In this document: positions 1 to 64,000 of the stretch, in pieces
How the letters are laid out: each line of letters begins with the position of its first letter
Position numbering within the stretch: position 1 is the stretch's first letter
From: Melaminivora jejuensis
GTDB taxonomy: Bacteria > Pseudomonadota > Gammaproteobacteria > Burkholderiales > Burkholderiaceae_C
Direction of reading: 5' to 3'
NCBI RefSeq assembly: GCF_017811175.1
Contig: NZ_JACWIJ010000002.1
Coordinates: 1,612,001 to 1,676,000 of the forward strand
Length of the DNA: 64,000 nucleotides
Made by a program: the position numbers and the translations under genes
The notes under the pieces: generated by a model
What the model saw: the letters and a program-made list of their open reading frames with translations, nothing else
Database searches by the model: none
Told to the model about the DNA's origin: nothing

Positions 1-114
1 GCCGACGATGCCGGCCTTGCACTGCTCGATCACGAGCTGGGGGTTGCTGATGATGAACAGCGGCGAGCCAATGATGGGCAGGCGCAGCTTTTGCAGGACG
101 GGCGGCAAGGGCAT
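1..114 (-). CDS. Nitronate monooxygenase family protein, N-terminal fragment (cut by window edge)
   Basis: Only the first 38 codons are in the window; the gene runs off the left edge. The N-terminus contains LRLPIIGSPLFIIS followed by QCKAGIVG, the opening of nitronate monooxygenases (2-nitropropane dioxygenase-like, FMN-dependent TIM barrels that oxidise alkyl nitronates). The start at 114 fits that family's usual N-terminus, and GGAG lies just upstream. It shares direction with the acyl-CoA dehydrogenase upstream, with a dispersed repeat between them. The family call rests on the N-terminus alone; related IMP-dehydrogenase-like barrels are possible. Confidence 0.75.
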   Translation of the reverse strand, partial: MPLPPVLQKLRLPIIGSPLFIISNPQLVIEQCKAGIVG

Positions 115-162
115 GGAGTCTCCAGGGGGTTGGTAAGGCACGGGTGTGCTGGTTTTTTCAAT

Positions 163-210
163 GAAAACAGCCGCCAGCCCTTGCCAGGCAAGCGCTGACA
201 GCTATCTTTT
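163..210 (-). repeat. Comamonadaceae dispersed repeat, copy 1
   Basis: Intergenic copy of the family repeat, read on the minus strand as GATAGCTGTCAGCGCTTGCC followed by tggcaaggg. It lies between the stop of the acyl-CoA dehydrogenase and the start of the nitronate monooxygenase gene. Confidence 0.8.
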
Positions 211-231
211 CCATAGTTCCGGCAGGGGTGG

Positions 232-2022
232 TCAGAACGCTTCGAGCGGCAGTGCCATGACGCTGGCACCGCCCTGCACGATTTCGGCCTGCAGCGCCGG
301 CACCTTGACCAGGATGTGCTCGGCGTAGAACTGCGCAGTGGCGATCTTGGCCTGCATGAAGGCCACGTCCTGTCCCTCGGAGGACAGCTTTTGCGCCACC
401 AGCAGCGCGCGCGCCATCTGCCAGCCGGCCACCAGGTTGCCCGTCAGCATCAGGTAGGGCACGCTGCCGGCGAACACGGCGTTGGGGTCGGATTTGCCCT
501 GGGCAACGACGAAGTCCACCACTTCCAGGAAGGCCTGGCGCGCGGCCTGCAGGCGCGTGGCCATGCTGGCTGCGGCAGGGCTGCTGCTTTGGCGCAGCTC
601 ACCCTCGGTCTTTTCGATCTGCGCGGCGATGGCGCGCGCCGACTGGCCGCCGTCGCGCCCAGTCTTGCGGCCCACCAGGTCATTGGCCTGGATGGCCGTC
701 GTGCCCTCGTAGATGGGCAGGATGCGGGCGTCGCGGTAGTACTGGGCGGCGCCGGTTTCCTCGATGAAGCCCATGCCGCCATGCACCTGCACGCCCAGGG
801 ACGTGACCTCCAGGCTCATCTCGGTGGAAAAGCCCTTGACCAGTGGCACCATGAACTCGTAAAAGGTGGCGTTGTCCTTGCGCGCCTGGGCGTCCGGGTG
901 GTGGTGCGCGGCGTCATAGGCGGCGGCAGCCACCGTGGCCATGGCGCGGCAGCCTTCGGTATAGGCGCGCATGGTCATCAACATGCGGCGCACGTCGGGG
1001 TGGTGGATGATGGTGGCGCTGCCCGCCACCGAGCCATCGACCGGACGGCTTTGCACGCGCTCGCGGGCGTAGGCGACGGCGTGCTGGTAGGCGCGCTCGG
1101 CCACGGCGATGCCCTGCACGCCCACGGCGTAGCGCGCGGCATTCATCATGATGAACATGTATTCGAGGCCACGGTTTTCCTCACCGACCAGGTAGCCCAC
1201 GGCACCGCCATGGTCGCCGAACTGCAGCACCGCCGTGGGCGAGGCCTTGATGCCCAGCTTGTGCTCGATGGACACGCAATGCGCGTCGTTGCGCGCACCC
1301 AGCGAGCCGTCGGCATTGACCAGGAACTTGGGCACGACGAACAGGCTGATGCCCTTGACGCCCTCGGGCGCACCGGCCACGCGCGCCAGCACCAGATGGA
1401 CGATGTTCTCGGCCATGTCGTGCTCGCCGTAGGTGATGAAGATCTTGGTGCCGAAGATCCTGTAGGTGCCATCGGGCTGGGCATCGGCGCGTGTGCGCAC
1501 CAGCGCCAGATCCGAGCCGGCCTGGGGCTCGGTCAGGTTCATGGTGCCAGTCCACTGGCCGGAGATCAGCTTTTCCAGGTAGGCGGCCTTGAGTTCATCA
1601 CTGCCGGCGGTGAGCAGCGCCTCGATGGCGCCATCCGTCAGCAGCGGGCACAGGGCAAAGCTCAGGTTGGCGCTGTTGAGCATTTCCACGCAGGCCGCGC
1701 CGATGGTCTTGGGCAGGCCCTGACCGCCGAAGTCCTGCGGATGCTGCAGGCCCTGCCAGCCGCCTTCGGCAAACTGGGCAAAAGCCTCCTTGAAGCCCGG
1801 CGTGGTGCTGACCTGGCCGTCCTTCCAGGTGGACGGGTTGAGGTCGCCGGCAACGTTCAGCGGCGCCACCACGCCCTCGTTGAAACGCGCGCACTCTTCC
1901 AGCACGGCAGCGGCAGTGTCCAGGCCGGCATCCTCGAAGCCGGGCAGCTGGGCAACCTGCTCGATCCCTGCCAGATGCTCGATGGCAAACAGCATGTCCT
2001 TGACGGGGGCGGTGTAACTCAT
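232..2022 (-). CDS. Acyl-CoA dehydrogenase family protein (about 600-residue type)
   Basis: FAD-dependent acyl-CoA dehydrogenase, 596 residues from the ATG at 2022, which has GAGG 6 nt upstream and begins MSYTAPVKDM. An in-frame upstream start at 2043 has no ribosome site. Visible motifs are TEPQAGSD at about residues 164-171 (flavin/substrate contact) and the catalytic-glutamate region IYEGTTAIQAND with E439. About 150 residues follow the core, the long C-terminal extension of the DmdC/AcdA-like group, against about 380 residues in ordinary FadE-like enzymes. The group includes 3-methylmercaptopropionyl-CoA dehydrogenases, but substrate cannot be read from sequence. Electrons would pass to the ETF encoded just upstream. 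Confidence 0.9.
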   Translation of the reverse strand: MSYTAPVKDMLFAIEHLAGIEQVAQLPGFEDAGLDTAAAVLEECARFNEGVVAPLNVAGDLNPSTWKDGQVSTTPGFKEAFAQFAEGGWQGLQHPQDFGGQGLPKTIGAACVEMLNSANLSFALCPLLTDGAIEALLTAGSDELKAAYLEKLISGQWTGTMNLTEPQAGSDLALVRTRADAQPDGTYRIFGTKIFITYGEHDMAENIVHLVLARVAGAPEGVKGISLFVVPKFLVNADGSLGARNDAHCVSIEHKLGIKASPTAVLQFGDHGGAVGYLVGEENRGLEYMFIMMNAARYAVGVQGIAVAERAYQHAVAYARERVQSRPVDGSVAGSATIIHHPDVRRMLMTMRAYTEGCRAMATVAAAAYDAAHHHPDAQARKDNATFYEFMVPLVKGFSTEMSLEVTSLGVQVHGGMGFIEETGAAQYYRDARILPIYEGTTAIQANDLVGRKTGRDGGQSARAIAAQIEKTEGELRQSSSPAAASMATRLQAARQAFLEVVDFVVAQGKSDPNAVFAGSVPYLMLTGNLVAGWQMARALLVAQKLSSEGQDVAFMQAKIATAQFYAEHILVKVPALQAEIVQGGASVMALPLEAF

Positions 2023-2075
2023 GGGGAACCTCGGCGAACGCAAAACGCGAAAAAGGGTGGGAAGAAGTCAAAAAG

Positions 2076-2105
2076 TCAAAAAAAAGGCATCGCAAGCGAT
2101 GCCTT
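2076..2105 (-). terminator. Rho-independent terminator of etfBA
   Basis: On the minus strand, 17 nt after the etfA stop, there is a perfect hairpin with 10-bp arms (AAGGCATCGC / GCGATGCCTT, 2084-2105) followed directly by a run of eight T. It separates etfBA from the acyl-CoA dehydrogenase gene and suggests the latter has its own promoter or depends on read-through. Confidence 0.85.
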
Positions 2106-2122
2106 GAGGGCGGCAGGCCGGT

Positions 2123-3055
2123 TTACAGCGCCTTGATCAACTCGGGCACGGCCTCGAACAGATCGGCCTCCAGGCCGTAGTCGGCCACGCTGAAGATGGG
2201 CGCTTCCGCATCCTTGTTGATGGCCACGATGACCTTGGAGTCCTTCATGCCCGCCAGGTGCTGGATGGCCCCGCTGATGCCCACGGCGATGTACAGCTGG
2301 GGCGCCACGATCTTGCCGGTCTGGCCGACCTGCAGATCGTTGGGCGCGTAGCCGGCATCGACTGCGGCGCGGCTGGCGCCGATGGCCGCGCCCAGCTTGT
2401 CGGCCAGCGGCGTGAGCACGGCCTGGAACTTCTCGGCGCTGCCCAGCGCCCGGCCACCGGAGACGATGACCTTGGCGGCGGTGAGCTCGGGGCGGTCGCT
2501 CTTGGTGACTTCGCGGCCCACGAAGGCGCTTTTGCCAGAGTCCTGCACGGCGTCGATCCTGTCCACGCTGGCGCTGCCGCTGCTTGCATCGGCGGCATCA
2601 AAGCCGGTGCCGCGCACGGTGATGACCTTGACGCTGTCCACGCTTTGCACGGTGGCGATGGCGTTGCCGGCGTAGATGGGGCGCTCGAAGGTGTCGCTGC
2701 TGACCACCTTGGTGATGTCGCTGATTTGCGCCACGTCCAGCTTGGCGGCCACGCGCGGCGCGACGTTCTTGCCGCTGGCGGTGGCCGGGAACACGATGTG
2801 GCTGTAGTGGCCGGCAATTTGCAGCACTTGGGCAGCGACGTTCTCGGCCAGCGCGTCCTTGAGGCTGGCGCCGTCGGCCAGCAGTACCTTGGCGACGCCG
2901 GCAATTTTTGCCGCAGCGTCGGCGGCGGCCTGGGCGTTCTCGCCAGCGACCAGCACGTGGACGTCGCCGCCGCAGGCAGCGGCGGCGGTGACGGCGTTGA
3001 GCGTGGCGCTCTTGAGGCTTTGGTTGTCGTGTTCGGCAATGACGAGTGCTGTCAT
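2123..3055 (-). CDS. etfA: Electron transfer flavoprotein subunit alpha
   Basis: Alpha (FAD-binding) subunit of the heterodimeric electron transfer flavoprotein, which carries electrons from acyl-CoA dehydrogenases to ETF:quinone oxidoreductase. It has 310 residues, the usual length. The N-terminal domain begins [10 protein letters not shown]. The C-terminal FAD domain is clear: [19 protein letters not shown], then [14 protein letters not shown] and [10 protein letters not shown], the ETF-alpha signature. It follows etfB with a 24-bp gap and ends at a strong terminator, so etfB-etfA form one transcript. Confidence 0.97.
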
Positions 3056-3079
3056 GTCTTGTGTCCTTGTCCTTATCCC

Positions 3080-3835
3080 TTAGATGACCTTGGCTTCGCC
3101 GCGCAGCTTGGCCACCAGCGTGGCCACGTCGGGCACCTTGACGCCAGCGCCGCGCTTGGCCGGCTCGGCCACCTTGAGTGTCTTCAGGCGCGGGGCGACA
3201 TCGACGCCCAGCTCTTCGGGCTTGAGCGTCTCGAGGGGCTTTTTCTTGGCCTTCATGATGTTGGGCAGCGTGACGTAGCGCGGCTCGTTGAGGCGCAGGT
3301 CGGTGGTGACCACCGCCGGCAGCGACAGCTGCACGGTCTCCAGCCCGCCATCGACTTCGCGCGTGACGCTGGCCTTGCCGTCGGCCACTTCCACTTTGCT
3401 GGCGAAGGTGCCCTGGGGCAGCTCGGCCAGCGCGGCCAGCATCTGGCCGACTTGGTTGGCGTCGTCGTCGATGGCCTGCTTGCCCAGGATGATCAGCTGG
3501 GGCTGCTCCTTGTCCACCACGGCCTTGAGCAGCTTGGCCACCGCCAGCGGCTGCAGCTCGGCGTCCGCCGGCGTCTCCACCAGGATGGCCCGGTCGGCGC
3601 CGATGGCCATGGCGGTGCGCAGCGTCTCCTGCGCCTGCGCCACCCCGCACGAGACGGCGATCACTTCCGTGACCACGCCCTTTTCCTTCAGGCGAACCGC
3701 CTCCTCCACGGCGATCTCGTCAAAGGGGTTCATGCTCATCTTGACGTTGGCCGTGTCCACACCGCTGCCATCCGATTTCACCCGGACTTTCACGTTGTAG
3801 TCCACCACGCGCTTGACGGGGACCAAGACCTTCAT
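3080..3835 (-). CDS. etfB: Electron transfer flavoprotein subunit beta
   Basis: Beta subunit of ETF, binding AMP and forming the dimer interface with EtfA. It has 251 residues, the family length, starting [19 protein letters not shown]. Residues [18 protein letters not shown] and the later [21 protein letters not shown] are conserved ETF-beta segments. GGAG lies 8 nt before the ATG. It is the first gene of the etfBA operon. A palindromic site about 36-51 nt upstream of the ATG probably controls it. Confidence 0.97.
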
Positions 3836-3870
3836 TGCTGCGGCTCCTAGAAATGCTGGTTGTTGATGAA

Positions 3871-3886
3871 TTGACGTTTACGTAAA
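3871..3886 (-). promoter_or_regulatory. Candidate LiuR/MerR-type operator upstream of etfBA
   Basis: TTGACGTTTACGTAAA is an imperfect palindrome (ACGT-TT-ACGT core) containing the perfect 12-mer GTTTACGTAAAC. It resembles the ACGT-rich sites I associate with LiuR-type MerR regulators of branched-chain amino acid and acyl-CoA catabolism, including etf genes, in proteobacteria. The palindrome is seen directly; the regulator is an inference. No merR gene is in the window. Confidence 0.5.
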
Positions 3887-4018
3887 CCCGCCTGATTTTA
3901 TGTCGCACCGCAGCAGAAAGCGGCGCCCCACAAAAACGAACGATCGTGCTTTTTGCCGATTATGCCAGCGCAACCCTGCCAGGTCGAGAGCTGTCTGGCA
4001 GGTGCGCGACTGTGCGTT

Positions 4019-4837
4019 TCAGCCGCCGTGCGCGGCCTTCCAGGCGGGCTGGCGCTTTTCGGCAAAGGCGCGCGCGCCCTCCTGGGCGGCGTCGTCCATC
4101 ATGTTCGTGGCCATGGCCTGGCCAGCCAGCTGGTAGGCGGCATCCAGCCCCAGCTCACGCTGCTGATAGACCAGCGCCTTGCCCATGGCAATCGCCACCT
4201 GGGGCTTTTCCACGATGGACTGCACCAGCGCCTCGATCTCGGCATCCAGCCGGCCCGGGGCCACGACGCGGTTGACCAGGCCTTCGGCCAGCGCCGTCTG
4301 GGCATCGATGAAGTCGCCCGTGAGCAGCATCTCCATGGCGCGCTTGGCCGGCACGTTGCGCACCAGCGGCACGCTGGGCGTGGAGCAGAACAGGCCGTAG
4401 TGAATGCCGCTGGTGGCAAAACTCGATTCATAGGTAGCCACCGCCAGGTCGCACTGGGCGACCAGCTGACAGCCCGCCGCCGTGGCCATGCCGTGTACGC
4501 GCGCGATCACCGGCACCGGCAGCTTGTGGATGCTCAGCATGACACGGCTGCACTGGCCAAACAACTGCTGGTACCACGCCAGGTCGGGGTTGGCCGCCAT
4601 GTCCTTGAGGTTGTGCCCGGCGCAGAACGCCTTGCCATTGGCGGCCAGCACCACGGCGCGCGCCTCGTCGTCGTGCGCCACTTCATCGAGCGCGTGCTGC
4701 AGCGCGTCCAGCATCTCGCTGCCCAGGGCGTTGAAGCGCCGGGGGTCGTTGAGCGTCAGGGTATAGACGCCGCGCGCATCGCGCTCGGCCAGCACCAGGG
4801 GCGGGCGCTCGGTCTGTGTCATGGTGGGTGGGGTCAT
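4019..4837 (-). CDS. Enoyl-CoA hydratase/isomerase family protein
   Basis: Crotonase-fold protein, 272 residues. The ATG at 4837 is chosen because GAGGAACCC stands immediately before it; an upstream ATG at 4855 has nothing comparable. Conserved oxyanion-hole regions are seen: NGKAFCAGHNLKDMA near residue 70 and VHGMATAAGCQLVAQCDLAV near residue 120. Otherwise it resembles the ECHDC3-like group, whose substrates are poorly defined. The gene lies 19 bp downstream of the HDAC-like gene, so the two are probably co-transcribed. The exact reaction is not inferable. Confidence 0.9.
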   Translation of the reverse strand: MTPPTMTQTERPPLVLAERDARGVYTLTLNDPRRFNALGSEMLDALQHALDEVAHDDEARAVVLAANGKAFCAGHNLKDMAANPDLAWYQQLFGQCSRVMLSIHKLPVPVIARVHGMATAAGCQLVAQCDLAVATYESSFATSGIHYGLFCSTPSVPLVRNVPAKRAMEMLLTGDFIDAQTALAEGLVNRVVAPGRLDAEIEALVQSIVEKPQVAIAMGKALVYQQRELGLDAAYQLAGQAMATNMMDDAAQEGARAFAEKRQPAWKAAHGG

Positions 4838-4856
4838 GGGTTCCTCGTGCATCACA

Positions 4857-5816
4857 TCACAGATCGGCCAGCACGCGCAGATGCGCCTCCACGCTGCGCG
4901 CCAGCGGCCCCATCATGTAGCCGCCCTCCAGGCAGGAGACGATGCGGTTGTTGGCAAAGCGCCGCGCCACGTCCTTGATGCGCATAGTGATCCAGGTGTA
5001 GTCCTGCTCGGTCAGGCCGAGCTGGCCCATGTCGTCCTCGCGGTGCGCGTCGAAGCCGGCGCTGATGAAGATCATCTCCGGCTCAAAGGCCTCCAGGCGC
5101 GGCATCCACATCATCTCGATGATGTCGCGCACGTCCATGCCCCGGGTGTAGGCGGGCACGGGCACGTTGAGCATGTTCTCGGCCGGATTCTGGTCGCCGC
5201 TGAAGGGGTAGAAGGGGTGCTGGAAGATACCCACCATCAGCACCCGCGGGTCGCCCGAGAGGATGTTTTCCGTGCCGTTGCCATGGTGTACGTCGAAGTC
5301 CACCACCGCCACGCGCTTGAGGTTGTGGCGCTCCAGCGCGTATTTGGCCGCCACGGCCACGTTGTTGAAGAAGCAAAAGCCCATGGACTTGCCCCGCTCG
5401 GCATGGTGGCCGGGCGGGCGCACGCTGCAAAAGGCGTTCTCCAGCTCGCCGCTCATGACCGCATCGGTGGCTGCCAGGGCCGCGCCCGCCGAGCGCAGCG
5501 CCGCCGTCCAGGTGTGGCGGTTCATGGCGGTGTCGGTATCGATCTGCGCGTGCGCCGGGCCGCCGGCGTCCTCCTCCTCGATCAGGCGCAAATTCAGGCC
5601 GCGCAGCGCCGCAACGTACATGCGGTCGTGCGCCAGCTCGATGTCATTGAGCGAAGCCAGTGGCGCCTCGCGCCGATCCAGGCAGTCGGCCACGCCAGTG
5701 ACCAGCAGCCGGTCTTCGATGGCATCGAGCCGCGCCGGGCATTCGGGGTGGCCCGCGCCCATGTCATGTTTCCAGCAATCTCTGTGGGTGTAATAGCCCG
5801 TCCTGCCCGTAGTCAT
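4857..5816 (-). CDS. Histone deacetylase-like / acetylpolyamine amidohydrolase family protein
   Basis: Zinc-dependent deacetylase of the HDAC superfamily, 319 residues. All landmark motifs are present: the HPECPARL N-terminal loop at 23-30, RPPGHHA at 133-139 with the His pair, DFDVHHGNG at 173-181 with zinc ligands D175 and H177, SAGFDAH with ligand D256, and the late GGY tyrosine. Bacterial members remove acetyl groups from small amines or proteins; the substrate is unknown here. It is transcribed divergently from moxR across only 39 bp and precedes an enoyl-CoA hydratase. Confidence 0.92.
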   Translation of the reverse strand: MTTGRTGYYTHRDCWKHDMGAGHPECPARLDAIEDRLLVTGVADCLDRREAPLASLNDIELAHDRMYVAALRGLNLRLIEEEDAGGPAHAQIDTDTAMNRHTWTAALRSAGAALAATDAVMSGELENAFCSVRPPGHHAERGKSMGFCFFNNVAVAAKYALERHNLKRVAVVDFDVHHGNGTENILSGDPRVLMVGIFQHPFYPFSGDQNPAENMLNVPVPAYTRGMDVRDIIEMMWMPRLEAFEPEMIFISAGFDAHREDDMGQLGLTEQDYTWITMRIKDVARRFANNRIVSCLEGGYMMGPLARSVEAHLRVLADL

Positions 5817-5855
5817 TGTTCAAGCCCCCTTGTATTTTTCGGCTAACGTCGCGCC

Positions 5856-6775
<920 letters not shown>

Positions 6776-6776
<1 letters not shown>

Positions 6777-7783
6777 TGGCTGCCACGTCAGCCGCCTCCA
6801 CCTTGCGCGGCCCGCGCACCGCCCTGGCCGCGCGCTGGCAGCGCTGGTGGCAGGCCCGATTGCCGCGCACCGACACCCTGGAGCTGACCCAGCGCAACCT
6901 CTACATCCTGCCCACCGCCTCCGGCTGGATGCTGGCGCTGACGCTGCTGGTGCTGCTGGTGGCGTCCATCAATTTCCAGCTCAACCTGGGCTATGTGCTG
7001 ACCTTTCTGCTGGCCGGCAGCGCTGCCGCCAGCGTCCACGTCTGCCACGGCACGCTGCGCGGGCTGACGCTGCACCTGCTCGCGCCCGAGCCGCAATTCG
7101 CCGCCAGCGCCGCCGTGCTGGAGGTGCAACTGCACAGCACGCGCCGGCGCCCGCGCCGCGCCATCGCCCTGGCCGTGCGCGGCAGCGGCCAGCCCGAGCA
7201 GTGGGCGCTGGCCGATGTGCCCGCCGGCGGCAGCAGCACGGTGCAGATCGCCTTTGCCCCGCAGCGGCGCGGCCTGCACGAGCTGCCCACGCTGACGGCG
7301 CAGACGCTGTACCCGCTGGGCGCCTTCCGCGTCTGGACGCTGTGGCGGCCGGCTGCCCAGCTGCTGGTCTATCCGCAGCCCGAGACCCACCCGCCGCCCC
7401 TGCCGGTGGGTGCGCCGCGCGCCGGCAGCGGCGCCAGCGCCAGCCAGCAGGGCAGCGGCGAGTTCGACGGCGTGCGCGCCTGGCGCCAGGGCGACACGCT
7501 GCGCCAGGTGGTCTGGAAGAAAGCCGCCAGCGTACTGGCCAGCGGCAGTGGCGAGCTGGTCAGCCGCGATGCCCAGCGCAGCCAGAGCCTGGAGCTGTGG
7601 CTGGACGCCGCCGCCACCGGCCTGGCCGACCCCGAGGCGCGGCTGGCACGGCTGGCCGCCTGGGTGCTGCAGGCCGACCGGCTGGGCCTGGAATATGGCC
7701 TGCGCCTGCCGGGCCGGCACATCGCACCGGACAGCGGAGCCGCCCACCGCCGCGCCTGCCTGGAGGCACTGGCACTGTGCTGA
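6776..7783 (+). CDS. DUF58 domain-containing membrane protein
   Basis: 335 residues. The ATG at 6776 overlaps the moxR TGA (TGATG), implying translational coupling; a GTG three bases earlier is also possible. Two hydrophobic segments lie at about residues 45-90, followed by a beta-rich region and the DUF58 signature GSGEFDGVRAWRQGDTLRQV near residues 220-245. DUF58 proteins are partners of MoxR ATPases. The context (MoxR before, TgpA-like after) supports a periplasmic or envelope quality-control complex, but no reaction can be assigned. Confidence 0.92.
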
Positions 7784-7792
7784 GAATATCAG

Positions 7793-7847
7793 TCAAATAC
7801 GGCCCAAACCCAATGCAGGCAAGCGCTGTCAGCTATGCTTTTGATAC
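7793..7847 (-). repeat. Comamonadaceae dispersed repeat, copy 2
   Basis: Minus-strand orientation copy (ATAGCTGACAGCGCTTGCCT on the reverse strand, then the GGTTTGGGCC arm). It fills most of the gap between the DUF58 and transglutaminase genes without breaking the operon order. Confidence 0.8.
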
Positions 7848-7883
7848 TACAGACATGCTGACGACATGCAGGAAGGCGCAGCC

Positions 7884-9911
7884 ATGAGCCTGCCGGCCAC
7901 CCTCGCCGCCCTGCCGCGCGATACGCGCGACACGCTGTTCCTGCTGCTGGTCATCGCCCTGTGCGTGGCGCCGCTGATCGGCCACATCCCGCCCTGGGCC
8001 AGTGCGCTGACCGGCGTGCTGCTGCTGTGGCGCGGCCTGCTGGCCTGGCGCGCGCGGCCCCTGCCCGGGCGCTGGCTGCGCGTGCTGCTGCTGGTGCTGG
8101 CGGTGGTGCTGACCTTTCTGCGTTTTCGCACCATCGTCGGCTACGAAGCCGGGGTGACCTTCATCGTCATGCTGCTGGCGCTCAAGACCCTGGAGCTGCG
8201 CGCCCGGCGCGACGCCATGGTCATCTTCTTCCTGGGCTTCTTCACCCTGGTGGCCAATTTCTTCTTCTCGCAGTCACTGCCCACGGCGCTGGCCACGCTG
8301 GTGGCGCTGCTGGGCCTGCTCACCGCCCTGGTCAACGCCCACATGCCGGTGGGCCGCCCGCCGCTGACCGAGGCGCTGCGCACCGCCGGCTGGATGGCAC
8401 TGCTGGGCGCGCCGGTCATGCTGGCGCTGTTCCTGTTCTTTCCACGCCTGCCGCCGCTGTGGGGCGTGCCTGCCGACATGGCCAGCGGGCGCAGCGGCCT
8501 GTCGGCGCAGATGCGCGTGGGCAGCGTGGCGCAGCTGGCGCTGGACGACAGCATTGCCCTGCGCGTGCGCTTCGATACCCCGGGTGGCCAGCCGCCGCCG
8601 CAAAGCGAGCTGTACTTTCGCGGCCCGGTGCTGACGGTCTTCGATGGGCAGGAGTGGCTGGCGCTGTCGCGGCCCGAGGCCCAGGCCCTGGTGTGGGCGC
8701 ACCCTGCTCCGGCGCAACTGCAGGTGCGGGGCCAGGGCCTGCCCTACGAGGTCACGCTGGAGCCCAGCCACCGGCCCTGGCTGCTGGTGCTGGACGCAGC
8801 CGAGCAGCCGCCTGAGCTGCCCGAGGGCTTTCGCGCCTTCATGACGCCCGAGCTGCAATGGCTGACCTCGCGCCCGGTGACCAGCGTGCTGCGCTACCGC
8901 GCCAGCAGCCACCTGCAGTTCAGCCACGGCCCGCGCCAGAGCACGCGCGTGCTGCAGCCCTATCTGCAGCTGCCGCAGAACCTGAACCCGCGCACGCTGG
9001 AGCTGGCGCAGCAGCTGCACCCGCCGGGCGGCGCGCCGCAGGACTTCGTGCAGGCCGCGCTGGCCCGCCTCAAGACCGGCGGCTACCGCTACACGCTGGA
9101 GCCGGGCATCTATGGCACGCACACCGCCGACGAATTCTGGTTCGACCGCAAGGAGGGCTTTTGCGAGCACATCGCTTCGGCCTTCGTGGTGCTGATGCGC
9201 GCTGGCGGCGTGCCGGCGCGCATCGTGACCGGCTACCAGGGCGGGCAGATGAACAACGTGGACGGCTACTGGACAGTGCGCCAGAGCGACGCCCACGCCT
9301 GGTCGGAGGTCTGGCTGGAGGGGCGCGGCTGGCTGCGCGTCGATCCCACGGCCTCGGTCTCGCCCGACCGCATCGGCCTGCCGCTGCGCCTGCAGCCGGC
9401 GCGCGGCGCGCTGGGCAGCGCCATGGCGGGGGTGGTCAGCCTGAGCGCGCTGCAGCACCTGCGCGCCGTGTGGGAGGCGACGAACAACCGCTGGAACCAG
9501 TGGGTGCTCAACTACACGCAAGAGCGCCAGCTCGGCCTGCTGCAGGAGCTGGGGCTGCAGACGCCCGACTGGCGCGACCTGGTGCGCGTGCTGGGCATTC
9601 TGGCGGCGCTGGCCGCCGGCCTGGGCGCGGCCTGGGCAGCCTGGCAGCGCCAGCGGCACGACCCCTGGCAGCGCCTGCTGACGCGCACCCGCCAGCGCCT
9701 GGCACGCAGCGGCCTGGGCCTGCCGGCGCACCTGCCGCCGCGCGCCATGGCGCAGCAGGCGCTGGCGCATTTCGGCGCCCCGGCCCAGCCGCTGGCGCAG
9801 TGGCTGCTGCGCCTGGAGCAGGCCCGCTACGCGCCCCAGCCCCGCCAGGCCCTGCCACAGCTGCGCCGGCAATGGCGGCGTCTGCGCTGGCCCGGGCAGC
9901 GCACGGCTTGA
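7884..9911 (+). CDS. TgpA-like membrane transglutaminase (DUF3488 plus transglutaminase-like domain)
   Basis: 675-residue inner-membrane protein. The ATG at 7884 is preceded by GGAAGG; the in-frame ATG at 7866 lacks a ribosome site. The N-terminal third holds about six hydrophobic helices (DUF3488). A periplasmic transglutaminase core follows with the complete triad: Cys in GFCEHIASAF (C427), His in SDAHAWSEVW (H471) and Asp in LRVDPTA (D487). One more membrane helix lies near residue 570, then a basic tail. The Pseudomonas homologue TgpA is essential. This gene completes the moxR-DUF58-tgpA set. Confidence 0.93.
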   Translation: MSLPATLAALPRDTRDTLFLLLVIALCVAPLIGHIPPWASALTGVLLLWRGLLAWRARPLPGRWLRVLLLVLAVVLTFLRFRTIVGYEAGVTFIVMLLALKTLELRARRDAMVIFFLGFFTLVANFFFSQSLPTALATLVALLGLLTALVNAHMPVGRPPLTEALRTAGWMALLGAPVMLALFLFFPRLPPLWGVPADMASGRSGLSAQMRVGSVAQLALDDSIALRVRFDTPGGQPPPQSELYFRGPVLTVFDGQEWLALSRPEAQALVWAHPAPAQLQVRGQGLPYEVTLEPSHRPWLLVLDAAEQPPELPEGFRAFMTPELQWLTSRPVTSVLRYRASSHLQFSHGPRQSTRVLQPYLQLPQNLNPRTLELAQQLHPPGGAPQDFVQAALARLKTGGYRYTLEPGIYGTHTADEFWFDRKEGFCEHIASAFVVLMRAGGVPARIVTGYQGGQMNNVDGYWTVRQSDAHAWSEVWLEGRGWLRVDPTASVSPDRIGLPLRLQPARGALGSAMAGVVSLSALQHLRAVWEATNNRWNQWVLNYTQERQLGLLQELGLQTPDWRDLVRVLGILAALAAGLGAAWAAWQRQRHDPWQRLLTRTRQRLARSGLGLPAHLPPRAMAQQALAHFGAPAQPLAQWLLRLEQARYAPQPRQALPQLRRQWRRLRWPGQRTA

Positions 9912-9918
9912 GCCAGCC

Positions 9919-11220
9919 TCAGGGCCGCACCATGCGGCAGCTGGTCGGCATCCGCGCCTGCTCGGCGCTGATCTGGCGCACCACGCGAAAGCCGTAGCCC
10001 GAGCCTTCGACATCGAACTGCACGCCCGGCGCGCCCAGCCGATCCATGACGCCGACCACCAGCTGCTGCTGGAACTGGTGATCCACGGCGCGCATCCGGC
10101 CATGCTGGCCGGCCAGGGAGACATCCGCCCCCTCCAGCGCCCGCGCCACAGCCAGGGCCTCGGTGCTGCCGGCGCGCTCGATGGCCTGGGCCAGCGCCTC
10201 GACCATGAGCTGCATCCGCATATGCACATAGTCATCGCGCGGGTCGGGGAAGCGCTCGCGAAACGAGCGGTAGAAGGCCGCGCTGGCGGCAGTGGGCATG
10301 TTGGGCAGCCAGTCGGCCACGGCAACGACCTTGCCCACGCCGGCCTCGCCCAGCGCCGCCGGCGCGCCCAGGGCGTTGCCATAGAAGGTGTAGAACATGC
10401 CGCTCCAGCCGACCTCGCGCGCCGCCTTGACCAGCAGCGTCAGGTCGTTGCCCCAGTTGCCGGTGATGACGGCCTGCGCGCCGCTGGCCTTGATCTTGAC
10501 GGCGTAGGGCGCGAAGTCCTTGATGCGGCCCACGGCGTGCAGCTCCTCGCCAGCGATGGCGACATCCGGGCGCAACTGACCGAGTTGGCGCCGCGCCTCG
10601 CGCAGCACCGCCTGGCCGAAGCTGTAGTCCTGCCCGATCAGATAGACCTGGGACAGGCTGGCATCCTCGCGCAGCACGTCCATCAGCGCCGCCATGCGCA
10701 TGTCGGCGTGGGCGTCGAAGCGAAAGTGCCAGAAGCTGCATTTGTCATTGGTCAGGCTGGGTTCGACCGCCGAGTAGTTCAGCAGCAGCACGCGCTTGTC
10801 CGGCTCGCGCTGGTTGTGCTTGTTGATGGCCTCGACCAGCACCGAGGCGATGGCCGAGGAGTTGCCCTGCAGGATGACGCGCGCGCCGTCGTCGATGGCC
10901 GCACGCAGCGCCGACAGCGCCTCCTCGCTGGAGCCCTTGCTGTCGTAGCGTGCCAGCTGCAGGGGCCGGGCGCCTGCGGCAGCGGCGGGCAGCGGCACGC
11001 CGCCGCGCGCATTCACCCGCTCCACGGCCCAGGCGATATTGCGAAACACGGCCTCGCCGGTGTTGGCAAAACTGCCCGACAGGCTTTCCACCAGGGCCAG
11101 CCTGATGGGCTGGCCGCCCTGGGCCGATGCAGCCCGTAGCAGGCCTGGCCAGAGAGCCGAACCAGAGGCCAGCGCAGCAGCACCAGCCCGGAGAACAAGA
11201 CGACGATCAGGAAAGATCAT
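9919..11220 (-). CDS. ABC transporter substrate-binding protein, branched-chain amino acid (LivJ/HAAT) type
   Basis: 433 residues with a twin-Arg-like start (MIFPDRRLVLRAG) and a hydrophobic signal sequence ending near AASAQG. The mature part is a type I periplasmic-binding fold: IRLALVESLSGSFANTGEA, then YDSKGSSEEALSALRAAID, and SFWHFRFDAHADMRM in the second lobe. Such proteins deliver amino acids or aromatic acids to Liv-type importers. No permease or ATPase gene is nearby, so it is an orphan receptor. It converges with the transglutaminase gene, 7 bp apart. The ligand is unknown. Confidence 0.88.
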   Translation of the reverse strand: MIFPDRRLVLRAGAAALASGSALWPGLLRAASAQGGQPIRLALVESLSGSFANTGEAVFRNIAWAVERVNARGGVPLPAAAAGARPLQLARYDSKGSSEEALSALRAAIDDGARVILQGNSSAIASVLVEAINKHNQREPDKRVLLLNYSAVEPSLTNDKCSFWHFRFDAHADMRMAALMDVLREDASLSQVYLIGQDYSFGQAVLREARRQLGQLRPDVAIAGEELHAVGRIKDFAPYAVKIKASGAQAVITGNWGNDLTLLVKAAREVGWSGMFYTFYGNALGAPAALGEAGVGKVVAVADWLPNMPTAASAAFYRSFRERFPDPRDDYVHMRMQLMVEALAQAIERAGSTEALAVARALEGADVSLAGQHGRMRAVDHQFQQQLVVGVMDRLGAPGVQFDVEGSGYGFRVVRQISAEQARMPTSCRMVRP

Positions 11221-11543
11221 GACAAATCACTGCAAAAGAAAGCTCATGAAAAGCAAATGGCGCATGGAGCGCCGGGTCAGCAGTGATTGTGAAAGCCCGC
11301 ACCGGGCTTTTGCACGCCTTGCGGCAAATAAATCCGACCTGCACCAAGTGTCGGTAAAAACAGGCAAATGATCCTATTTTTAAAGACAAATGACGCATCT
11401 TGCCGGCAAAAGAATGGTTTTTGACCACCGCAGGAGGCAATTCCACCATCAGCAGCCAACTGACGCGCCTACGCCGTCAAAAGCAGTCAAAAGACGGCAG
11501 GAAACCGACAGAAAGGCTGGTTTTCTAGGCAACGGCGGCAGTC
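11221..11543. other. Intergenic region without a recognisable gene
   Basis: 323 bp, clearly more AT-rich than its surroundings. It lies between the start of the binding-protein gene and the stop of the DUF2242 lipoprotein gene, so it probably holds the promoter of the former on the minus strand. I see no convincing ORF, family repeat or terminator; the short ORFs here lack coding character. Confidence 0.6.
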
Positions 11544-12221
11544 CTACCGCTCCCGGCTGTCCCGGGGCACGGCCTCGCGCTCGTGCAGGGGAGTCTGGCT
11601 GGCCAGCGGGCGCACCACGGCCCCGCTGGCAGCGGGCAGCACCCGCACATAGCGCTCGAAGAGCTGGAAGAAGCTGGCGTAGAAGCGCGCATCGCTGATG
11701 GTTTCGCTGCCCACCTTGACCAGGTTGTCCTCGGTGGCGCTGAAGGGCAGCGAAACCGAGCCCAGCCCGCCCACGCCCAGCGAGGCCGAGTTGTTGACCT
11801 TCTTGATGACGTAGCGATCCTGCACGGCGCTGGCAAAGGCCGAGGCGCGCCCGTCCTGGCCATCTTCGGCAGCGCAGACCACGCGCATCTCCACCGTGTA
11901 GTGCGTGTCGGCAGTGGGTTGGTAGAACTTGCGCGCCGTGACCAGCTCGGGGCTGGCCGACTGCACCACATAGCCCTGGCTGAGCAGGGCGCGGCGCGCT
12001 GCCTCGCAGGTCTGCTCCTGCGAGGCCAGGATGTGGCGCATGTAGATGCTGGCGCTGTCGAAATCGTTGGGCGTGAAGGCCGGCAGCGGGCGATCCAGGC
12101 CGGAGACACTCTCGGGCAGGGCAGCACAGCCACCCAGCAGGATCAATATGAGGGGCGCGGCACGCCGCAGCGGGAAGTGGGCAGGCAGTACAGGGCGGTT
12201 CAGGCAGGACATGGATGTCAT
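11544..12221 (-). CDS. DUF2242 family lipoprotein
   Basis: About 225 residues. A hydrophobic signal ends in the lipobox LLGGC (Cys near residue 32), so export and lipidation are expected. The mature region contains DFDSASIYMRHILASQEQTC, VVQSASPELVTARKFYQP and SASLGVGGLGSVSLPF, matching the uncharacterised DUF2242 family of betaproteobacteria. The start is uncertain: TTG 12227, ATG 12221 or ATG 12212; none has a strong ribosome site. The role is unknown; an outer-membrane-anchored structural protein is a guess. Confidence 0.8.
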   Translation of the reverse strand: MTSMSCLNRPVLPAHFPLRRAAPLILILLGGCAALPESVSGLDRPLPAFTPNDFDSASIYMRHILASQEQTCEAARRALLSQGYVVQSASPELVTARKFYQPTADTHYTVEMRVVCAAEDGQDGRASAFASAVQDRYVIKKVNNSASLGVGGLGSVSLPFSATEDNLVKVGSETISDARFYASFFQLFERYVRVLPAASGAVVRPLASQTPLHEREAVPRDSRER

Positions 12222-12288
12222 CGGCAACGGGATGCGACGCCGATTGTGCGTCCTGCCGACCTGCCCGGCAGTTTTCAGGCCTCTGCTT

Positions 12289-12343
12289 TTGCTATTTTAA
12301 ATATAGCTTCCAGCGCTTGCCAGTCAATGGTTTGAGGCCGAAA
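12289..12343 (+). repeat. Comamonadaceae dispersed repeat, copy 3 (overlaps tsaD 3' end)
   Basis: Plus-orientation copy (ATAGCTTCCAGCGCTTGCC, then GGTTTGAGGCC). Its GGTTTGAGGCC arm is read on the opposite strand as the last codons of tsaD (SASNH, stop at 12324). Confidence 0.8.
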
Positions 12344-13376
12344 TGGCATCCAATGCCCAGCGCGGCTTGACATCGAACTGGTAGTCGCGCTGGGGCTGCG
12401 CCAGGCCAGCCTGCACGCGCATGGCGGCGGCCATGGCGATCATGGCGCCGTTGTCGGTACACAGATGCAGCTCGGGGTAATGCACGCGCACGCCGCGCTG
12501 CGCGCACGCTGCATCGAGCTGGGTGCGCAGTTGCCGGTTGGCGCCCACGCCGCCGGCCACCACGACGCGCTGCAGCCCAGTGGCATCCAGCGCCTTCAAG
12601 GTCTTCCTGACCAGCACCTCGACGATGGCGGCCTGCGTGCTGGCGGCCAGGTCGGCGCTGCGCTCAGGCAGTTGCGCGCCCAGTTTGCGCGCCTGGGTCA
12701 GCACGGCGGTCTTGAGGCCGGCAAAGGAAAAATCCAGGTCGCCGCTGTGCAGCAGCGGACGGGGCAACTTGAAGGCGCGCTCGTCGCCTTTTTCTGCCAG
12801 CCGCGCCAGCGCCGGCCCGCCAGGGTAGCCCAGGCCCAGCAGCTTGGCCGACTTGTCGAAGGCTTCGCCGGCGGCGTCGTCGATGGTCTCGCCCAGCAAC
12901 TCGTAGCGGCCCACGCCATCGACGCGCATGAGCTGGGTGTGGCCGCCCGAGACCAGCAGCGCGACGAAGGGAAATTGCGGCGGGTCGGCGCTCAGGAAGG
13001 GCGACAGCAAATGCCCTTCCAGGTGATGCACGCCCAGCACCGGGCGATCGAGCGCTGCCGCCAGCGCGCAGGCCACGCCGGCGCCCACCAGCAGCGCGCC
13101 GGCCAGGCCCGGCCCGCGCGTGTAGGCCACCAGATCGACCTGGGCCAGCGTGCAGCTGGCCTGCTGCAGCACATGGCGGGTCAGCGGCAGCACGCGGCGG
13201 ATGTGGTCGCGGCTGGCCAGCTCGGGCACCACGCCGCCGTAGGCCTGATGCATCTCGATCTGGCTGTGCAGGGCGTGCGCCAGCAGTTCGGGCGTGCGCC
13301 CCGGCGCGCTGGTGCGCACCAGGGCCACGCCGGTTTCGTCGCAGGAAGATTCAATGCCCAGGATCAGCTCGCTCAT
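12324..13376 (-). CDS. tsaD: tRNA N6-threonylcarbamoyladenosine synthase, TsaD (Kae1/Gcp)
   Basis: Catalytic subunit of the complex that adds threonylcarbamoyl to A37 of ANN-decoding tRNAs; cytoplasmic and essential in most bacteria. 350 residues. ASKHA-fold landmarks: [10 protein letters not shown] at 7-16, [15 protein letters not shown] near 84-98, the iron-binding H118xxxH122 in [18 protein letters not shown] near 145, and the C-terminal [14 protein letters not shown]. The final residues come from a dispersed repeat, so the C-terminal tail is probably lineage-specific. It is expected to work with TsaB, TsaC and TsaE encoded elsewhere. Confidence 0.97.
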
Positions 13377-13408
13377 GGCGGCGAGTGTAGGGCCTGCATC
13401 CAGGGCGC

Positions 13409-14563
13409 CTACCAGCGATCCGAGCGCATGCGCAAGTCCCAGCTGCCCCGGCGCAGCTCATAGACGCCGACGGCGCCATAGCGCTGCTCGCCGCGCTCGT
13501 CCCAGGTCATGGTGCCGGTCACCGGCGCGTAGCCGTTGAGGCCATGCAGTGCCTTGGTGATGTCCTCGGGGTTGGCCGAGCCGGCCTTGCGCATGGCCTC
13601 GCTGACCACATACATGGCGTCATAGGTGTAGTGGCCGCCGTAGGCCGGGGGTTTCTGGAAGGCGGCGATGTACTTTTGCAGGAACTGCTGGCCGGTGGTG
13701 AATTCGGTGACGTCGAGCACTGGCGAGGTGGCATAGATCTCATCGATCAGCCCGGCGCCCTGGATCATGCTGGCCGTCTTGACCAGATCGCCACCCAGCA
13801 GCGCCATGCGGGTGTGGCCGATCCTGGCCAGCTCCTGCAGCAACGCCAGAACCTGGAAGTCATTGAGCGTGCATACCAGCGCACCCACCTGCGCCTGCTT
13901 GAGCTTGCCTGCCAGCTCGGCGAAGTCCACCGTCTTGTCGTCCAGGCTCTGGCGCAGGGTGATGTCCTTCTTCGCTTTCTGCAGCTCGGCAGCAGCGCCA
14001 TCGGCCAGACCCTTGCCGTAGGGCGTGCCGTCATCGACCACAGCATAGCCGGAGCCGCTGACCTGGGTGGCGGCAAAGTTGCCGATGGCGCGCGCCTGCA
14101 GCGCATCGTTGGCGACGATGCGCAAGGTGGTCGGCAGGCCCAGCTGGGTGATCTTCGGGTTGGTCGAGATGATGAGCTGCGGCACATGCCTGGCCGCATA
14201 GACCGGCGCAGCCTCCAGGCTGACGCCCGAGTTCAGGTGGCCAATGACGGCAGCTACACCGGCCTCGACCAACTGCTGCGCCACCGCGCGCCCGGTAGCG
14301 GCATCGGCCTTGTCGTCTTGCGCCAGCACTTCCAGCGTGACGCGCTTGCCGCCCACCGAATAGCCCGCCGCGTTCAGCTCCTTGACCGCCAGCTGCACGC
14401 CGTTGAGCAGATCCTGCCCCAGCGCCGCCAGCGGCCCGGACAGGGGCTGTGCCACGCCGATCCGGACGGTGTCGGGCACCTTGCTGCAGCCGCCCAGCCA
14501 AATGCCCGCACCCAGGGCCGCAGCGCCCGTGGCAAAACGGCGCCTATCCATGCTGTGAGTCAC
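13409..14563 (-). CDS. ABC transporter substrate-binding lipoprotein, branched-chain amino acid (LivJ) type
   Basis: 384 residues. GTG start at 14563 with GGAGG 6 nt upstream; an ATG four codons in is the alternative. The N-terminus combines [13 protein letters not shown] with a lipobox ending GGCSK, so it should be a membrane-anchored periplasmic receptor. The fold matches Liv[49 protein letters not shown]. No transporter partner genes are adjacent, making it the second orphan receptor of this type here. The ligand is unknown. Confidence 0.9.
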
Positions 14564-14711
14564 TCCCTACCTCCTTGTACATATGTGGTCATGGCCGCCA
14601 GGCATCGGTCGGCGCCGGGCAGCGGGTTTCGGCAAGCCAACGAAAAACACCACAGGATACGCCCGCAGGCCGGGGCATCCGGTGGTGTCGGCGCAGGCAC
14701 GGGCGAGAAAA

Positions 14712-15149
14712 TCAGCGCCCGGTGATGTATTGCTCCATCTGCTCGATGATGAAGCGCTGCTGCGAGATCACGCTCTTGACCAGGTCGCCGATGGATACCA
14801 GGCCCAGCAGCGCACCCTCCTCGTCAACCACGGGCAGGTGGCGCAGGCGGTTTTCCGTCATCAGCGCCATGCACTGCTCGCTGCTCTGCCCTGGCCGCAC
14901 GAAGCGCACGGCGTGGGTCATGACCTCGCGCACCGGCGTGTCGCCCGAGGCGCGCCCGTGCAGCACCACCTTGCGGGCGTAGTCGCGCTCGGTGAAGATG
15001 CCGACGATGGCGCCGTCCTGCAGCACCAGCAGCGCCCCTATGCCCTTGTCGGCCATGAGCTGCAGCGCCGCGAGCACGCTGTCCGACGGGGCGACGCTGT
15101 AGATCTGGGCGTCGGGCTTGGTTTTCAGGATTTCTGCAACAGTTGTCAT
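14712..15149 (-). CDS. CBS domain-pair protein
   Basis: 145 residues from the ATG at 15149 (MTTVAEILKTK), which has GGGAGG about 10 nt upstream; a longer in-frame start adds an unlike N-terminus. Two CBS motifs fill the protein: IYSVAPSDSVLAALQLM with GIFTERDYARKVVLHG, then VREVMTHAVRFV with LPVVDEEGALLGLVSIGDL. Stand-alone CBS pairs bind adenosine nucleotides or NAD and act as energy or stress sensors. No partner domain is fused and the neighbours give no hint. Confidence 0.92.
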   Translation of the reverse strand: MTTVAEILKTKPDAQIYSVAPSDSVLAALQLMADKGIGALLVLQDGAIVGIFTERDYARKVVLHGRASGDTPVREVMTHAVRFVRPGQSSEQCMALMTENRLRHLPVVDEEGALLGLVSIGDLVKSVISQQRFIIEQMEQYITGR

Positions 15150-15244
15150 GAGTGAAGACCTCCCGGTGGCTGTAGAGAACGAAGGGCAGACTTGCAAGGC
15201 GCAGTGTTAACCGGACAGGGCCGCCAACGCAACCGGCTGCGAAC

Positions 15245-15415
15245 CCTAGGAGGCTGTCGGACTTGGAATTCGTCGGCTGCAAATCGACCGCAGCGGCCCA
15301 TTTTTTACCGTCTTTTTGCCCAATAGCTCGGCTATTGGGCTGCAAATCCAGCAAAAACTGTGCTCGCTGGGGCCGATTTTCGCTATCGACGCTCCAAGTC
15401 CGACAGCCTCCTAGG
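15245..15415. mobile_element. 171-bp palindromic MITE-like element
   Basis: Perfect 23-bp terminal inverted repeats (15245-15267 and 15393-15415; outer end CCTAGGAGGCTGTCGGACTT). Inside, the two halves remain imperfectly complementary up to an apical palindrome CCCAATAGCTCGGCTATTGG, so the whole unit folds as one long hairpin. It has no coding capacity and lies between the CBS protein and YidB-like genes. No clear target-site duplication beyond the CTAG at each end. Confidence 0.75.
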
Positions 15416-15437
15416 AGCCTGGCGCGGCAGCGCTCGT

Positions 15438-16100
15438 TCAGCGCCGCCCGCCCAGCAAGCCGGCGCCGAGTTTGAGCAAGTCGCCCAGATCGACCCGGCC
15501 ATTGCCATCCTGGTCGAGCACGCGCGTGAGCAGGTCGGCGGCCGGGGCGTTGGCCTGGCGCGTGTGCGCCTGCTCGCGCCCCAGCAGGCTGCCCAGGCCG
15601 TCGGCGCCCAGGCCAGCGCCGCGCACGCGCTGCGCCAGAAAGGCCATGACAATGGGCGCCAGCAACTGCAGGAACTGGCCGGCATGGCTGCCCAGGCCGC
15701 TGGCCTGGCCCAGGCCGGTCTCGGCCTGCGCTCGCGCGCCGCCCAGGATGTGGCCCAGGATGGCCGCGCCATCGCCCAGCGGGCCAGCGCCGCCCGGGCG
15801 GCCAGCGGCCATGCCGCCCAGCACCGAGCCCAGGAGGCCACCCAGATCCAGCCCGGCAGCAGGCTGCGGCATGTGGTCGCGCTGCAGCGCCTGCAGCAGA
15901 TCCTGCGCGCCCTGCGGCTGCTGGGCATTGCGCCCCAGCGCCCCCAGCAGCAGGGGCACGGCCAGGGCGGCGGCGCTGCGCGCCTGCTCGGGAGCTATGC
16001 CGAGCTGGCCGGCAATCTGCGCCAGCGGCTGGCCCTGCAGATGCTGCATGAGCTGCTCGGTCAGGGGGAGGGTGTTGGTGTTGTCAACAGAGGTGTTCAT
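15438..16100 (-). CDS. YidB-like (DUF937) protein with C-terminal EF-hand-like loop
   Basis: 220 residues from the ATG at 16100 (MNTSVDNTNTLPLTEQLMQH). Residues 10-170 match the DUF937/YidB family: LAQIAGQLGIAPEQARSAA and AVPLLLGALGRNA, then Gly/Ala/Leu-rich helices with DLGGLLGSVLGG. The C-terminus carries DQDGNGRVDLGDLL, which fits a calcium-binding EF-hand/dockerin-like loop (D-x-D-x-N-G-x-x-x-x-x-D). Function is unknown; cytoplasmic, no signal peptide. Confidence 0.85.
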   Translation of the reverse strand: MNTSVDNTNTLPLTEQLMQHLQGQPLAQIAGQLGIAPEQARSAAALAVPLLLGALGRNAQQPQGAQDLLQALQRDHMPQPAAGLDLGGLLGSVLGGMAAGRPGGAGPLGDGAAILGHILGGARAQAETGLGQASGLGSHAGQFLQLLAPIVMAFLAQRVRGAGLGADGLGSLLGREQAHTRQANAPAADLLTRVLDQDGNGRVDLGDLLKLGAGLLGGRR

Positions 16101-16212
16101 GGTCAGGCCCTGGAGATGCATCGGTGCCGCATGGTAGGCGCGCCGCGCCCCCGATCTGCCAATCCGGCCACAGCCAGCACGAATGTTGACGAAGCAACCC
16201 ACTTGTCTTGAT

Positions 16213-16266
16213 ATCCTTTTGATAGCTGACAACGCTTGCCAGACAAGGGCTTGAGCCGCTTTTTGC
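16213..16266 (+). repeat. Comamonadaceae dispersed repeat, copy 4
   Basis: Plus-orientation copy (GATAGCTGACAACGCTTGCC, then aagggcttgag) between the divergent YidB-like gene and the RND efflux operon. Confidence 0.8.
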
Positions 16267-16458
16267 ATAAATTTCAGGCATATCGGTGGCATTTTCCTGC
16301 CCACGAGCGCCACCCGCAGGCACCAGGGCCGGATCGTGTAAAGAAGGATGAAGCCCGCCGGCAGTGGCAGCCTGCCAGGCCGGAGCGTGCGACAGTACGG
16401 CCTTTTGCCCGCCAGCCTACAGCCCGCCCCGGGCTGCTGCCCTCGCCTCCAGCCATCC

Positions 16459-17784
16459 ATGACCCCAGAGACCTCAGCCAGCACGGTTGCACCGCCCCTT
16501 GCCAAGCTCGCTCACTCCGGCACCCGCCGGCCCGGCAAGGCTTTTCTTGCCCCAGGGCGGATCGCAGGCATGGCGCTGCTGGGTCTGCTCATGGCCCTGG
16601 CTGGCTGCCAGCCGAGCGGCAAGAGCGCGGCCGCACCAGCCGCGCAGGCCGCCCCGGAAGTGGGCGTGCTGCAAATCCAGCCCGAGCGCCAGACCCTCAC
16701 CACCGAGCTACCCGGGCGCACCAGCGCCTCCCTGTCCGCCGAGATCCGCCCGCAGGTCGGCGGCATCGTGCAAAAGCGCCTGTTCACCGAGGGCAGCAAC
16801 GTGCGCGCCGGGCAGGCGCTGTACCAGCTCGACGCCGCCAGCTTCGAGGTCGCCCTGGCAGCCGCCGAGGCGCAGTTGGCCAAGGCGCGCACGCTGCTGG
16901 CCAGTGCCGAGACCAACGCCCGGCGCAATGCCGAGCTGGTCAGGATCGACGCCATCAGCCGCCAGGTCTTCGACGACAGCCAGGCCGCCGCCGCGCAGGC
17001 CAAGTCCGAAGTCGCCGTGGCCAGCGCCGCCGTGCAGGCCGCGCGCATCAACCTGGGCTACACGCGCATCAAGTCGCCCATTGCCGGGCGCACCAGCACT
17101 TCCACCGTCACCCCGGGCGCGCTGGTCACGGCCCACCAGGCGGCGGCGCTGACCACGGTGACGCAGACCGATCCGCTGTACGTGGACATCACCCAGACCA
17201 GCGCCGAGCTGCTGCGCCTCAAGGCCGACCTGGCCAGTGGCCGCATCCAGCGCATCGACGATGGCCAGGGCGGCCAGGATGGCGCAGCGCGCGTGAGCAT
17301 CAGGCTCGACGACGGCAGCACCTACGCCCACGCGGGGCGGCTGCAGTTTGCCGGCGTGCAGGTCAACCCCGCCACCGGCGCCATCACGCTGCGCGCCGTG
17401 CTGCCCAACCCGGACGGCCTGCTGATGCCCGGCATGTACGTGCGCGCGCTGCTGGAGACCGGCACGCGCGAGCAGGCGCTGCTGGCGCCGCAGCAGTCCG
17501 TCACACGCGACCCGGCGGGCAATGCCAGCGTGCTGGTGGTCACGCCCGAGAACAAGGTCGAGCGCCGGCGCATCGTCACCGGCGCCGCCGTGGGCGAGCG
17601 CTGGGAGGTGCTCTCGGGCCTGAGCGCGGGCGAGCGCGTGCTGGTCGATGGCAGCCAGCGCGTGCGCCCGGGCGATGCCGTGCGGCCCGTGCCCTGGACG
17701 CCGTACCAGCGCAGCAACGGCGCAGGGGATGGCGCAGCCCCGGCCAGCGCCCCCGCCGCCCCATCCGCGCAACCGGCCCGCTGA
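16459..17784 (+). CDS. RND efflux periplasmic adaptor subunit (AcrA/MexA family)
   Basis: 441-residue membrane-fusion lipoprotein that links the inner-membrane pump to the outer-membrane channel. The ATG at 16459 (MTPETSAS) is chosen because the signal and lipobox LMALAGCQ follow at a reasonable distance; in-frame starts exist further up. Adaptor features: TELPGRTSASLSAEIRPQVG and YQLDAASFEVALAAAEAQL (lipoyl/hairpin entry), GYTRIKSPIAGRTSTS (hairpin exit), and beta-barrel NPDGLLMPGMYVRALL. First gene of a three-gene operon, with a 6-bp gap to the pump gene. No local regulator gene was found. Confidence 0.95.
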   Translation: MTPETSASTVAPPLAKLAHSGTRRPGKAFLAPGRIAGMALLGLLMALAGCQPSGKSAAAPAAQAAPEVGVLQIQPERQTLTTELPGRTSASLSAEIRPQVGGIVQKRLFTEGSNVRAGQALYQLDAASFEVALAAAEAQLAKARTLLASAETNARRNAELVRIDAISRQVFDDSQAAAAQAKSEVAVASAAVQAARINLGYTRIKSPIAGRTSTSTVTPGALVTAHQAAALTTVTQTDPLYVDITQTSAELLRLKADLASGRIQRIDDGQGGQDGAARVSIRLDDGSTYAHAGRLQFAGVQVNPATGAITLRAVLPNPDGLLMPGMYVRALLETGTREQALLAPQQSVTRDPAGNASVLVVTPENKVERRRIVTGAAVGERWEVLSGLSAGERVLVDGSQRVRPGDAVRPVPWTPYQRSNGAGDGAAPASAPAAPSAQPAR

Positions 17785-17790
17785 CGCGCC

Positions 17791-20700
17791 ATGGCCCAGT
17801 TCTTCATCAACCGCCCGGTCTTTGCCTGGGTGCTGGCCATCGTCACCATGCTGGCCGGCGCGCTGTCGATCTTCACGCTGCCGCTGGAGATGTACCCCGA
17901 CATCGCCCCGCCGCGCGTGACCATCAACACCACCTACACCGGCGCCTCGGCCGAGACGGTGGAAAACTCCGTCACCCAGGTCATCGAGCAGCAGCTCAAG
18001 GGCCTGGACAACCTGCTGTACATGCAGTCCACCAGCGACTCGGCGGGGCGCTCGCGCACCACGCTGACCTTTGCCCCCGGCGCCAACATCGACGTGGCCC
18101 AGGTGCAGGTGCAAAACAAGCTGCAGGGTGCGCTCAACCGCCTGCCCGACGCCGTGAAAAGCCGGGGCGTGTTCGTCAACAAGGGCGGGCAGGACTACCT
18201 GGTGACCTACGTCTTCACCTCGCCCGACCCGCATGTGTCGCAGGTCACCATCGGCGATTACCTGACCAGCAACGTAGTCGATGTCATCGCCCGCGTCGAT
18301 GGCGTGGGCGATGTGACGGTGTTCGGCACCAACTACGCCATGCGCATCTGGATGGATCCGCAGCTGCTGGAAAAGTACGCGCTGATGCCCTCCGACCTGG
18401 TGGCCGCACTCAACGCGCAGAACGTGCAGGTCTCCGCCGGCCAGCTCGGCGCACTGCCCGCCGTGCCCGGGCAGATGCTCAACGCCACGGTGACGGCGCG
18501 CTCCAAACTGCAGACCGTGCAGGAATTCCAGGACATCGTGCTGCGCGCCCTGCCCGATGGCTCGGTGGTCACCATGGCCGACGTGGCGCGCGTGGCGCTG
18601 GAAGCCGACAACCTCACGGTGCGCTCCATCCTGAACGGCCAGCCCGGCGCCGGCCTGGGCATCGTGCTGGCCGACGGCGCCAACGCCATGCAGGTGGCTG
18701 ATGCCGTGGCGGCCAAGATCGCCGAACTCGCGCCCTATTTCCCGGACGGCATCACCGGCTTCGTCAGCTCCGACAGCACGCCCTTTGTGCGCGCCTCGCT
18801 GCACGAGGTGGTCAAGACCCTGGCCGAGGCCATGCTGCTGGTCACCCTGGTCATGTTCATCTTTTTGCAGAACCTGCGCGCCACCTTGATCCCGGCGATT
18901 GCCGTGCCGGTGGTGCTGCTGGGCACGCTGGGTGTGCTGTCCGCCATGGGCTACTCCATCAACATGCTGACCATGTTCGCCCTGGTGCTGGCCATCGGCC
19001 TGCTGGTGGACGACGCCATCGTGGTGGTGGAAAACGTCGAGCGCGTGATGAGCGAGGAGGGCCTGCCGGCCAAGGAGGCCACGCGCAAGTCCATGCGCGA
19101 GATCACGCCGGCGCTGGTCGGCATCGGCCTGACGCTGTCGGCGGTGTTCATCCCGATGGCCTTCTTCGCCGGCTCGGTGGGCGTCATCTACCGGCAGTTC
19201 TCGGTGACCATCGTGGCGGCCATGGCGCTGTCGGTGTTCGTCGCGCTGACGCTCACGCCGGCGCTGTGCGCCACGCTGCTCAGGCCCATCGCCCACGGCA
19301 AGGCCGGGCGCACGCCGCGCCCGGGGGTGCTGGGCTGGGTGGATCGCTTCTTCAACGGCTTCAACCGGCGCTTCGATGCCAGCGCGGCGCGCTACCAGGG
19401 CGCGGTGGCGCGGCTGCTCGCGCGCACGCTGCGCATGGGGCTGTTGTTTGCCGTGGTGCTGGCAGCCGTGGCCATCATGTTCCGCACCCTGCCCACGTCG
19501 TTTCTGCCCAACGAAGACCAGGGCTTTGTGCGCGTCAACGTGACCCTGCCCTCGGGCGCCACCGATGCGCGGCTGGCCGATGTCATGGATCAGGTGCGGC
19601 TGTACTTCAAGGATCGGCCCGAGGTCTTCAGCACCAACGCCATCCTGGGCTTCAATGGCAACCAAAGCTCGGGCAGCATGTTCGTGCGCCTGAAGACCTG
19701 GGCCGAGCGCCCGCTGCCCAGCCAGTCCGCCGAATCGATCGCCCGCGCAGCCAACCAGGCGCTGGCCTCCATCCGCGATGCGCGCATCTTCGTCACCCTG
19801 CCGCCGCCGGTGCGCGGCCTGGGCTCCAGCGCCGGCATCAACTTCGTGCTCAAGGACTTGAACGGCCTGGGCCACGAGGCGCTGATGCAGGCCAAGGACG
19901 ACATGATCGCCGCCGCACGCGAGGTGCCGCAGCTGGCCAACATGCGTACCACCGGCTTTGACGACACCTCGGAGCTGAAGGTGGAGGTGGACGACCGCAA
20001 GGCCGCCGCCCTGGGCCTGGCCACCGCCGACATCAACGGCGTGCTGTCCGCCGCCCTGGGCGGCAGCTACGTCAACGACTTCATCCACCAGGGCCGCGTC
20101 AAGCGCGTCTATCTGCAAGGCGATGCGCCGTATCGGATGCTGCCCCAGGACATCGGCCAATGGGCGGTGCGCAACCGTGACGGCGAGATGGTGCGCTTTG
20201 CCTCGTTCGCCACCACGGCGTGGAGCAGCGGCTCGCCCCAGCTCATGCGCTACAACGGCAGTCCGGCGCTGGAGATGGAGGCCAATACCGCCCCCGGCGC
20301 CAGCTCGGGCGACGCCATGGCTGCCGTCGAGGCCATCATGGCCAGGATGCCGCCGGGCATCGGCTTCGAGTGGACGGGCGCCTCGCTGCAGGAGCGCCAG
20401 TCCGGCTCGCAGGCGCCCATGCTGTACGCCGTGTCCATCCTGTTCGTGTTCCTGTGCCTGGCCGCGCTGTACGAGAGCTGGAGCGTGCCGGTGTCGGTCA
20501 TGCTGGCCGTGCCGCTGGGCGTGATCGGTGCGCTCGTCGCCACCTATACGCGCGGCATGGCCAATGACGTGTATTTCCAGGTCGGCCTGCTGACCACCGT
20601 GGGCCTGGCGTCCAAGAACGCCATCCTGATCGTCGAGTTCGCCGTGCAGCTGCAGGAGCGCGGCGCCAGCCTGGTCGATGCCACGGTGCAGGCCGTGCGC

Positions 20701-20943
20701 CTGCGCCTGCGGCCCATTTTGATGACCTCGCTGGCCTTCGGCTTCGGCGTGCTGCCGCTGGCCCTGGGCAGCGGCGCGGGCGCCGGCGGGCGCCAGGCCA
20801 TCGGCACGGCGGTGCTGGGCGGCATGGTGTTTTCCACGCTGCTGGGCATCTTCTTCGTGCCGGTGTTCTTCCTGGTGGTGCGCCGGCTGTTCACGCGCGG
20901 CAGTGCGCCTGCCGCTGCCCCATCCTCTTGTGCCACGCCATGA
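17791..20943 (+). CDS. RND multidrug efflux pump, inner-membrane permease (AcrB/MexB/HAE1 family)
   Basis: 1050 residues, the usual HAE1 length. The N-terminus MAQFFINRPVFAWVLAIVTM is the family signature. Transmembrane helix 4 holds the proton-relay residues in AIGLLVDDAIVVVENVERVM (the Asp pair), followed by GVIYRQFSVTIVAAMALSVF. Later segments include LAALYESWSVPVSVMLAVPL and GLASKNAILIVEFA. It exports hydrophobic or amphiphilic drugs from the periplasm using proton motive force. It sits between the adaptor gene and an OprM-like gene whose ATG overlaps its stop (ATGA). Substrate range cannot be told. Confidence 0.97.
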   Translation: MAQFFINRPVFAWVLAIVTMLAGALSIFTLPLEMYPDIAPPRVTINTTYTGASAETVENSVTQVIEQQLKGLDNLLYMQSTSDSAGRSRTTLTFAPGANIDVAQVQVQNKLQGALNRLPDAVKSRGVFVNKGGQDYLVTYVFTSPDPHVSQVTIGDYLTSNVVDVIARVDGVGDVTVFGTNYAMRIWMDPQLLEKYALMPSDLVAALNAQNVQVSAGQLGALPAVPGQMLNATVTARSKLQTVQEFQDIVLRALPDGSVVTMADVARVALEADNLTVRSILNGQPGAGLGIVLADGANAMQVADAVAAKIAELAPYFPDGITGFVSSDSTPFVRASLHEVVKTLAEAMLLVTLVMFIFLQNLRATLIPAIAVPVVLLGTLGVLSAMGYSINMLTMFALVLAIGLLVDDAIVVVENVERVMSEEGLPAKEATRKSMREITPALVGIGLTLSAVFIPMAFFAGSVGVIYRQFSVTIVAAMALSVFVALTLTPALCATLLRPIAHGKAGRTPRPGVLGWVDRFFNGFNRRFDASAARYQGAVARLLARTLRMGLLFAVVLAAVAIMFRTLPTSFLPNEDQGFVRVNVTLPSGATDARLADVMDQVRLYFKDRPEVFSTNAILGFNGNQSSGSMFVRLKTWAERPLPSQSAESIARAANQALASIRDARIFVTLPPPVRGLGSSAGINFVLKDLNGLGHEALMQAKDDMIAAAREVPQLANMRTTGFDDTSELKVEVDDRKAAALGLATADINGVLSAALGGSYVNDFIHQGRVKRVYLQGDAPYRMLPQDIGQWAVRNRDGEMVRFASFATTAWSSGSPQLMRYNGSPALEMEANTAPGASSGDAMAAVEAIMARMPPGIGFEWTGASLQERQSGSQAPMLYAVSILFVFLCLAALYESWSVPVSVMLAVPLGVIGALVATYTRGMANDVYFQVGLLTTVGLASKNAILIVEFAVQLQERGASLVDATVQAVRLRLRPILMTSLAFGFGVLPLALGSGAGAGGRQAIGTAVLGGMVFSTLLGIFFVPVFFLVVRRLFTRGSAPAAAPSSCATP

Positions 20944-22529
20944 CAGCGCTGCGTCTGCTCCCGCCCCTTCCCGCCCGCGCCCTGCGCCCGGCTTTGCGCG
21001 CTGCGCTGCTGGCGGCACCGCTGCTGCTGGGCGCCTGCACCTCGCTGGCGCCGCCGTACGAGACGCCAGCGCTGCCCGTGCCGGCCACCTTCGATGCGGC
21101 CACCGCAGACCCAGACCCGATAGCGCCGGCCTGGACGCCCAAGGGCCTGACCGCCCGCGAGTCCTTTGTGCTGGACGCGCGCCTGCGCACCCTGCTGGGC
21201 CTGGCGCTAGCGGACAACCGCGAACTGCGCGTGGCCATGCTGGCGGTGGAGCGCGCGCGCGCCCAGTACGGCATCGCCCAGGCCGAGCGCCTGCCCACCT
21301 TGAGCGCCGCCGCCAGCGCCAGCCGCACGCGCACAGCCGACGACCTGGCCGCTGCCGGGCGCGGCAACACGGCCAGCCTCTACAGCGCCAGCATCGGCCT
21401 GGCCAGTTGGGAGATCGACTTCTGGGGCCGCGTGCGCAACCTCAACGAAGCAGCGCTGCAGGACTTCCTGCGCAGCCAGGCCAGCCGCGACAGCGTGCGC
21501 GTGGCCCTGGCTGCCGAGCTGATGCTGGCCTGGCTGAACCTGGATGCCGACGCGCGCCGCCTGCAACTGGCGCGCGCCACCCTGGCCACGCGCGAACGTC
21601 AATTGGCATTGACGCAGCGCACGCACGAGCTGGGCGCCGCCTCGGGCCTGACGCTGGCGCAGGTGCAGACCACGGTGGACGGCGCGCGCGCCGACGCTGC
21701 CGCCTTCCAGGCGCAGGTGGCACGCGGGCGCAACGCGCTGGCACTGCTGGCCGGTCGCCCGGTGCCGGACAACCTGCTGCCGGCCAGCGTCAGCCAGCCA
21801 CCGCCAGCGCCGGAGGGGCCAGACGGGCACAGCGCACAGAACGTACAGGAGACACAGGAGACACCCGATACGCAGCAGGCCGTCCCGCGCCTGCCCGAAG
21901 CGGCTGCACCCGCCACCGCCCTGCCCGCCCTGGCGGCGGGCGCGCCCTCGCACCTGCTGCTGGCGCGGCCCGACGTGCGCGCTGCCGAGCACACGCTGGC
22001 CGCCAGCCAGGCGCAGATCGGCGTGGCGCGCGCGGCCTTCTTCCCCTCCATCAGCCTGACGGCCAGCGCCGGCACGGCCAGCAACGCCCTGTCCGGCCTG
22101 TTCGCCGGCGGCAACGGCACCTGGAGCTTTGCGCCGCAGCTTCGCCTGCCGATCTTCGACGCCGGGCGCAACCAGGCCAATCTGCGCGTGGCCGAGGTGG
22201 CGCGCGAGACAGCCCTGGCGCAGTACGAGCGCGTCATCCAGGTGGCCTTTCGCGAGGTCATGGACGCCCTGGCCGAGCGCACCACGCTGGACGAGCGGCT
22301 GGCCGCGCAGCGCTCGCTGGTCGATGCCACGCAGCGCACGCTGGTGCTGTCGCAGGCACGCTTTCGGCTGGGCGCGGACAACTACCTGGCGGTGCTGGAC
22401 GCCGAGCGCGCCCTGTACGCCGCACAGCACGGCCTGATCGCCCTGCAGCTGGCCGAGCAGGCCAACCGCGTGGCCCTGTACCGGGCGCTGGGCGGGCAGT
22501 GGCAGGTGGCTGCGGCAGATCGCGAGTGA
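20940..22529 (+). CDS. Outer-membrane efflux lipoprotein (OprM/NodT/TolC family)
   Basis: 529 residues. The ATG at 20940 overlaps the pump's stop, indicating coupling. The signal peptide ends at a lipobox LLLGACTS. The body has the two-fold repeated TolC architecture: YGIAQAERLPTLSAAASASR and SLASWEIDFWGRVRNLNEAA-like helices (first half), then QIGVARAAFFPSISLTASAG and LRLPIFDAGRNQANLRVAEV (second half). An Ala/Pro/Thr-rich insert near residues 285-335 is longer than usual. It provides the outer-membrane duct of the tripartite pump. Confidence 0.95.
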   Translation: MTALRLLPPLPARALRPALRAALLAAPLLLGACTSLAPPYETPALPVPATFDAATADPDPIAPAWTPKGLTARESFVLDARLRTLLGLALADNRELRVAMLAVERARAQYGIAQAERLPTLSAAASASRTRTADDLAAAGRGNTASLYSASIGLASWEIDFWGRVRNLNEAALQDFLRSQASRDSVRVALAAELMLAWLNLDADARRLQLARATLATRERQLALTQRTHELGAASGLTLAQVQTTVDGARADAAAFQAQVARGRNALALLAGRPVPDNLLPASVSQPPPAPEGPDGHSAQNVQETQETPDTQQAVPRLPEAAAPATALPALAAGAPSHLLLARPDVRAAEHTLAASQAQIGVARAAFFPSISLTASAGTASNALSGLFAGGNGTWSFAPQLRLPIFDAGRNQANLRVAEVARETALAQYERVIQVAFREVMDALAERTTLDERLAAQRSLVDATQRTLVLSQARFRLGADNYLAVLDAERALYAAQHGLIALQLAEQANRVALYRALGGQWQVAAADRE

Positions 22530-22539
22530 ATACAAACTA

Positions 22540-22600
22540 TCTTATTGATAGCTGCCAGCGCTTTCCTGGCAAGGGTTTCGGGCATTTTTTATCTAAAATC
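22540..22600 (+). repeat. Comamonadaceae dispersed repeat, copy 5
   Basis: Plus-orientation copy (TTGATAGCTGCCAGCGCTTT, then ggcaagggtttcgggc) between the efflux operon and cobA. Confidence 0.8.
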
Positions 22601-22699
22601 TGACGCTGCAGAACCATATAACCCGGCGTCATCACGCGCGTCGCACAATCGGCCCCGCCTTCACTGGCGCTCCTCCACCGCCGAAAGACGAACGACGCC

Positions 22700-23500
22700 A
22701 TGCAATCCACCCTCCACCCCTCTGCCGGCAGCTGCACCCTGGTGGGCGCCGGCCCGGGCGACCCCGAGCTGCTGACGCTCAAGGCCGTGCGCGCCATCGC
22801 TGCCGCCAGCGTGCTGCTGGTCGATGACCTAGTGGGCCAGGACATCGTCGCCCTGGCCAGCCCGGGCGCGCGCATCGTCCATGTGGGCAAACGCGGCGGT
22901 CGGCCCAGCACCTCGCAGGCCTTCATCGAAAAACTCATGGTGGCGCAGGTGCAGCGCGGCGAGCGCGTGGTGCGCCTCAAGGGGGGCGACCCCTTCATCT
23001 TTGGCCGTGGCGGCGAGGAGGTGCAGGCACTGCGCGCCGCCGGCATCGAGCCGGTGGTCATCAACGGCATCACCGCCGGCCTGGCCGGGCCGGCCAGTCT
23101 GGGCGTGCCGCTGACGCAGCGCGAACACGCCCAGGGCGTGCTGCTGCTGACCGGCCAGGGCCAGCCGGGCAGCGCCCCCACCGACTGGACGCTGCTGGGC
23201 GCGACGGCGCACCAGGCACGCCTCACGCTGGTCATCTACATGGGGATGCGCGGCGCGCAGGCCATCCAGGACGGCCTGCTGGCCGGCGGCCTGCCGGCAC
23301 ACACCCCGGTGGCCGTGGTGCAGCACGCCACGCTGGCGCACCAGCGCCAGGCGCTGACCACGCTGGCCGGACTGCACCAGAGCATCGTCCGCGAAGGACT
23401 GGCCAGCCCCAGCGTGATCGTCATCGGCGACGTGGTGCGCGGCGCGCAGGCGCTGGCGGATCGCGCCGCTGCGCCGCAGCCGCTGTGCATGGCTGGCTGA
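22700..23500 (+). CDS. cobA: Uroporphyrinogen-III C-methyltransferase (SUMT)
   Basis: SAM-dependent enzyme making precorrin-2 from uroporphyrinogen III, the branch point to siroheme (needed by sulfite and nitrite reductases) and cobalamin. 266 residues, single-domain form without the CysG dehydrogenase/ferrochelatase part. Motifs: VGAGPGDPELLTLKA at 15-29, GKRGGRPSTSQ, VVRLKGGDPFIFGRGGEE near 93-110, and GITAGLAGPASLGVPLTQRE. It stands alone between a repeat and a binding-protein gene; no precorrin-2 dehydrogenase gene is adjacent. Confidence 0.95.
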   Translation: MQSTLHPSAGSCTLVGAGPGDPELLTLKAVRAIAAASVLLVDDLVGQDIVALASPGARIVHVGKRGGRPSTSQAFIEKLMVAQVQRGERVVRLKGGDPFIFGRGGEEVQALRAAGIEPVVINGITAGLAGPASLGVPLTQREHAQGVLLLTGQGQPGSAPTDWTLLGATAHQARLTLVIYMGMRGAQAIQDGLLAGGLPAHTPVAVVQHATLAHQRQALTTLAGLHQSIVREGLASPSVIVIGDVVRGAQALADRAAAPQPLCMAG

Positions 23501-23672
23501 GAGCGTCGCGCACGCATCAGCACACCCGGGTTATTCCCCGCCCCGCAGCCGGGGACATGCCGGAACAATCGGCGCCCAGCCCGCTGGGGGGCCATGCTGG
23601 AGGTCTGCCACGGCCTGCCAGCCAGCCTGCATCCGGCCTCAACCTGCTCCCCGGGAGCTTCAGGAGACATGC

Positions 23673-24872
23673 GTGCCCACAGATCCACAGCGCGATTCAT
23701 GCGCCTCCCCCGATGACGGCCGGCGCAGCGTGCTGCGTGGCGCGGCGGCCAGCGCCGCCGCCCTGCTGACCCTGCTGCATGTGCCGACGCTCATGGCGCA
23801 GACGGCGCGCTCCGGCGATGCGCGCGGCGACATCCTGGTGGGCCGCTCCACCGCCCTGAGCGGCCCGCTGGCACCCTTCCTGGTGCCCATCCACGAGGGG
23901 CAGGACGCCGCCGTGGCCGATTTCAACGCCCAGGGCGGCGTGGGCGGGCGCAAGGTGCGCCTGGTCACGCTCGACGATGGCTTCGAGGCCCAGCGCGCCC
24001 TGGACAACGCCCGCCAACTGGTCGAGCAACAGGGCGTGATCGCCCTGTTCAGCCAGGCCGGCACCTCCCAGGTCATGGGCCTACTGCCCTATCTGGAGCG
24101 CGCCCGCACGCCCCTGATTGCCGTCTATACCGGCAGCCCGGCGCCGCGCACTGCCGGCAGCGCCTGGCTGTTCACGACCAGCCCGAGCTATGTCGATGAG
24201 CTGCACCAGATCGTGCGCAACCTGGTCTCCATCCAGACCACGCGCATCGGCATCGCCTACGAGGACAACGAGTTCGGCAAGCTGACGCTGCCACTGGCCG
24301 AGCAGGCCATTGCCGCCGAGGGCGCCAGCATCGTCGGCACGCAGGCCGTGCGCAGCAAGGGCGACAACGCCGCCGACGCCGCCCGGGCGCTGGCGGCCAA
24401 GCAGCCCCAGGCGGTGCTGATGATCGCCGCCGGCCCGCCCGTGGTGGCCTATGTGCGCGCCCACCGGGCGCACGTCGGGGTGCCGCTGTACACGCTGTCG
24501 CTGGGCGCCGGGGCGCAGGTCATCCGCGCCCTGGGCGACGACGCGCGCGGCCTGGCCGTGGCACGCTCGACACCCTCGCCGCGCCGGGCCAATCTGCAGA
24601 TCACGCGCGAGTTCCAGGCGTCCATGAAGCGCCACAACCTGGAAGCCGACTACGACCGCTATGTCGGCTATCTGGATGCGCGCGTGCTGCTGGAAGGCCT
24701 GCGCGCCGCCGGCCCTGCGGCCAGCAGCGGCGCCGAGGTGGCGCGCGCCATGGAGGGCCTGGGCCAGCTCGACCTGGGCGGCATGACCTACCGCTTCGGC
24801 CCCGGCCAGCGCCACGGCTCGCGCTACGTGGACATCGCCGTCATCGGCCCGGGCGGACAGTACCTGCGCTGA
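23673..24872 (+). CDS. ABC transporter substrate-binding protein, branched-chain amino acid (LivJ) type
   Basis: 399 residues. GTG start at 23673 with CAGGAG 6 nt upstream; the nearby ATG at 23669 is out of frame. A twin-arginine-like export signal (GRRSVLRGAAASAAALLTLL) ends near LMAQT. Mature fold: ILVGRSTALSGPLAPFLVPI, GRKVRLVTLDDGFEAQRALD, and a C-terminal VDIAVIGPGGQYLR. Third orphan periplasmic receptor in the window, without permease or ATPase genes. The ligand is unknown; amino acids or small carboxylates are typical. Confidence 0.9.
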   Translation: MPTDPQRDSCASPDDGRRSVLRGAAASAAALLTLLHVPTLMAQTARSGDARGDILVGRSTALSGPLAPFLVPIHEGQDAAVADFNAQGGVGGRKVRLVTLDDGFEAQRALDNARQLVEQQGVIALFSQAGTSQVMGLLPYLERARTPLIAVYTGSPAPRTAGSAWLFTTSPSYVDELHQIVRNLVSIQTTRIGIAYEDNEFGKLTLPLAEQAIAAEGASIVGTQAVRSKGDNAADAARALAAKQPQAVLMIAAGPPVVAYVRAHRAHVGVPLYTLSLGAGAQVIRALGDDARGLAVARSTPSPRRANLQITREFQASMKRHNLEADYDRYVGYLDARVLLEGLRAAGPAASSGAEVARAMEGLGQLDLGGMTYRFGPGQRHGSRYVDIAVIGPGGQYLR

Positions 24873-24937
24873 GGCCAGGCGCAGCGGCAGCGGCGCCTGG
24901 GCGACAATCGCCGCCCCTTGCACCACCGCTGCCTGCC

Positions 24938-26185
24938 GTGCCCCAGCTTTCTCCTTTCTTCGACGCCGTCATCATCGGCGCCGGCGCTGCCGGCCTGTTT
25001 TGCGCCGCCCGGGCCGGCCAGCGCGGCCTGCGCGTGCTGCTGATCGACCACAGCGCGCGCGTGGCGGAAAAGATCCGCATCTCGGGCGGGGGCCGCTGCA
25101 ACTTCACCAACCGCAGCCTCGATGCCCAGGCGCCGCAGCGCCACTTTGTCGGCCACAACCCGCAGTTCGCCCGCGCCGCACTGTCGCGCTACACGCCGCA
25201 GGACTTCATCGCGCTGGTGCAGCGCCACGGCATTGCCTTCCATGAAAAGCACAAGGGCCAGCTGTTTTGCGACCGCTCGGCCGAGGACATCATCGCCATG
25301 CTGCTGGCCGAATGCGCCGACGGGCGCGTCGAGCGCTGGCAGCCATGCAGCGTCAAAAATATAGTGTTTTTGGCCTCAAACCCAGGTGGGACAAGCGCTG
25401 ACAGCTATCAAATCGATACCGAACGGGGCCTGGTGCAGGCGGCGCAGGTGGTCATTGCCACCGGCGGCCTGTCGATCCCCAAGATCGGCGCCAGCGATTT
25501 TGGTTACCGCGTGGCGCAGCAGTTCGGCGTGCCGCTGGTCGAGCGCCGCCCCGGCCTGGTGCCGCTGACCTTCGACGGCCAGGCCTGGGCGCCCTACGCC
25601 CACCTGGCCGGGCTGGCCCTGCCGGTGGCCATCAGCACCGGCAGCAAGAAGGGCCGCACCAGCTTCGACGAGGACTTGCTGTTCACCCATCGCGGCCTGT
25701 CCGGGCCGGCGGTGCTGCAAATCTCCAGCTACTGGCAGCCAGGCACGCCGCTGGCCATCGACCTGGCGCCTCGGGAGCAATTGCGCGAGGCACTGCTGCA
25801 GGCCAAGGCACGCTCGCGCCGGCTGCTGGCCAACGAGCTGGCCAGCTTGCTGCCGGCCCGGCTGGCCGACGCCTGGGTCAGCCAAAGCGCTGAATGGCAG
25901 CGTCCCATCAACGAGGCCAGCGACAAGGCCCTGGCGCGCCTGGCCGAGCACCTGGGCCGCTGGGAGCTGACGCCCACCGGCACCGAGGGCTACAAAAAAG
26001 CCGAAGTCACCCTGGGCGGCGTGGACACGCGCGCACTGTCGGCGCACACCCTGGAGTGCAAGGCGCAGCCCGGGCTGCATTTCATCGGCGAGGTGGTGGA
26101 CATCGCCGGCTGGCTGGGCGGCTACAACTTCCAGTGGGCCTGGGCCAGCGCGGCGGCCTGCGCGCAGGCGCTGGTGGCGCATTGA
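24938..26185 (+). CDS. BaiN/HI0933-like NAD(P)/FAD-dependent oxidoreductase with embedded repeat
   Basis: 415-residue flavoprotein; GTG start. The FAD Rossmann motif VIIGAGAAGLFCAARAGQRG lies at about 11-30, followed by ISGGGRCNFTN near 50, the family hallmark. Later segments are VVIATGGLSIPKIGASDFGY, LLFTHRGLSGPAVLQISSYW and the C-terminal GEVVDIAGWLGGYNFQWAWA. Residues about 139-158 (KNIVFLASNPGGTSADSYQI) are encoded by a copy of the dispersed repeat inserted in frame, in a variable stretch before the ATGG flavin motif. The physiological substrate of the family is not established. Confidence 0.92.
   Translation: MPQLSPFFDAVIIGAGAAGLFCAARAGQRGLRVLLIDHSARVAEKIRISGGGRCNFTNRSLDAQAPQRHFVGHNPQFARAALSRYTPQDFIALVQRHGIAFHEKHKGQLFCDRSAEDIIAMLLAECADGRVERWQPCSVKNIVFLASNPGGTSADSYQIDTERGLVQAAQVVIATGGLSIPKIGASDFGYRVAQQFGVPLVERRPGLVPLTFDGQAWAPYAHLAGLALPVAISTGSKKGRTSFDEDLLFTHRGLSGPAVLQISSYWQPGTPLAIDLAPREQLREALLQAKARSRRLLANELASLLPARLADAWVSQSAEWQRPINEASDKALARLAEHLGRWELTPTGTEGYKKAEVTLGGVDTRALSAHTLECKAQPGLHFIGEVVDIAGWLGGYNFQWAWASAAACAQALVAH
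25353..25413 (-). repeat. Comamonadaceae dispersed repeat, copy 6 (inside a coding gene)
   Basis: Minus-orientation copy (TTGGCCTCAAACCCAGG, then acaagcgctgacagctatca) lying wholly within the BaiN-like gene and translated in frame without a stop. Confidence 0.85.
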
Positions 26186-26221
26186 GCGGCCGCACCGGGC
26201 GGTCGCATTGCGCAGCGGCGA

Positions 26222-26235
26222 TTGATTCGCGTCAA
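26222..26235 (+). promoter_or_regulatory. Candidate FNR/ANR-type box upstream of the cellulase gene
   Basis: TTGATTCGCGTCAA matches the TTGAT-N4-ATCAA consensus at nine of ten positions. It lies 122 nt before the cellulase ATG. Could be chance; the two stronger boxes in the cbb3 cluster show that the regulon exists in this genome. Confidence 0.4.
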
Positions 26236-26356
26236 TCGTTAGCCAAAAGCGAATGGGCCAAACCAGGCCCGGCTGGGACAATCGCGGCTGCGCTCCGTGC
26301 GGGCGCATCCCCGGCCCGCGATTTCGTCGCAGACACTCTCCACCGCCACGGGCACC

Positions 26357-27841
26357 ATGTATTTCAAGCGTTCGACCTTGTTTCCCCACTCTTTCTCCGT
26401 CTCCCGCCTGCTTGGCGGCGCGGCCCTGGTGGCCAGCATGTTGATGGGCGCCCTGCCCGCCTGGAGCTATGAGGCGCGCGCCGGTGGCATCGTCGATGCC
26501 GCTGGCAACGGCATCCAGTTGCGCGGCGTGAACTGGTTCGGCGCCGAAACCGCCACCAACGTGGTGCATGGCCTGTGGGCGCGCAACTGGCAGGACATGA
26601 TCGATCAGATGCAGCAGCAGGGCTTCAACGCCGTGCGCCTGCCGTTCTGCCCGGCCACGCTGCAGGGCGTGGTGCCATCAGCCATCGACTACAGCCGCAA
26701 CCCCGACCTGCAGGGGCTGGACTCGCTGCAGGTGCTCGATGCCGTGGTGCTGGAGCTCAGCCGCCGTGGCATGTACGTGCTGCTCGACCACCACACCCCC
26801 GATTGCCAGACCATCAGCGAGCTGTGGTACACGCCCGGCTACAGCGAGGCGCAGTGGCTCGATGACCTGGCCTTCGTCGCCCGGCGCTACCGCGAGGTGC
26901 CCGGCGTCATCGGCCTGGACATCAAGAACGAGCCGCATGGCGCTGCCACCTGGGGCACAGGCAACCCGGCCACCGACTGGAACCTGGCCGCCGAGCGCGC
27001 CGCAGCCCGCATCCTGCCGATCGCGCCGCACTGGCTGATCGCCGTGGAGGGCATAGGCGCCAGCGCCCACTGCTCCAGCCAGGAGCCCCACTTCTGGGGC
27101 AGCAACATCGAGCCGCTGGAGTGCCAGCCGCTGGCCATCCCGGCCAGCCAGCTGCTGCTGACGCCGCACACCTACGGCCCCGATGTCCATGAGCAGCCGT
27201 ACTTCAGCGCGCCGAACTTCCCGGACAACATGCCGGCCATCTGGGAGCAGCAGTTCGGCCGCTTCGTGCAAAAGGGCTACACGCTGATGCTGGGCGAGTT
27301 CGGCGGCAAGTACGGCCAGGGCCATCCGGGCGACGTAGCCTGGCAGAACAAGCTGGTGGACTACCTGATCGCCAAGGACATGCGCAGCGGCTTCTACTGG
27401 TCTTGGAACCCCAACAGCGGCGACACCGGCGGCATCCTGCAGGACGACTGGCAGACGGTACGCAGCGACAAGGTGCAGCTGCTGCAGCGGCTGTGGGGCA
27501 ATGTGGGCGGCGGCGCGCCCACGGCTCCGGCGCCCTCGACGCCGGCGCCACCCGAGCCGCAGCCAGCCCCGCCGCAGGCCCCGGTCGAGGCAGCGTTCGC
27601 CTTCGAGCACATCGTGGACAACGACTGGGGGACGGGCTACTGCCAGCGCGTGAAGGTGCGCAACACCGGCTCCACAGCCGGCGAGTGGCTGCTGATCACG
27701 CCCATCGAGGGGCACGTCAACAGCCTGTGGAGCGCGCTGTGGCTGCAGCAGGACAACCTGCTGGGCGCCATCGGCCTGGACTGGAACCGCACCCTGGCAC
27801 CGGGCGCCAGCACCGAGTTCGGCTTCTGCGCGCAGCGCTGA
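26357..27841 (+). CDS. Secreted endoglucanase, glycoside hydrolase family 5, with C-terminal carbohydrate-binding module
   Basis: 494 residues from the ATG at 26357, just before a clear Sec signal ending ALPAWS. The GH5 catalytic domain spans about 35-375: RGVNWFGAE, acid/base E192 in DIKNEPHG and nucleophile E314 in MLGEFGGK, plus HTYGPD and GFYWSWNPNSGDTGG. A Pro/Ala linker (about 382-409) joins a roughly 85-residue tail with WGTGYCQRVKVRNTGS and two cysteines that resembles a CBM2 cellulose-binding module. It should hydrolyse beta-1,4-glucan outside the cell, probably after type II secretion. Monocistronic between a flavoprotein gene and rpsU. Confidence 0.93.
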   Translation: MYFKRSTLFPHSFSVSRLLGGAALVASMLMGALPAWSYEARAGGIVDAAGNGIQLRGVNWFGAETATNVVHGLWARNWQDMIDQMQQQGFNAVRLPFCPATLQGVVPSAIDYSRNPDLQGLDSLQVLDAVVLELSRRGMYVLLDHHTPDCQTISELWYTPGYSEAQWLDDLAFVARRYREVPGVIGLDIKNEPHGAATWGTGNPATDWNLAAERAAARILPIAPHWLIAVEGIGASAHCSSQEPHFWGSNIEPLECQPLAIPASQLLLTPHTYGPDVHEQPYFSAPNFPDNMPAIWEQQFGRFVQKGYTLMLGEFGGKYGQGHPGDVAWQNKLVDYLIAKDMRSGFYWSWNPNSGDTGGILQDDWQTVRSDKVQLLQRLWGNVGGGAPTAPAPSTPAPPEPQPAPPQAPVEAAFAFEHIVDNDWGTGYCQRVKVRNTGSTAGEWLLITPIEGHVNSLWSALWLQQDNLLGAIGLDWNRTLAPGASTEFGFCAQR

Positions 27842-27870
27842 GGCCCAGCGAGGGGCGTGGGTCGATACGC

Positions 27871-27876
27871 TATAAT
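27871..27876 (+). promoter_or_regulatory. Probable -10 element of rpsU promoter
   Basis: A perfect TATAAT hexamer 30 nt after the cellulase stop and 134 nt before rpsU. No good -35 is visible at 17 nt spacing, so the element may be extended or activator-dependent. Confidence 0.5.
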
Positions 27877-27896
27877 GCCCGGCTTTGCTGGCAAAA

Positions 27897-27927
27897 GCCC
27901 GTCGGCCAATACTAGTTACAGACGGGC
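27897..27927 (+). other. Hairpin in the rpsU 5' leader
   Basis: A 7-bp perfect stem (GCCCGTC / GACGGGC) around a 17-nt loop in the presumed rpsU leader, about 80 nt before the start codon. There is no U-run, so it is not a terminator. It could be part of autogenous control of S21; that is inference only. Confidence 0.4.
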
Positions 27928-28004
27928 AAAACCGCCGTCCATGGCTTTCGGGCCCGATCTTCCCGACAACCCTCTGGCGGCATAATTTTGGAATCAACCA
28001 CCTG

Positions 28005-28217
28005 ATGACCACCATCCGAGTAAAAGAGAACGAACCCTTTGACGTGGCCCTGCGCCGCTTCAAGCGCACCATCGAAAAGCTGGGCCTGCTGACCGACCTG
28101 CGCGCCCGCGAGTTCTACGAAAAGCCCACTGCCGAGCGCAAGCGCAAGAAGGCCGCTGCCGTCAAGCGCCACTACAAGCGCGTGCGCAGCATGCAACTGC
28201 CCAAGAAGCTGTACTGA
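28005..28217 (+). CDS. rpsU: 30S ribosomal protein S21
   Basis: 70 residues, the normal length for S21, starting [20 protein letters not shown] and ending SMQLPKKLY. It is highly basic with the [20 protein letters not shown] helix. It binds 16S rRNA near the anti-Shine-Dalgarno region and helps initiation. The ATG at 28005 is set by homology; upstream in-frame codons do not resemble S21. It is followed by a strong terminator and then yqeY, the usual neighbour. Confidence 0.98.
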
Positions 28218-28240
28218 TCGGCCTGCGACCGGCACCTGCC

Positions 28241-28277
28241 AAACCCGCGCTGGGGACGCCGAGCGCGGGTTTTTTTG
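28241..28277 (+). terminator. Rho-independent terminator of rpsU
   Basis: Hairpin CCCGCGCT / AGCGCGGG with a 10-nt loop followed by a T7 run, 24 nt after the rpsU stop. Confidence 0.9.
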
Positions 28278-28320
28278 TTTTTCATTTCTACACCTTCTGC
28301 ACCTTTCGGAGAGTCAGTTC

Positions 28321-28767
28321 ATGAGCCTGAAAAACCGCATCACCGAAGACATGAAGACAGCCATGCGCGCCCGGGACAGCGAGCGCCTGGGCACCATCCG
28401 CATGTTGCAGGCCGCCATCAAGCAGCGCGAGGTCGATGAGCGCATCGAGCTGGACGACGCCGCCGTGGTCGCCGTGGTGGACAAGCTGCTCAAGCAGCGC
28501 CGGGACAGCATCGCGGCCTTCGAGGCCGCCGGGCGCCAGGATCTGGCCGAGCGGGAGCAGGCCGAGGCAGCCGTGCTGCAGGCCTATCTGCCCGAGCGCA
28601 TGTCTGCCGAGGAGATCGAAGCCGCCGTGCGTGCCATCGTGGCCGAGCTGGGCGCCGGCGGCCCGGGCGACATGGGCAAGGTGATGGGCGCGGCCAAGGC
28701 CAGCCTGGCCGGCAAGGCCGACATGGGCCAGGTCTCGGCAGCCGTCAAGGCTGCCCTGGCGCGCTGA
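28321..28767 (+). CDS. yqeY: GatB/YqeY domain-containing protein
   Basis: 148-residue helical protein starting MSLKNRITEDMKTAMRARD, with GGAG upstream. It matches the YqeY family, related to the C-terminal tail domain of GatB: LGTIRMLQAAIKQREVDER, AAFEAAGRQDLAEREQAEAA, then YLPERMSAEEIEAAVRAIV and GKVMGAAKASLAGKADMGQV. The fold suggests tRNA binding; no enzymatic role is proven. It sits downstream of rpsU as in most proteobacteria, behind the rpsU terminator. Confidence 0.95.
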   Translation: MSLKNRITEDMKTAMRARDSERLGTIRMLQAAIKQREVDERIELDDAAVVAVVDKLLKQRRDSIAAFEAAGRQDLAEREQAEAAVLQAYLPERMSAEEIEAAVRAIVAELGAGGPGDMGKVMGAAKASLAGKADMGQVSAAVKAALAR

Positions 28768-28785
28768 TGCACCCGCACCCGCAGT

Positions 28786-28895
28786 CTGATTTACTCCTTT
28801 ATCGATAGCTGCTTGCGCTTGCCAGTCAACGTTTTCAACATGTTTCATGCCTGAAAACGAGACATAGCAAGCGCAATCAGCTATAATTATTATAG
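28786..28895. repeat. Comamonadaceae dispersed repeat, copy 7 (two half-copies head to head)
   Basis: A plus-oriented half (CGATAGCTGCTTGCGCTTGCC) at about 28800-28845 faces a minus-oriented half (CAAGCGCAATCAGCTAT) at about 28865-28883, making a large inverted repeat. The outer edge of the second half carries a perfect TATAAT (28883-28888), 40 nt before the dehydrogenase start codon. Confidence 0.75.
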
Positions 28896-28927
28896 CAACA
28901 AGCCCATCCATTCCGGAGGCCACAGCC

Positions 28928-30016
28928 ATGCCACGCCCCTTCCAGATTGCAGTACTCGCCGGCGACGGCATTGGCCGCGAGGTCATGCCCGAAGGCCTGC
29001 GCGCCGTGCAGGCTGCGGCGCAGCGTTTTGGCATCGCTCTGGAACTGCACACCTTCGACTGGGCGCATTGCGACTACTACCTGCAGCATGGCCAGATGAT
29101 GCCCACCGACTGGAAGGCGCAGCTGTGCGGCATGGATGCCATTTATTTCGGGGCAGTGGGCTGGCCGGCCACGGTGCCCGACCATGTGTCGCTGTGGGGT
29201 TCGCTGCTGAAAATGCGCCGCGAGTTCGACCAATACATCAACCTGCGCCCGGTGCGCCTGTTCGAGGGCGTGCCCTGCCCGCTGGCCGGCAAGAAGCCCG
29301 GCGACATTGACTACGTGGTGGTGCGCGAGAATACCGAGGGCGAATACACCGCCCTGGGCGGCGTCATGTTCGAGGGCACGCCGCGCGAGATCGTCATCCA
29401 GGAATCGGTCTATTCACGCCACGGCGCCGAGCGCCTGCTCGATTTCGCCTTCGAGCTGGCTGCCGGTCGGGCGCGCCGGCATGTCACGCTGGCCACCAAG
29501 AGCAACGGCATCGCCATCAGCATGCCCTGGTGGGACAGGCGAGCCGACGAGGCCGCGCAGCGTCATCCGCAAGTCAGCCTGGACAAGCAGCACATCGACA
29601 TCCTGGCGGCCCGCTTCGTGTTGCAGCCCGAGCGCTTCGACGTGGTGGCGGCAACCAATCTGTTTGGCGACATCCTGAGCGATCTGGGGCCGGCGACCAC
29701 CGGCACGATCGGACTGGCGCCTTCGGCCAACCTGAATCCCGAGCGCCAGTTCCCCAGCCTGTTCGAGCCGGTGCATGGCTCGGCGCCCGACATCTACGGC
29801 CAGAACATTGCCAACCCGATCGCCATGATCTGGTCAGGCGCGCTGATGCTGGATTTTCTGACGCACGGCGAAGGATCAGGCCGGGCCGCGCACGACGCCA
29901 TCGTGCAGGCCATCGAGAGCGTGCTGCGCAGCGGCCCGCGCACGCCTGACCTGGGGGGCAACGCCAGCACTGCCGAGGTCGGCAGGGCGATAGCGGCGGC
30001 CCTCAGCCGGGGCTGA
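28928..30016 (+). CDS. Tartrate dehydrogenase / D-malate dehydrogenase (isocitrate/isopropylmalate dehydrogenase family)
   Basis: 362 residues with CGGAGG 9 nt before the ATG. NAD- and metal-dependent decarboxylating dehydrogenase: IAVLAGDGIGREVMPEG at the start, VVVRENTEGEYTALGG near 136, NLFGDILSDLGPATTGTIGL near 245, and EPVHGSAPDIYGQNIANPIA near 280. The substrate-loop segment WGSLLKMRREFDQYINLRPV fits the tartrate/D-malate (TtuC/DmlA) branch rather than LeuB. It would oxidise D-malate or tartrate to pyruvate or glycerate-level products. No adjacent regulator or transporter. Confidence 0.9.
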   Translation: MPRPFQIAVLAGDGIGREVMPEGLRAVQAAAQRFGIALELHTFDWAHCDYYLQHGQMMPTDWKAQLCGMDAIYFGAVGWPATVPDHVSLWGSLLKMRREFDQYINLRPVRLFEGVPCPLAGKKPGDIDYVVVRENTEGEYTALGGVMFEGTPREIVIQESVYSRHGAERLLDFAFELAAGRARRHVTLATKSNGIAISMPWWDRRADEAAQRHPQVSLDKQHIDILAARFVLQPERFDVVAATNLFGDILSDLGPATTGTIGLAPSANLNPERQFPSLFEPVHGSAPDIYGQNIANPIAMIWSGALMLDFLTHGEGSGRAAHDAIVQAIESVLRSGPRTPDLGGNASTAEVGRAIAAALSRG

Positions 30017-30036
30017 GCTGCCCCGGCCGGAGAAAT

Positions 30037-30324
30037 TCACAGCGAGTACTTGGCGCAATCGAGGGGCCGCTCGCCGGTGGGCACCGGGCAGCGGTTCATC
30101 TCGAAGGGCGAGACGGTCAGCAGCGTGGTCAGGGCGCTGGAGGCCATGATGACCGCCCAGAAGACGAAGAAGGCAATCGTGTAGATGCCCTGGCGCGACA
30201 GCTGCAACGGCTCATCGAACCAGTACAAGGCCCCGGGATCGACAAAGGCAAAGACCACCATCTCCATCACGCCCGCCATCAGAAAGGCGGGCCAGGCAAT
30301 CCACATCATCCGTTGCATTAGCAT
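30037..30324 (-). CDS. Small membrane protein at the end of the cbb3 cluster
   Basis: 95 residues. Two hydrophobic segments are clear: ending at VMEMVVFAFVDPG (residues about 5-30) and IYTIAFFVFWAVIMASSAL (about 46-66), then a short tail with a Cys pair (NRCPVPTGERPLDC). The ATG at 30324 has GGAGG 6 nt upstream. I do not recognise a named family. Its position as the last gene after fixH suggests a role in cbb3 oxidase assembly or respiration, but that is inferred only from location. Confidence 0.75.
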   Translation of the reverse strand: MLMQRMMWIAWPAFLMAGVMEMVVFAFVDPGALYWFDEPLQLSRQGIYTIAFFVFWAVIMASSALTTLLTVSPFEMNRCPVPTGERPLDCAKYSL

Positions 30325-30449
30325 CATCAGCCTCCTTGCGATGCGTCAAAGACTAGCACCGCAAGGCGTGCCATGCCAAGGTGGCTGACCCGGATGTTGT
30401 GTCAGACCAGGCCGCAAAACGCCCCGGTCAGGGCAGGCAGGCACTGGAT

Positions 30450-30746
30450 TCAGCGTGGCTGATCCTTCTCGGGTGTCGCTGCATGGTTGCGGCCCTTGAT
30501 GGCCGGCTGCATGTTCGATTGCCGGCCTTCCTCGGCCAGCGTCTTATTGATGTCCAGGCCGCGCTGGTAGTAGTCCTCGGCAATCACCGGATCGGGTTGG
30601 CTTACGGCCAGCCACAACGTGAAGAAGCCGGCCACGACGACAATCGCCGGCCCGGCAATGATCAGCCAGACATGGCCGTATTTCCACCAGGGCTGAGAGG
30701 CGGGAGCCTGCATGGGCGTAACGGGAGAAGGAGCTGGAGAAGCCAT
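30450..30746 (-). CDS. fixH: FixH family protein
   Basis: 98 residues, with AAGGA 7 nt before the ATG. A Pro/Ala-rich cytoplasmic start precedes WWKYGHVWLIIAGPAIVVVAG, a single transmembrane helix, then the conserved SQPDPVIAEDYYQRGLDINK. FixH is a membrane partner of FixG/CcoG and of the CcoI copper ATPase in cbb3 oxidase maturation. Here the chain after the conserved block is short, as in other betaproteobacterial versions. It follows ccoG in the same operon. Confidence 0.9.
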   Translation of the reverse strand: MASPAPSPVTPMQAPASQPWWKYGHVWLIIAGPAIVVVAGFFTLWLAVSQPDPVIAEDYYQRGLDINKTLAEEGRQSNMQPAIKGRNHAATPEKDQPR

Positions 30747-30760
30747 TGCTGTGTCCTTGA

Positions 30761-30778
30761 GGCCCCGCAGGCGGGGCC
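30761..30778 (-). other. Strong GC hairpin between ccoG and fixH
   Basis: Perfect 8-bp arms GGCCCCGC / GCGGGGCC with a 2-nt loop, in the gap between the ccoG stop and the fixH ribosome site. No T-run follows, so it is more likely an mRNA stability or processing element than a terminator. Confidence 0.45.
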
Positions 30779-30829
30779 GTTCAGGCCCGGATCGGCGTCA
30801 GGCCATCCGGGCCGAAAATCGATGCCACA

Positions 30830-32278
30830 TCAGCGCGGCACCAGGAAAACGGATTTTTCCGACACCTGCGCCCCGGTGGCCTCGGCGCGGATGTCGAAGT
30901 ACACCGTGTGCGAGCCCGGGGCTGCCGAGCCGTAGGGGATGTGCAGCCGCACCGAGACCCAGCGCGACTCGGCAGCGCCGATTTCCACCTGTGCCTCCGA
31001 AGCCAGCTCCAGGCCTTCCAGTCCGCGCGCGCTGAGCGTGTAGGTCTGCGGCTTTTCCGTGGCGTTCATGATCTGCAGGCGGTAGATGTTCTCCAGCTTG
31101 CCTCCGGCGACGATGCGCGACAGGGCTGCCCGGTCGCGCACGACATCCACTTTGAAGGGGGTGCGCACCACCAGGCTGGTCAGCATGGCGACGCACAGCA
31201 GCACCAGCACGCCCGAGTACAGCAGCACGCGCGGGCGGAAGACGCGCTTGAGCATCTGCGACTGCGTCCAGTGGTTGGCCACGCCGTTTTGCGTGGAAAA
31301 CCGGATCAGGCCGCGCGGATACTTCATCTTGTCCATCACGGTGTCGCAGGCGTCCACGCACAGGCCGCAGCCGATGCACTCGTACTGCAGACCGTTGCGG
31401 ATGTCGATGCCCGTGGGGCAGACCTGCACGCACAGGGTGCAGTCGATGCAGTCGCCCAGGCCCTTGGCCTTGTAGTCCACGGTCTTGTTGCGCGGCCCGC
31501 GCGGCTCGCCACGCTCGGGGTCGTAGGTCACGATCATCGTGTCCTTGTCGAACATCGCACTCTGGAAGCGCGCGTAGGGGCACATGTATTTGCACACCTG
31601 CTCGCGCAGGAAGCCAGCGTTGCCGTAGGTGGCAAAGCCGTAGAAGAGCACCCAGAAAATCTGCCAGGAACCCTGGAACTGCATCAGCTCAGCGCCCAGT
31701 TCGCGGATCGGCACGAAGTAGCCGACGAAGGTGTAGCCCGTCCAGAAGGCCACCGCGATCCAGACGATCTGCTTGGCGGTCTTCTTCCAGATTTTTTCGA
31801 ACGTCCACGGGCCGTTGTCCAGGCGCATACGCGCGCTGCGGTCACCCTCGATCTTGTGCTCGATCCACATGAAGATCTCGGTATAGACCGTCTGCGGGCA
31901 GGCAAAGCCGCACCACAGGCGCCCGGCCACCGCCGTGAACAGGAACAGCGACAGCGCCGAGATGATGAGCAGGCCCGTCAGATAGATGAAATCCTGCGGA
32001 TACAGCACCAGGCCGAAGATGTAGAAGCGCCGCGCTCCCAGGTCGAACAGCACCATCTGGCGCTCGCCCCACTGCAGCCAGGGCAGGCCGTAGAAGATGA
32101 GCTGCGTGAGGTACACCATGGCCCAGCGCCAGCGCGCGAACAGGCCGCTGATCGAGCGGGGATAAATCTTCTTTTGCGCCTCGTACAGCGAGACCATCTC
32201 CCCTTGCGAGTTGCCTTGCGCTGCAGGGACGATGGGGATGACTTTCTTGCGCGGTGGCTGGCCGTCAGCGGGCTTCAT
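30830..32278 (-). CDS. ccoG: Cytochrome c oxidase accessory protein CcoG (FixG/RdxA)
   Basis: 482 residues from the ATG at 32278 (MKPADGQPP); an ATG at 32305 is the alternative. Polytopic iron-sulfur membrane protein needed for copper delivery to cbb3 oxidase. The membrane part includes AGRLWCGFACPQTVYTEIF. Two 4Fe-4S clusters follow: CIDCTLCVQVCP and CIGCGLCVDACD. The C-terminal half is the periplasmic immunoglobulin-like FixG domain (SARGLEGLEL to EKSVFLVP). It lies downstream of ccoNOQP as usual. Confidence 0.97.
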   Translation of the reverse strand: MKPADGQPPRKKVIPIVPAAQGNSQGEMVSLYEAQKKIYPRSISGLFARWRWAMVYLTQLIFYGLPWLQWGERQMVLFDLGARRFYIFGLVLYPQDFIYLTGLLIISALSLFLFTAVAGRLWCGFACPQTVYTEIFMWIEHKIEGDRSARMRLDNGPWTFEKIWKKTAKQIVWIAVAFWTGYTFVGYFVPIRELGAELMQFQGSWQIFWVLFYGFATYGNAGFLREQVCKYMCPYARFQSAMFDKDTMIVTYDPERGEPRGPRNKTVDYKAKGLGDCIDCTLCVQVCPTGIDIRNGLQYECIGCGLCVDACDTVMDKMKYPRGLIRFSTQNGVANHWTQSQMLKRVFRPRVLLYSGVLVLLCVAMLTSLVVRTPFKVDVVRDRAALSRIVAGGKLENIYRLQIMNATEKPQTYTLSARGLEGLELASEAQVEIGAAESRWVSVRLHIPYGSAAPGSHTVYFDIRAEATGAQVSEKSVFLVPR

Positions 32279-32391
32279 GGATCCAGGTTCTCCAGGCGAG
32301 GGCATGGCTCAGGCCAGGCCTTCTTGAAAACGACAAAACGGCCGTCAGTCCCACCCATGGCGGGACTGCCGGCCGCACAGCAAACAGGTAA

Positions 32392-33306
32392 TCAGCGGGC
32401 GCCGCCAGCCTTGTTGGACAGGCCCCAGACGTAGGCCGTCAACACGTTGATCTGCGCATCGGTCAGCTTGTCCTTCTGCGCCGGCATTTCGTTGGTCTTG
32501 CCGTTGTTGATGATATTCACAATGGCGGCCTCGCCCCAGCCGTGCAGCCAGATGTCGTCTGTCAGGTTGGGGGCACCCAGGGCGGCATTGCCCTTGCCAT
32601 CCATGCCGTGGCAGGCGGCGCAGGCAGTGAACTTGCTTTTGCCCAGCGAGGCCTTGAGCGAATCATGCGGGCTGCCCGACAGGCTAAGCACGTAGTGGGC
32701 CAGATTGCGCACGTCCTCGGACGAGCCCACGGCGGCAGCCATGGGCGGCATGATGCCCACGCGGCCTTCCTGGATGGTCTGGTGGATGTTTTCCGCCGTG
32801 CCGCCATGCAGCCAGTCGCCATCGGTCAGATTGGGAAAGCCCTTGCTGCCGCGTGCGTCCGAGCCGTGGCACTGGGCGCAGTTGTTCATGAACAGACGAT
32901 CGCCAATGGCCATGGCTGCAGGATCGCCCGCCAGCTCTTCGGTCTTCATGCTGGCAAAGCGCGCATAGACCGGAGCCTCGGCCTCCTGGGCGCGGCTGAC
33001 TTCGGCCTGGTACTCGCCCAGCTGCGTCCAGCCGAGCTGACCCTTGTAAGTGCCCAGGCCCGGGTAGGCAATCAGATAGCCGATGGCAAAGACGATGGTC
33101 AGCACGAACAGCCACATCCACCAGCGGGGCATGGGGTTGTTCATCTCCGTCAGGTCTTCATCCCAGACGTGGCCGGTGGTGTTGTCGGCAGCGGACTCGA
33201 TCTTCTTGCGCGAGGTGAGCCACAGCAGCAGGGCGCAGCCGACGATGCCGGCAATGGTGATGCCCGCGACATAGAAAGACCAGAAATCACTGGTGAAATC
33301 GCTCAT
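32392..33306 (-). CDS. ccoP: cbb3-type cytochrome c oxidase subunit III (di-heme)
   Basis: 304-residue membrane-anchored di-heme cytochrome c, the electron entry subunit. Two N-terminal helices (about 12-30 and 62-81) are followed by two c-heme sites: CAQCH at 143-147 and CAACH at 229-233, each with a downstream Met-containing segment (GIMPPMAAA and NEMPAQKDKL). The length is normal. Order ccoN-ccoO-ccoQ-ccoP is complete. Confidence 0.98.
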   Translation of the reverse strand: MSDFTSDFWSFYVAGITIAGIVGCALLLWLTSRKKIESAADNTTGHVWDEDLTEMNNPMPRWWMWLFVLTIVFAIGYLIAYPGLGTYKGQLGWTQLGEYQAEVSRAQEAEAPVYARFASMKTEELAGDPAAMAIGDRLFMNNCAQCHGSDARGSKGFPNLTDGDWLHGGTAENIHQTIQEGRVGIMPPMAAAVGSSEDVRNLAHYVLSLSGSPHDSLKASLGKSKFTACAACHGMDGKGNAALGAPNLTDDIWLHGWGEAAIVNIINNGKTNEMPAQKDKLTDAQINVLTAYVWGLSNKAGGAR

Positions 33307-33340
33307 GGGTTATCTCTCTTGTTGTGTACAGCCGAGTCCC

Positions 33341-33478
33341 TCAGTCCTCGGCGAAGGGCAGCTGCGCCGCCTCCTCGAAGCGGCTCTGGTTGCTGCGCCG
33401 CCAGGCCCAGAACCAGATGCCCAGGAAGCACGCCAGCGATGCCAGCGTGGCCACGATGCGCATGGTGGTGATGTCCAT
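33341..33478 (-). CDS. ccoQ: cbb3-type cytochrome oxidase subunit CcoQ/FixQ
   Basis: 45-residue single-helix subunit lying between ccoO and ccoP. It starts MDITTMRIVATLASLACF and contains GIWFWAWRRSNQSRFEEAA, the characteristic FixQ pattern (one helix, then Arg-rich turn and acidic tail). CcoQ stabilises the assembled oxidase. The start at 33478 is preceded by AAGGAAGG. Confidence 0.93.
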   Translation of the reverse strand: MDITTMRIVATLASLACFLGIWFWAWRRSNQSRFEEAAQLPFAED

Positions 33479-33510
33479 GACTGCCTTCCTTTTCTTGTGT
33501 TGCGCCATGC

Positions 33511-34137
33511 TCAGCGCAGGGCGCGGCCCAGCACCTGCAGATAGGCGATGACGGCTTCCATCTCGGTCTTGCCCTTGACGTCCTCGCCCGCCTTGGCGAT
33601 CTCCTCGTCACTGTAGGGCACGCCCACGGTGCGCAGTGCCTTCATGTGGCGTGGCATGGCCTGGGCATCGACCTGGTTCTTTTCCAGCCAGGGGTAGGCC
33701 GGCATGTTGGACTCGGGCACCACGTCGCGCGGGTTGTTCAGGTGGATGCGATGCCACTCGTCGCTGTACTTGCCGCCCACGCGGTGCAGGTCGGGGCCGG
33801 TGCGCTTGGAGCCCCACTGGAAGGGGTGGTCATAGACGAACTCGCCGGCCACCGAGTAGTGGCCATAGCGCAGCGTCTCGGCGCGGAAGGGGCGAATCAT
33901 CTGCGAGTGGCAGTTGTAGCAGCCCTCACGCACATAGATGTCGCGCCCGGCGAGCTGCAGCGCGGTGTAGGGCTTGAGGCCCTGCACGGCTTCGGTGGTG
34001 GACTTCTGGAAGAACAGCGGCACGATCTCCACTAGGCCACCAATGGCGACCACGATGAGGATCAGCACGATCATCAAGAAGTTGCTGGTTTCGACCTTCT
34101 CATGCGTGAAGCCAGCGCTTTTATTGGTATTGGACAT
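33511..34137 (-). CDS. ccoO: cbb3-type cytochrome c oxidase subunit II (mono-heme)
   Basis: 208 residues. One N-terminal membrane anchor ([20 protein letters not shown]) is followed by a periplasmic mono-heme c domain with CYNCH at residues 73-77 ([20 protein letters not shown]). Conserved later segments: [20 protein letters not shown] and [16 protein letters not shown] (axial Met). It starts 21 bp after the ccoN stop. Confidence 0.98.
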
Positions 34138-34157
34138 GTTTCAACAGCTCCTGGTGC

Positions 34158-35596
<1,439 letters not shown>

Positions 35597-35651
35597 CGGG
35601 CACCTCTTGTAATTGCGGCAAAAAGTTTCAACCAGTCTTGCGTTGTGGGAA

Positions 35652-35665
35652 TTGACCGTAGTCAA
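35652..35665 (-). promoter_or_regulatory. FNR/ANR-type box upstream of ccoN
   Basis: Perfectly palindromic TTGAC-CGTA-GTCAA centred about 62 nt before the ccoN ATG and overlapping the ccoS stop codon. Position and sequence fit class II activation of ccoNOQP at low oxygen, the known regulation of cbb3 genes in proteobacteria. Confidence 0.75.
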
Positions 35666-35799
35666 CTGTCGCGCAAAATGCGCTCCCCCTCTTGATCGAC
35701 GTTCTCGAACTGCCCGCGGTCAACAGCCCACCACAGGCCGGCCAGCACGAACAGCACCAGCACCACGGACAAAGGGATCAGCAAATAAAGAATGTCCAT
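35662..35799 (-). CDS. ccoS: cbb3-type cytochrome oxidase assembly protein CcoS
   Basis: 45 residues, starting MDILYLLIPLSVVLVLFVLA: one membrane helix followed by GLWWAVDRGQFENVDQEGER, the CcoS signature. CcoS is needed for cofactor insertion into cbb3 oxidase. It begins 1 nt after the ccoI stop, so the two are co-translated. A longer in-frame start exists but adds unrelated residues. Confidence 0.95.
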   Translation of the reverse strand: MDILYLLIPLSVVLVLFVLAGLWWAVDRGQFENVDQEGERILRDS

Positions 35800-35800
35800 G

Positions 35801-38238
35801 TCATGCCAGCTCCAGCGGGATGGGCGCCGCGTGCGGCGCAGGTCGGGAAATTGTTGCGTCGTCGCCACCCGGATCACGGGTCAGGCGTGCGGCATTAGCC
35901 ACCACCAGCAGCGAACTGAGCGCCATGCCCAGGCCGGCCAGCCAGGCCGGCATCAGCCCGGCGATCGCCAGTGGCACACCCAGGGCGTTGTAGCCGGCAG
36001 CCCACCACAGGTTCTGGCGCACGATGCGCAAGGTGCGGCGCGACAGCAGCAATGCCCGTGCAACCAACCCGAGATTGTCGCCCATAACCACCAGGTCGGA
36101 CTTTGACTGGGCCAGCGGCACGGCACGACCGAAGGCAAAGGAAACATGGGCGCCGGCCAGCACTGGCCCGTCGTTCAGGCCATCGCCGACCATGGCCACC
36201 CGATGGCCAGCCTGCTGCAGCTGGCGCAGGCGCGCCAACTTGTCCTGGGGCGTGCAGTCGCCCTGCGCCACGGCGATGCCGGCGCTCTGCGCGATGCGCT
36301 GGACTGCGCCGGCGCGGTCGCCCGACAGCAACTGCACATCGACCCCGATTTGCTGTAGCTTTTGCACCACGGCAATGGCCTCCGGTCGCAGTTGCTCGGC
36401 CAGGCTGAAGCGCGCCAGCTCCGATACCCGACCATCTTGCTCAAGTGACAGCACGGCCTGCTGGCCGGCTGCGCCGTCTTCGGCCACCCGCGCATGGCGG
36501 GCCGAACCCAGGCGCAGCGTGCCACTGCCCGGCTGCACCGTGGCGACCAGCCCGGCGCCAGCGATTTCCTGCACCTCATCCAAAGTCCAGCCAGCAGCGA
36601 AGCGATCCGCCCCTTCGGCGGCCGCGGCAATGGCCCGCGACACCGGATGCAGCGAGTGCCGTGCCAGCAGCGCCGCCAGCGCCAGGACCACGTCGCGCGG
36701 CAGCGGCGCCGCCGGGGGCAGCCGCACTGCCTGCAGCGCCAGGCCATCGGAGGTCAGCGTGCCGGTCTTGTCGAAGACCACCGTATCGACGGCGGCCAGC
36801 GCCTCCAGCGATTGCAGGTTGCGCACCAGCACGCCGCTGCGCGCCAGGGTGCCGGCAGCCGTGAGCATGGCCACCGGCGTGGCCAGCGACAGCGCACAGG
36901 GGCAGGTCACGACCAGCACGGCCACGGCCACCATCAGCGCCTGGCTGGGGTCGGTCGGCCACCACCAGGCCGCCGCCCCGGCAGCAGCCAGCAGCACGCC
37001 GATCAGAAAGGGCCGGGCGATGCGGTCGGCCAACTGCGCCAGGCGCGGCTTTTGCAGCGAGGCACTCTCCATCAGCGCCACGATCTGGCCAAAGCGCGTG
37101 CCCTCGCCCAGGGTCTGCACGCGCACCTGCACGGCTGCGCGCAGGTTGTAGCTGCCGGCGGTGACGCTGGCCCCAGCGGCTTGGGCACCGGTGTCGATTC
37201 GCCCGTCAGCAAGGCTTCGTCGGCCTGGGTGCTGCCGGCCACGATGCAGCCATCGGCTGGAAAGGCCTCGCCCGGCAGCACGCGCACCACATCGCCCACC
37301 CGCAGGCGGCGCGTGGCCACGCGGGTGAAGCCGCCCTCCCCGTCCAGACGCTCGACGCTGTCGGGCAGGCGGTTCATCACGGCCTCCAGCGCCCCGGCGG
37401 TGCGGTCGCGCAGGCGCAGCTCCAGCCAGCGGCCCGTGAGCAGGAAGAACACGAACATGGTCAGCGAGTCGTAATAGACCTCGCGCCCGAACGGCCCGCT
37501 CGGGTCGAACGTCCCCAACATGCTGACCACGAAAGTGATCAACATGCCGGTGGCCACCGGCAGATCCATGCTGACGCGGCGCTGGCGGATGTCGCGCAGG
37601 GCGCTGGAGAAGAACGGCCCGCAGGCGAACAGCACCACCGGCAGGCTGATGACCCAGGAGGCCCAGCGCAGCAACTGCTCCATCTCCAGCGTCAGATCGC
37701 CCGGCATGGCGCGGTAGGCCGGCCATGCGTACATCATGACCTGCATCATGCAAAAGCCCGCCACCAGCCAGCGCCACAACGCCTGGCGGTGCTCGCGCCG
37801 ACGGTGCTCGCGGGCGAAGGCGTCCATGGCCGGCAGCGCCTGGTAGCCGGCACGCTGCACCGCCGCCATCCAGCCCGAGGGCAGCACCTGGCGCGGATCC
37901 CAGACCACGCGCGCACGGCAGGTCGCGGCACTGACATCGGCCTCCTGCACGCCGGGCACGCGGCGCAGGGCTTCCTCGATGGTCAGCGCGCAGGCCGCGC
38001 AGTGCATCCCGCCCAGCACCACGTGCGACTCCCAGGCCGTGTCCTGCGCCGGCGCAGCGGCAGGCCCGGCAGGTGCGGACGCGCCGTGCGGGCGCCCGAA
38101 AGCCGTCCATTCCTGGGGATCATCGAGCAAGGCCGCAGCAGCGGCTGGGGCGGGCGAGGCGGGCGCACCGGGAGCGCTGGAGGCAGCCACAGAAGATGCT
38201 CCGACAGCGGCAGACGGCTCGGATGCGGGATTTGACAT
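35801..38238 (-). CDS. ccoI: Copper-translocating P-type ATPase CcoI/FixI, with a single-base frameshift
   Basis: Heavy-metal P1B ATPase that exports copper for cbb3 assembly; about 812 residues once corrected. The N-terminal metal-binding domain is GGMHCAACALTIEEAL, then membrane helices and the actuator EALLTGESTPVPKP. Here (about 37170-37175) a G run is one base short and the frame shifts; restoring one G reads on as PLGASVTAGSYNLRAAV. The rest is intact: VTCPCALSLATPVAML, phosphorylation site FDKTGTLTSDG, and MVGDGLNDGPVLAGAHVSFA. The span of 2438 nt is one base under 813 codons. ATG 38238 or 38274 may be the start. Confidence 0.92.
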
Positions 38239-38273
38239 GAGACAAAGAGTAACCGGGGAATCAGACAAGCTCA

Positions 38274-38287
38274 TTGACTTGCATCAA
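38274..38287. promoter_or_regulatory. FNR/ANR-type box between ccoI and uspA
   Basis: TTGAC-TTGC-ATCAA matches the FNR consensus at nine of ten positions. It lies 36 nt before the ccoI ATG (minus strand) and about 88 nt before uspA (plus strand), so it could serve either or both divergent genes. Confidence 0.7.
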
Positions 38288-38374
38288 GATGGACAAAGCA
38301 AGCCATCCTACGTTGCCTTCCATAATCATCCAGATCCCATCCAAGAACCTACACAGACCCAGAGGAGTTTTGCC

Positions 38375-38818
38375 ATGTACCAACGCATCCTGATCGCTAC
38401 CGACGGCTCCGAGCTGTCCGAGAAAGCCGTGCAAAGCGGGCTGGAGCTGGCGCGCCTGTCCGGCGCTTCGGTCGTGGCGCTCAAAGTGGTGCCGCGCTAC
38501 CCGCGCAGCTACTTCGAGGGCGGCGCCACGGTCGATCCCGCCGAGGTCAAGCGCATCGAGGCGCACTGGGGCGAAGCCGCGCAGGAGCTGGTCAACAGCA
38601 TCAAGGCGCGCGCCAAGGCCGATGGTGTGAGCGCCAAGGCCGCCGTGGTCAAGTCCGACCTGATCGCCGAGGCCATCATCGCTGCCGCCAAGAAGCACGA
38701 GTGCGACCTGATCGTCATGGCCTCGCATGGCCGCAAGGGCCTCAAGCGCATGTTGCTGGGCAGCGAGACACAGCATGTGCTGACGCACTCGCACACCCCG
38801 GTGCTGGTGCTGCGCTGA
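38375..38818 (+). CDS. Universal stress protein UspA family
   Basis: 147 residues; the ATG at 38375 has AGAGGAG 7 nt upstream. Classic Usp fold: YQRILIATDGSELSEKAV, CDLIVMASHGRKGLKRML, and the ATP-binding G-x2-G-x9-G(S/T) region around SHGRKGLKRMLLGSETQHV with HTPVLVLR at the end. It is divergent from ccoI and shares the FNR-like box, which fits the anaerobic or microaerobic induction known for Usp proteins in other proteobacteria. Confidence 0.95.
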   Translation: MYQRILIATDGSELSEKAVQSGLELARLSGASVVALKVVPRYPRSYFEGGATVDPAEVKRIEAHWGEAAQELVNSIKARAKADGVSAKAAVVKSDLIAEAIIAAAKKHECDLIVMASHGRKGLKRMLLGSETQHVLTHSHTPVLVLR

Positions 38819-38829
38819 ACCGGAAATAT

Positions 38830-38905
38830 CGGTAAAAACCCCTGTAAACCCTTGCTGAGCTTGCGCTGGCAGCTATTGAATCAATAGCTGCCAGGCTTGC
38901 CCGAC
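38830..38905. repeat. Comamonadaceae dispersed repeat, copy 8 (paired, forming a long palindrome)
   Basis: Two half-copies meet head to head and create a 14-bp-arm palindrome, CTGGCAGCTATTGA / TCAATAGCTGCCAG (38866-38894). It lies between convergent uspA and matB, and could act as a bidirectional transcript end, although no T-run is present. Confidence 0.8.
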
Positions 38906-38924
38906 CCCGTGGGCCACGGCCCAT

Positions 38925-40562
38925 TCAGTCCTGGAACAGGCCCTGGTGCTGCTGGCGCAGCAGGTTCTTTTGCACCTTGCCCATGGTGTTGCGCGGCAGC
39001 TCGGCGGCCAGGGCGCAGTGCTTGGGGATTTTGTAGTTGGCCAATTGCGCCTTGAGCGCCGCCAGGATGGCCTGCGGATCGGGCTGCACGCCGGCGCGCG
39101 CCACCACCACGGCCACGCCGACCTCGCCAAAATCCGGGTGCGGCACGCCGACCACGGCGCTCTCGGCCACGCCGGGCAGCTCGTTGATGGCGGCCTCGAT
39201 CTCGGCGGGATAGACGTTGTAGCCGCCGCTGATGATCAAGTCCTTGCTGCGCCCGACGATGGTCACGTAGCCGTCCCGATCCTGCAGACCCACGTCGCCC
39301 GTCCTGAACCAGCCGTCCGACGTGAATTCCTCGGCCGTCTTTTCCGGCATCCGCCAGTAGCCCTTGAAGACGTTGGGGCCGCGCACTTGGATGTGGCCGG
39401 TCTCGCCCGGGGGCAGCAGCGCGCCGCCCTCCTCTTTCCCTTCTTTCCCCTCATCCCCTTCTCCCACCACGCGCAGGCCCACGCCGGGCAGCGGAAAGCC
39501 CACCGTGCCGCCCCGGCGCTCGCTTTGGCCCTGGTAGCGCGCATCCGGGCCGCAGGGGTTGGAGGTCAGCATGATGGTCTCGCTCATGCCGTAGCGCTCC
39601 AGGATGGTGTGGCCGGTGCGCTCCTGCCACTGGTGGAAGGTCTCGATCAAGAGCGGCGCCGAGCCGGAGATGAACAGCCGCATGTGCGCCGCAGCAGCCG
39701 GCGTCAGCCGTGCATCGGCCAACATGCGCACGTACAGCGTCGGCACGCCCATGAAGACGGTGGCGCGCGGCAGGGCCTCGATCACGGCGCGTGGCTCGAA
39801 CCTGGCAAACCAGATCATCTTGCTGCCGTTGATCAGCGCGCCGTGGCTGGCCACGAACAGGCCATGCACGTGGAAGATGGGCAGGGCGTGGATCAGCACG
39901 TCGCCGCCCTGCCCGGGCGTGCGCCAGCCCCAGTAGTCCTTGAGCATCAGCGCGTTGGACAGCAAGTTGCCGTGCGTCAGCATGGCGCCCTTGCTGCGCC
40001 CGGTGGTGCCGCTGGTGTAGAGGATGGCGGCCAGATCGTCGGCGCCGCAAGGCACCGGCTGGTGCGCGTCGCCGAAATACGCGGCGCGCTCGAGCAGGCT
40101 GCCGCCGCGCTCGTCGTCCAGGGTGAAGACGTGCTGCGTGCCGGCGGCGAAGGCAATGCGCGAGACCCAGCCGAAATTGCCCGGCGTACACACCACCACC
40201 GCCGGCTCGGCATTGCCGACGAAGTATTCGATCTCGCTGCTCTGGTAGGCGGTGTTGAGCGGCAGATAGACGTACCCGGCGCGCAGCGTGGCCAGGTACA
40301 GCATCAGCGCCTCGACGGATTTTTCCACCTGCACGGCGATGCGGCTGCCCGCAGGCAAATCCAGCGAGGCCAGCAAATTGGCCATGCGCGCGCTGGCGTG
40401 ATCCAGGTCGCGCCAGGAGTAGTGCCGCCAGCCGCCCTCGGGCGTCGCCGCCTCGATGGCGGTGCTGTCCAGGTCGGACGGAAAGGCGGCGCGCAGGGCG
40501 CTGAACAGGTTGTGCGATACACACTGCAGCGGCTGGGCGATCTGGGCGTCAGAAGTGGTCAT
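38925..40562 (-). CDS. matB: Malonyl-CoA synthetase (MatB-like AMP-forming ligase)
   Basis: 545-residue acyl-adenylate-forming enzyme; ATG 40562 (MTTSDAQIAQP). It activates malonate with ATP and CoA. AMP-binding motifs: AAILYTSGTTGRSKGAMLTH, ERYGMSETIMLTSNP, GWFRTGDVGLQDRDGYV and the C-terminal hinge with VGRSKDLIISGGYNVYPAEI; the catalytic Lys sits in LPRNTMGKVQKN. The low-complexity EGDEGKEGKEEGG insert near residue 395 is unusual. It is the last gene of a malonate operon with an enoyl-CoA hydratase and malonyl-CoA decarboxylase, which supports malonate over other acids. Confidence 0.92.
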   Translation of the reverse strand: MTTSDAQIAQPLQCVSHNLFSALRAAFPSDLDSTAIEAATPEGGWRHYSWRDLDHASARMANLLASLDLPAGSRIAVQVEKSVEALMLYLATLRAGYVYLPLNTAYQSSEIEYFVGNAEPAVVVCTPGNFGWVSRIAFAAGTQHVFTLDDERGGSLLERAAYFGDAHQPVPCGADDLAAILYTSGTTGRSKGAMLTHGNLLSNALMLKDYWGWRTPGQGGDVLIHALPIFHVHGLFVASHGALINGSKMIWFARFEPRAVIEALPRATVFMGVPTLYVRMLADARLTPAAAAHMRLFISGSAPLLIETFHQWQERTGHTILERYGMSETIMLTSNPCGPDARYQGQSERRGGTVGFPLPGVGLRVVGEGDEGKEGKEEGGALLPPGETGHIQVRGPNVFKGYWRMPEKTAEEFTSDGWFRTGDVGLQDRDGYVTIVGRSKDLIISGGYNVYPAEIEAAINELPGVAESAVVGVPHPDFGEVGVAVVVARAGVQPDPQAILAALKAQLANYKIPKHCALAAELPRNTMGKVQKNLLRQQHQGLFQD

Positions 40563-40582
40563 GGCGATGGATGGCAAGGGTT

Positions 40583-41413
40583 TCAGAAAACCGGCGCGCG
40601 CTTGGCCAGGAAGGCGCCTATGCCTTCGCGGTGCTCGGCGCTGTCGGCATAGGCATAGGGGTCGGCCGGGGCTGCAGCCACTTCGTTTTCGATAGCTGAC
40701 AGCGCTTGTCCAGCAAGGCTTTGGGCCATTTTTGATGCTGAAAACGCCCGCAGCGTCTGCTTGTTCATGCGCGCCGCCTGAGGCGCCAGGGCAGCGATGC
40801 GGCGCACGCTGGCCAGGGCCTCTTGGGCCAATGTCTCGGGCGCCACCACCCGACTCAGAAAGCCCTGCTGCGCCAGCTCGGGCGCGCCGAAGGTGGCGGC
40901 CTCCAGCAGCATCTGGCGCGCCAGCACCTCGCCCACGGCGCCGGCCACCAGCGCCGCCTCGCGCGGCGCCATGGGAAAGCCCAGGCGCGCAATCGGCGCG
41001 CCAAAGCGCGCATTCTGCGCGGCGATGCGGATGTCGCAGCAGCTGGCGATCTCCACGCCCGCGCCCATGCAGGCGCCGGCGATGGCGGCGACGATGGGCA
41101 CGTCGCACGCCAGCATGGCCGACAGGCCACCCCAGACCTCGTCCTCATGAAAGGCGCGCAACTGCGCCGCGTCGAAGCGAAAGGCCGGGTATTCCGAAAT
41201 GTCGCCGCCGGCGCAAAAGGCCGTGCCGGCGCCCTCCAGCAGCACGCAGCGGATGCCGGCGTCGCGCTGGATGGCGAGGAACACCTCGCGCAACTGGCGC
41301 CACATGGCGCGCGACATGGCGTTGAGCCGGCCATCGTGGCGCAGCACCACGCGCACCACGCCCGGCCCGGCTTCGGCCTCGGTCAGCCGGGCGAATTCGA
41401 TTGCAGCAGTCAT
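40583..41413 (-). CDS. Enoyl-CoA hydratase/isomerase family protein in the malonate operon, with embedded repeat
   Basis: 276-residue crotonase-fold protein; ATG 41413 is preceded by AAGG (an ATG six codons earlier is less likely). Oxyanion-hole segments: AGTAFCAGGDISEYPAF and AIAGACMGAGVEIASCCDIR; then FGAPIARLGFPMAPREAALV. Near the C-terminus residues about 223-243 (with SKMAQSLAGQALSAIENE) are encoded by an in-frame dispersed repeat, inside the region of the last helices. It sits between malonyl-CoA decarboxylase and matB; its role there is unclear, perhaps another malonate-derived or acyl-CoA substrate. Confidence 0.9.
   Translation of the reverse strand: MTAAIEFARLTEAEAGPGVVRVVLRHDGRLNAMSRAMWRQLREVFLAIQRDAGIRCVLLEGAGTAFCAGGDISEYPAFRFDAAQLRAFHEDEVWGGLSAMLACDVPIVAAIAGACMGAGVEIASCCDIRIAAQNARFGAPIARLGFPMAPREAALVAGAVGEVLARQMLLEAATFGAPELAQQGFLSRVVAPETLAQEALASVRRIAALAPQAARMNKQTLRAFSASKMAQSLAGQALSAIENEVAAAPADPYAYADSAEHREGIGAFLAKRAPVF
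40686..40746 (+). repeat. Comamonadaceae dispersed repeat, copy 9 (inside a coding gene)
   Basis: Plus-orientation copy (CGATAGCTGACAGCGCTTGT, then ccagcaaggctttgggcc) fully within the enoyl-CoA hydratase gene and translated in frame on the opposite strand. Confidence 0.88.
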
Positions 41414-41449
41414 CTGCCCCTTCCCCATCAAACCAGAATGCGCCCAGGC

Positions 41450-43021
41450 TCAGGCGGACAGCAGGCTCTCGATCTCGCTGGAGACCGCAATCCTGCCCTT
41501 GGCCAGCTGCTCGCGGTGCTTGTCCAGGCGCTTGAGGTCGTACAGATAGTTGACCATCAGGCCAAAGGACTGCTTGATGCCCTTGGCCGAAGGATCGCCG
41601 GCCCAGTTCAGGCGCTCCACGCGCGCGCCATTGCCCAGGTGGAAGCGCGCTACCGGATCGACCGGGCGGCCATCCTTCAACTCCTGCCCCAGGTAGCGCG
41701 CGGCGCTGCGCTTGAGCAAGCGCCGCAGCGGCGACTTGGCCGGCAGCTCCAGGCCCTGCTCGGCTGCGGCAGCCAGCACCTGGGCCAGCTCGGGCGCGCT
41801 CTTCGCCGGCAGTTGCAGCGCGCGCGCCAGCTCGGCGCGCTCCTTGTCGCCGAGCTCGGCCAGGACAGTGGCGCCGTTCTTGGTCAGCCAGGCGCGAAAG
41901 CCCGGGATCGGCGAGAGCGTGGCAAAAGTGCGCAGGCGCGGAAACTCCTCGGTCAGCGTCTCCACCACATGCTTGATCAGCGAGTCGCCGAAGCTCACGC
42001 CGCGCAGGCCGGTCTGGGTGTTGCTGATGGAATAGAAGATGGCCGTCGTGGCGCGCTTGAGATCGGCCGGCGCAGCGGTCTCGTCCAGCAGCGGCGTGAT
42101 GCTGTCGGAGATGGCATCGACCAGCGCCACCTCGACGAAGATCAGCGGCTCACCCTGCAGGCGCGGGTGGAAGAAGCCATAGCAGCGCCGGTGCTCGCCG
42201 ACGCGGTTCTTCAGGTCGGCCCAGCTCTTGATGTCGTGGACAGCCTCGTATTTGATGAGCTTTTCCAGCAGCGACGCGGGCGAGTCCCAGGACAGGCGGC
42301 GCAGCTCCAGAAAGGCCACGTCGAACCAGGTGGAAAACAGCTGCTCCAGCTCCGCGTCCAGCGGCAGCAGGCGGCGCTCGGCTTTCAGGCGCGGCAGCAG
42401 CTCGGCGCGCAGATCGACCAGGAAGCGCAGGCCTTCGGGGAACACGGCAAAGCGCTGCAGCAGCCGGGTGCGCGGCGCGACCAGCGCGCGGCGCAGGTGG
42501 GCCTCGGCCTGGGGCGCCTCGTCGGTGCCGGCGGCGTCGGCGTAGCGCTGCTGCGCGCTCGTGACCTGGGCGGCGTCGGCGGCGAAGTGCTCGCACAGCA
42601 GCAGCCACAGGTCGCGCCGCTCCTCGGGTGTGGCATCGGCATACCACTCGGCCACGGCCTGGGCGCGGCGCCCGGCCTCGATCTCGCTCACGCGCGGGGC
42701 GGCGACTTCCTGCAGATCGGTCAGCAGGCGGCGCAGGGCGCGCGGCGTCAACGCCTCGTCCTCGCGGCGCAGCGTGGCCTTGAGGCGCTCGTGGGTGCTG
42801 CGGCTGACAACTGCCGCATCGCGCCGGGCCTTGGGCTTGGCTGCGGGTTCGGCGCCGGTGCCGGCCTGGGAGCCAGGCTGCACCGGGGGCTGAACCGGGG
42901 GCTGAGTGGCGTCGGGTTGGGTGGCGTCGGGTTGGGTGGCGTCGGGTTGGGTGGCGTCGGGCTGGGGAGCGGCGGCCTTGCGGCCGACCTTGCGTGCGAT
43001 CCAGGAGGCAGGTGAGTTCAT
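41450..43021 (-). CDS. Malonyl-CoA decarboxylase
   Basis: 523 residues from ATG 43021 (MNSPASWIARKVGRK). It converts malonyl-CoA to acetyl-CoA and CO2. An N-terminal low-complexity Pro/Gln tract is followed by the helical domain (about 90-200), then the GNAT-like catalytic domain: GEHRRCYGFFHPRLQGEPLI, SISNTQTGLRGVSFGDSLIK, and the C-terminal RFHLGNGARVERLNW and GIKQSFGLMVNYLYDL, which hold the conserved catalytic His and Tyr regions of the MLYCD/MatA family. First gene of the malonate operon, directly upstream of the hydratase and matB. Confidence 0.93.
   Translation of the reverse strand: MNSPASWIARKVGRKAAAPQPDATQPDATQPDATQPDATQPPVQPPVQPGSQAGTGAEPAAKPKARRDAAVVSRSTHERLKATLRREDEALTPRALRRLLTDLQEVAAPRVSEIEAGRRAQAVAEWYADATPEERRDLWLLLCEHFAADAAQVTSAQQRYADAAGTDEAPQAEAHLRRALVAPRTRLLQRFAVFPEGLRFLVDLRAELLPRLKAERRLLPLDAELEQLFSTWFDVAFLELRRLSWDSPASLLEKLIKYEAVHDIKSWADLKNRVGEHRRCYGFFHPRLQGEPLIFVEVALVDAISDSITPLLDETAAPADLKRATTAIFYSISNTQTGLRGVSFGDSLIKHVVETLTEEFPRLRTFATLSPIPGFRAWLTKNGATVLAELGDKERAELARALQLPAKSAPELAQVLAAAAEQGLELPAKSPLRRLLKRSAARYLGQELKDGRPVDPVARFHLGNGARVERLNWAGDPSAKGIKQSFGLMVNYLYDLKRLDKHREQLAKGRIAVSSEIESLLSA
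42898..42963 (-). repeat. Tandem 15-bp coding repeat (PDATQ) in malonyl-CoA decarboxylase
   Basis: About four perfect copies of a 15-bp unit (gcgtcgggttgggtg on the plus strand) encode PDATQ repeats, followed by two PPVQ-like units. The 15-bp unit keeps frame, so copy-number change would be tolerated. It lies in the N-terminal linker before the folded domain. Confidence 0.9.
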
Positions 43022-43107
43022 GGAAGAAGCCGGCTGGCGATGGGAGTGGAATGAATGGATGGAGTAAAGAAAGTGCAGGCCTCGGGTGCCATGCATTGGT
43101 TGATGTT

Positions 43108-43164
43108 TACCAAAAATGATAGCTCCCAGCGCTTGTCTGGCAATGGTTTGAGGCCAATTTGATG
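43108..43164 (+). repeat. Comamonadaceae dispersed repeat, copy 10
   Basis: Plus-orientation copy (TGATAGCTCCCAGCGCTTGT, then ggcaatggtttgaggcc) between lgt and the malonate operon. Confidence 0.8.
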
Positions 43165-43165
43165 C

Positions 43166-43963
43166 TTATCTTGCCTGGCGTTGCGCATACAGCCACAGGG
43201 CGCTGCCGGCCAGAACCATGGGCACGCACAGCCACTGGCCCATGGACAGGCCCAGGCCCAGCAGGCCCAGGAAGCTGTCGGGTTCGCGGAAATATTCGGC
43301 GACAAAGCGCAGCACGCCGTAGCCGGCCAGGAAGGCGCCGGCCACCTCGCCGCGCTTTCTCGGGCGGCGCGCATACAGCCACAGCAGCGCGAACAGCAGC
43401 AGGCCTTCGAGCAGGAACTGGTAGATCTGCGAGGGGTGGCGCGCCAGCATGGAGCCGCTTTGCGGAAACACCATGCCCCAGGGCAGATCGGGCGAGGCCA
43501 GGCGGCCCCACAGCTCGCCGTTGATGAAGTTGCCGATGCGCCCCGCCGCCAGGCCCGTGGGCACGCAGGGCGCGACGAAATCCGCCACCTCCAGCCAGGG
43601 CCGGCCACGCGAGTGGGCAAACCACAGCATGGCGCCGATCACGCCCAGCAGGCCGCCGTGAAAGCTCATACCACCCTGCCAGATGGCGAAGATCTCCAGC
43701 GGGTGCTCGGCGTAATAGCCAGGCTTGTAGAACAGGCAGTAGCCCAGCCGCCCGCCCAGCACCACGCCCAGCACGCCCAAAAACAGGATGTCCTCCACAT
43801 CCTTGCGCGTCCAGGCCAGCGACGCATAGGGCGGATGGCGCAGGCGCAGCGTGCCCAGCAGCATGAACAGGGCAAAGGCGGCCAGGTAGGTCAGGCCATA
43901 CCAGTGGATGGCCAGCGGCCCCACTTGCAGGGCCACAGGGTCGATATGCGGGTACATCAGCAT
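43166..43963 (-). CDS. lgt: Prolipoprotein diacylglyceryl transferase
   Basis: 265 residues from the ATG at 43963 ([12 protein letters not shown]); an ATG four codons upstream also exists. Integral inner-membrane enzyme, about seven helices, that adds diacylglyceryl to the lipobox cysteine of prolipoproteins. Signature segments: [20 protein letters not shown]-type [17 protein letters not shown], and the highly conserved [18 protein letters not shown]; then [18 protein letters not shown]. It would act on the several lipoproteins in this window. It is followed by a repeat and the malonate operon. Confidence 0.97.
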
Positions 43964-44054
43964 GATGGCGGGCATTGTGGCCCAGCGGCACCCGGCCAGC
44001 GGCGCCGGCAGCGACAGCCCGGGCCGGCAGAGTCTGCGGCATCAGCCCGGCACA

Positions 44055-45296
44055 TCAGCCCTCGCGCCGCTCCAGCGCGCGCAGCGCCAGCAGCAGGCCC
44101 ATGCCCACCAGCATCACGGCGGCGGTCGCCCACAGCGCACCGGCGTAGCTGCCGGTGCGGGTGGCCACCGCGCCGGTCATGGCCGGGGCGATGACCTGCG
44201 CCGCGCCATAGCTCAGCGTCAGCCGCGCCATGGCCTTGGAGGGGTTGTCCGGGTAGCGCCGGCCCATGAGCGCCAGCGTCAGGCTGACGATGCCGGCAAA
44301 GGTGCCGCCATAGAGCACGGCGCTGGCCAGGTTCCACAGCGGCGCGCCGCTGACCGCCGGCAGCACGATGGAGACGATCTGCAGCGCATAGGCCAGCAGC
44401 AGCGCCGGCACCTGCCCAAGCGCGCCGGCGATGCGATCCCACAGCAGGCTCGACGGCACGGCGGCCAGGCCGATGACGATCCACACCAGCGGCCCGCGCC
44501 CGGCCATGAGCGGCATTTTCTCGACGATATCGACGATGAAGGTGGCGCTGACCACGTAGCCGAAGCCAGCGCAGAAATAGGTCGCCATCATCAGCGTCAG
44601 CCACTGGCGCGAGGGCGCGCGCGGTTGGCCAGCGGCCAGCGGCGCGGCAGAACTGCCACTTGCCACCGCCACGTCGCCGGGCCGGGGCATCCAGGCCCAG
44701 GCCGGCAGGAAGAACACCAGCCCCAGCGCCCCCAGCGCCAGCCACTGCTGCGACCAGGCCAGTTGCGCCACCGCCCCGGCGGACAGGCCCGACACGGCAA
44801 TGCCCAGGCCCAGGCCGGTGAAATGCAGGCCCAGCACCGGACGCTGGCGCTGGCGCATCAGCCAGTTCAGCACCAGCCCCGAGGCCAGCAACATGCCGGC
44901 GCTGCTGGACATGCCGCCGATGAAGCGCAGCAGCGCCCAGAGCCACACGTCCTCGGTCAGCCCCATGGCGGCGGTGCTGAGCACGCCGGCCACCAGGCCC
45001 CAGCGGTAATAGACGAACTTGCGCGCCATGTCGCCGGTGACGGCGGCGATCAGCGCGCCGGCGATGTAGCCGCCGTAGTTGGCCGCCGCCAGCCAGCCGC
45101 CGGCCAGGTAGGACAGGCCGGCCTGCTCGCGCATGACCGGCAGCAGCGGCGTGTAGGCAAAGCGCGCCAGGCCGATGGTCAGGATCAGGGAAAAGACGCC
45201 GGCCAGCAGCACGCGCAGGCGCTCGGCGCCGGGATTCGGCAAGGTTGTGGAAGTTGTCAATTTCTGTGCCCAGGTACATGTCTCCAGGAGAGGCAT
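44055..45296 (-). CDS. MFS transporter, YbfB/YjiJ family
   Basis: 413 residues, about twelve hydrophobic helices. Matches the YbfB/YjiJ group: SLILTIGLARFAYTPLLPVM, GGWLAAANYGGYIAGALIAA, VWLWALLRFIGGMSSSAGML and a C-terminal GAAQVIAPAMTGAVATRTGS. The group exports or imports unknown small molecules. The start is uncertain: ATG 45296 has no ribosome site, and the helices begin near residue 28. It converges with neither neighbour; argA is divergent from it. Confidence 0.85.
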   Translation of the reverse strand: MPLLETCTWAQKLTTSTTLPNPGAERLRVLLAGVFSLILTIGLARFAYTPLLPVMREQAGLSYLAGGWLAAANYGGYIAGALIAAVTGDMARKFVYYRWGLVAGVLSTAAMGLTEDVWLWALLRFIGGMSSSAGMLLASGLVLNWLMRQRQRPVLGLHFTGLGLGIAVSGLSAGAVAQLAWSQQWLALGALGLVFFLPAWAWMPRPGDVAVASGSSAAPLAAGQPRAPSRQWLTLMMATYFCAGFGYVVSATFIVDIVEKMPLMAGRGPLVWIVIGLAAVPSSLLWDRIAGALGQVPALLLAYALQIVSIVLPAVSGAPLWNLASAVLYGGTFAGIVSLTLALMGRRYPDNPSKAMARLTLSYGAAQVIAPAMTGAVATRTGSYAGALWATAAVMLVGMGLLLALRALERREG

Positions 45297-45468
45297 CGTA
45301 GTGGACGGGCAGCCACCGCCGTGACCTGGCGGCGACCCTGCAGCCAGCTGGCGCAGCCACTACACTGCACGCTTTTCGCTTGCACCGCCCGCCGCCTGCC
45401 CATGCGCAGCCCAGGGTCCGCAGGCTTTTTTTGTCCCCGATGCCGGCCTCTGCCCAGCCTTGCGCGCT

Positions 45469-46801
<1,333 letters not shown>

Positions 46802-46815
<14 letters not shown>

Positions 46816-47530
46816 GCCAAGCTGTGGCGAGCCGCCCTACCTGCGCGATGGCCACGTCGCGCTGCGCGGGCGCGGCCGGGCACTCGGTCAGGTAGCAGGC
46901 CACCACGGCCGGCGCGCCCTGCCCCGGCGCTGGCCGCACCACGCCCACGTCGTTGGCCGTGCCCTCGGCGGTGCCGGTCTTTTCCCCGACCCGCCAGCCG
47001 GGCGGCATGCCGGCGCGCAAGCGCCTGTCGCCCGTAAGGTTGCCCAGCAGCCAAGCCTGCAGTTGCGCGCGCGATGGCGGCGCCAGCGCCTCGCCCATTA
47101 CCAGCATTTGCACGGTGCACAGCATGGTCAGCGGCGTGGTCGTGTCGCGCACTTCGCCGGGCGGCACGTCGTTCAGCGCGGGTTCTGTGCGGTCTAGGCG
47201 CGTGTGGGTGTCGCCCAGCGCCCGAAGCCACGCCGTCAGGCCCGCAGGCCGCCCTGCCGGCGCAGCAGCAGGTTGGCCGCGGTGTTGTCGCTCAGCACCA
47301 TGGTGGCTTCGCACAGCTCGGCCACCGTCATGCCCTCCCGGTCTGCATGCGGCTCAGTCCGCGGCGAGTATTCCACCAGGTCGCCTCGGCCGAAACCCAC
47401 GCGCGCGTCCAGGCTCTCGCGCTCCGCGTCCGGCAGTACTGGCTATTCCGTCTCAAGTCGCGCCCGCCCACAGCGGCGCTGCAGGCGTTCCGCGCCTGGC
47501 TGCTGCGCGAGACAACACCGGGCGGCTGAC
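46802..47530 (-). pseudogene. Class A beta-lactamase pseudogene
   Basis: Remnant of a class A serine beta-lactamase. Readable pieces: LQRRCGRARLETE then a stop (about 47450-47500), then LPDAERESLDARVGFGRGDL, then MTVAELCEATMVLSDNTAAN with the SDN loop, then after a frameshift at 47241-47243 LTAWLRALGDTHTRLDRTEP, DTTTPLTML and the KTG box in RVGEKTGTAEG. About 35 residues, including the STFK box with the catalytic serine, are deleted between the first two pieces. The frameshift is one missing base in a C run. The gene cannot encode an active enzyme, whatever the cause of the frameshift. Confidence 0.8.
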
Positions 47531-47669
47531 GCGGCCCCGCCGCACACAGGGCCTATGGCCCGGCTAAAAACAATGCCATGGACGTTGGACGGGGCCATCG
47601 ATTCCGGCTGGCTGCCTGATGCCACACCGTGCCGGAGCTCGCATTCAGGGAGAACTCAAGCGCTGAAGC

Positions 47670-48008
47670 TCAAGTTTTGTATTCGACGAGGATCTCACGG
47701 TAATGCGTGGTGCCGGCATTCTTGGCGCTGTGCTTGGCAGGGATCTTGACGCCCTTGCAAATCTCAGACATCACCTCGATAAACCCGTCCTCCACCTTCA
47801 GTGAATAGACCGCCCCGGTAGGGACCTCCAGAGTCCCCAGGTCGTTTCCATGCTCATCGAACACCTGCAGATCCGTCCCCTGGATGGAATACCACACGTA
47901 TGAATGCTCATGCGTATGGATCGGAGTCTGCTCACCTGGCTTCAACTCGAAGTTCCACACGATCACCTTGTCGTTTTCGAAAAGTTTCTCACTACCAACA
48001 CCGGCCAT
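47670..48008 (-). CDS. Cupin-domain protein, BauB-like
   Basis: 112-residue single-cupin protein, with AAGGAG before the ATG. Motif 1 is present: PIHTHEHSYVWYSIQG (metal-binding His residues), and motif 2 is weaker, within PTGAVYSLKVEDGFIEV. It resembles BauB-like cupins of beta-alanine degradation loci, but no such genes are nearby. Its base composition is lower in GC than its neighbours (AAG/GAA/TCT-rich), so recent acquisition is plausible. It lies between the beta-lactamase remnant and the 163-bp element. Confidence 0.8.
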   Translation of the reverse strand: MAGVGSEKLFENDKVIVWNFELKPGEQTPIHTHEHSYVWYSIQGTDLQVFDEHGNDLGTLEVPTGAVYSLKVEDGFIEVMSEICKGVKIPAKHSAKNAGTTHYREILVEYKT

Positions 48009-48205
48009 GTTTGTCTCCTTGGATTGGGGTTGAAAAGCTTGACGCGCTAAATAAGCTGCGGCCAGAAGGTGTATCTATTAGCATTCACCAATCTGACTAT
48101 ACAAGTGTAGACAGTTTCCCAAAAACAGACAACGTGATGAAGTTCTGGTTTTCCCGGATGCATAGAAAAGTCACGCGGGTTCCTGGTACCGCTGTTGTTC
48201 GTCTT
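48009..48205. other. AT-rich upstream region of the cupin gene
   Basis: No gene seen. It carries the presumed cupin promoter on the minus strand and, at about 48103-48113, the 11-mer AAGTGTAGACA, identical to one found in the iorAB-gntR intergenic region. It ends at the left terminal repeat of the 163-bp element. Confidence 0.5.
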
Positions 48206-48368
48206 AGAGCGTGTTTACGATCCCCGCGCGGGTGCGCGAGCGCAGCCTCGGGCGGTCTGCGGCGTTGCAAATCCTCGCGATAGCACGGGCTATCGCTGCG
48301 GTTTGCGCCTGGCAGCCCATCCCGATCCGCACCCGCGCCCCTGCGCGCGGAGATCGTAAACACGCTCT
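48206..48368 (+). mobile_element. 163-bp palindromic MITE-like element, copy A
   Basis: Perfect 17-bp terminal inverted repeats (AGAGCGTGTTTACGATC and its complement), an imperfectly paired body and an apical palindrome GCGATAGC-ACGG-GCTATCGC. Copy B at 56843-57005 has the same length and near-identical sequence in reverse orientation. No coding capacity. It sits at the broken 5' side of the Ldh2-like pseudogene. Confidence 0.88.
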
Positions 48369-48413
48369 TAGGCCCCTCGGCTCGCACAGCCATAGTGTCC
48401 CGACTACCCGGCC

Positions 48414-48911
48414 ATGGATGCGGGCAACGGCTTCGCCCAGCCAGCCTGGCAGGCGGCCTACCCGGCGCTGATGGCCAAGGCACGCGCCAACGGCATCGCA
48501 CTGCTGGCCGTCCGCAATTCGCGCCACTTCGCCGCCCTGTGGCCCGACGTGGAGCCCCTGGCGCGCGACGGCTTGGTGGCGCTGGCTCTGGTCAACAGCA
48601 TGGCCTGCGTGGTGACCAGCGGCGGCACCCGGGCGCTGTTCGGTACCAACCCCACTGCCTTTGCCGCGCCGCGCGCCGGGCACGACCCGCTGGTGTTCGA
48701 CCTGGCGACCAGCGCCATCGCCCCTAGCGAAGTCAGATCGCTGCGCGCCATGCCATCGCCGAGCGCTGCGAAACCCTGGCGCGCCCTGGGCGGAGCGAGC
48801 CAGACCCGCCAGCCGGGTGAGCGCCGCTACCGCCAGCGCGAACGCTTGCTGCAGGAGGGCGTGGCGCTGCCGGTCGGCACCTGGGCCGAACCGCAGCGTT
48901 TGGCAGGTCGG
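48414..48911 (+). pseudogene. Ldh2-family (malate/L-lactate dehydrogenase-like) oxidoreductase pseudogene
   Basis: Remnant of an NAD-dependent YlbC/Ldh2-type dehydrogenase. The central NAD-site region is readable: ALLAVRNSRHFAALWPDVEP, LALVNSMACVVTSGGTRALF, GTNPTAFAAPRAG and FDLATSAIA. The N-terminal 70-80 residues are missing, up to the 163-bp element. After SAIA a large internal block is gone, and the sequence resumes in a shifted frame (AIAERCETLAR) and then GERRYRQRERLLQEGVALP, the family's C-terminus. Full-length members have about 330-350 residues. It ends in a dispersed repeat. Confidence 0.75.
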
Positions 48912-48971
48912 CGGCTTGAAGGGAAACGCCTACAGCGCTTTCCCATCAATCGCTGACAGCTATTTTTTTGG
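48912..48971 (-). repeat. Comamonadaceae dispersed repeat, copy 11
   Basis: Minus-orientation copy, partly diverged (CTACAGCGCTTTCCC, then atcgctgacagctattttt), between the Ldh2-like pseudogene and the 3' end of dapA. Confidence 0.7.
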
Positions 48972-48979
48972 TAGCGCGA

Positions 48980-49891
48980 TCAGGCAGCCGGCCAGGCCTG
49001 CAGCGCGGCGCGCACCGCCGCCGCCGTGGCGGGCGACACCTCGCACATCGGCAGACGCAGCCCGCCGCCGCACAGGCCGCGCAGCTGCGCCGCCAGCTTG
49101 GCCGGGCCGGGGCTGCTTTCCATGAACAGCGCGCGCGTGAGCGGCAGCAGGCGCGCGAACAGCGCACGCGCCTCGTGCAGCCGGCCGGCATCCATGTGGG
49201 CGCACAGTGCGGCCACCTCGGCCGGCAGGATGTTGGCCAGCACCGAGATCACGCCCTGGCCGCCTAGCGCCAGGTAGGGCAGGCTGGTGAAGTCGTCGCC
49301 GCTGTACTGCGCGAAGCCCGGCGGCACGGCCTGGGCGACGTCGGCCGCGCGGGCCATGTCGCCCGTCGCATCCTTGAGGCCCACGATGCGCGGATGCCGT
49401 GCCAGCGCGGCCACGGTGTCCACCTGCAGGTCGATGACCGTGCGGCCGGGCACGTTGTAGAGCACCAGCGGCAGCGCGGCGGCGTCGGCCTGCGCGGTGA
49501 AGTGCGCCACCAGCCCCTGCTGTGTGGGCTTGTTGTAGTAGGGCACGACGCTGAGCAGCGAATCCGCGCCGCACTCCTGGGCAAAGCGCGCCAGCGCCAC
49601 CGCCTCGGCCGTCGAATTGGCGCCCACGCCGGCCATGACGTGGGTGCGGCCGGCCGCGTGCTGCACGGCGGCGGCCAGCAGCTCGCGGTGCTCGGTGTCC
49701 GACAGGGCGGAACATTCGCCCGTGGTGCCGGCGATGACGATGCCCGCCGTACCGGTGCCGATATGCCAGTCGATCAGCCGGCGCAGCGTCGGCAGGTCGA
49801 TGCGCAGGTCTTCGGTGAAGGGCGTGAGCAGCGCCACCAGGCTGCCGCGAGGCAGGGCCGGGCGCGCGCTGGCGGCGGGCGGTGTGGGCAT
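48980..49891 (-). CDS. dapA: 4-hydroxy-tetrahydrodipicolinate synthase
   Basis: 303-residue class I aldolase-fold enzyme of the lysine/diaminopimelate pathway, condensing pyruvate with aspartate semialdehyde. Catalytic features: GTTGE at 55-59, YYNKPTQQG at 118-126, Y145 in VLYNVPGRT and Schiff-base K173 in IVGLKDATGD. DapA-like paralogues (N-acetylneuraminate lyase group) are excluded by the YNVPGRT and GTTGE motifs, but a second dapA copy elsewhere is possible. Flanked by repeats on both sides. Confidence 0.93.
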   Translation of the reverse strand: MPTPPAASARPALPRGSLVALLTPFTEDLRIDLPTLRRLIDWHIGTGTAGIVIAGTTGECSALSDTEHRELLAAAVQHAAGRTHVMAGVGANSTAEAVALARFAQECGADSLLSVVPYYNKPTQQGLVAHFTAQADAAALPLVLYNVPGRTVIDLQVDTVAALARHPRIVGLKDATGDMARAADVAQAVPPGFAQYSGDDFTSLPYLALGGQGVISVLANILPAEVAALCAHMDAGRLHEARALFARLLPLTRALFMESSPGPAKLAAQLRGLCGGGLRLPMCEVSPATAAAVRAALQAWPAA

Positions 49892-49904
49892 GGGGGTTCC
49901 GGTT

Positions 49905-50003
49905 GATGCTATGAAAACAGGAGCTTCCAGCGCTTTATCTACAATGTTTTCAGCACAAAAATCATGCGAAAACCTTGCAAATCAAGCGCCAGCAGCTATG
50001 AAG
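49905..50003. repeat. Comamonadaceae dispersed repeat, copy 12 (two half-copies head to head)
   Basis: A plus-oriented half (GAGCTTCCAGCGCTTTATCT) at about 49905-49950 and a minus-oriented half (CAAGCGCCAGCAGCTAT) at about 49970-50000 form an inverted pair between dapA and the indolepyruvate oxidoreductase. Confidence 0.7.
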
Positions 50004-50011
50004 TTTGATGC

Positions 50012-53000
50012 TCAGGCGTTGCTGCGCAGGCGCTGCAGCAGCTGGGCCAGCTCGGCCTCGTAGGCCTGGCGCGCGGCCTCCTTCACGTGGCCGTAGCCGC
50101 GCACCTTCTGCGGCGCCTGGGCGATCTGCACGGCCAGCGCGTACTGGTCGGGCCGCGCCTCCTGCAGCAGGCGCTGCACCAGGGCCTCGAAGGCGTCCAC
50201 CATGGCGCGCTCGTGGCGGCGCTCCTCGGTGTGGCCGAACGGGTCGAGCGCCGTACCGCGCAAGAACTTCAGCCGTGCCAGCACGCCGAAGGCCGGCAGC
50301 ATCCAGGCGCCGAACTCGCGCTTCTTGTCGCCCAGCAGCGGCGGCGCCAGGTTGAAGGACAGGCGCGGCGCGCCCTCGAACTGCGCGGCGATCTGTTCGC
50401 GGAAGGCCGGCGCGGCGTACAGGCGCGCCACCTCGTACTCGTCCTTGTAGGCCATGAGCTTGAAAAAGCTCTGCGACACGGCGCTCGCCAGCTGCTCCTC
50501 GCCGGGCCAGACGCGCGACTCGTGCGTGCGCACGGCATCCACCAGCGCCTTGAAGCGCGCAGCGTAAGCGGCGTTCTGATAGCCGGTGAGGAAGTCGACG
50601 CGCAGCTGCACCGACTCATCCAGGCTGGCCGCCTGCTTGCGCTGTCCTGTGCCGATGTCCGCGCCGGCGCTGGCCGCCACGGCCTGCGGGTCGACCGCAT
50701 GACGGCGGCCCCAGCGGAAGGCGGCGATGTTCATCTTCACGGCCGCGCCGTTGAGCTCGATGGCGCGCTCGATGGCCTGGGCGCTCACCGGCACCAGGCC
50801 GCGCTGGTAGGCGGCGCCCAGCATGAACAGGTTGGTGGCGATGGCGTCGCCGCACAGGGCCAGCGCCAGGCGGCCCGCGTCCACTTGCTCCACGTTGCCC
50901 TCGCCCAGGGCGCGCACGATGGTCTTGACCAGCGGGTTGCCGGGGAACTGCAGATCCGGGTTCTGCGTGAAGGCGCCCGGCATGACCTCTTGCGTGTTCA
51001 CGATGGCGCGGGTGGCGCCCTTGCGCGTCATGGTCAGGGTGTTGCTGGCCGCGGCCACCACCAGGTCGCAGCCGATCAGCGCATCGGCCCCGCCGGGGGC
51101 CACGCGCACGGCGGCAATCGCCTGCGGCGTGGCGCCGAAGCGCATGTGCGTCCACACCGAGCCGCCCTTTTGCGCCAGGCCCGCCATGTCCAGCACGCCC
51201 ACGCCCTTGCCCTCCATGTGCGCGGCCATGCCCAGCAGCGCGCCGATGGTGACCACGCCGGTGCCGCCCACGCCAGTGATGATGAGGCTGTAGACGCCCT
51301 GCGCCAGGTCGGGCAGCTGGGGATCGGGCAGCGGCGCGTCCAGCACCTCTTTGCCCGCGGCCACGCCCTTCTTCAGCTGGCCGCCGCGCACGGTGACGAA
51401 GCTGGGGCAAAAGCCCTTGAGGCAGGAGAAATCCTTGTTGCAGGCCGACTGGTCGATGGCGCGCTTGCGGCCGAATTCCGTCTCCACCGGCACCACGGCC
51501 ACGCAGTTGGACTTGGCGCCGCAATCGCCGCAGCCCTCGCACACGGCCTCGTTGATGACTAGGCGCATGTCCGGATCGGGGAACTCGCCGCGCTTGCGCC
51601 GGCGGCGCTTCTCGGCGGCGCAGGTCTGGTCGTAGACCAGCACGCTGGTACCGGCCACCTCGCGCAGCTGGCGCTGCACCTCGTCCAGCGCGTCGCGGTG
51701 GTGGATGGTGACGCCCGGCGCCCAGCCGGTCACCCCGTCGTATTTGCCGGGCTCGTCCGTCACCACGGCGATGCGCGCCACGCCTTCCGCATGCACCTGC
51801 TGGGTGATGCGCACGGGGTCCAGCGGGCCGTCGTGGCGCTGGCCGCCGGTCATGGCCACGGCGTCGTTGTAGAGCACCTTGAAGGTGATGTTGGTCTTGG
51901 CCGCCACGGCCGCGCGAATGGCCAACATGCCGGAGTGGAAGTAGGTGCCGTCGCCCATGTTCTGGAACATGTGCGCGCGCTTGGAAAACGGCGCCTCGCC
52001 CACCCAGGCCATGCCCTCGGCACCCATCTGGGTGTAGCCCAGCGTGCCGCGGTCCATGCTCTGCGCCATCCACGAGCAGCCGATGCCGGCGTAGCCGCGG
52101 CTGCCCTCGGGGATGCGCGTGGAGGTGTTGTGCGGGCAGCCCGCGCAGAAGTAGAAGCTGCGCGCCATGACGTCCACCGCGCCCAGCACGGGCTTGCGCC
52201 GCGCCAGGGCGTGGGTCACGTCCAGCAGCGCCGGGTCGATCTCGGCCAGGCGGTGGCCCAGCACCTGGGCGATCATGGCGGCGTCCAGCGCCATCTCCAC
52301 GCGCAGCAGCTTGGCGCCGCGCTCGTCCTTCTTGCCGATAACCTGCGGCGCACCCTCCTGGCCATACAGGATGTCCTTGAGCTGCGCTTCCAGCAGCGAG
52401 CGCTTTTCCTCGATGACGATGACCTTGTCCAGGCCCAGGGCGAACTCGGCAATGCCCTCGGCCTCCAGCGGCCAGACCAGGCCGACCTTGTAGACCGCCA
52501 GGCCCAGCGCCTGCGCGCGCGCCTCGTCGATGCCGAGATCTGCCAGCGCCTGGCGCACGTCGAGCCAGCTCTTGCCCGAGGTGACGATGCCGATGCGCGC
52601 GCCCCCGCGCCGCCCGAACGCCACGCGGTCGATGCGGTTGGCCTGCGCGAAGGCCTGCACTGCCGCCAGCTTGTGGTTGACCAGGCGAAATTCCTGCGCG
52701 TGCGGCGTGTCGGGCAGGCGGATGTTCAGACCGTCCGCCGGCGCGTCCGGCAGCTCGGGCAGCGTGAAGGCCGGGCCGGCCTCGTCCACCTCCACCGAGC
52801 CCGATGCATCGGCCGTGTCCTTGATGCACTTCATGCCCACCCAGCAGCCAGAGTAGCGCGACAGCGCCCAGCCGTACAGGCCGTACTCGATCAACTCCGA
52901 CACACCGGCGGGCGAGAGGATGGGCATCTGCGCGTCCATCAGCGCGAACTCGCTCTGGTGGCAGGTGGTGGACGATTCGCAGGTGTGGTCGTCGCCCATC

Positions 53001-53449
53001 AGCACCAGCACGCCGCCGTTCCTGGAGCTGCCCGCCAGGTTGCCGTGGCGGAAGGCGTCGCCCGAGCGGTCCACGCCCGGCCCCTTGCCGTACCAGATGG
53101 AGAACACGCCGTCGAAGCGCCCCTCCCCGCCAATCTCGGCCATCTGGCTGCCCCAGACGGCCGTGGCGGCCAGATCCTCGTTCACGCCGGGCACGAACAC
53201 CACGTCATGCGCCTGCAGGTGTTTGCGCGCCTTGACCAGCTGATCATCGAAGGTGCCCAGGGGCGAGCCCCGGTAGCCGGTGATATAGCCGGCGGTGTTG
53301 AGGCCTGCCGCGCGGTCGCGGCGCTTTTGCATCATGGGCAGGCGCACCAGGGCCTGCACGCCGGTCAGATAGACCGTACCCTGCGTGGCGGTGTACTTGT
53401 CTTCCAGGCCCACGGCCCGCAGGCTGCTGCCGACGCTCAGATCGCTCAT
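50012..53449 (-). CDS. Indolepyruvate ferredoxin oxidoreductase, fused alpha/beta (IorAB-like)
   Basis: 1145-residue thiamine-pyrophosphate enzyme that oxidatively decarboxylates aryl-pyruvates to aryl-acetyl-CoA. ATG 53449 has AAGGAG upstream. The N-terminal half includes GYITGYRGSPLGTFDDQL and MGDDHTCESSTTCHQSEFAL; the TPP region includes GYAGIGCSWMAQSMDR. An iron-sulfur segment reads CEGCGDCGAKSNC with CNKDFSCLKGFC after it. The beta-like domain is ITGVGGTGVVTIGALLGMAA with GGSVWTHMRFG. Aerobic betaproteobacteria use this fused form in aromatic amino acid and related acid catabolism. A divergent GntR gene probably controls it. Confidence 0.93.
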   Translation of the reverse strand: MSDLSVGSSLRAVGLEDKYTATQGTVYLTGVQALVRLPMMQKRRDRAAGLNTAGYITGYRGSPLGTFDDQLVKARKHLQAHDVVFVPGVNEDLAATAVWGSQMAEIGGEGRFDGVFSIWYGKGPGVDRSGDAFRHGNLAGSSRNGGVLVLMGDDHTCESSTTCHQSEFALMDAQMPILSPAGVSELIEYGLYGWALSRYSGCWVGMKCIKDTADASGSVEVDEAGPAFTLPELPDAPADGLNIRLPDTPHAQEFRLVNHKLAAVQAFAQANRIDRVAFGRRGGARIGIVTSGKSWLDVRQALADLGIDEARAQALGLAVYKVGLVWPLEAEGIAEFALGLDKVIVIEEKRSLLEAQLKDILYGQEGAPQVIGKKDERGAKLLRVEMALDAAMIAQVLGHRLAEIDPALLDVTHALARRKPVLGAVDVMARSFYFCAGCPHNTSTRIPEGSRGYAGIGCSWMAQSMDRGTLGYTQMGAEGMAWVGEAPFSKRAHMFQNMGDGTYFHSGMLAIRAAVAAKTNITFKVLYNDAVAMTGGQRHDGPLDPVRITQQVHAEGVARIAVVTDEPGKYDGVTGWAPGVTIHHRDALDEVQRQLREVAGTSVLVYDQTCAAEKRRRRKRGEFPDPDMRLVINEAVCEGCGDCGAKSNCVAVVPVETEFGRKRAIDQSACNKDFSCLKGFCPSFVTVRGGQLKKGVAAGKEVLDAPLPDPQLPDLAQGVYSLIITGVGGTGVVTIGALLGMAAHMEGKGVGVLDMAGLAQKGGSVWTHMRFGATPQAIAAVRVAPGGADALIGCDLVVAAASNTLTMTRKGATRAIVNTQEVMPGAFTQNPDLQFPGNPLVKTIVRALGEGNVEQVDAGRLALALCGDAIATNLFMLGAAYQRGLVPVSAQAIERAIELNGAAVKMNIAAFRWGRRHAVDPQAVAASAGADIGTGQRKQAASLDESVQLRVDFLTGYQNAAYAARFKALVDAVRTHESRVWPGEEQLASAVSQSFFKLMAYKDEYEVARLYAAPAFREQIAAQFEGAPRLSFNLAPPLLGDKKREFGAWMLPAFGVLARLKFLRGTALDPFGHTEERRHERAMVDAFEALVQRLLQEARPDQYALAVQIAQAPQKVRGYGHVKEAARQAYEAELAQLLQRLRSNA

Positions 53450-53540
53450 CCCGAATATCTCCTTGCCTGTCATTAGTTGTCCAGACCGGCCGGTGTGCCT
53501 GCGGGGCCGCAACCCACTGCCGGAACCGGTCTTTAAACAA

Positions 53541-53567
53541 AGTGTAGACACTTATGAAGACATAAGT
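53541..53567. promoter_or_regulatory. Candidate operators between iorAB and its divergent GntR regulator
   Basis: Two adjacent palindromes: GTGT-AG-ACAC (53542-53551) and ACTTATG-AAGA-CATAAGT (53550-53567). The first fits the short GT..AC-type half-sites of FCD-class GntR regulators. They lie about 95-120 nt from the iorAB start codon and about 135-160 nt from the gntR start codon. Confidence 0.5.
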
Positions 53568-53700
53568 CAATAAAAATGACTTCTCCTGGGTAAGCCCCTC
53601 TCTGGTACCGACATCGCGCGGCCTAGAATGGGTTTCCATCCACGCCCTTTTTCTGGCTCCGGCGCAGTCCCTGCGACGGGCTATTGCTCCGAGTGCAACC

Positions 53701-54477
53701 ATGGCCGTCAAGAAGAAAACCAGCAAAGAAGGCACGCATGTGCCCCAGACACGCGACGCCAGCAGCGTGGAGCGCCTGTACCTCGAGCTGCGCGAGCGCG
53801 CCATGAACTACGACTTCCGCCCCGGCGCGCGCATCAACGAGCAGGCGCTGGGCCGCGAGTTCGACATCAGCCGCCCGCCGCTGCGCGAGGCGCTGAACCG
53901 CCTGGTGGCCGAGGGCTTCCTGGACTTCGTGATGAACAAGGGTTTCTTTCGCAAGGCCATCAGCGTGGAGGAGCTGTACAACCTCTACCAGGTACGCATC
54001 GCGCTGGAGCGCCGGGCCGTCTTTTTGGCCGTGCACAACGCCACCGACGCCGAGATTGACAGCCTGCGCAGCTATTGGGAGGGCGTGATGGCCGAGGCCT
54101 CGGGCATGTCCATCGCTGACCTGCTGCTGGCCGACGAGGAGTTCCACCGCCGCCTCACGGCCCTGTCGCACAACCGCGAGCTGAGCCAGTTCCTCGAGCA
54201 GGTCACCCGCCGCATCCACGTGGCCCGGCATATCGACCTGGAGCAGTCCGACTGGAACGCTCGCGCCTTCAACGCCCACGCGCAGCTGCTGGACCTGCTG
54301 CAGGCCCGCAAGCTGGAGCCGGCACTCGCCGCACTCAGCGACCACATCGACCTGAGCCTCAAGCGCGCAGTGCAGATCACCAAGGAAATGGTGGCCAAGT
54401 TCTTCCTGCAGGACCAGACATGGGCGTCCTCGCGGCAGCCCGAGGTGGCGCCGGACGTCGAGAGCGCCACCCCTTAA
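53701..54477 (+). CDS. GntR family transcriptional regulator, FCD (FadR-like) subfamily
   Basis: 258 residues. The winged-helix N-terminus shows VERLYLELRERAMNYDFRPG, INEQALGREFDISRPPLREA and LVAEGFLDFVMNKGFF. A C-terminal helical FCD effector domain follows, with EEFHRRLTALSHN and RHIDLEQSDWNARAFNAHAQ holding the usual Asp/His metal residues. Such regulators respond to carboxylic acids. Placed divergently from the indolepyruvate oxidoreductase, it is its likely controller. It starts MAVKKKTSK; the leading Lys-rich tail is not conserved. Confidence 0.9.
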   Translation: MAVKKKTSKEGTHVPQTRDASSVERLYLELRERAMNYDFRPGARINEQALGREFDISRPPLREALNRLVAEGFLDFVMNKGFFRKAISVEELYNLYQVRIALERRAVFLAVHNATDAEIDSLRSYWEGVMAEASGMSIADLLLADEEFHRRLTALSHNRELSQFLEQVTRRIHVARHIDLEQSDWNARAFNAHAQLLDLLQARKLEPALAALSDHIDLSLKRAVQITKEMVAKFFLQDQTWASSRQPEVAPDVESATP

Positions 54478-54559
54478 GCGCCCGTCCTACGGCCCCTATT
54501 CACGCGTGCGGACGGAGCAGCGCCTGGCCCCACCCTAGGATAGCGCCAAGGAGATGGCC

Positions 54560-55219
54560 ATGAGCGCTTTCACCTTCGCAGACCGCACTGAGGCCGGCCA
54601 GGCGCTGGCCCGTGCGCTGGAGCATTACCGCCACGCACCGGGCGCGCTGGTGCTGGCCCTGCCGCGCGGTGGCGTACCCGTCGCCTACGAGGTGGCACGC
54701 ACCCTGGCCTTGCCCATGGACGTTTTCGTGGTGCGCAAGATCGGCCATCCCCAGCACCCCGAATACGCCCTGGGCGCCGTCGCCAGCGGCGGTGTGCGCA
54801 CCATGAATGACAGCCTGCAGCGCGTGCCTGCGCACGAGCTGGACGCCGTGGTGGAGCGCGAGCTGCAGGAGCTGTCGCGCCGCGAGCGCCGCTACCGGGG
54901 CGAGCGCCCCCTGCCCTCCCTTGCCGGGCGCACGGTGATCGTGGTGGACGATGGCCTGGCCACCGGCGCCAGCATGCGCGCCGCGGCCCAGGCCATCCGC
55001 GCCCAGAGCCCGGCGCGCCTGGTACTCGCTGTACCCGTGGGCGCACCAGACGCCTGCGAGGCCCTGCGCGCCCATGCGGACGAAGTGGTCTGCCCGCTCC
55101 AGCCGGAGCCGTTCGAGGCCGTGGGCCGCTGGTACCTCGACTTCGAACAAGTGGAGGACGAGCAGGTGCAGGCGCTGATGGAGCGCGCCCTGCAGCAAAC
55201 CGAGGGAGCCCAGACATAA
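54560..55219 (+). CDS. Phosphoribosyltransferase domain protein
   Basis: 219 residues. The ATG at 54560 is preferred to ATG 54554 because AAGGAG ends directly before the latter. Type I PRTase fold: ALVLALPRGGVPVAYEVART at about 29-48, FVVRKIGHPQHPEYALGAVA, and the PRPP loop VIVVDDGLATGAS at about 126-138. Proteins of this subgroup are usually encoded next to erythromycin-esterase-like genes, as here, and no substrate is established. Its stop overlaps the presumed start region of that downstream gene. Confidence 0.9.
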   Translation: MSAFTFADRTEAGQALARALEHYRHAPGALVLALPRGGVPVAYEVARTLALPMDVFVVRKIGHPQHPEYALGAVASGGVRTMNDSLQRVPAHELDAVVERELQELSRRERRYRGERPLPSLAGRTVIVVDDGLATGASMRAAAQAIRAQSPARLVLAVPVGAPDACEALRAHADEVVCPLQPEPFEAVGRWYLDFEQVEDEQVQALMERALQQTEGAQT

Positions 55220-56238
55220 CCACCGCTGAACAAGCCGCCCCGCGCACCCCCAGCCCCTCCGAGGACGCACAACTGCTGCGCGACCTGGCGCCGCATCTGC
55301 ATCCCTTTCAACGTGCCGACACGGCCCCTGGCTTGGCGGACTTCATCGACTCGGCGCGTCTGGTACTGATTGGCGAAGCCAGCCACGGCACGCACGAGTT
55401 CTACCTGGAGCGCGCACGCCTGACGCGCCGCCTGATCACCGGGCACGGCTGCACTGCCGTAGTGGCCGAGGCCGACTGGCCTGATGCCCTGCGCGTGGAT
55501 CGCTACGTGCGCGCTCGCGGCGACGACCCGGACGCCGAGGCTGCGCTGTCGGGCTTCGAACGCTTCCCGGCCTGGATGTGGCGCAACACCGTCATGCGCA
55601 ACTTCGTCGAGTGGCTGCGCGAGCACAACCGCAGCGTGCCGGCGGCACGCCAGGTGGGCTTTTTCGGCATGGATCTGTACAGCATGTACCGCTCTATGCA
55701 CGCCGTGCTGCAGCACTTGGAACAGGTCGATCCCCAGGCCGCCGCCCTGGCGCGCTCGCGCTATGCCTGCTTCGACCAGCGCGGCGGCGAGGACAGCCAC
55801 GCTTACGGCTACGCCGCCGCCGTCGGCGCCGTGCGCAGCTGCGAGGACGACGCCATCGCCCAGCTCATGGAGATGAACCGGCGCACCGCGCAGGCCCTGG
55901 GGGCCGAGCGCGACGAGGCCTTCTACGCCCAGCAGAATGCCCGCCTGGTGCGCAATGCCGAGGAGTACTACCGCACCATGTTCCGGGGCCGGGTGTCGTC
56001 GTGGAATCTGCGCGACACGCACATGGTGCAAACCCTGGCGGCGCTGGAGCAGCACCTGCGCGCCACGCACGGCATGGCCCCACGCCTGGCGGTGTGGGCG
56101 CACAACTCGCACCTGGGCGACGCCCGCGCCACCGAGATGGGCGCACTCGGCGAGTGGAATGTCGGCCAGCCGGTGCGCGAGCGCTGGGGGCACGAGGGCG
56201 AAGGGGAAGTGCCGGAAACCTGGCCCAGCGGCCTGTGA
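55216..56238 (+). CDS. Erythromycin esterase family protein, damaged (no usual start, internal block missing)
   Basis: The catalytic part is intact: VLIGEASHGTHEFYLERA, EADWPDALRVDRYVR, GFFGMDLYSMYRSMHAVL, SSWNLRDTHM and WAHNSHLGDARATEMG. The reading frame opens upstream to about 55216 (ATA ACC ACC GCT GAA), where homologues would begin ATG ACC; no ATG is available and the next possible start is TTG 55333. After NVGQPVRERWG roughly 120 residues are missing, yet the chain ends PETWPSGL, like the family's terminal motif. About 300-340 residues against an expected 430 or so. Probably a decaying gene. Confidence 0.75.
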   Translation: MTTAEQAAPRTPSPSEDAQLLRDLAPHLHPFQRADTAPGLADFIDSARLVLIGEASHGTHEFYLERARLTRRLITGHGCTAVVAEADWPDALRVDRYVRARGDDPDAEAALSGFERFPAWMWRNTVMRNFVEWLREHNRSVPAARQVGFFGMDLYSMYRSMHAVLQHLEQVDPQAAALARSRYACFDQRGGEDSHAYGYAAAVGAVRSCEDDAIAQLMEMNRRTAQALGAERDEAFYAQQNARLVRNAEEYYRTMFRGRVSSWNLRDTHMVQTLAALEQHLRATHGMAPRLAVWAHNSHLGDARATEMGALGEWNVGQPVRERWGHEGEGEVPETWPSGL

Positions 56239-56264
56239 GGGTGTACGGCGCGCCGCAGCCCGGC

Positions 56265-56780
56265 TCAGCGCAGGGTGCGGCGGCGCGCGCCGCGTACCAG
56301 CAGCATCAGCAGCACCAGGCTGAAAAAGACGAACCAGACGAATGACCAGTTGGCGATCGAGCCGCCCAGGAAGCTCCAGTCCACCGCCGTGCAGTCGCCC
56401 GAGCCGCGGAAGATCATGGGGATCGCCCGGCTGATGGGGTAGTTCTCGATCATTCCGTAGAAGTCGCGCCCGCAGGTCGCCACCTCGGGCGGGAACCACT
56501 GCAGCCAGCTTTGCCGGGCGGCGACGAAGGCGCCGAAGCCAGCGGCCAGCAAGGCCAGTGCGGCGAAACTCATCCACCAGCCTTTTTGGCCTCTGAGGCT
56601 TGCCAGGCCTGTGCTGACAGCTAGCAAAACAAGAGCGTAGCGCTGCACGATGCACATCGGGCAGGGCTCCAGTCCGACGGCGTATTGCAGGTACATGCCA
56701 AAGGCCAGCATGGCCACACAGGCGGCGGCGATCAGGGCCAGGATGCGGCGCGGCGCGGTGGCCGTCCAGTTGAGCAGCAT
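56265..56780 (-). CDS. dsbB: Disulfide bond formation protein DsbB, with embedded repeat
   Basis: 171-residue inner-membrane protein with four helices that reoxidises DsbA and passes electrons to quinone. ATG 56780 (MLLNWTATAPRR); an ATG twelve codons earlier is possible. The first cysteine pair is in GLEPCPMCIVQRYALVLL; the second pair is separated, in EVATCGRDFYGM and SGDCTAVDW. Residues about 50-67 (with VSTGLASLRGQKG), in the short loop after helix 2, are encoded by an in-frame dispersed repeat. The gene faces the damaged esterase gene and starts next to element copy B. Confidence 0.95.
   Translation of the reverse strand: MLLNWTATAPRRILALIAAACVAMLAFGMYLQYAVGLEPCPMCIVQRYALVLLAVSTGLASLRGQKGWWMSFAALALLAAGFGAFVAARQSWLQWFPPEVATCGRDFYGMIENYPISRAIPMIFRGSGDCTAVDWSFLGGSIANWSFVWFVFFSLVLLMLLVRGARRRTLR
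56581..56631 (-). repeat. Comamonadaceae dispersed repeat, copy 13 (inside dsbB)
   Basis: Minus-orientation copy, slightly diverged (TTTTTGGCCTCTGAGG, then cttgccag ... gctgacagctagcaaaa), lying wholly within dsbB and translated in frame. Confidence 0.8.
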
Positions 56781-56842
56781 GGAAGTTCTTCTTTCCCTCG
56801 GATGGTGATGGGCCACGCAGGCCGGCGGCTGGAAGCGCCCTC

Positions 56843-57005
56843 AGAGCGTGTTTACGATCTCCGCGCGCAGGGGCGCGGGTGCGGATCGGGATGGGTTGCC
56901 AGGCGCAAACCGCAGCGATAGCCCGTGCTATCGCGAGGATTTGCAACGCCGCAGACCGCCCGAGGCCACGCTCGCGCACCCGCGCGTGGATCGTAAACAC
57001 GCTCT
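56843..57005 (-). mobile_element. 163-bp palindromic MITE-like element, copy B
   Basis: Same 17-bp terminal repeats and near-identical interior as copy A (48206-48368), in the opposite orientation. It fills the gap between dsbB and cysA; its last base is the first base (plus strand) of the cysA stop codon. Confidence 0.88.
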
Positions 57006-58141
57006 CAGATGCCGGCGCCCTGGTCGAAGAAGACCTGGGCGCGGCGCGGCGTCAGCACCAGCGTCTCACCCTCGCGCAGGCCCATGTCGTGGAACTGCTG
57101 CGCCGGGATCTGCGCCTCGATCAGCGTGCCTTCCTGCCTACCTTCCCGCGTATTGTCGGCGCTTGGGGTGCTGCCCTCGGGGATAAGTTCCAGCCGCGCG
57201 ATGGGGCCGACGACGATGGCGCGCGTCAGCTGCGCAGCGATGCCGCCTGCGCTCAGCGCGCCGTCCGCGCTGCCCACCGGGCGGCGGCGCACATCCAGCT
57301 CGTGCGGGCGCACGTAGGCAAAGGCGGCCGTGCCCTCGGCGGGCTGCGCGCCAGGGTTGTCCAGCTGCAGGCCACCGGCCAGCTCGATGTGCCCGCCGCT
57401 GGCGCGGCCCTGGAACAGATTGACATCGCCCAGAAAGCTGTACACGAAGGGGCTGGCCGGCTGATTCCAGACCTCCTGCGGCGTGCCCTGCTGCTCGATG
57501 CGGCCCTGGTTGATGACGACCACACGGTCGGCCACCTCCAGCGCCTCCTCCTGGTCGTGGGTGACAAAGATGCTGGTCACATGCAGCTCGTCGTGCAGGC
57601 GGCGCAGCCAGCGGCGCAGCTCTTTCCTGACCTTGGCGTCCAGCGCGCCAAAGGGCTCGTCGAGCAGCAGCACCTTGGGCTCGACGGCCAGCGCGCGCGC
57701 CAGGGCGATGCGCTGGCGCTGCCCGCCCGAGAGCTGCGCCGGGTAGCGCTCGGCAATCCAGTCCAGCTGCACCAGCGACAGCAACTCCATGACCTTGGCG
57801 CGGATGGTGGCCTCGGAAGGGCGCTCGCGCCGGGGCTTCATGCGCAGGCCGAAGGCCACGTTGTCGAACACCGTCATGTGCCGAAACAGCGCGTAGTGCT
57901 GGAACACGAAGCCCACGCCGCGCTCGCGCACATGCACGTCCGTCGTGTCCTGGCCGCTGAAGTGGATGCTGCCGCTGTCGGGCGCCTCCAGCCCGGCGAT
58001 GATGCGCAAGAGCGTGGTCTTGCCGCAGCCCGACGGCCCCAGCAGGGCGATGAGTTCGCCCGATGCGATGTCCAGGCTGACATCGTTCAAGGCGCGGAAA
58101 GTGCCGAACTGCTTGTGGATGTTGCGGATTTCGATGCTCAT
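57005..58141 (-). CDS. cysA: Sulfate/thiosulfate ABC transporter ATP-binding protein
   Basis: 378 residues. ABC ATPase: Walker [10 protein letters not shown] at 35-43, signature [15 protein letters not shown], Walker [14 protein letters not shown]-loop [14 protein letters not shown]-terminal regulatory TOBE-like domain follows ([11 protein letters not shown]). It powers sulfate import through CysT/CysW. Its ATG overlaps the cysW stop (ATGA), so translation is coupled. Last gene of the operon; its stop codon abuts element copy B. Confidence 0.96.
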
Positions 58142-59064
58142 GATTTTGTAGCTATTACCGCTTGACTGGCAAGGGTTTGAGGCTGTTCCGGCGGCAAATT
58201 GGTATTGGCCCGCTGCTCGCGCGCACTCTGGTATTCGGCAGCCGTCTTGATGGCCAGCGTGACCAGGGCCAGCAGCGCCAGCAGCGAGGCCGAGGCAAAG
58301 GCCGCCACCGACTGGTACTCGTTGTAGAGAATCTCCACGTGCAGCGGGATGGTGTTGGTCTGCCCCCGGATGTGGCCCGAGACCACCGACACCGCGCCGA
58401 ACTCGCCCATGGCGCGCGCATTGCACAGGATCACGCCGTACAGCAAGCCCCACTTGATGTTGGGCAGGGTGACGTGCCAGAAGGTCTGCCAGCCGCTGGC
58501 GCCCAGCACCACCGCCGCCTGCTCCTCGTCGTTGCCCTGTGCCTGCATGAGCGGGATCAGCTCGCGCGCGATGAAGGGAAAGGTGACGAAGATGGTCGCC
58601 AGCACGATGCCTGGCACGGCAAAGATGATCTTGATGTCGTGCGCCGCCAGCCACGGGCCGAGCCAGCCATTGGCGCCGAAGACCAGCACATACATCAGCC
58701 CGGCCACCACCGGCGAGATGGAAAACGGCAGATCGATCAGCGTGGTCAGAAAGGCCTTGCCACGGAACTCGTACTTGGCGATGCACCAGGCCGCCGCCAC
58801 GCCAAAGACCAGATTCAGCGGCACGGCCAGCGCCGCCGTGAGCAGCGTCAGGCGGATCGCCGCCCAGGCATCGGGCTCGGCCAGCGCCGCCAGGTAGGCA
58901 TCCAGGCCTTGGCGCAGGCCTTCGGCAAAGACGGCGGCCAGCGGCAGCAGCAGAAACAGCAGCAAAAAGACCAGCACCACGCCGATCAACAGCCACTGCA
59001 GCCAGCGCGGCTCGGTGGTGCCGGCACCGGCCCGGCGGATGGTAGAGGTGGCTGCGCCGCTCAT
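58138..59064 (-). CDS. cysW: Sulfate ABC transporter permease CysW
   Basis: 308-residue integral membrane permease; ATG 59064 overlaps the cysT stop. About six helices, with the EAA loop of the ATPase contact in [20 protein letters not shown]. Other landmarks: [39 protein letters not shown] and [20 protein letters not shown]. The last ten or so residues ([13 protein letters not shown]) are encoded by a dispersed repeat, so the tail is lineage-specific. Confidence 0.95.
58142..58192 (+). repeat. Comamonadaceae dispersed repeat, copy 14 (3' end of cysW)
   Basis: Plus-orientation copy (TAGCTATTACCGCTTGACTG, then gcaagggtttgaggc) covering the C-terminal codons of cysW just before the cysA start. 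Confidence 0.75.
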
Positions 59065-59984
59065 GCCGCCATCCCGGCGCGCTTGCGCTGCCAGGCCTGC
59101 AGGGCGTTGATGAGCAGCAGCATGGCAAACGAGATCACCAGCATGACCACGGCCACGGCGGTAGCGCCGGCGATGTCGTACTGCTCCAGCTTGCCGATGA
59201 TGATGAGGGGAACGATTTCCGAGACCATGGGCACGTTGCCGGCGATGAAGATGACCGAGCCGTACTCGCCAATGGCCCGAGCAAAGGCCATGGCAAAGCC
59301 GGTCAGGAGCGCCGGCGTGATGGCCGGCAGGATGACGTGGCGAAAGATCTGCCAGCGCGAGGCGCCCAGGCTGGAGGCGGCTTCTTCCAGCTCTTTTTCC
59401 GTGTCCTGCAGCACCGGCTGCACCGTGCGCACGACAAACGGCAGGCCGATGAAGATCAGCGCGATGACCACGCCGCCCGGCTGGAAGGCCAGCTGCACGC
59501 CCAGCGGCTCCAGATACTGCCCGACCCAGCCATTGCCGGCCAGCAGCGCCGTGAGCGAAATGCCGGCCACGGCGGTGGGCAGGGCAAAGGGCAGATCGAC
59601 CAGGGCGTCCAGCAGCCGCTTGCCCGGAAACTGGTAGCGCACCAGCACCCAGGCCACCAGTAGCCCAAAGACCGCATTGGTGCAGGCCGCCAGGAGCGAG
59701 GCGCCAAAGGTCAGCCGGTAGGCCGCCAGCACGCGCGGGGCGGACACGGCCTCCCAAAATTGCGGCCAGCTCAGCGTGAAGGACTTGAGCAGCAGCGCCA
59801 GCAGCGGCACTAGCACCACCACGCTCAGGTAAAACAGCGTATAGCCCAGCGTCAGCCCGAAGCCGGGCAGCACCCGGCGACCGCGTCGCCGGGGTATGAG
59901 GGCAGCGGGTGCGGCAGGCGCGTCGGCAGCGCCGCACGGCCCAGGCCGCGCTGCCAGGGTGCTCGTCAGCACGGCAGTGGTCAT
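59061..59984 (-). CDS. cysT: Sulfate ABC transporter permease CysT (CysU)
   Basis: 307-residue membrane permease, pairing with CysW. Helices include [20 protein letters not shown] and [20 protein letters not shown]; the EAA-type loop is [20 protein letters not shown], followed by [20 protein letters not shown] and [20 protein letters not shown]. It starts 4 bp after the sbp stop and overlaps cysW at ATGA. Confidence 0.96.
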
Positions 59985-59988
59985 GGTG

Positions 59989-61020
59989 TCAACGGCCCGG
60001 CTGGTAGAGCTTGTCGAACTGGCCGCCGTCGTTGAAGTGCGTCTTCTGCGCCTCGGCCAGGCTGCCGAAGTACTTGGCCACGGCGAATTGCTGGATGGGC
60101 TTGAATTGGTCGGCGTGCTTTTTCAGCACGGCTTCGGAGCGCGGGCGGATGGCGTGGCGGGCGGCGATCTCCTGCGCCTCGTCCGAGTACAGGTAGTCCA
60201 GATATGCCTTGGCCAGCTCGGTCGTGCCCTTCTTGGCCACGGTGCGCTCGACCACCGCCACCGGGTTCTTGGCGGTGATGCTGACCGAGGGATAGACGGC
60301 ATCGACCTTGCCCTTGCCGAATTCACGCTCGACCGAGACGACTTCGGACTCGAACGTGATCAGCACGTCGCCGATGCCGCGCTGCAGGAAGGTGGCCGTG
60401 GCATCGCGCCCGCCCTTGGCCAGCACCGGGACGTTCTTGTACATCTTGCCGACGAACTCGGCTGCCTGCGCGTCGCTGCCGCCCTGCTCGCGCACGCTGC
60501 CCCAGGCGGCCAGATAGGCGTAGCGGCCATTGCCGCCGGTCTTGGGGTTGACGACGATGACCTTGACGTCCGGGCGGATCAGGTCGCTCCAGTCCCGGAT
60601 GTTCTTCGGGTTGCCGTGCCGCACCAGGAACAGCATGGTCGAGGTGGTGGGCGAGGCCTCGTGCGGGAACTTGCTGGCCCAGTCCTTGGCGACCACGCCG
60701 TTGTCGGCCAGGAACTGCACGTCGGTGGTGGTATTGAAGGTGACCACGTCGGCGCCCAGGCCGTCGTTCACCGCACGCGCCTGGGCGCTGGAGCCGGCGT
60801 GCGACTGATCGACCTTGATGTCCACGCCCTTGGTCTTCTTGTAGTGGGCGATGAAAGCTGCGTTGTAGTCCTTGTAGAACTCGCGCGCCACGTCGTAGCT
60901 GACGTTGAGCAGCGCGTTGGCCTGGGCGGCGGCCAGGCCGCTAGCACCGAGGGCCACTGCGGCGATCAGCACTTTGAAGTGCAGGCGGCGGCTTTGGCGG
61001 GTGGATGTTTTCTTGGTCAT
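59989..61020 (-). CDS. sbp: Periplasmic sulfate-binding protein
   Basis: 343 residues from ATG 61020 (MTKKTSTRQSRR), with AAGGA 8 nt upstream. A Sec signal ends near GLAAAQA. Mature sequence matches the sulfate/thiosulfate binding family: LLNVSYDVAREFYKDYNAAF, VDQSHAGSSAQARAVNDGLG, and KVIVVNPKTGGNGRYAYLAA, GDVLITFESEVVSVE. It delivers sulfate to CysTW-A. First gene of the operon; the AT-rich region before it (about 61075-61140) probably holds a CysB-dependent promoter. Confidence 0.96.
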   Translation of the reverse strand: MTKKTSTRQSRRLHFKVLIAAVALGASGLAAAQANALLNVSYDVAREFYKDYNAAFIAHYKKTKGVDIKVDQSHAGSSAQARAVNDGLGADVVTFNTTTDVQFLADNGVVAKDWASKFPHEASPTTSTMLFLVRHGNPKNIRDWSDLIRPDVKVIVVNPKTGGNGRYAYLAAWGSVREQGGSDAQAAEFVGKMYKNVPVLAKGGRDATATFLQRGIGDVLITFESEVVSVEREFGKGKVDAVYPSVSITAKNPVAVVERTVAKKGTTELAKAYLDYLYSDEAQEIAARHAIRPRSEAVLKKHADQFKPIQQFAVAKYFGSLAEAQKTHFNDGGQFDKLYQPGR

Positions 61021-61074
61021 CGGAGCAATCCTTGTCATGCCCTGGGGGCGGGATGGCAGGCATTGTCCGAAGGG

Positions 61075-61140
61075 GACATCAAAACCCAAACGAATAGTTT
61101 TCTTTTTATTTATCTGAAATTTGGCATAACAACGCCGACC
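61075..61140 (-). promoter_or_regulatory. AT-rich promoter region of the sulfate importer operon
   Basis: A conspicuously AT-rich stretch between the LysR stop and the sbp start. CysB-type LysR regulators bind such regions ahead of sulfate genes, but no unambiguous site can be defined by eye. Confidence 0.4.
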
Positions 61141-61146
61141 ACGAAT

Positions 61147-62067
61147 TCACAGCCGCACCCGGGGCGGCAGTTCCTCGCCCAGAAAGTCCAAAAAGCTGCG
61201 CACCGCCGGCGCCAGACCACGGCGCGAGGCGAACACCGCATGGACGATGCCGCGCGCCGGTGCCCACTCGGGCAGTAGCCGCACCAGACGCCCGGCCTCG
61301 ATGTCGGACAGGCACAGATAGTCCGGCAGCCAGCACAGGCCGACGCCGGCCAGCGCCGCGTGCTGCAGCACCAGCAAGTCGTCGGCCACCAGGCGCGGGG
61401 CAAAGCGCACGCTCTCCTGGCGCCCGCCCGGGCCGTGCAGCACCAGGCTGGCCCCGCCCTCGGCGCTGGACATGGCCAGGGTGTCCATGCGCGCCAGGTC
61501 GGCCAGCGTGGCCGGCGTACCCTGGCGCTGCAACTGTGCCGGACTGGCCACCAGCAGCTGCACGCCTTCGCCCAGCCGCTTGACAACCATGCTGCCGCTG
61601 TCGTCCACCGAGCTGCGCACGCGCAGCGCCACATCTACGCCCTCCTCGACCACGTTGACCACACGGTTGCTGACCTGCATCTCCAGCCGCACGGCTGGGT
61701 GGCGCTCCAGATAGGCCGGCAACAGCTCGGCCAGCACCGATTGCGCCAGCGTCACCGGGCAGCTCACGCGCACCGTGCCGCAGGGTTCGCTGTGGACTTG
61801 ATCGACCGTCTCCTGCGCCGCCTGGGCGGCATCGCGCAAGGCGACGCAGTGGCGCAGATAGGCCTGCCCGACCTCGGTCAGCGACAGGCTGCGCGTGGTG
61901 CGCTGCAGCAGGCGCACACCCAGGCGCGCCTCCAGCTCGGCCACGCGGCGCGACAGGCGCGACTTCGGGATGCCCAGCGCGCGTCCGGCAGCGGCAAAGC
62001 CGCCGCGCTCGGCTACCTCGGCAAAGTAGAGCATGTCGTTCAAGTCCTGCATGGCTGTGGCGTTCAT
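61147..62067 (-). CDS. LysR family transcriptional regulator
   Basis: 306 residues. N-terminal winged helix: MLYFAEVAERGGFAAAGRAL and GIPKSRLSRRVAELEARLGV; then the effector domain with GTVRVSCPVTLAQSVLAELL and VDVALRVRSSVDDSG. Belongs to the subgroup that typically controls an adjacent divergent gene, here azoR. It is co-directional with sbp but separated by 126 bp. The ligand is unknown; quinone- or azo-related stress is plausible from context. Confidence 0.92.
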   Translation of the reverse strand: MNATAMQDLNDMLYFAEVAERGGFAAAGRALGIPKSRLSRRVAELEARLGVRLLQRTTRSLSLTEVGQAYLRHCVALRDAAQAAQETVDQVHSEPCGTVRVSCPVTLAQSVLAELLPAYLERHPAVRLEMQVSNRVVNVVEEGVDVALRVRSSVDDSGSMVVKRLGEGVQLLVASPAQLQRQGTPATLADLARMDTLAMSSAEGGASLVLHGPGGRQESVRFAPRLVADDLLVLQHAALAGVGLCWLPDYLCLSDIEAGRLVRLLPEWAPARGIVHAVFASRRGLAPAVRSFLDFLGEELPPRVRL

Positions 62068-62100
62068 TGTTGCAATTGCAGAACAATCTATTGCACAAAT
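62068..62100. promoter_or_regulatory. Candidate LysR operator between lysR and azoR
   Basis: The palindrome TTGCAATTGCA lies next to the lysR start codon, followed by a near-repeat TATTGCACAA at about 62091-62100. LysR proteins bind such paired dyads (T-N11-A class) in divergent intergenic regions. Confidence 0.5.
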
Positions 62101-62210
62101 CCAGTCTTATCAAGTATTGAAGTCAAATTCATAATCTATCCTTGTGCAAGATCGCGGGTTTACCCGCAGCACCCAGCCACACAGACATTCACAACATCAA
62201 AGGAATACCC

Positions 62211-62860
62211 ATGCAATTGCTGCACATCGACTCGGCCATCACCGGCGATCAATCCACCTCGCGCCAGCTCACCGCAGACATCGTGCGCGCCTGGCAGGCC
62301 CAGCACCCCGATACCCAGGTGCAGTACCTGGATCTGGCGCAGGACACGCCGGCGCACTACACGGCAGACGCCCTGGCCCTGCGCTTTGGCCAGACCGAAG
62401 GCCTGAGCGCAGCGCAGCAGCGCGAGAACGCCGTGACTGAGCGGCTGCTGCAGCAGTTCCTGGCCGCCGACGTGCTGGTCATCGGCGCACCCATGTACAA
62501 CTTCACTATCCCCACCCAGCTCAAGAGCTGGATCGACCGCCTGGCCCAGCCCGGACGCACCTTCCGCTACACCGCTACTGGCCCGAAGGCCTGGCCAAGG
62601 GCAAGACGGTGTTCGTGGCCTCGACGCGCGGCGGCCTGTACTCAACCAGCGAGGCCGGGCGCGCCATGGAGCATCAGGAAAGCTTCCTGCAGACGGTCTT
62701 CGGCTTTTTTGGCATCACCGATGTCCGCATCGTGCGTGCCGAAGGCATCGGCCTGGGCGACGAGGCCCGGGTGCAGGCCTTGACTGCTGCGGCCCAGGCC
62801 ATCGCCGGGCATTTGCACGAGCCTGCCGCCATGCGGCAGCCGGCACTGCAGGAAGCCTGA
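62211..62860 (+). CDS. azoR: FMN-dependent NADH-azoreductase, with a single-base frameshift
   Basis: Flavodoxin-like azo/quinone reductase, about 216 residues once corrected. AAGGA precedes the ATG at 62211. First frame: [40 protein letters not shown]. At 62582-62584 the run CCC is one base short of the expected CCCC; after it the other frame continues with [16 protein letters not shown] and [18 protein letters not shown]. The span of 650 nt is one base under 217 codons. Likely a sequencing error; otherwise the gene is broken. Divergent from its probable LysR regulator. Confidence 0.85.
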
Positions 62861-62869
62861 CCCGGTGCG

Positions 62870-62950
62870 CGACAAGCCTCGGCCTTCAGGCCGGGGCAGG
62901 CTAGCGCGGACGGCATAGCCGTCCTCAAGCAACGGTACATTTCCCCAGCC
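62870..62950 (+). mobile_element. Presumed left end of an IS200/IS605-type element
   Basis: Directly downstream of azoR and before tnpB there are two strong stem-loops: CCTCGGCCTTCAGGCCGGGG (62877-62896) and GGACGGC-ATA-GCCGTCC (62908-62924). Subterminal hairpins are the recognition structures of IS200/IS605 elements. No tnpA is present in the window. Confidence 0.5.
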
Positions 62951-64000
62951 ATGCAACGCTTGCAAGCCTTCAAATACGAACTGCGCCCAGACGGCCAGCC
63001 AGAGCGGCAAATGCGCCGCTTCGCTGGCTTGTGCCGCTTCGTGTTCAACAAGGCGCTGGCGTTGCAAAAAGAACGCTACGCGCGTGGCCAGAAGAAGCTC
63101 GGCTATGCAGCCCTGTGCAAGCTGCTCACCGAGTGGCGGGGCAGCATGGATACGGCTTGGCTGGCCAATGCGCCGGTTCACCCGCTGCAGCAGACGCTCA
63201 AGGACTTGGAGCGGGCATACAGCAACTTCTTCGCCAAGCGGGCGGCATTCCCGCGCTTCAAGAAGAAGGGCCAGCGGGACAGCTTTCGCTACCCCGACGC
63301 CAAGCAGATCAAGCTCGACCAGGCCAACGGGCGCATCTTCCTGCCCAAGCTGGGCTGGATACGGCTGAGGCTAGCGCGCCCGGTGCTGGGCAGCCTGTGC
63401 AATGCCACCGTCAGCCTGTCCAGCGGCAAATGGTTCGTCAGCATCCAGACCGAGCGCGAAGTCGAGCCGCCCATCCCACAGGCCAGCAGTGCCATCGGCA
63501 TCGATATGGGCATTGCGCGCTTCGCCACCTTCAGCGACGGCTCCTATCTGGAGCCGCTGGCGAGCTTTAGGGAGCACGAAGCCCGCTTGCGCCGCTACCA
63601 GCGGGTCATGAGCCGCAAGACCAAATTCAGCAGCAACTGGAAAAAGGCCAAGGCCCGCGTCCAACCCATCCATTGCCGCATCAGCAACGCCCGGCGCGAC
63701 TACCTGCACAAAGCCACGACAGCCATCAGCCAAAACCACGCGATGGTCGTCATCGAGGACTTGGAGGTGCGCAACATGAGCAAGAGCGCCAAGGGCAGCG
63801 CCGAACAGCCGGGCAACAACGTGCGAGCCAAGTCTGGCCTGAACAAAGCCATCCTCGATCAAGGCTGGTTCGAGTTCCGTCGCCAACTGGACTACAAGCT
63901 GGCATAGCGCGGCAGATACCTCATCGCCGTGCCGCCGCAGAACACGAGCCGAACCTGTCCGCGCTGCAGCCATGTGTCGGCAAACAACCGCCAGACACAA
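62951..64000 (+). pseudogene. TnpB (IS200/IS605 OrfB, RNA-guided nuclease-like) with premature stop, cut by window edge
   Basis: 318 codons read to a TAG at 63905-63907. The N-terminal WED/REC-like part includes FKYELRPDGQPERQMRRFAG; RuvC-I Asp D185 is in AIGIDMGIARFATFSDG and RuvC-II Glu E269 in AMVVIEDLEVRNM. The same frame continues after the TAG with RGRYLIAVPPQNTSRTCPRC, the zinc-ribbon that normally precedes the third RuvC aspartate, so the stop replaces a Trp codon (TGG expected in LAWRG). The 3' end lies outside the window. As drawn the protein lacks the zinc ribbon and RuvC-III. Confidence 0.85.

Follow-up and report, generated by a model that had tools for sequence, protein, structure and literature searches.

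A dispersed 70-nt motif in Melaminivora jejuensis and related genomes, apparently built in place within and between genes: a putative uptake-like sequence

The window, the whole 64-kb stretch of Melaminivora jejuensis DNA that was analysed, carries an open reading frame for a BaiN/YhiN-like flavoprotein (371.9 bits against TIGR00275, with a cut-off of 183.8; PF03486 also matched). The initial annotation had described a repeat translated in frame inside this gene, in a variable stretch before the conserved ATGG motif, and had reported copies in other genes too. All of this was borne out: the repeat passes through the frame of 24938-26185 without a stop, its best placement being 25354-25423 on the plus strand (67 bits), the comparison of orthologues shows the stretch before ATGG to be variable, and the window offers a second example in an ORF around 40677-40746 (copy on the minus strand), which we take to be enoyl-CoA-hydratase-like and which our crude gene caller missed. 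In total, the window contains 16 copies of the motif. They are listed below with their scores and, where given, their presence between the same anchors in the congeners G003 and G004 and in the genome G001.

24938..26185, plus strand: TIGR00275 / HI0933-like (BaiN/YhiN-like) flavoprotein gene (ORF; TIGR00275, PF03486)
151..220, plus strand: motif copy, 76 bits; between the same anchors in G003 and G004
7782..7851, plus strand: motif copy, intergenic, 63 bits; between the same anchors in G003 and G004
12288..12357, minus strand: motif copy overlapping the end of a predicted gene, 70 bits; same anchors in G003 and G004
16207..16276, minus strand: motif copy, intergenic, 74 bits; same anchors in G004 and G001, not in G003
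22533..22602, minus strand: motif copy adjoining a predicted gene, 82 bits; same anchors in G003 and G004
25354..25423, plus strand: motif copy in the flavoprotein gene, reading in frame VKNIVFLASNPGGTSADSYQIDTE, 67 bits; same site in G003, G004 and G001
28790..28859, minus strand: motif copy, left member of an inverted pair (40 bp from centre to centre), 58 bits
28830..28899, plus strand: motif copy, right half of the pair begun at 28790, 53 bits
38822..38891, plus strand: motif copy, intergenic, 64 bits; same anchors in G003, G004 and G001
40677..40746, minus strand: motif copy in frame in the presumed enoyl-CoA-hydratase-like ORF, 72 bits; in G003, G004 and G001
43104..43173, minus strand: motif copy, 72 bits; found in G004 and, at only 21 bits, in G003, and missing from G001
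48909..48978, plus strand: motif copy overlapping the end of a predicted gene, 40 bits
49905..49974, minus strand: motif copy, inverted pair (40 bp) with 49945..50014, 43 bits
49945..50014, plus strand: motif copy, inverted pair with 49905..49974, 54 bits
56570..56639, plus strand: motif copy, 38 bits
58133..58202, minus strand: motif copy overlapping the ends of two predicted convergent genes, 59 bits

These copies belong to a dispersed family of 70 nt. An iterated 70-column weight matrix, applied with strands merged and a threshold of 10 bits, found 99 copies in 464 kb of the window's own genome (G000; the sample is the window plus 20 stretches of 20 kb each), and a recount under another threshold gave 101. 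Order-3 Markov sequence modelled on the same 464 kb gave 0 matches above 10 bits. The density in the sample is about one copy per 4.7 kb, which extrapolates to roughly 800 copies per genome. The consensus, cGgATTttgggTgAAATcgGCCTCAAACCCTTGCCaGGCAAGCGCTGgCAGCTATCAAATtaGtAGCaaa, has G or C at 35 of its 70 positions, and its information content of 56 bits is spread out over the 70 nt; the core is nearly palindromic, with copies detectable on both strands. Searched at no more than one mismatch, the G000 core gave 459 matches in the genome, against 0 for the reversed pattern. The ratio of variance to mean of the copy counts was 0.73 over 23 windows of 20 kb, a small sample.

Non-coding DNA is favoured: although 85% of the sample is coding, the crude gene caller placed only 25 of the 99 copies in predicted genes, and the 74 others, including 3 at sample edges, fall outside them. 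By flanking genes, 21 copies fall in divergent, 13 in convergent and 18 and 19 in the two same-strand arrangements. No terminator or promoter pattern and no bias in gene orientation emerges from these counts, and a terminator or promoter role for single copies was dropped on the same ground. All five close pairs are inverted (minus, then plus), four of them at exactly 40 bp. The pair at 28790-28899 is present in G004; G003 lacks it and has 112 nt less between the anchors, and in G001 it was not found. Judged by eye, the inner arms of this pair differ between G000 and G004 in such a manner that the inverted repeat is kept.

We dropped a reading of the motif as an RNA structure or riboswitch on the grounds that Rfam was blank and covariation absent: the window has no Rfam 15 match at gathering scores, and 22400-29000 has none up to E = 1; RNAalifold proposed 3 pairs for 40 copies, none with two-sided change; and the 45 strongest column pairs among 139 copies contained no run of nested pairs. 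Neighbouring motif columns alternate between A tracts and T tracts. Because stem covariation is absent and A and T tracts switch, recognition as double-stranded DNA is suggested. Two-fold features can be made out by eye, namely AGCGCTTG-N5-CAAGCGC in some dialects and GCTAT...ATAGC. Among the 20 sampled stretches outside the window, only L074, which holds metal-efflux genes (five proteins scanned), has 0 copies. Two have a single copy: L077 (55% GC), which holds transposases (five proteins scanned), and L080. The low-GC stretch L089 (62.7%) has 3 copies, which we count against a role in uptake. Y1_Tnp matches in G000 are limited to three fragments within 1.7 kb (L204-L206, C2 580122-581772), just past the motif-free L074.

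In the sample of 99, eleven copies sit within an open frame and have coding-like DNA on either side. We traced six of these through orthologues of the host gene: the flavoprotein, a LytTR response regulator, a carboxyltransferase, a PNP_UDP-family phosphorylase, an ABC ATPase (Pfam) and the enoyl-CoA-hydratase-like protein. The remaining five are spread over four ORFs, of which one is a T2SSF gene and three had no Pfam match. Orthologues were called motif-bearing at a score above 10 and motif-free at 0 or below, and two rows at 0-10 were dropped together with loci unaligned across the site. The resulting numbers of bearing and motif-free orthologues are 17/50 (flavoprotein), 7/20 (regulator), 11/34 (carboxyltransferase), 9/15 (phosphorylase), 14/13 (ABC ATPase) and 10/7 (hydratase). 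As an inserted element would lengthen the proteins that bear it, insertion leads one to expect motif-free proteins about 23 residues shorter. A shortfall of 23 residues was seen in 0 of 139 motif-free orthologues across the six genes, the largest being 15. Net length change is zero in 28/34 carboxyltransferases, 13/13 ABC ATPases and 7/20 regulators, as well as in 2/50 flavoproteins, 3/15 phosphorylases and 0/7 hydratases. In the ABC ATPase the stretch is 52 residues long at 29 of the 30 loci, four of which belong to other families of the order; only L236, which aligns poorly, departs from this length.

For the flavoprotein, the initial annotation had the repeat adding about 20 residues, and this fails: none of the 50 motif-free orthologues aligned across the site is about 23 residues shorter, 32 being shorter by 7-9 residues, 11 by 2-6 and 7 equal or longer. 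At the motif site, the top two PDB relatives are shorter as well, 3v76 by 8 residues and 2gqf by 4. Among hydratases, 6/7 motif-free orthologues are shorter by 10-15 residues. Going by these per-gene counts, permissive loops gained some length, and the ABC ATPase and carboxyltransferase gained essentially none. The comparison with orthologues that had been proposed as a check on insertion thus upholds some gain in length (mostly 7-9 residues in the flavoprotein, 10-15 in the hydratase) and not the insertion of a whole block; whole-element insertion is largely refuted for the six genes by this length test. Both within and between genes, the motif appears to have been built in place by small changes.

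What this costs the genes is visible in their codons. In motif-bearing orthologues of the six genes, GC3 is 692/1539 = 0.45 inside the motif versus 0.85 outside; the motif-free orthologues show 2229/2764 = 0.81 inside and 0.82 outside. In the ABC ATPase of G000, the residues A-A-I-E-L-L-A are encoded by GCA GCT ATT GAA TTG CTA GCG, which is the right half of the motif. At positions whose residue is identical to that of G000, motif-free orthologues also use its codon in 294/911 cases (0.32) inside the motif versus 0.61 outside. Codon conservation among motif-bearing genes is equal inside and outside (0.66 and 0.66), and only the contrast with motif-free orthologues is telling. Residues are affected too: identity to motif-free orthologues is 140/311 = 0.45 inside and 0.63 outside in the ABC ATPase, 288/808 = 0.36 and 0.82 in the carboxyltransferase, and below the outside level within the motif in 6/6 genes, a result we count against our preferred explanation. 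As codons and residues both shift, the motif owes its spelling in these variable stretches in part to the choice of codons and in part to replacements that the protein tolerates.

Positions of the motif are conserved between genomes. Eleven of the 16 window copies fall in a stretch that maps to G003 and G004, one site not being evaluable in G001; copies at the same anchors and on the same strand were found for 8/11 in G003, 11/11 in G004 and 4/7 evaluated in G001. The intragenic sites, in the flavoprotein and in other followed genes, are likewise occupied in several genera. Copies at orthologous sites are only somewhat closer to each other than copies at different sites, with identities of 0.59 versus 0.49 (G003), 0.61 versus 0.54 (G004) and 0.54 versus 0.47 (G001).

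Each genome has its own version of the consensus, the differences lying mid-motif: G000 has AAACCCTTG.../CAAGCGCTG, G001 cAGCCCTT.../AAGGGC, G003 cAGTCGGCGTgaATcAAGCGC, G004 cAGCGCttG.../CAAGCGC and G027 CAGCGCttG.../cctGCGct. These dialects share much of a frame made of TTT, AAA, GGCC, AGCTAT, AAT and TAGC. In a leave-one-out cross-test of seven genomes (the matrices of G018, 10 copies, and G006, 11 copies, were left out), the genome's own matrix scored best in 6/7, the exception being G007 with only 12 copies. At the orthologous window sites, own matrices outscored that of G000 in 8/8 copies of G003, 4/4 of G001 and 8/11 of G004 (plus one tie), using matrices that include the scored copy. 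For coding copies, a test restricted to the intragenic site itself found the own dialect to be best of six in 16/29, against a chance expectation of about 5 (this supposes independence of the copies, which does not hold); the 13/29 that score best under another dialect count against our best explanation. Conserved sites combined with dialects mean that many copies change together yet stay put.

The motif model matches 19 of the 60 genomes searched, G000 included, and 0 of 24 genomes from other families of the order; its genome-wide counts saturate, as at most 84 candidates were scored per genome. At least 20 core matches (G000 core, one mismatch) occur in 29 of 250 family genomes, again including G000. 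Among the matches listed, the exact core is found in Acidovorax, Paracidovorax, Comamonas, Simplicispira, Ottowia, Diaphorobacter, Giesbergeria, Polaromonas, Rhodoferax and Melaminivora, and also in a few unrelated MAGs. Contigs of A. temperans contain the motif core.

Two genomes are of interest for the fate of the motif. On two genes, G002 is the sister of G000 within the genus (support 0.91). In 123 kb of its sequence, 0 copies scored above 30 bits, whereas 200 kb each of G000 and G001 contained 33 and 30; G002 retains 17 model matches genome-wide, and 8 weak matches above 15 bits in 123 kb versus 1 in the control. A search of the G002 genome gave no match to comEC, which could reflect a gap, as the assembly is fragmented. 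In 195 kb of G007 there are 8 copies above 30 bits, and the comEC of this genome (L416, C1 1830001-1845000) is in four pieces in different frames, either as a pseudogene or through assembly indels. On these sequences, both patterns would fit decay of the motif after loss of uptake. G022 speaks against uptake, as comEC is present and the motif absent (0 model matches genome-wide; 0 copies in 40 kb). As a family-wide predictor of the motif, comEC is not useful, since 240 of the 250 genomes have it and 29 are motif-rich. None of the 10 genomes without comEC has more than two core matches, which is uninformative because chance alone gives only about one motif-rich genome among them.

Taken together, we think it somewhat probable that the motif works like a DNA uptake sequence: the pattern would reflect accumulation in place and recognition in trans, with the natural-transformation machinery as the likeliest recogniser. 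This preference follows from the substitution origin and the dialects, which match the behaviour of USS and DUS, and from the reports on A. temperans and V. eiseniae discussed below. We infer that the motif is recognised in trans, and a protein would read it as double-stranded DNA, the recogniser of each species having a dialect of its own. Copies would accumulate in place by substitutions, and by small indels where a loop permits, mainly between genes and in permissive stretches of proteins. DNA carrying the motif would be preferentially imported by the transformation machinery, and alleles nearer to the current preference would more often be imported and recombined into the same locus. The outcome would be a genome studded with the motif, in which positions are kept and all copies follow a drifting preference.

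Known uptake sequences offer the closest likeness. As described in PMC1626085, the USS of Pasteurellaceae are overrepresented, orientation-neutral, mainly non-coding yet also found in coding DNA, and of substitution origin, being "not insertions" by the same gap test; A/T-rich flanking segments, sub-clade variants and some close inverted pairs are further points in common. The same source gives them a 9-bp core, a very strong consensus and a density of about 1 per kb, unlike the 70 bp, relaxed consensus and roughly 1 copy per 4.7 kb of our motif. The DUS of Neisseriaceae, in the description of PMC3630211, resemble it in their species dialects with an invariant part, their intragenic copies in permissive regions and their inverted pairs; they differ in being 10-12 bp long and in having a known binder, ComP, and their inverted pairs are tied to terminators, whereas our copies lack a terminator-like context. 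Because length, consensus strength and density differ, we do not class the motif as DUS or USS, and its role in uptake is only putative. Whether Comamonadaceae-type bacteria have independently evolved a third class of uptake sequence, represented by this 70-bp motif with its A/T tracts and two-fold core, strikes us as evenly balanced. BRE, as portrayed in PMC3110155, are dispersed repeats of Betaproteobacteria, including Comamonadaceae, with some intragenic copies; they measure about 90 bp, average 69% GC in Bordetella, form tandem groups and were reported at 29 copies or fewer. An identity with BRE was dropped on length, base composition and copy number, compared with the description in PMC3110155.

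The main rival holds that the motif is a repeated site for an intracellular chromosome-organising or regulatory protein, which co-evolves with its sites and has nothing to do with uptake. The two-fold consensus features, A/T tracts and 40-bp inverted pairs would fit a dimeric DNA binder, conserved sites and dialects need only some recogniser in trans, and G022, with comEC and without the motif, also speaks for it. However, PMC3630211 and PMC1626085 describe uptake sequences that are dispersed and have species dialects. The sampled copies also show no preferred gene context, and the few copies in two foreign-looking stretches and the comEC-less congener suit uptake better, although these samples are small. 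We therefore regard such a binding site as possible but rather unlikely.

Rickettsia palindromic elements insert into ordinary genes, where they are translated in frame and lengthen the proteins. The initial annotation had suggested a mobile repeat of this kind, which inserts into genes and is then translated, and the in-frame translated repeat in ordinary genes is indeed a likeness. Support for it lies in the motif-free flavoproteins, mostly 7-9 residues shorter, in the 6/7 motif-free hydratases shorter by 10-15, and in the one inverted pair, about 110 nt, that genomes either have or lack as a whole. Against an invading palindromic element stand the 0/139 motif-free orthologues lacking a 23-residue block and the ABC ATPase, which spells the motif by unusual codons at constant stretch length (13/13). 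Sites are shared by several genera, with each species showing its own version, and neither a hairpin palindrome nor hairpin covariation was found; moreover, the search of the genome for a REP-associated transposase turned up no more than fragments. This leaves such an invasion very unlikely. REPIN/RAYT repeats, which occur in hundreds of copies, also as inverted pairs, depend on a RAYT (Y1) transposase. Replication or gene conversion of this type among copies, overwriting older copies in place, could yield dialects; it would account for the high copy number, inverted pairs and species-specific consensus, and Y1 transposase fragments do exist in the genome. However, no intact Y1 transposase was found there, and RAYT mobilisation was dropped on finding Y1_Tnp fragments only. 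The motif also evolves in place inside conserved proteins: ancestral-like protein sequence, which overwriting should erase, is kept in the ABC ATPase and carboxyltransferase. Mutual identity among the 11 mapped window copies averages 0.56, which is too low for easy homologous conversion. We hold conversion of this kind to be most unlikely.

Returning to uptake, the accounts in PMC3630211 and PMC4212676 name sequence tags needed for it only for Pasteurellaceae and Neisseriaceae. The latter source, from 2014, reports that Acidovorax temperans gave transformants only with same-species DNA, and that Verminephrobacter eiseniae binds DNA selectively, with no tag named in that account. Homology or restriction could explain the species-limited transformation of A. 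temperans, too. For the DNA selectivity of A. temperans and Verminephrobacter, the motif is a concrete candidate tag, and its dialects would predict which species can exchange DNA. If a third class of uptake sequence is indeed involved, the dialects would be mating barriers and protein loops would have been reshaped genome-wide. In conserved enzymes, a signal at the DNA level dictates codons and residues, and mimics a translated insertion until orthologues are compared. We found no description of the motif in the open-access papers searched (subscription papers and preprints lay outside this scope).

Some further observations concern the sequences themselves. Flavoprotein orthologues at L064, L065 and L066 (G027, G054 and G046) match in two pieces near query residue 235 within one open frame, which suggests a further length-variable spot around that residue. 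Between contigs C1 and C2 of G000, several motif matches of C1 reappear in C2 over about 20-40 kb at a constant offset and with equal scores; part of C1 therefore seems to duplicate a stretch of C2, perhaps through assembly redundancy. Lastly, 48202-48377 and 56834-57009 of the window form a 176-nt inverted repeat, 95% complementary and 8.5 kb apart, with smaller inverted arms within.
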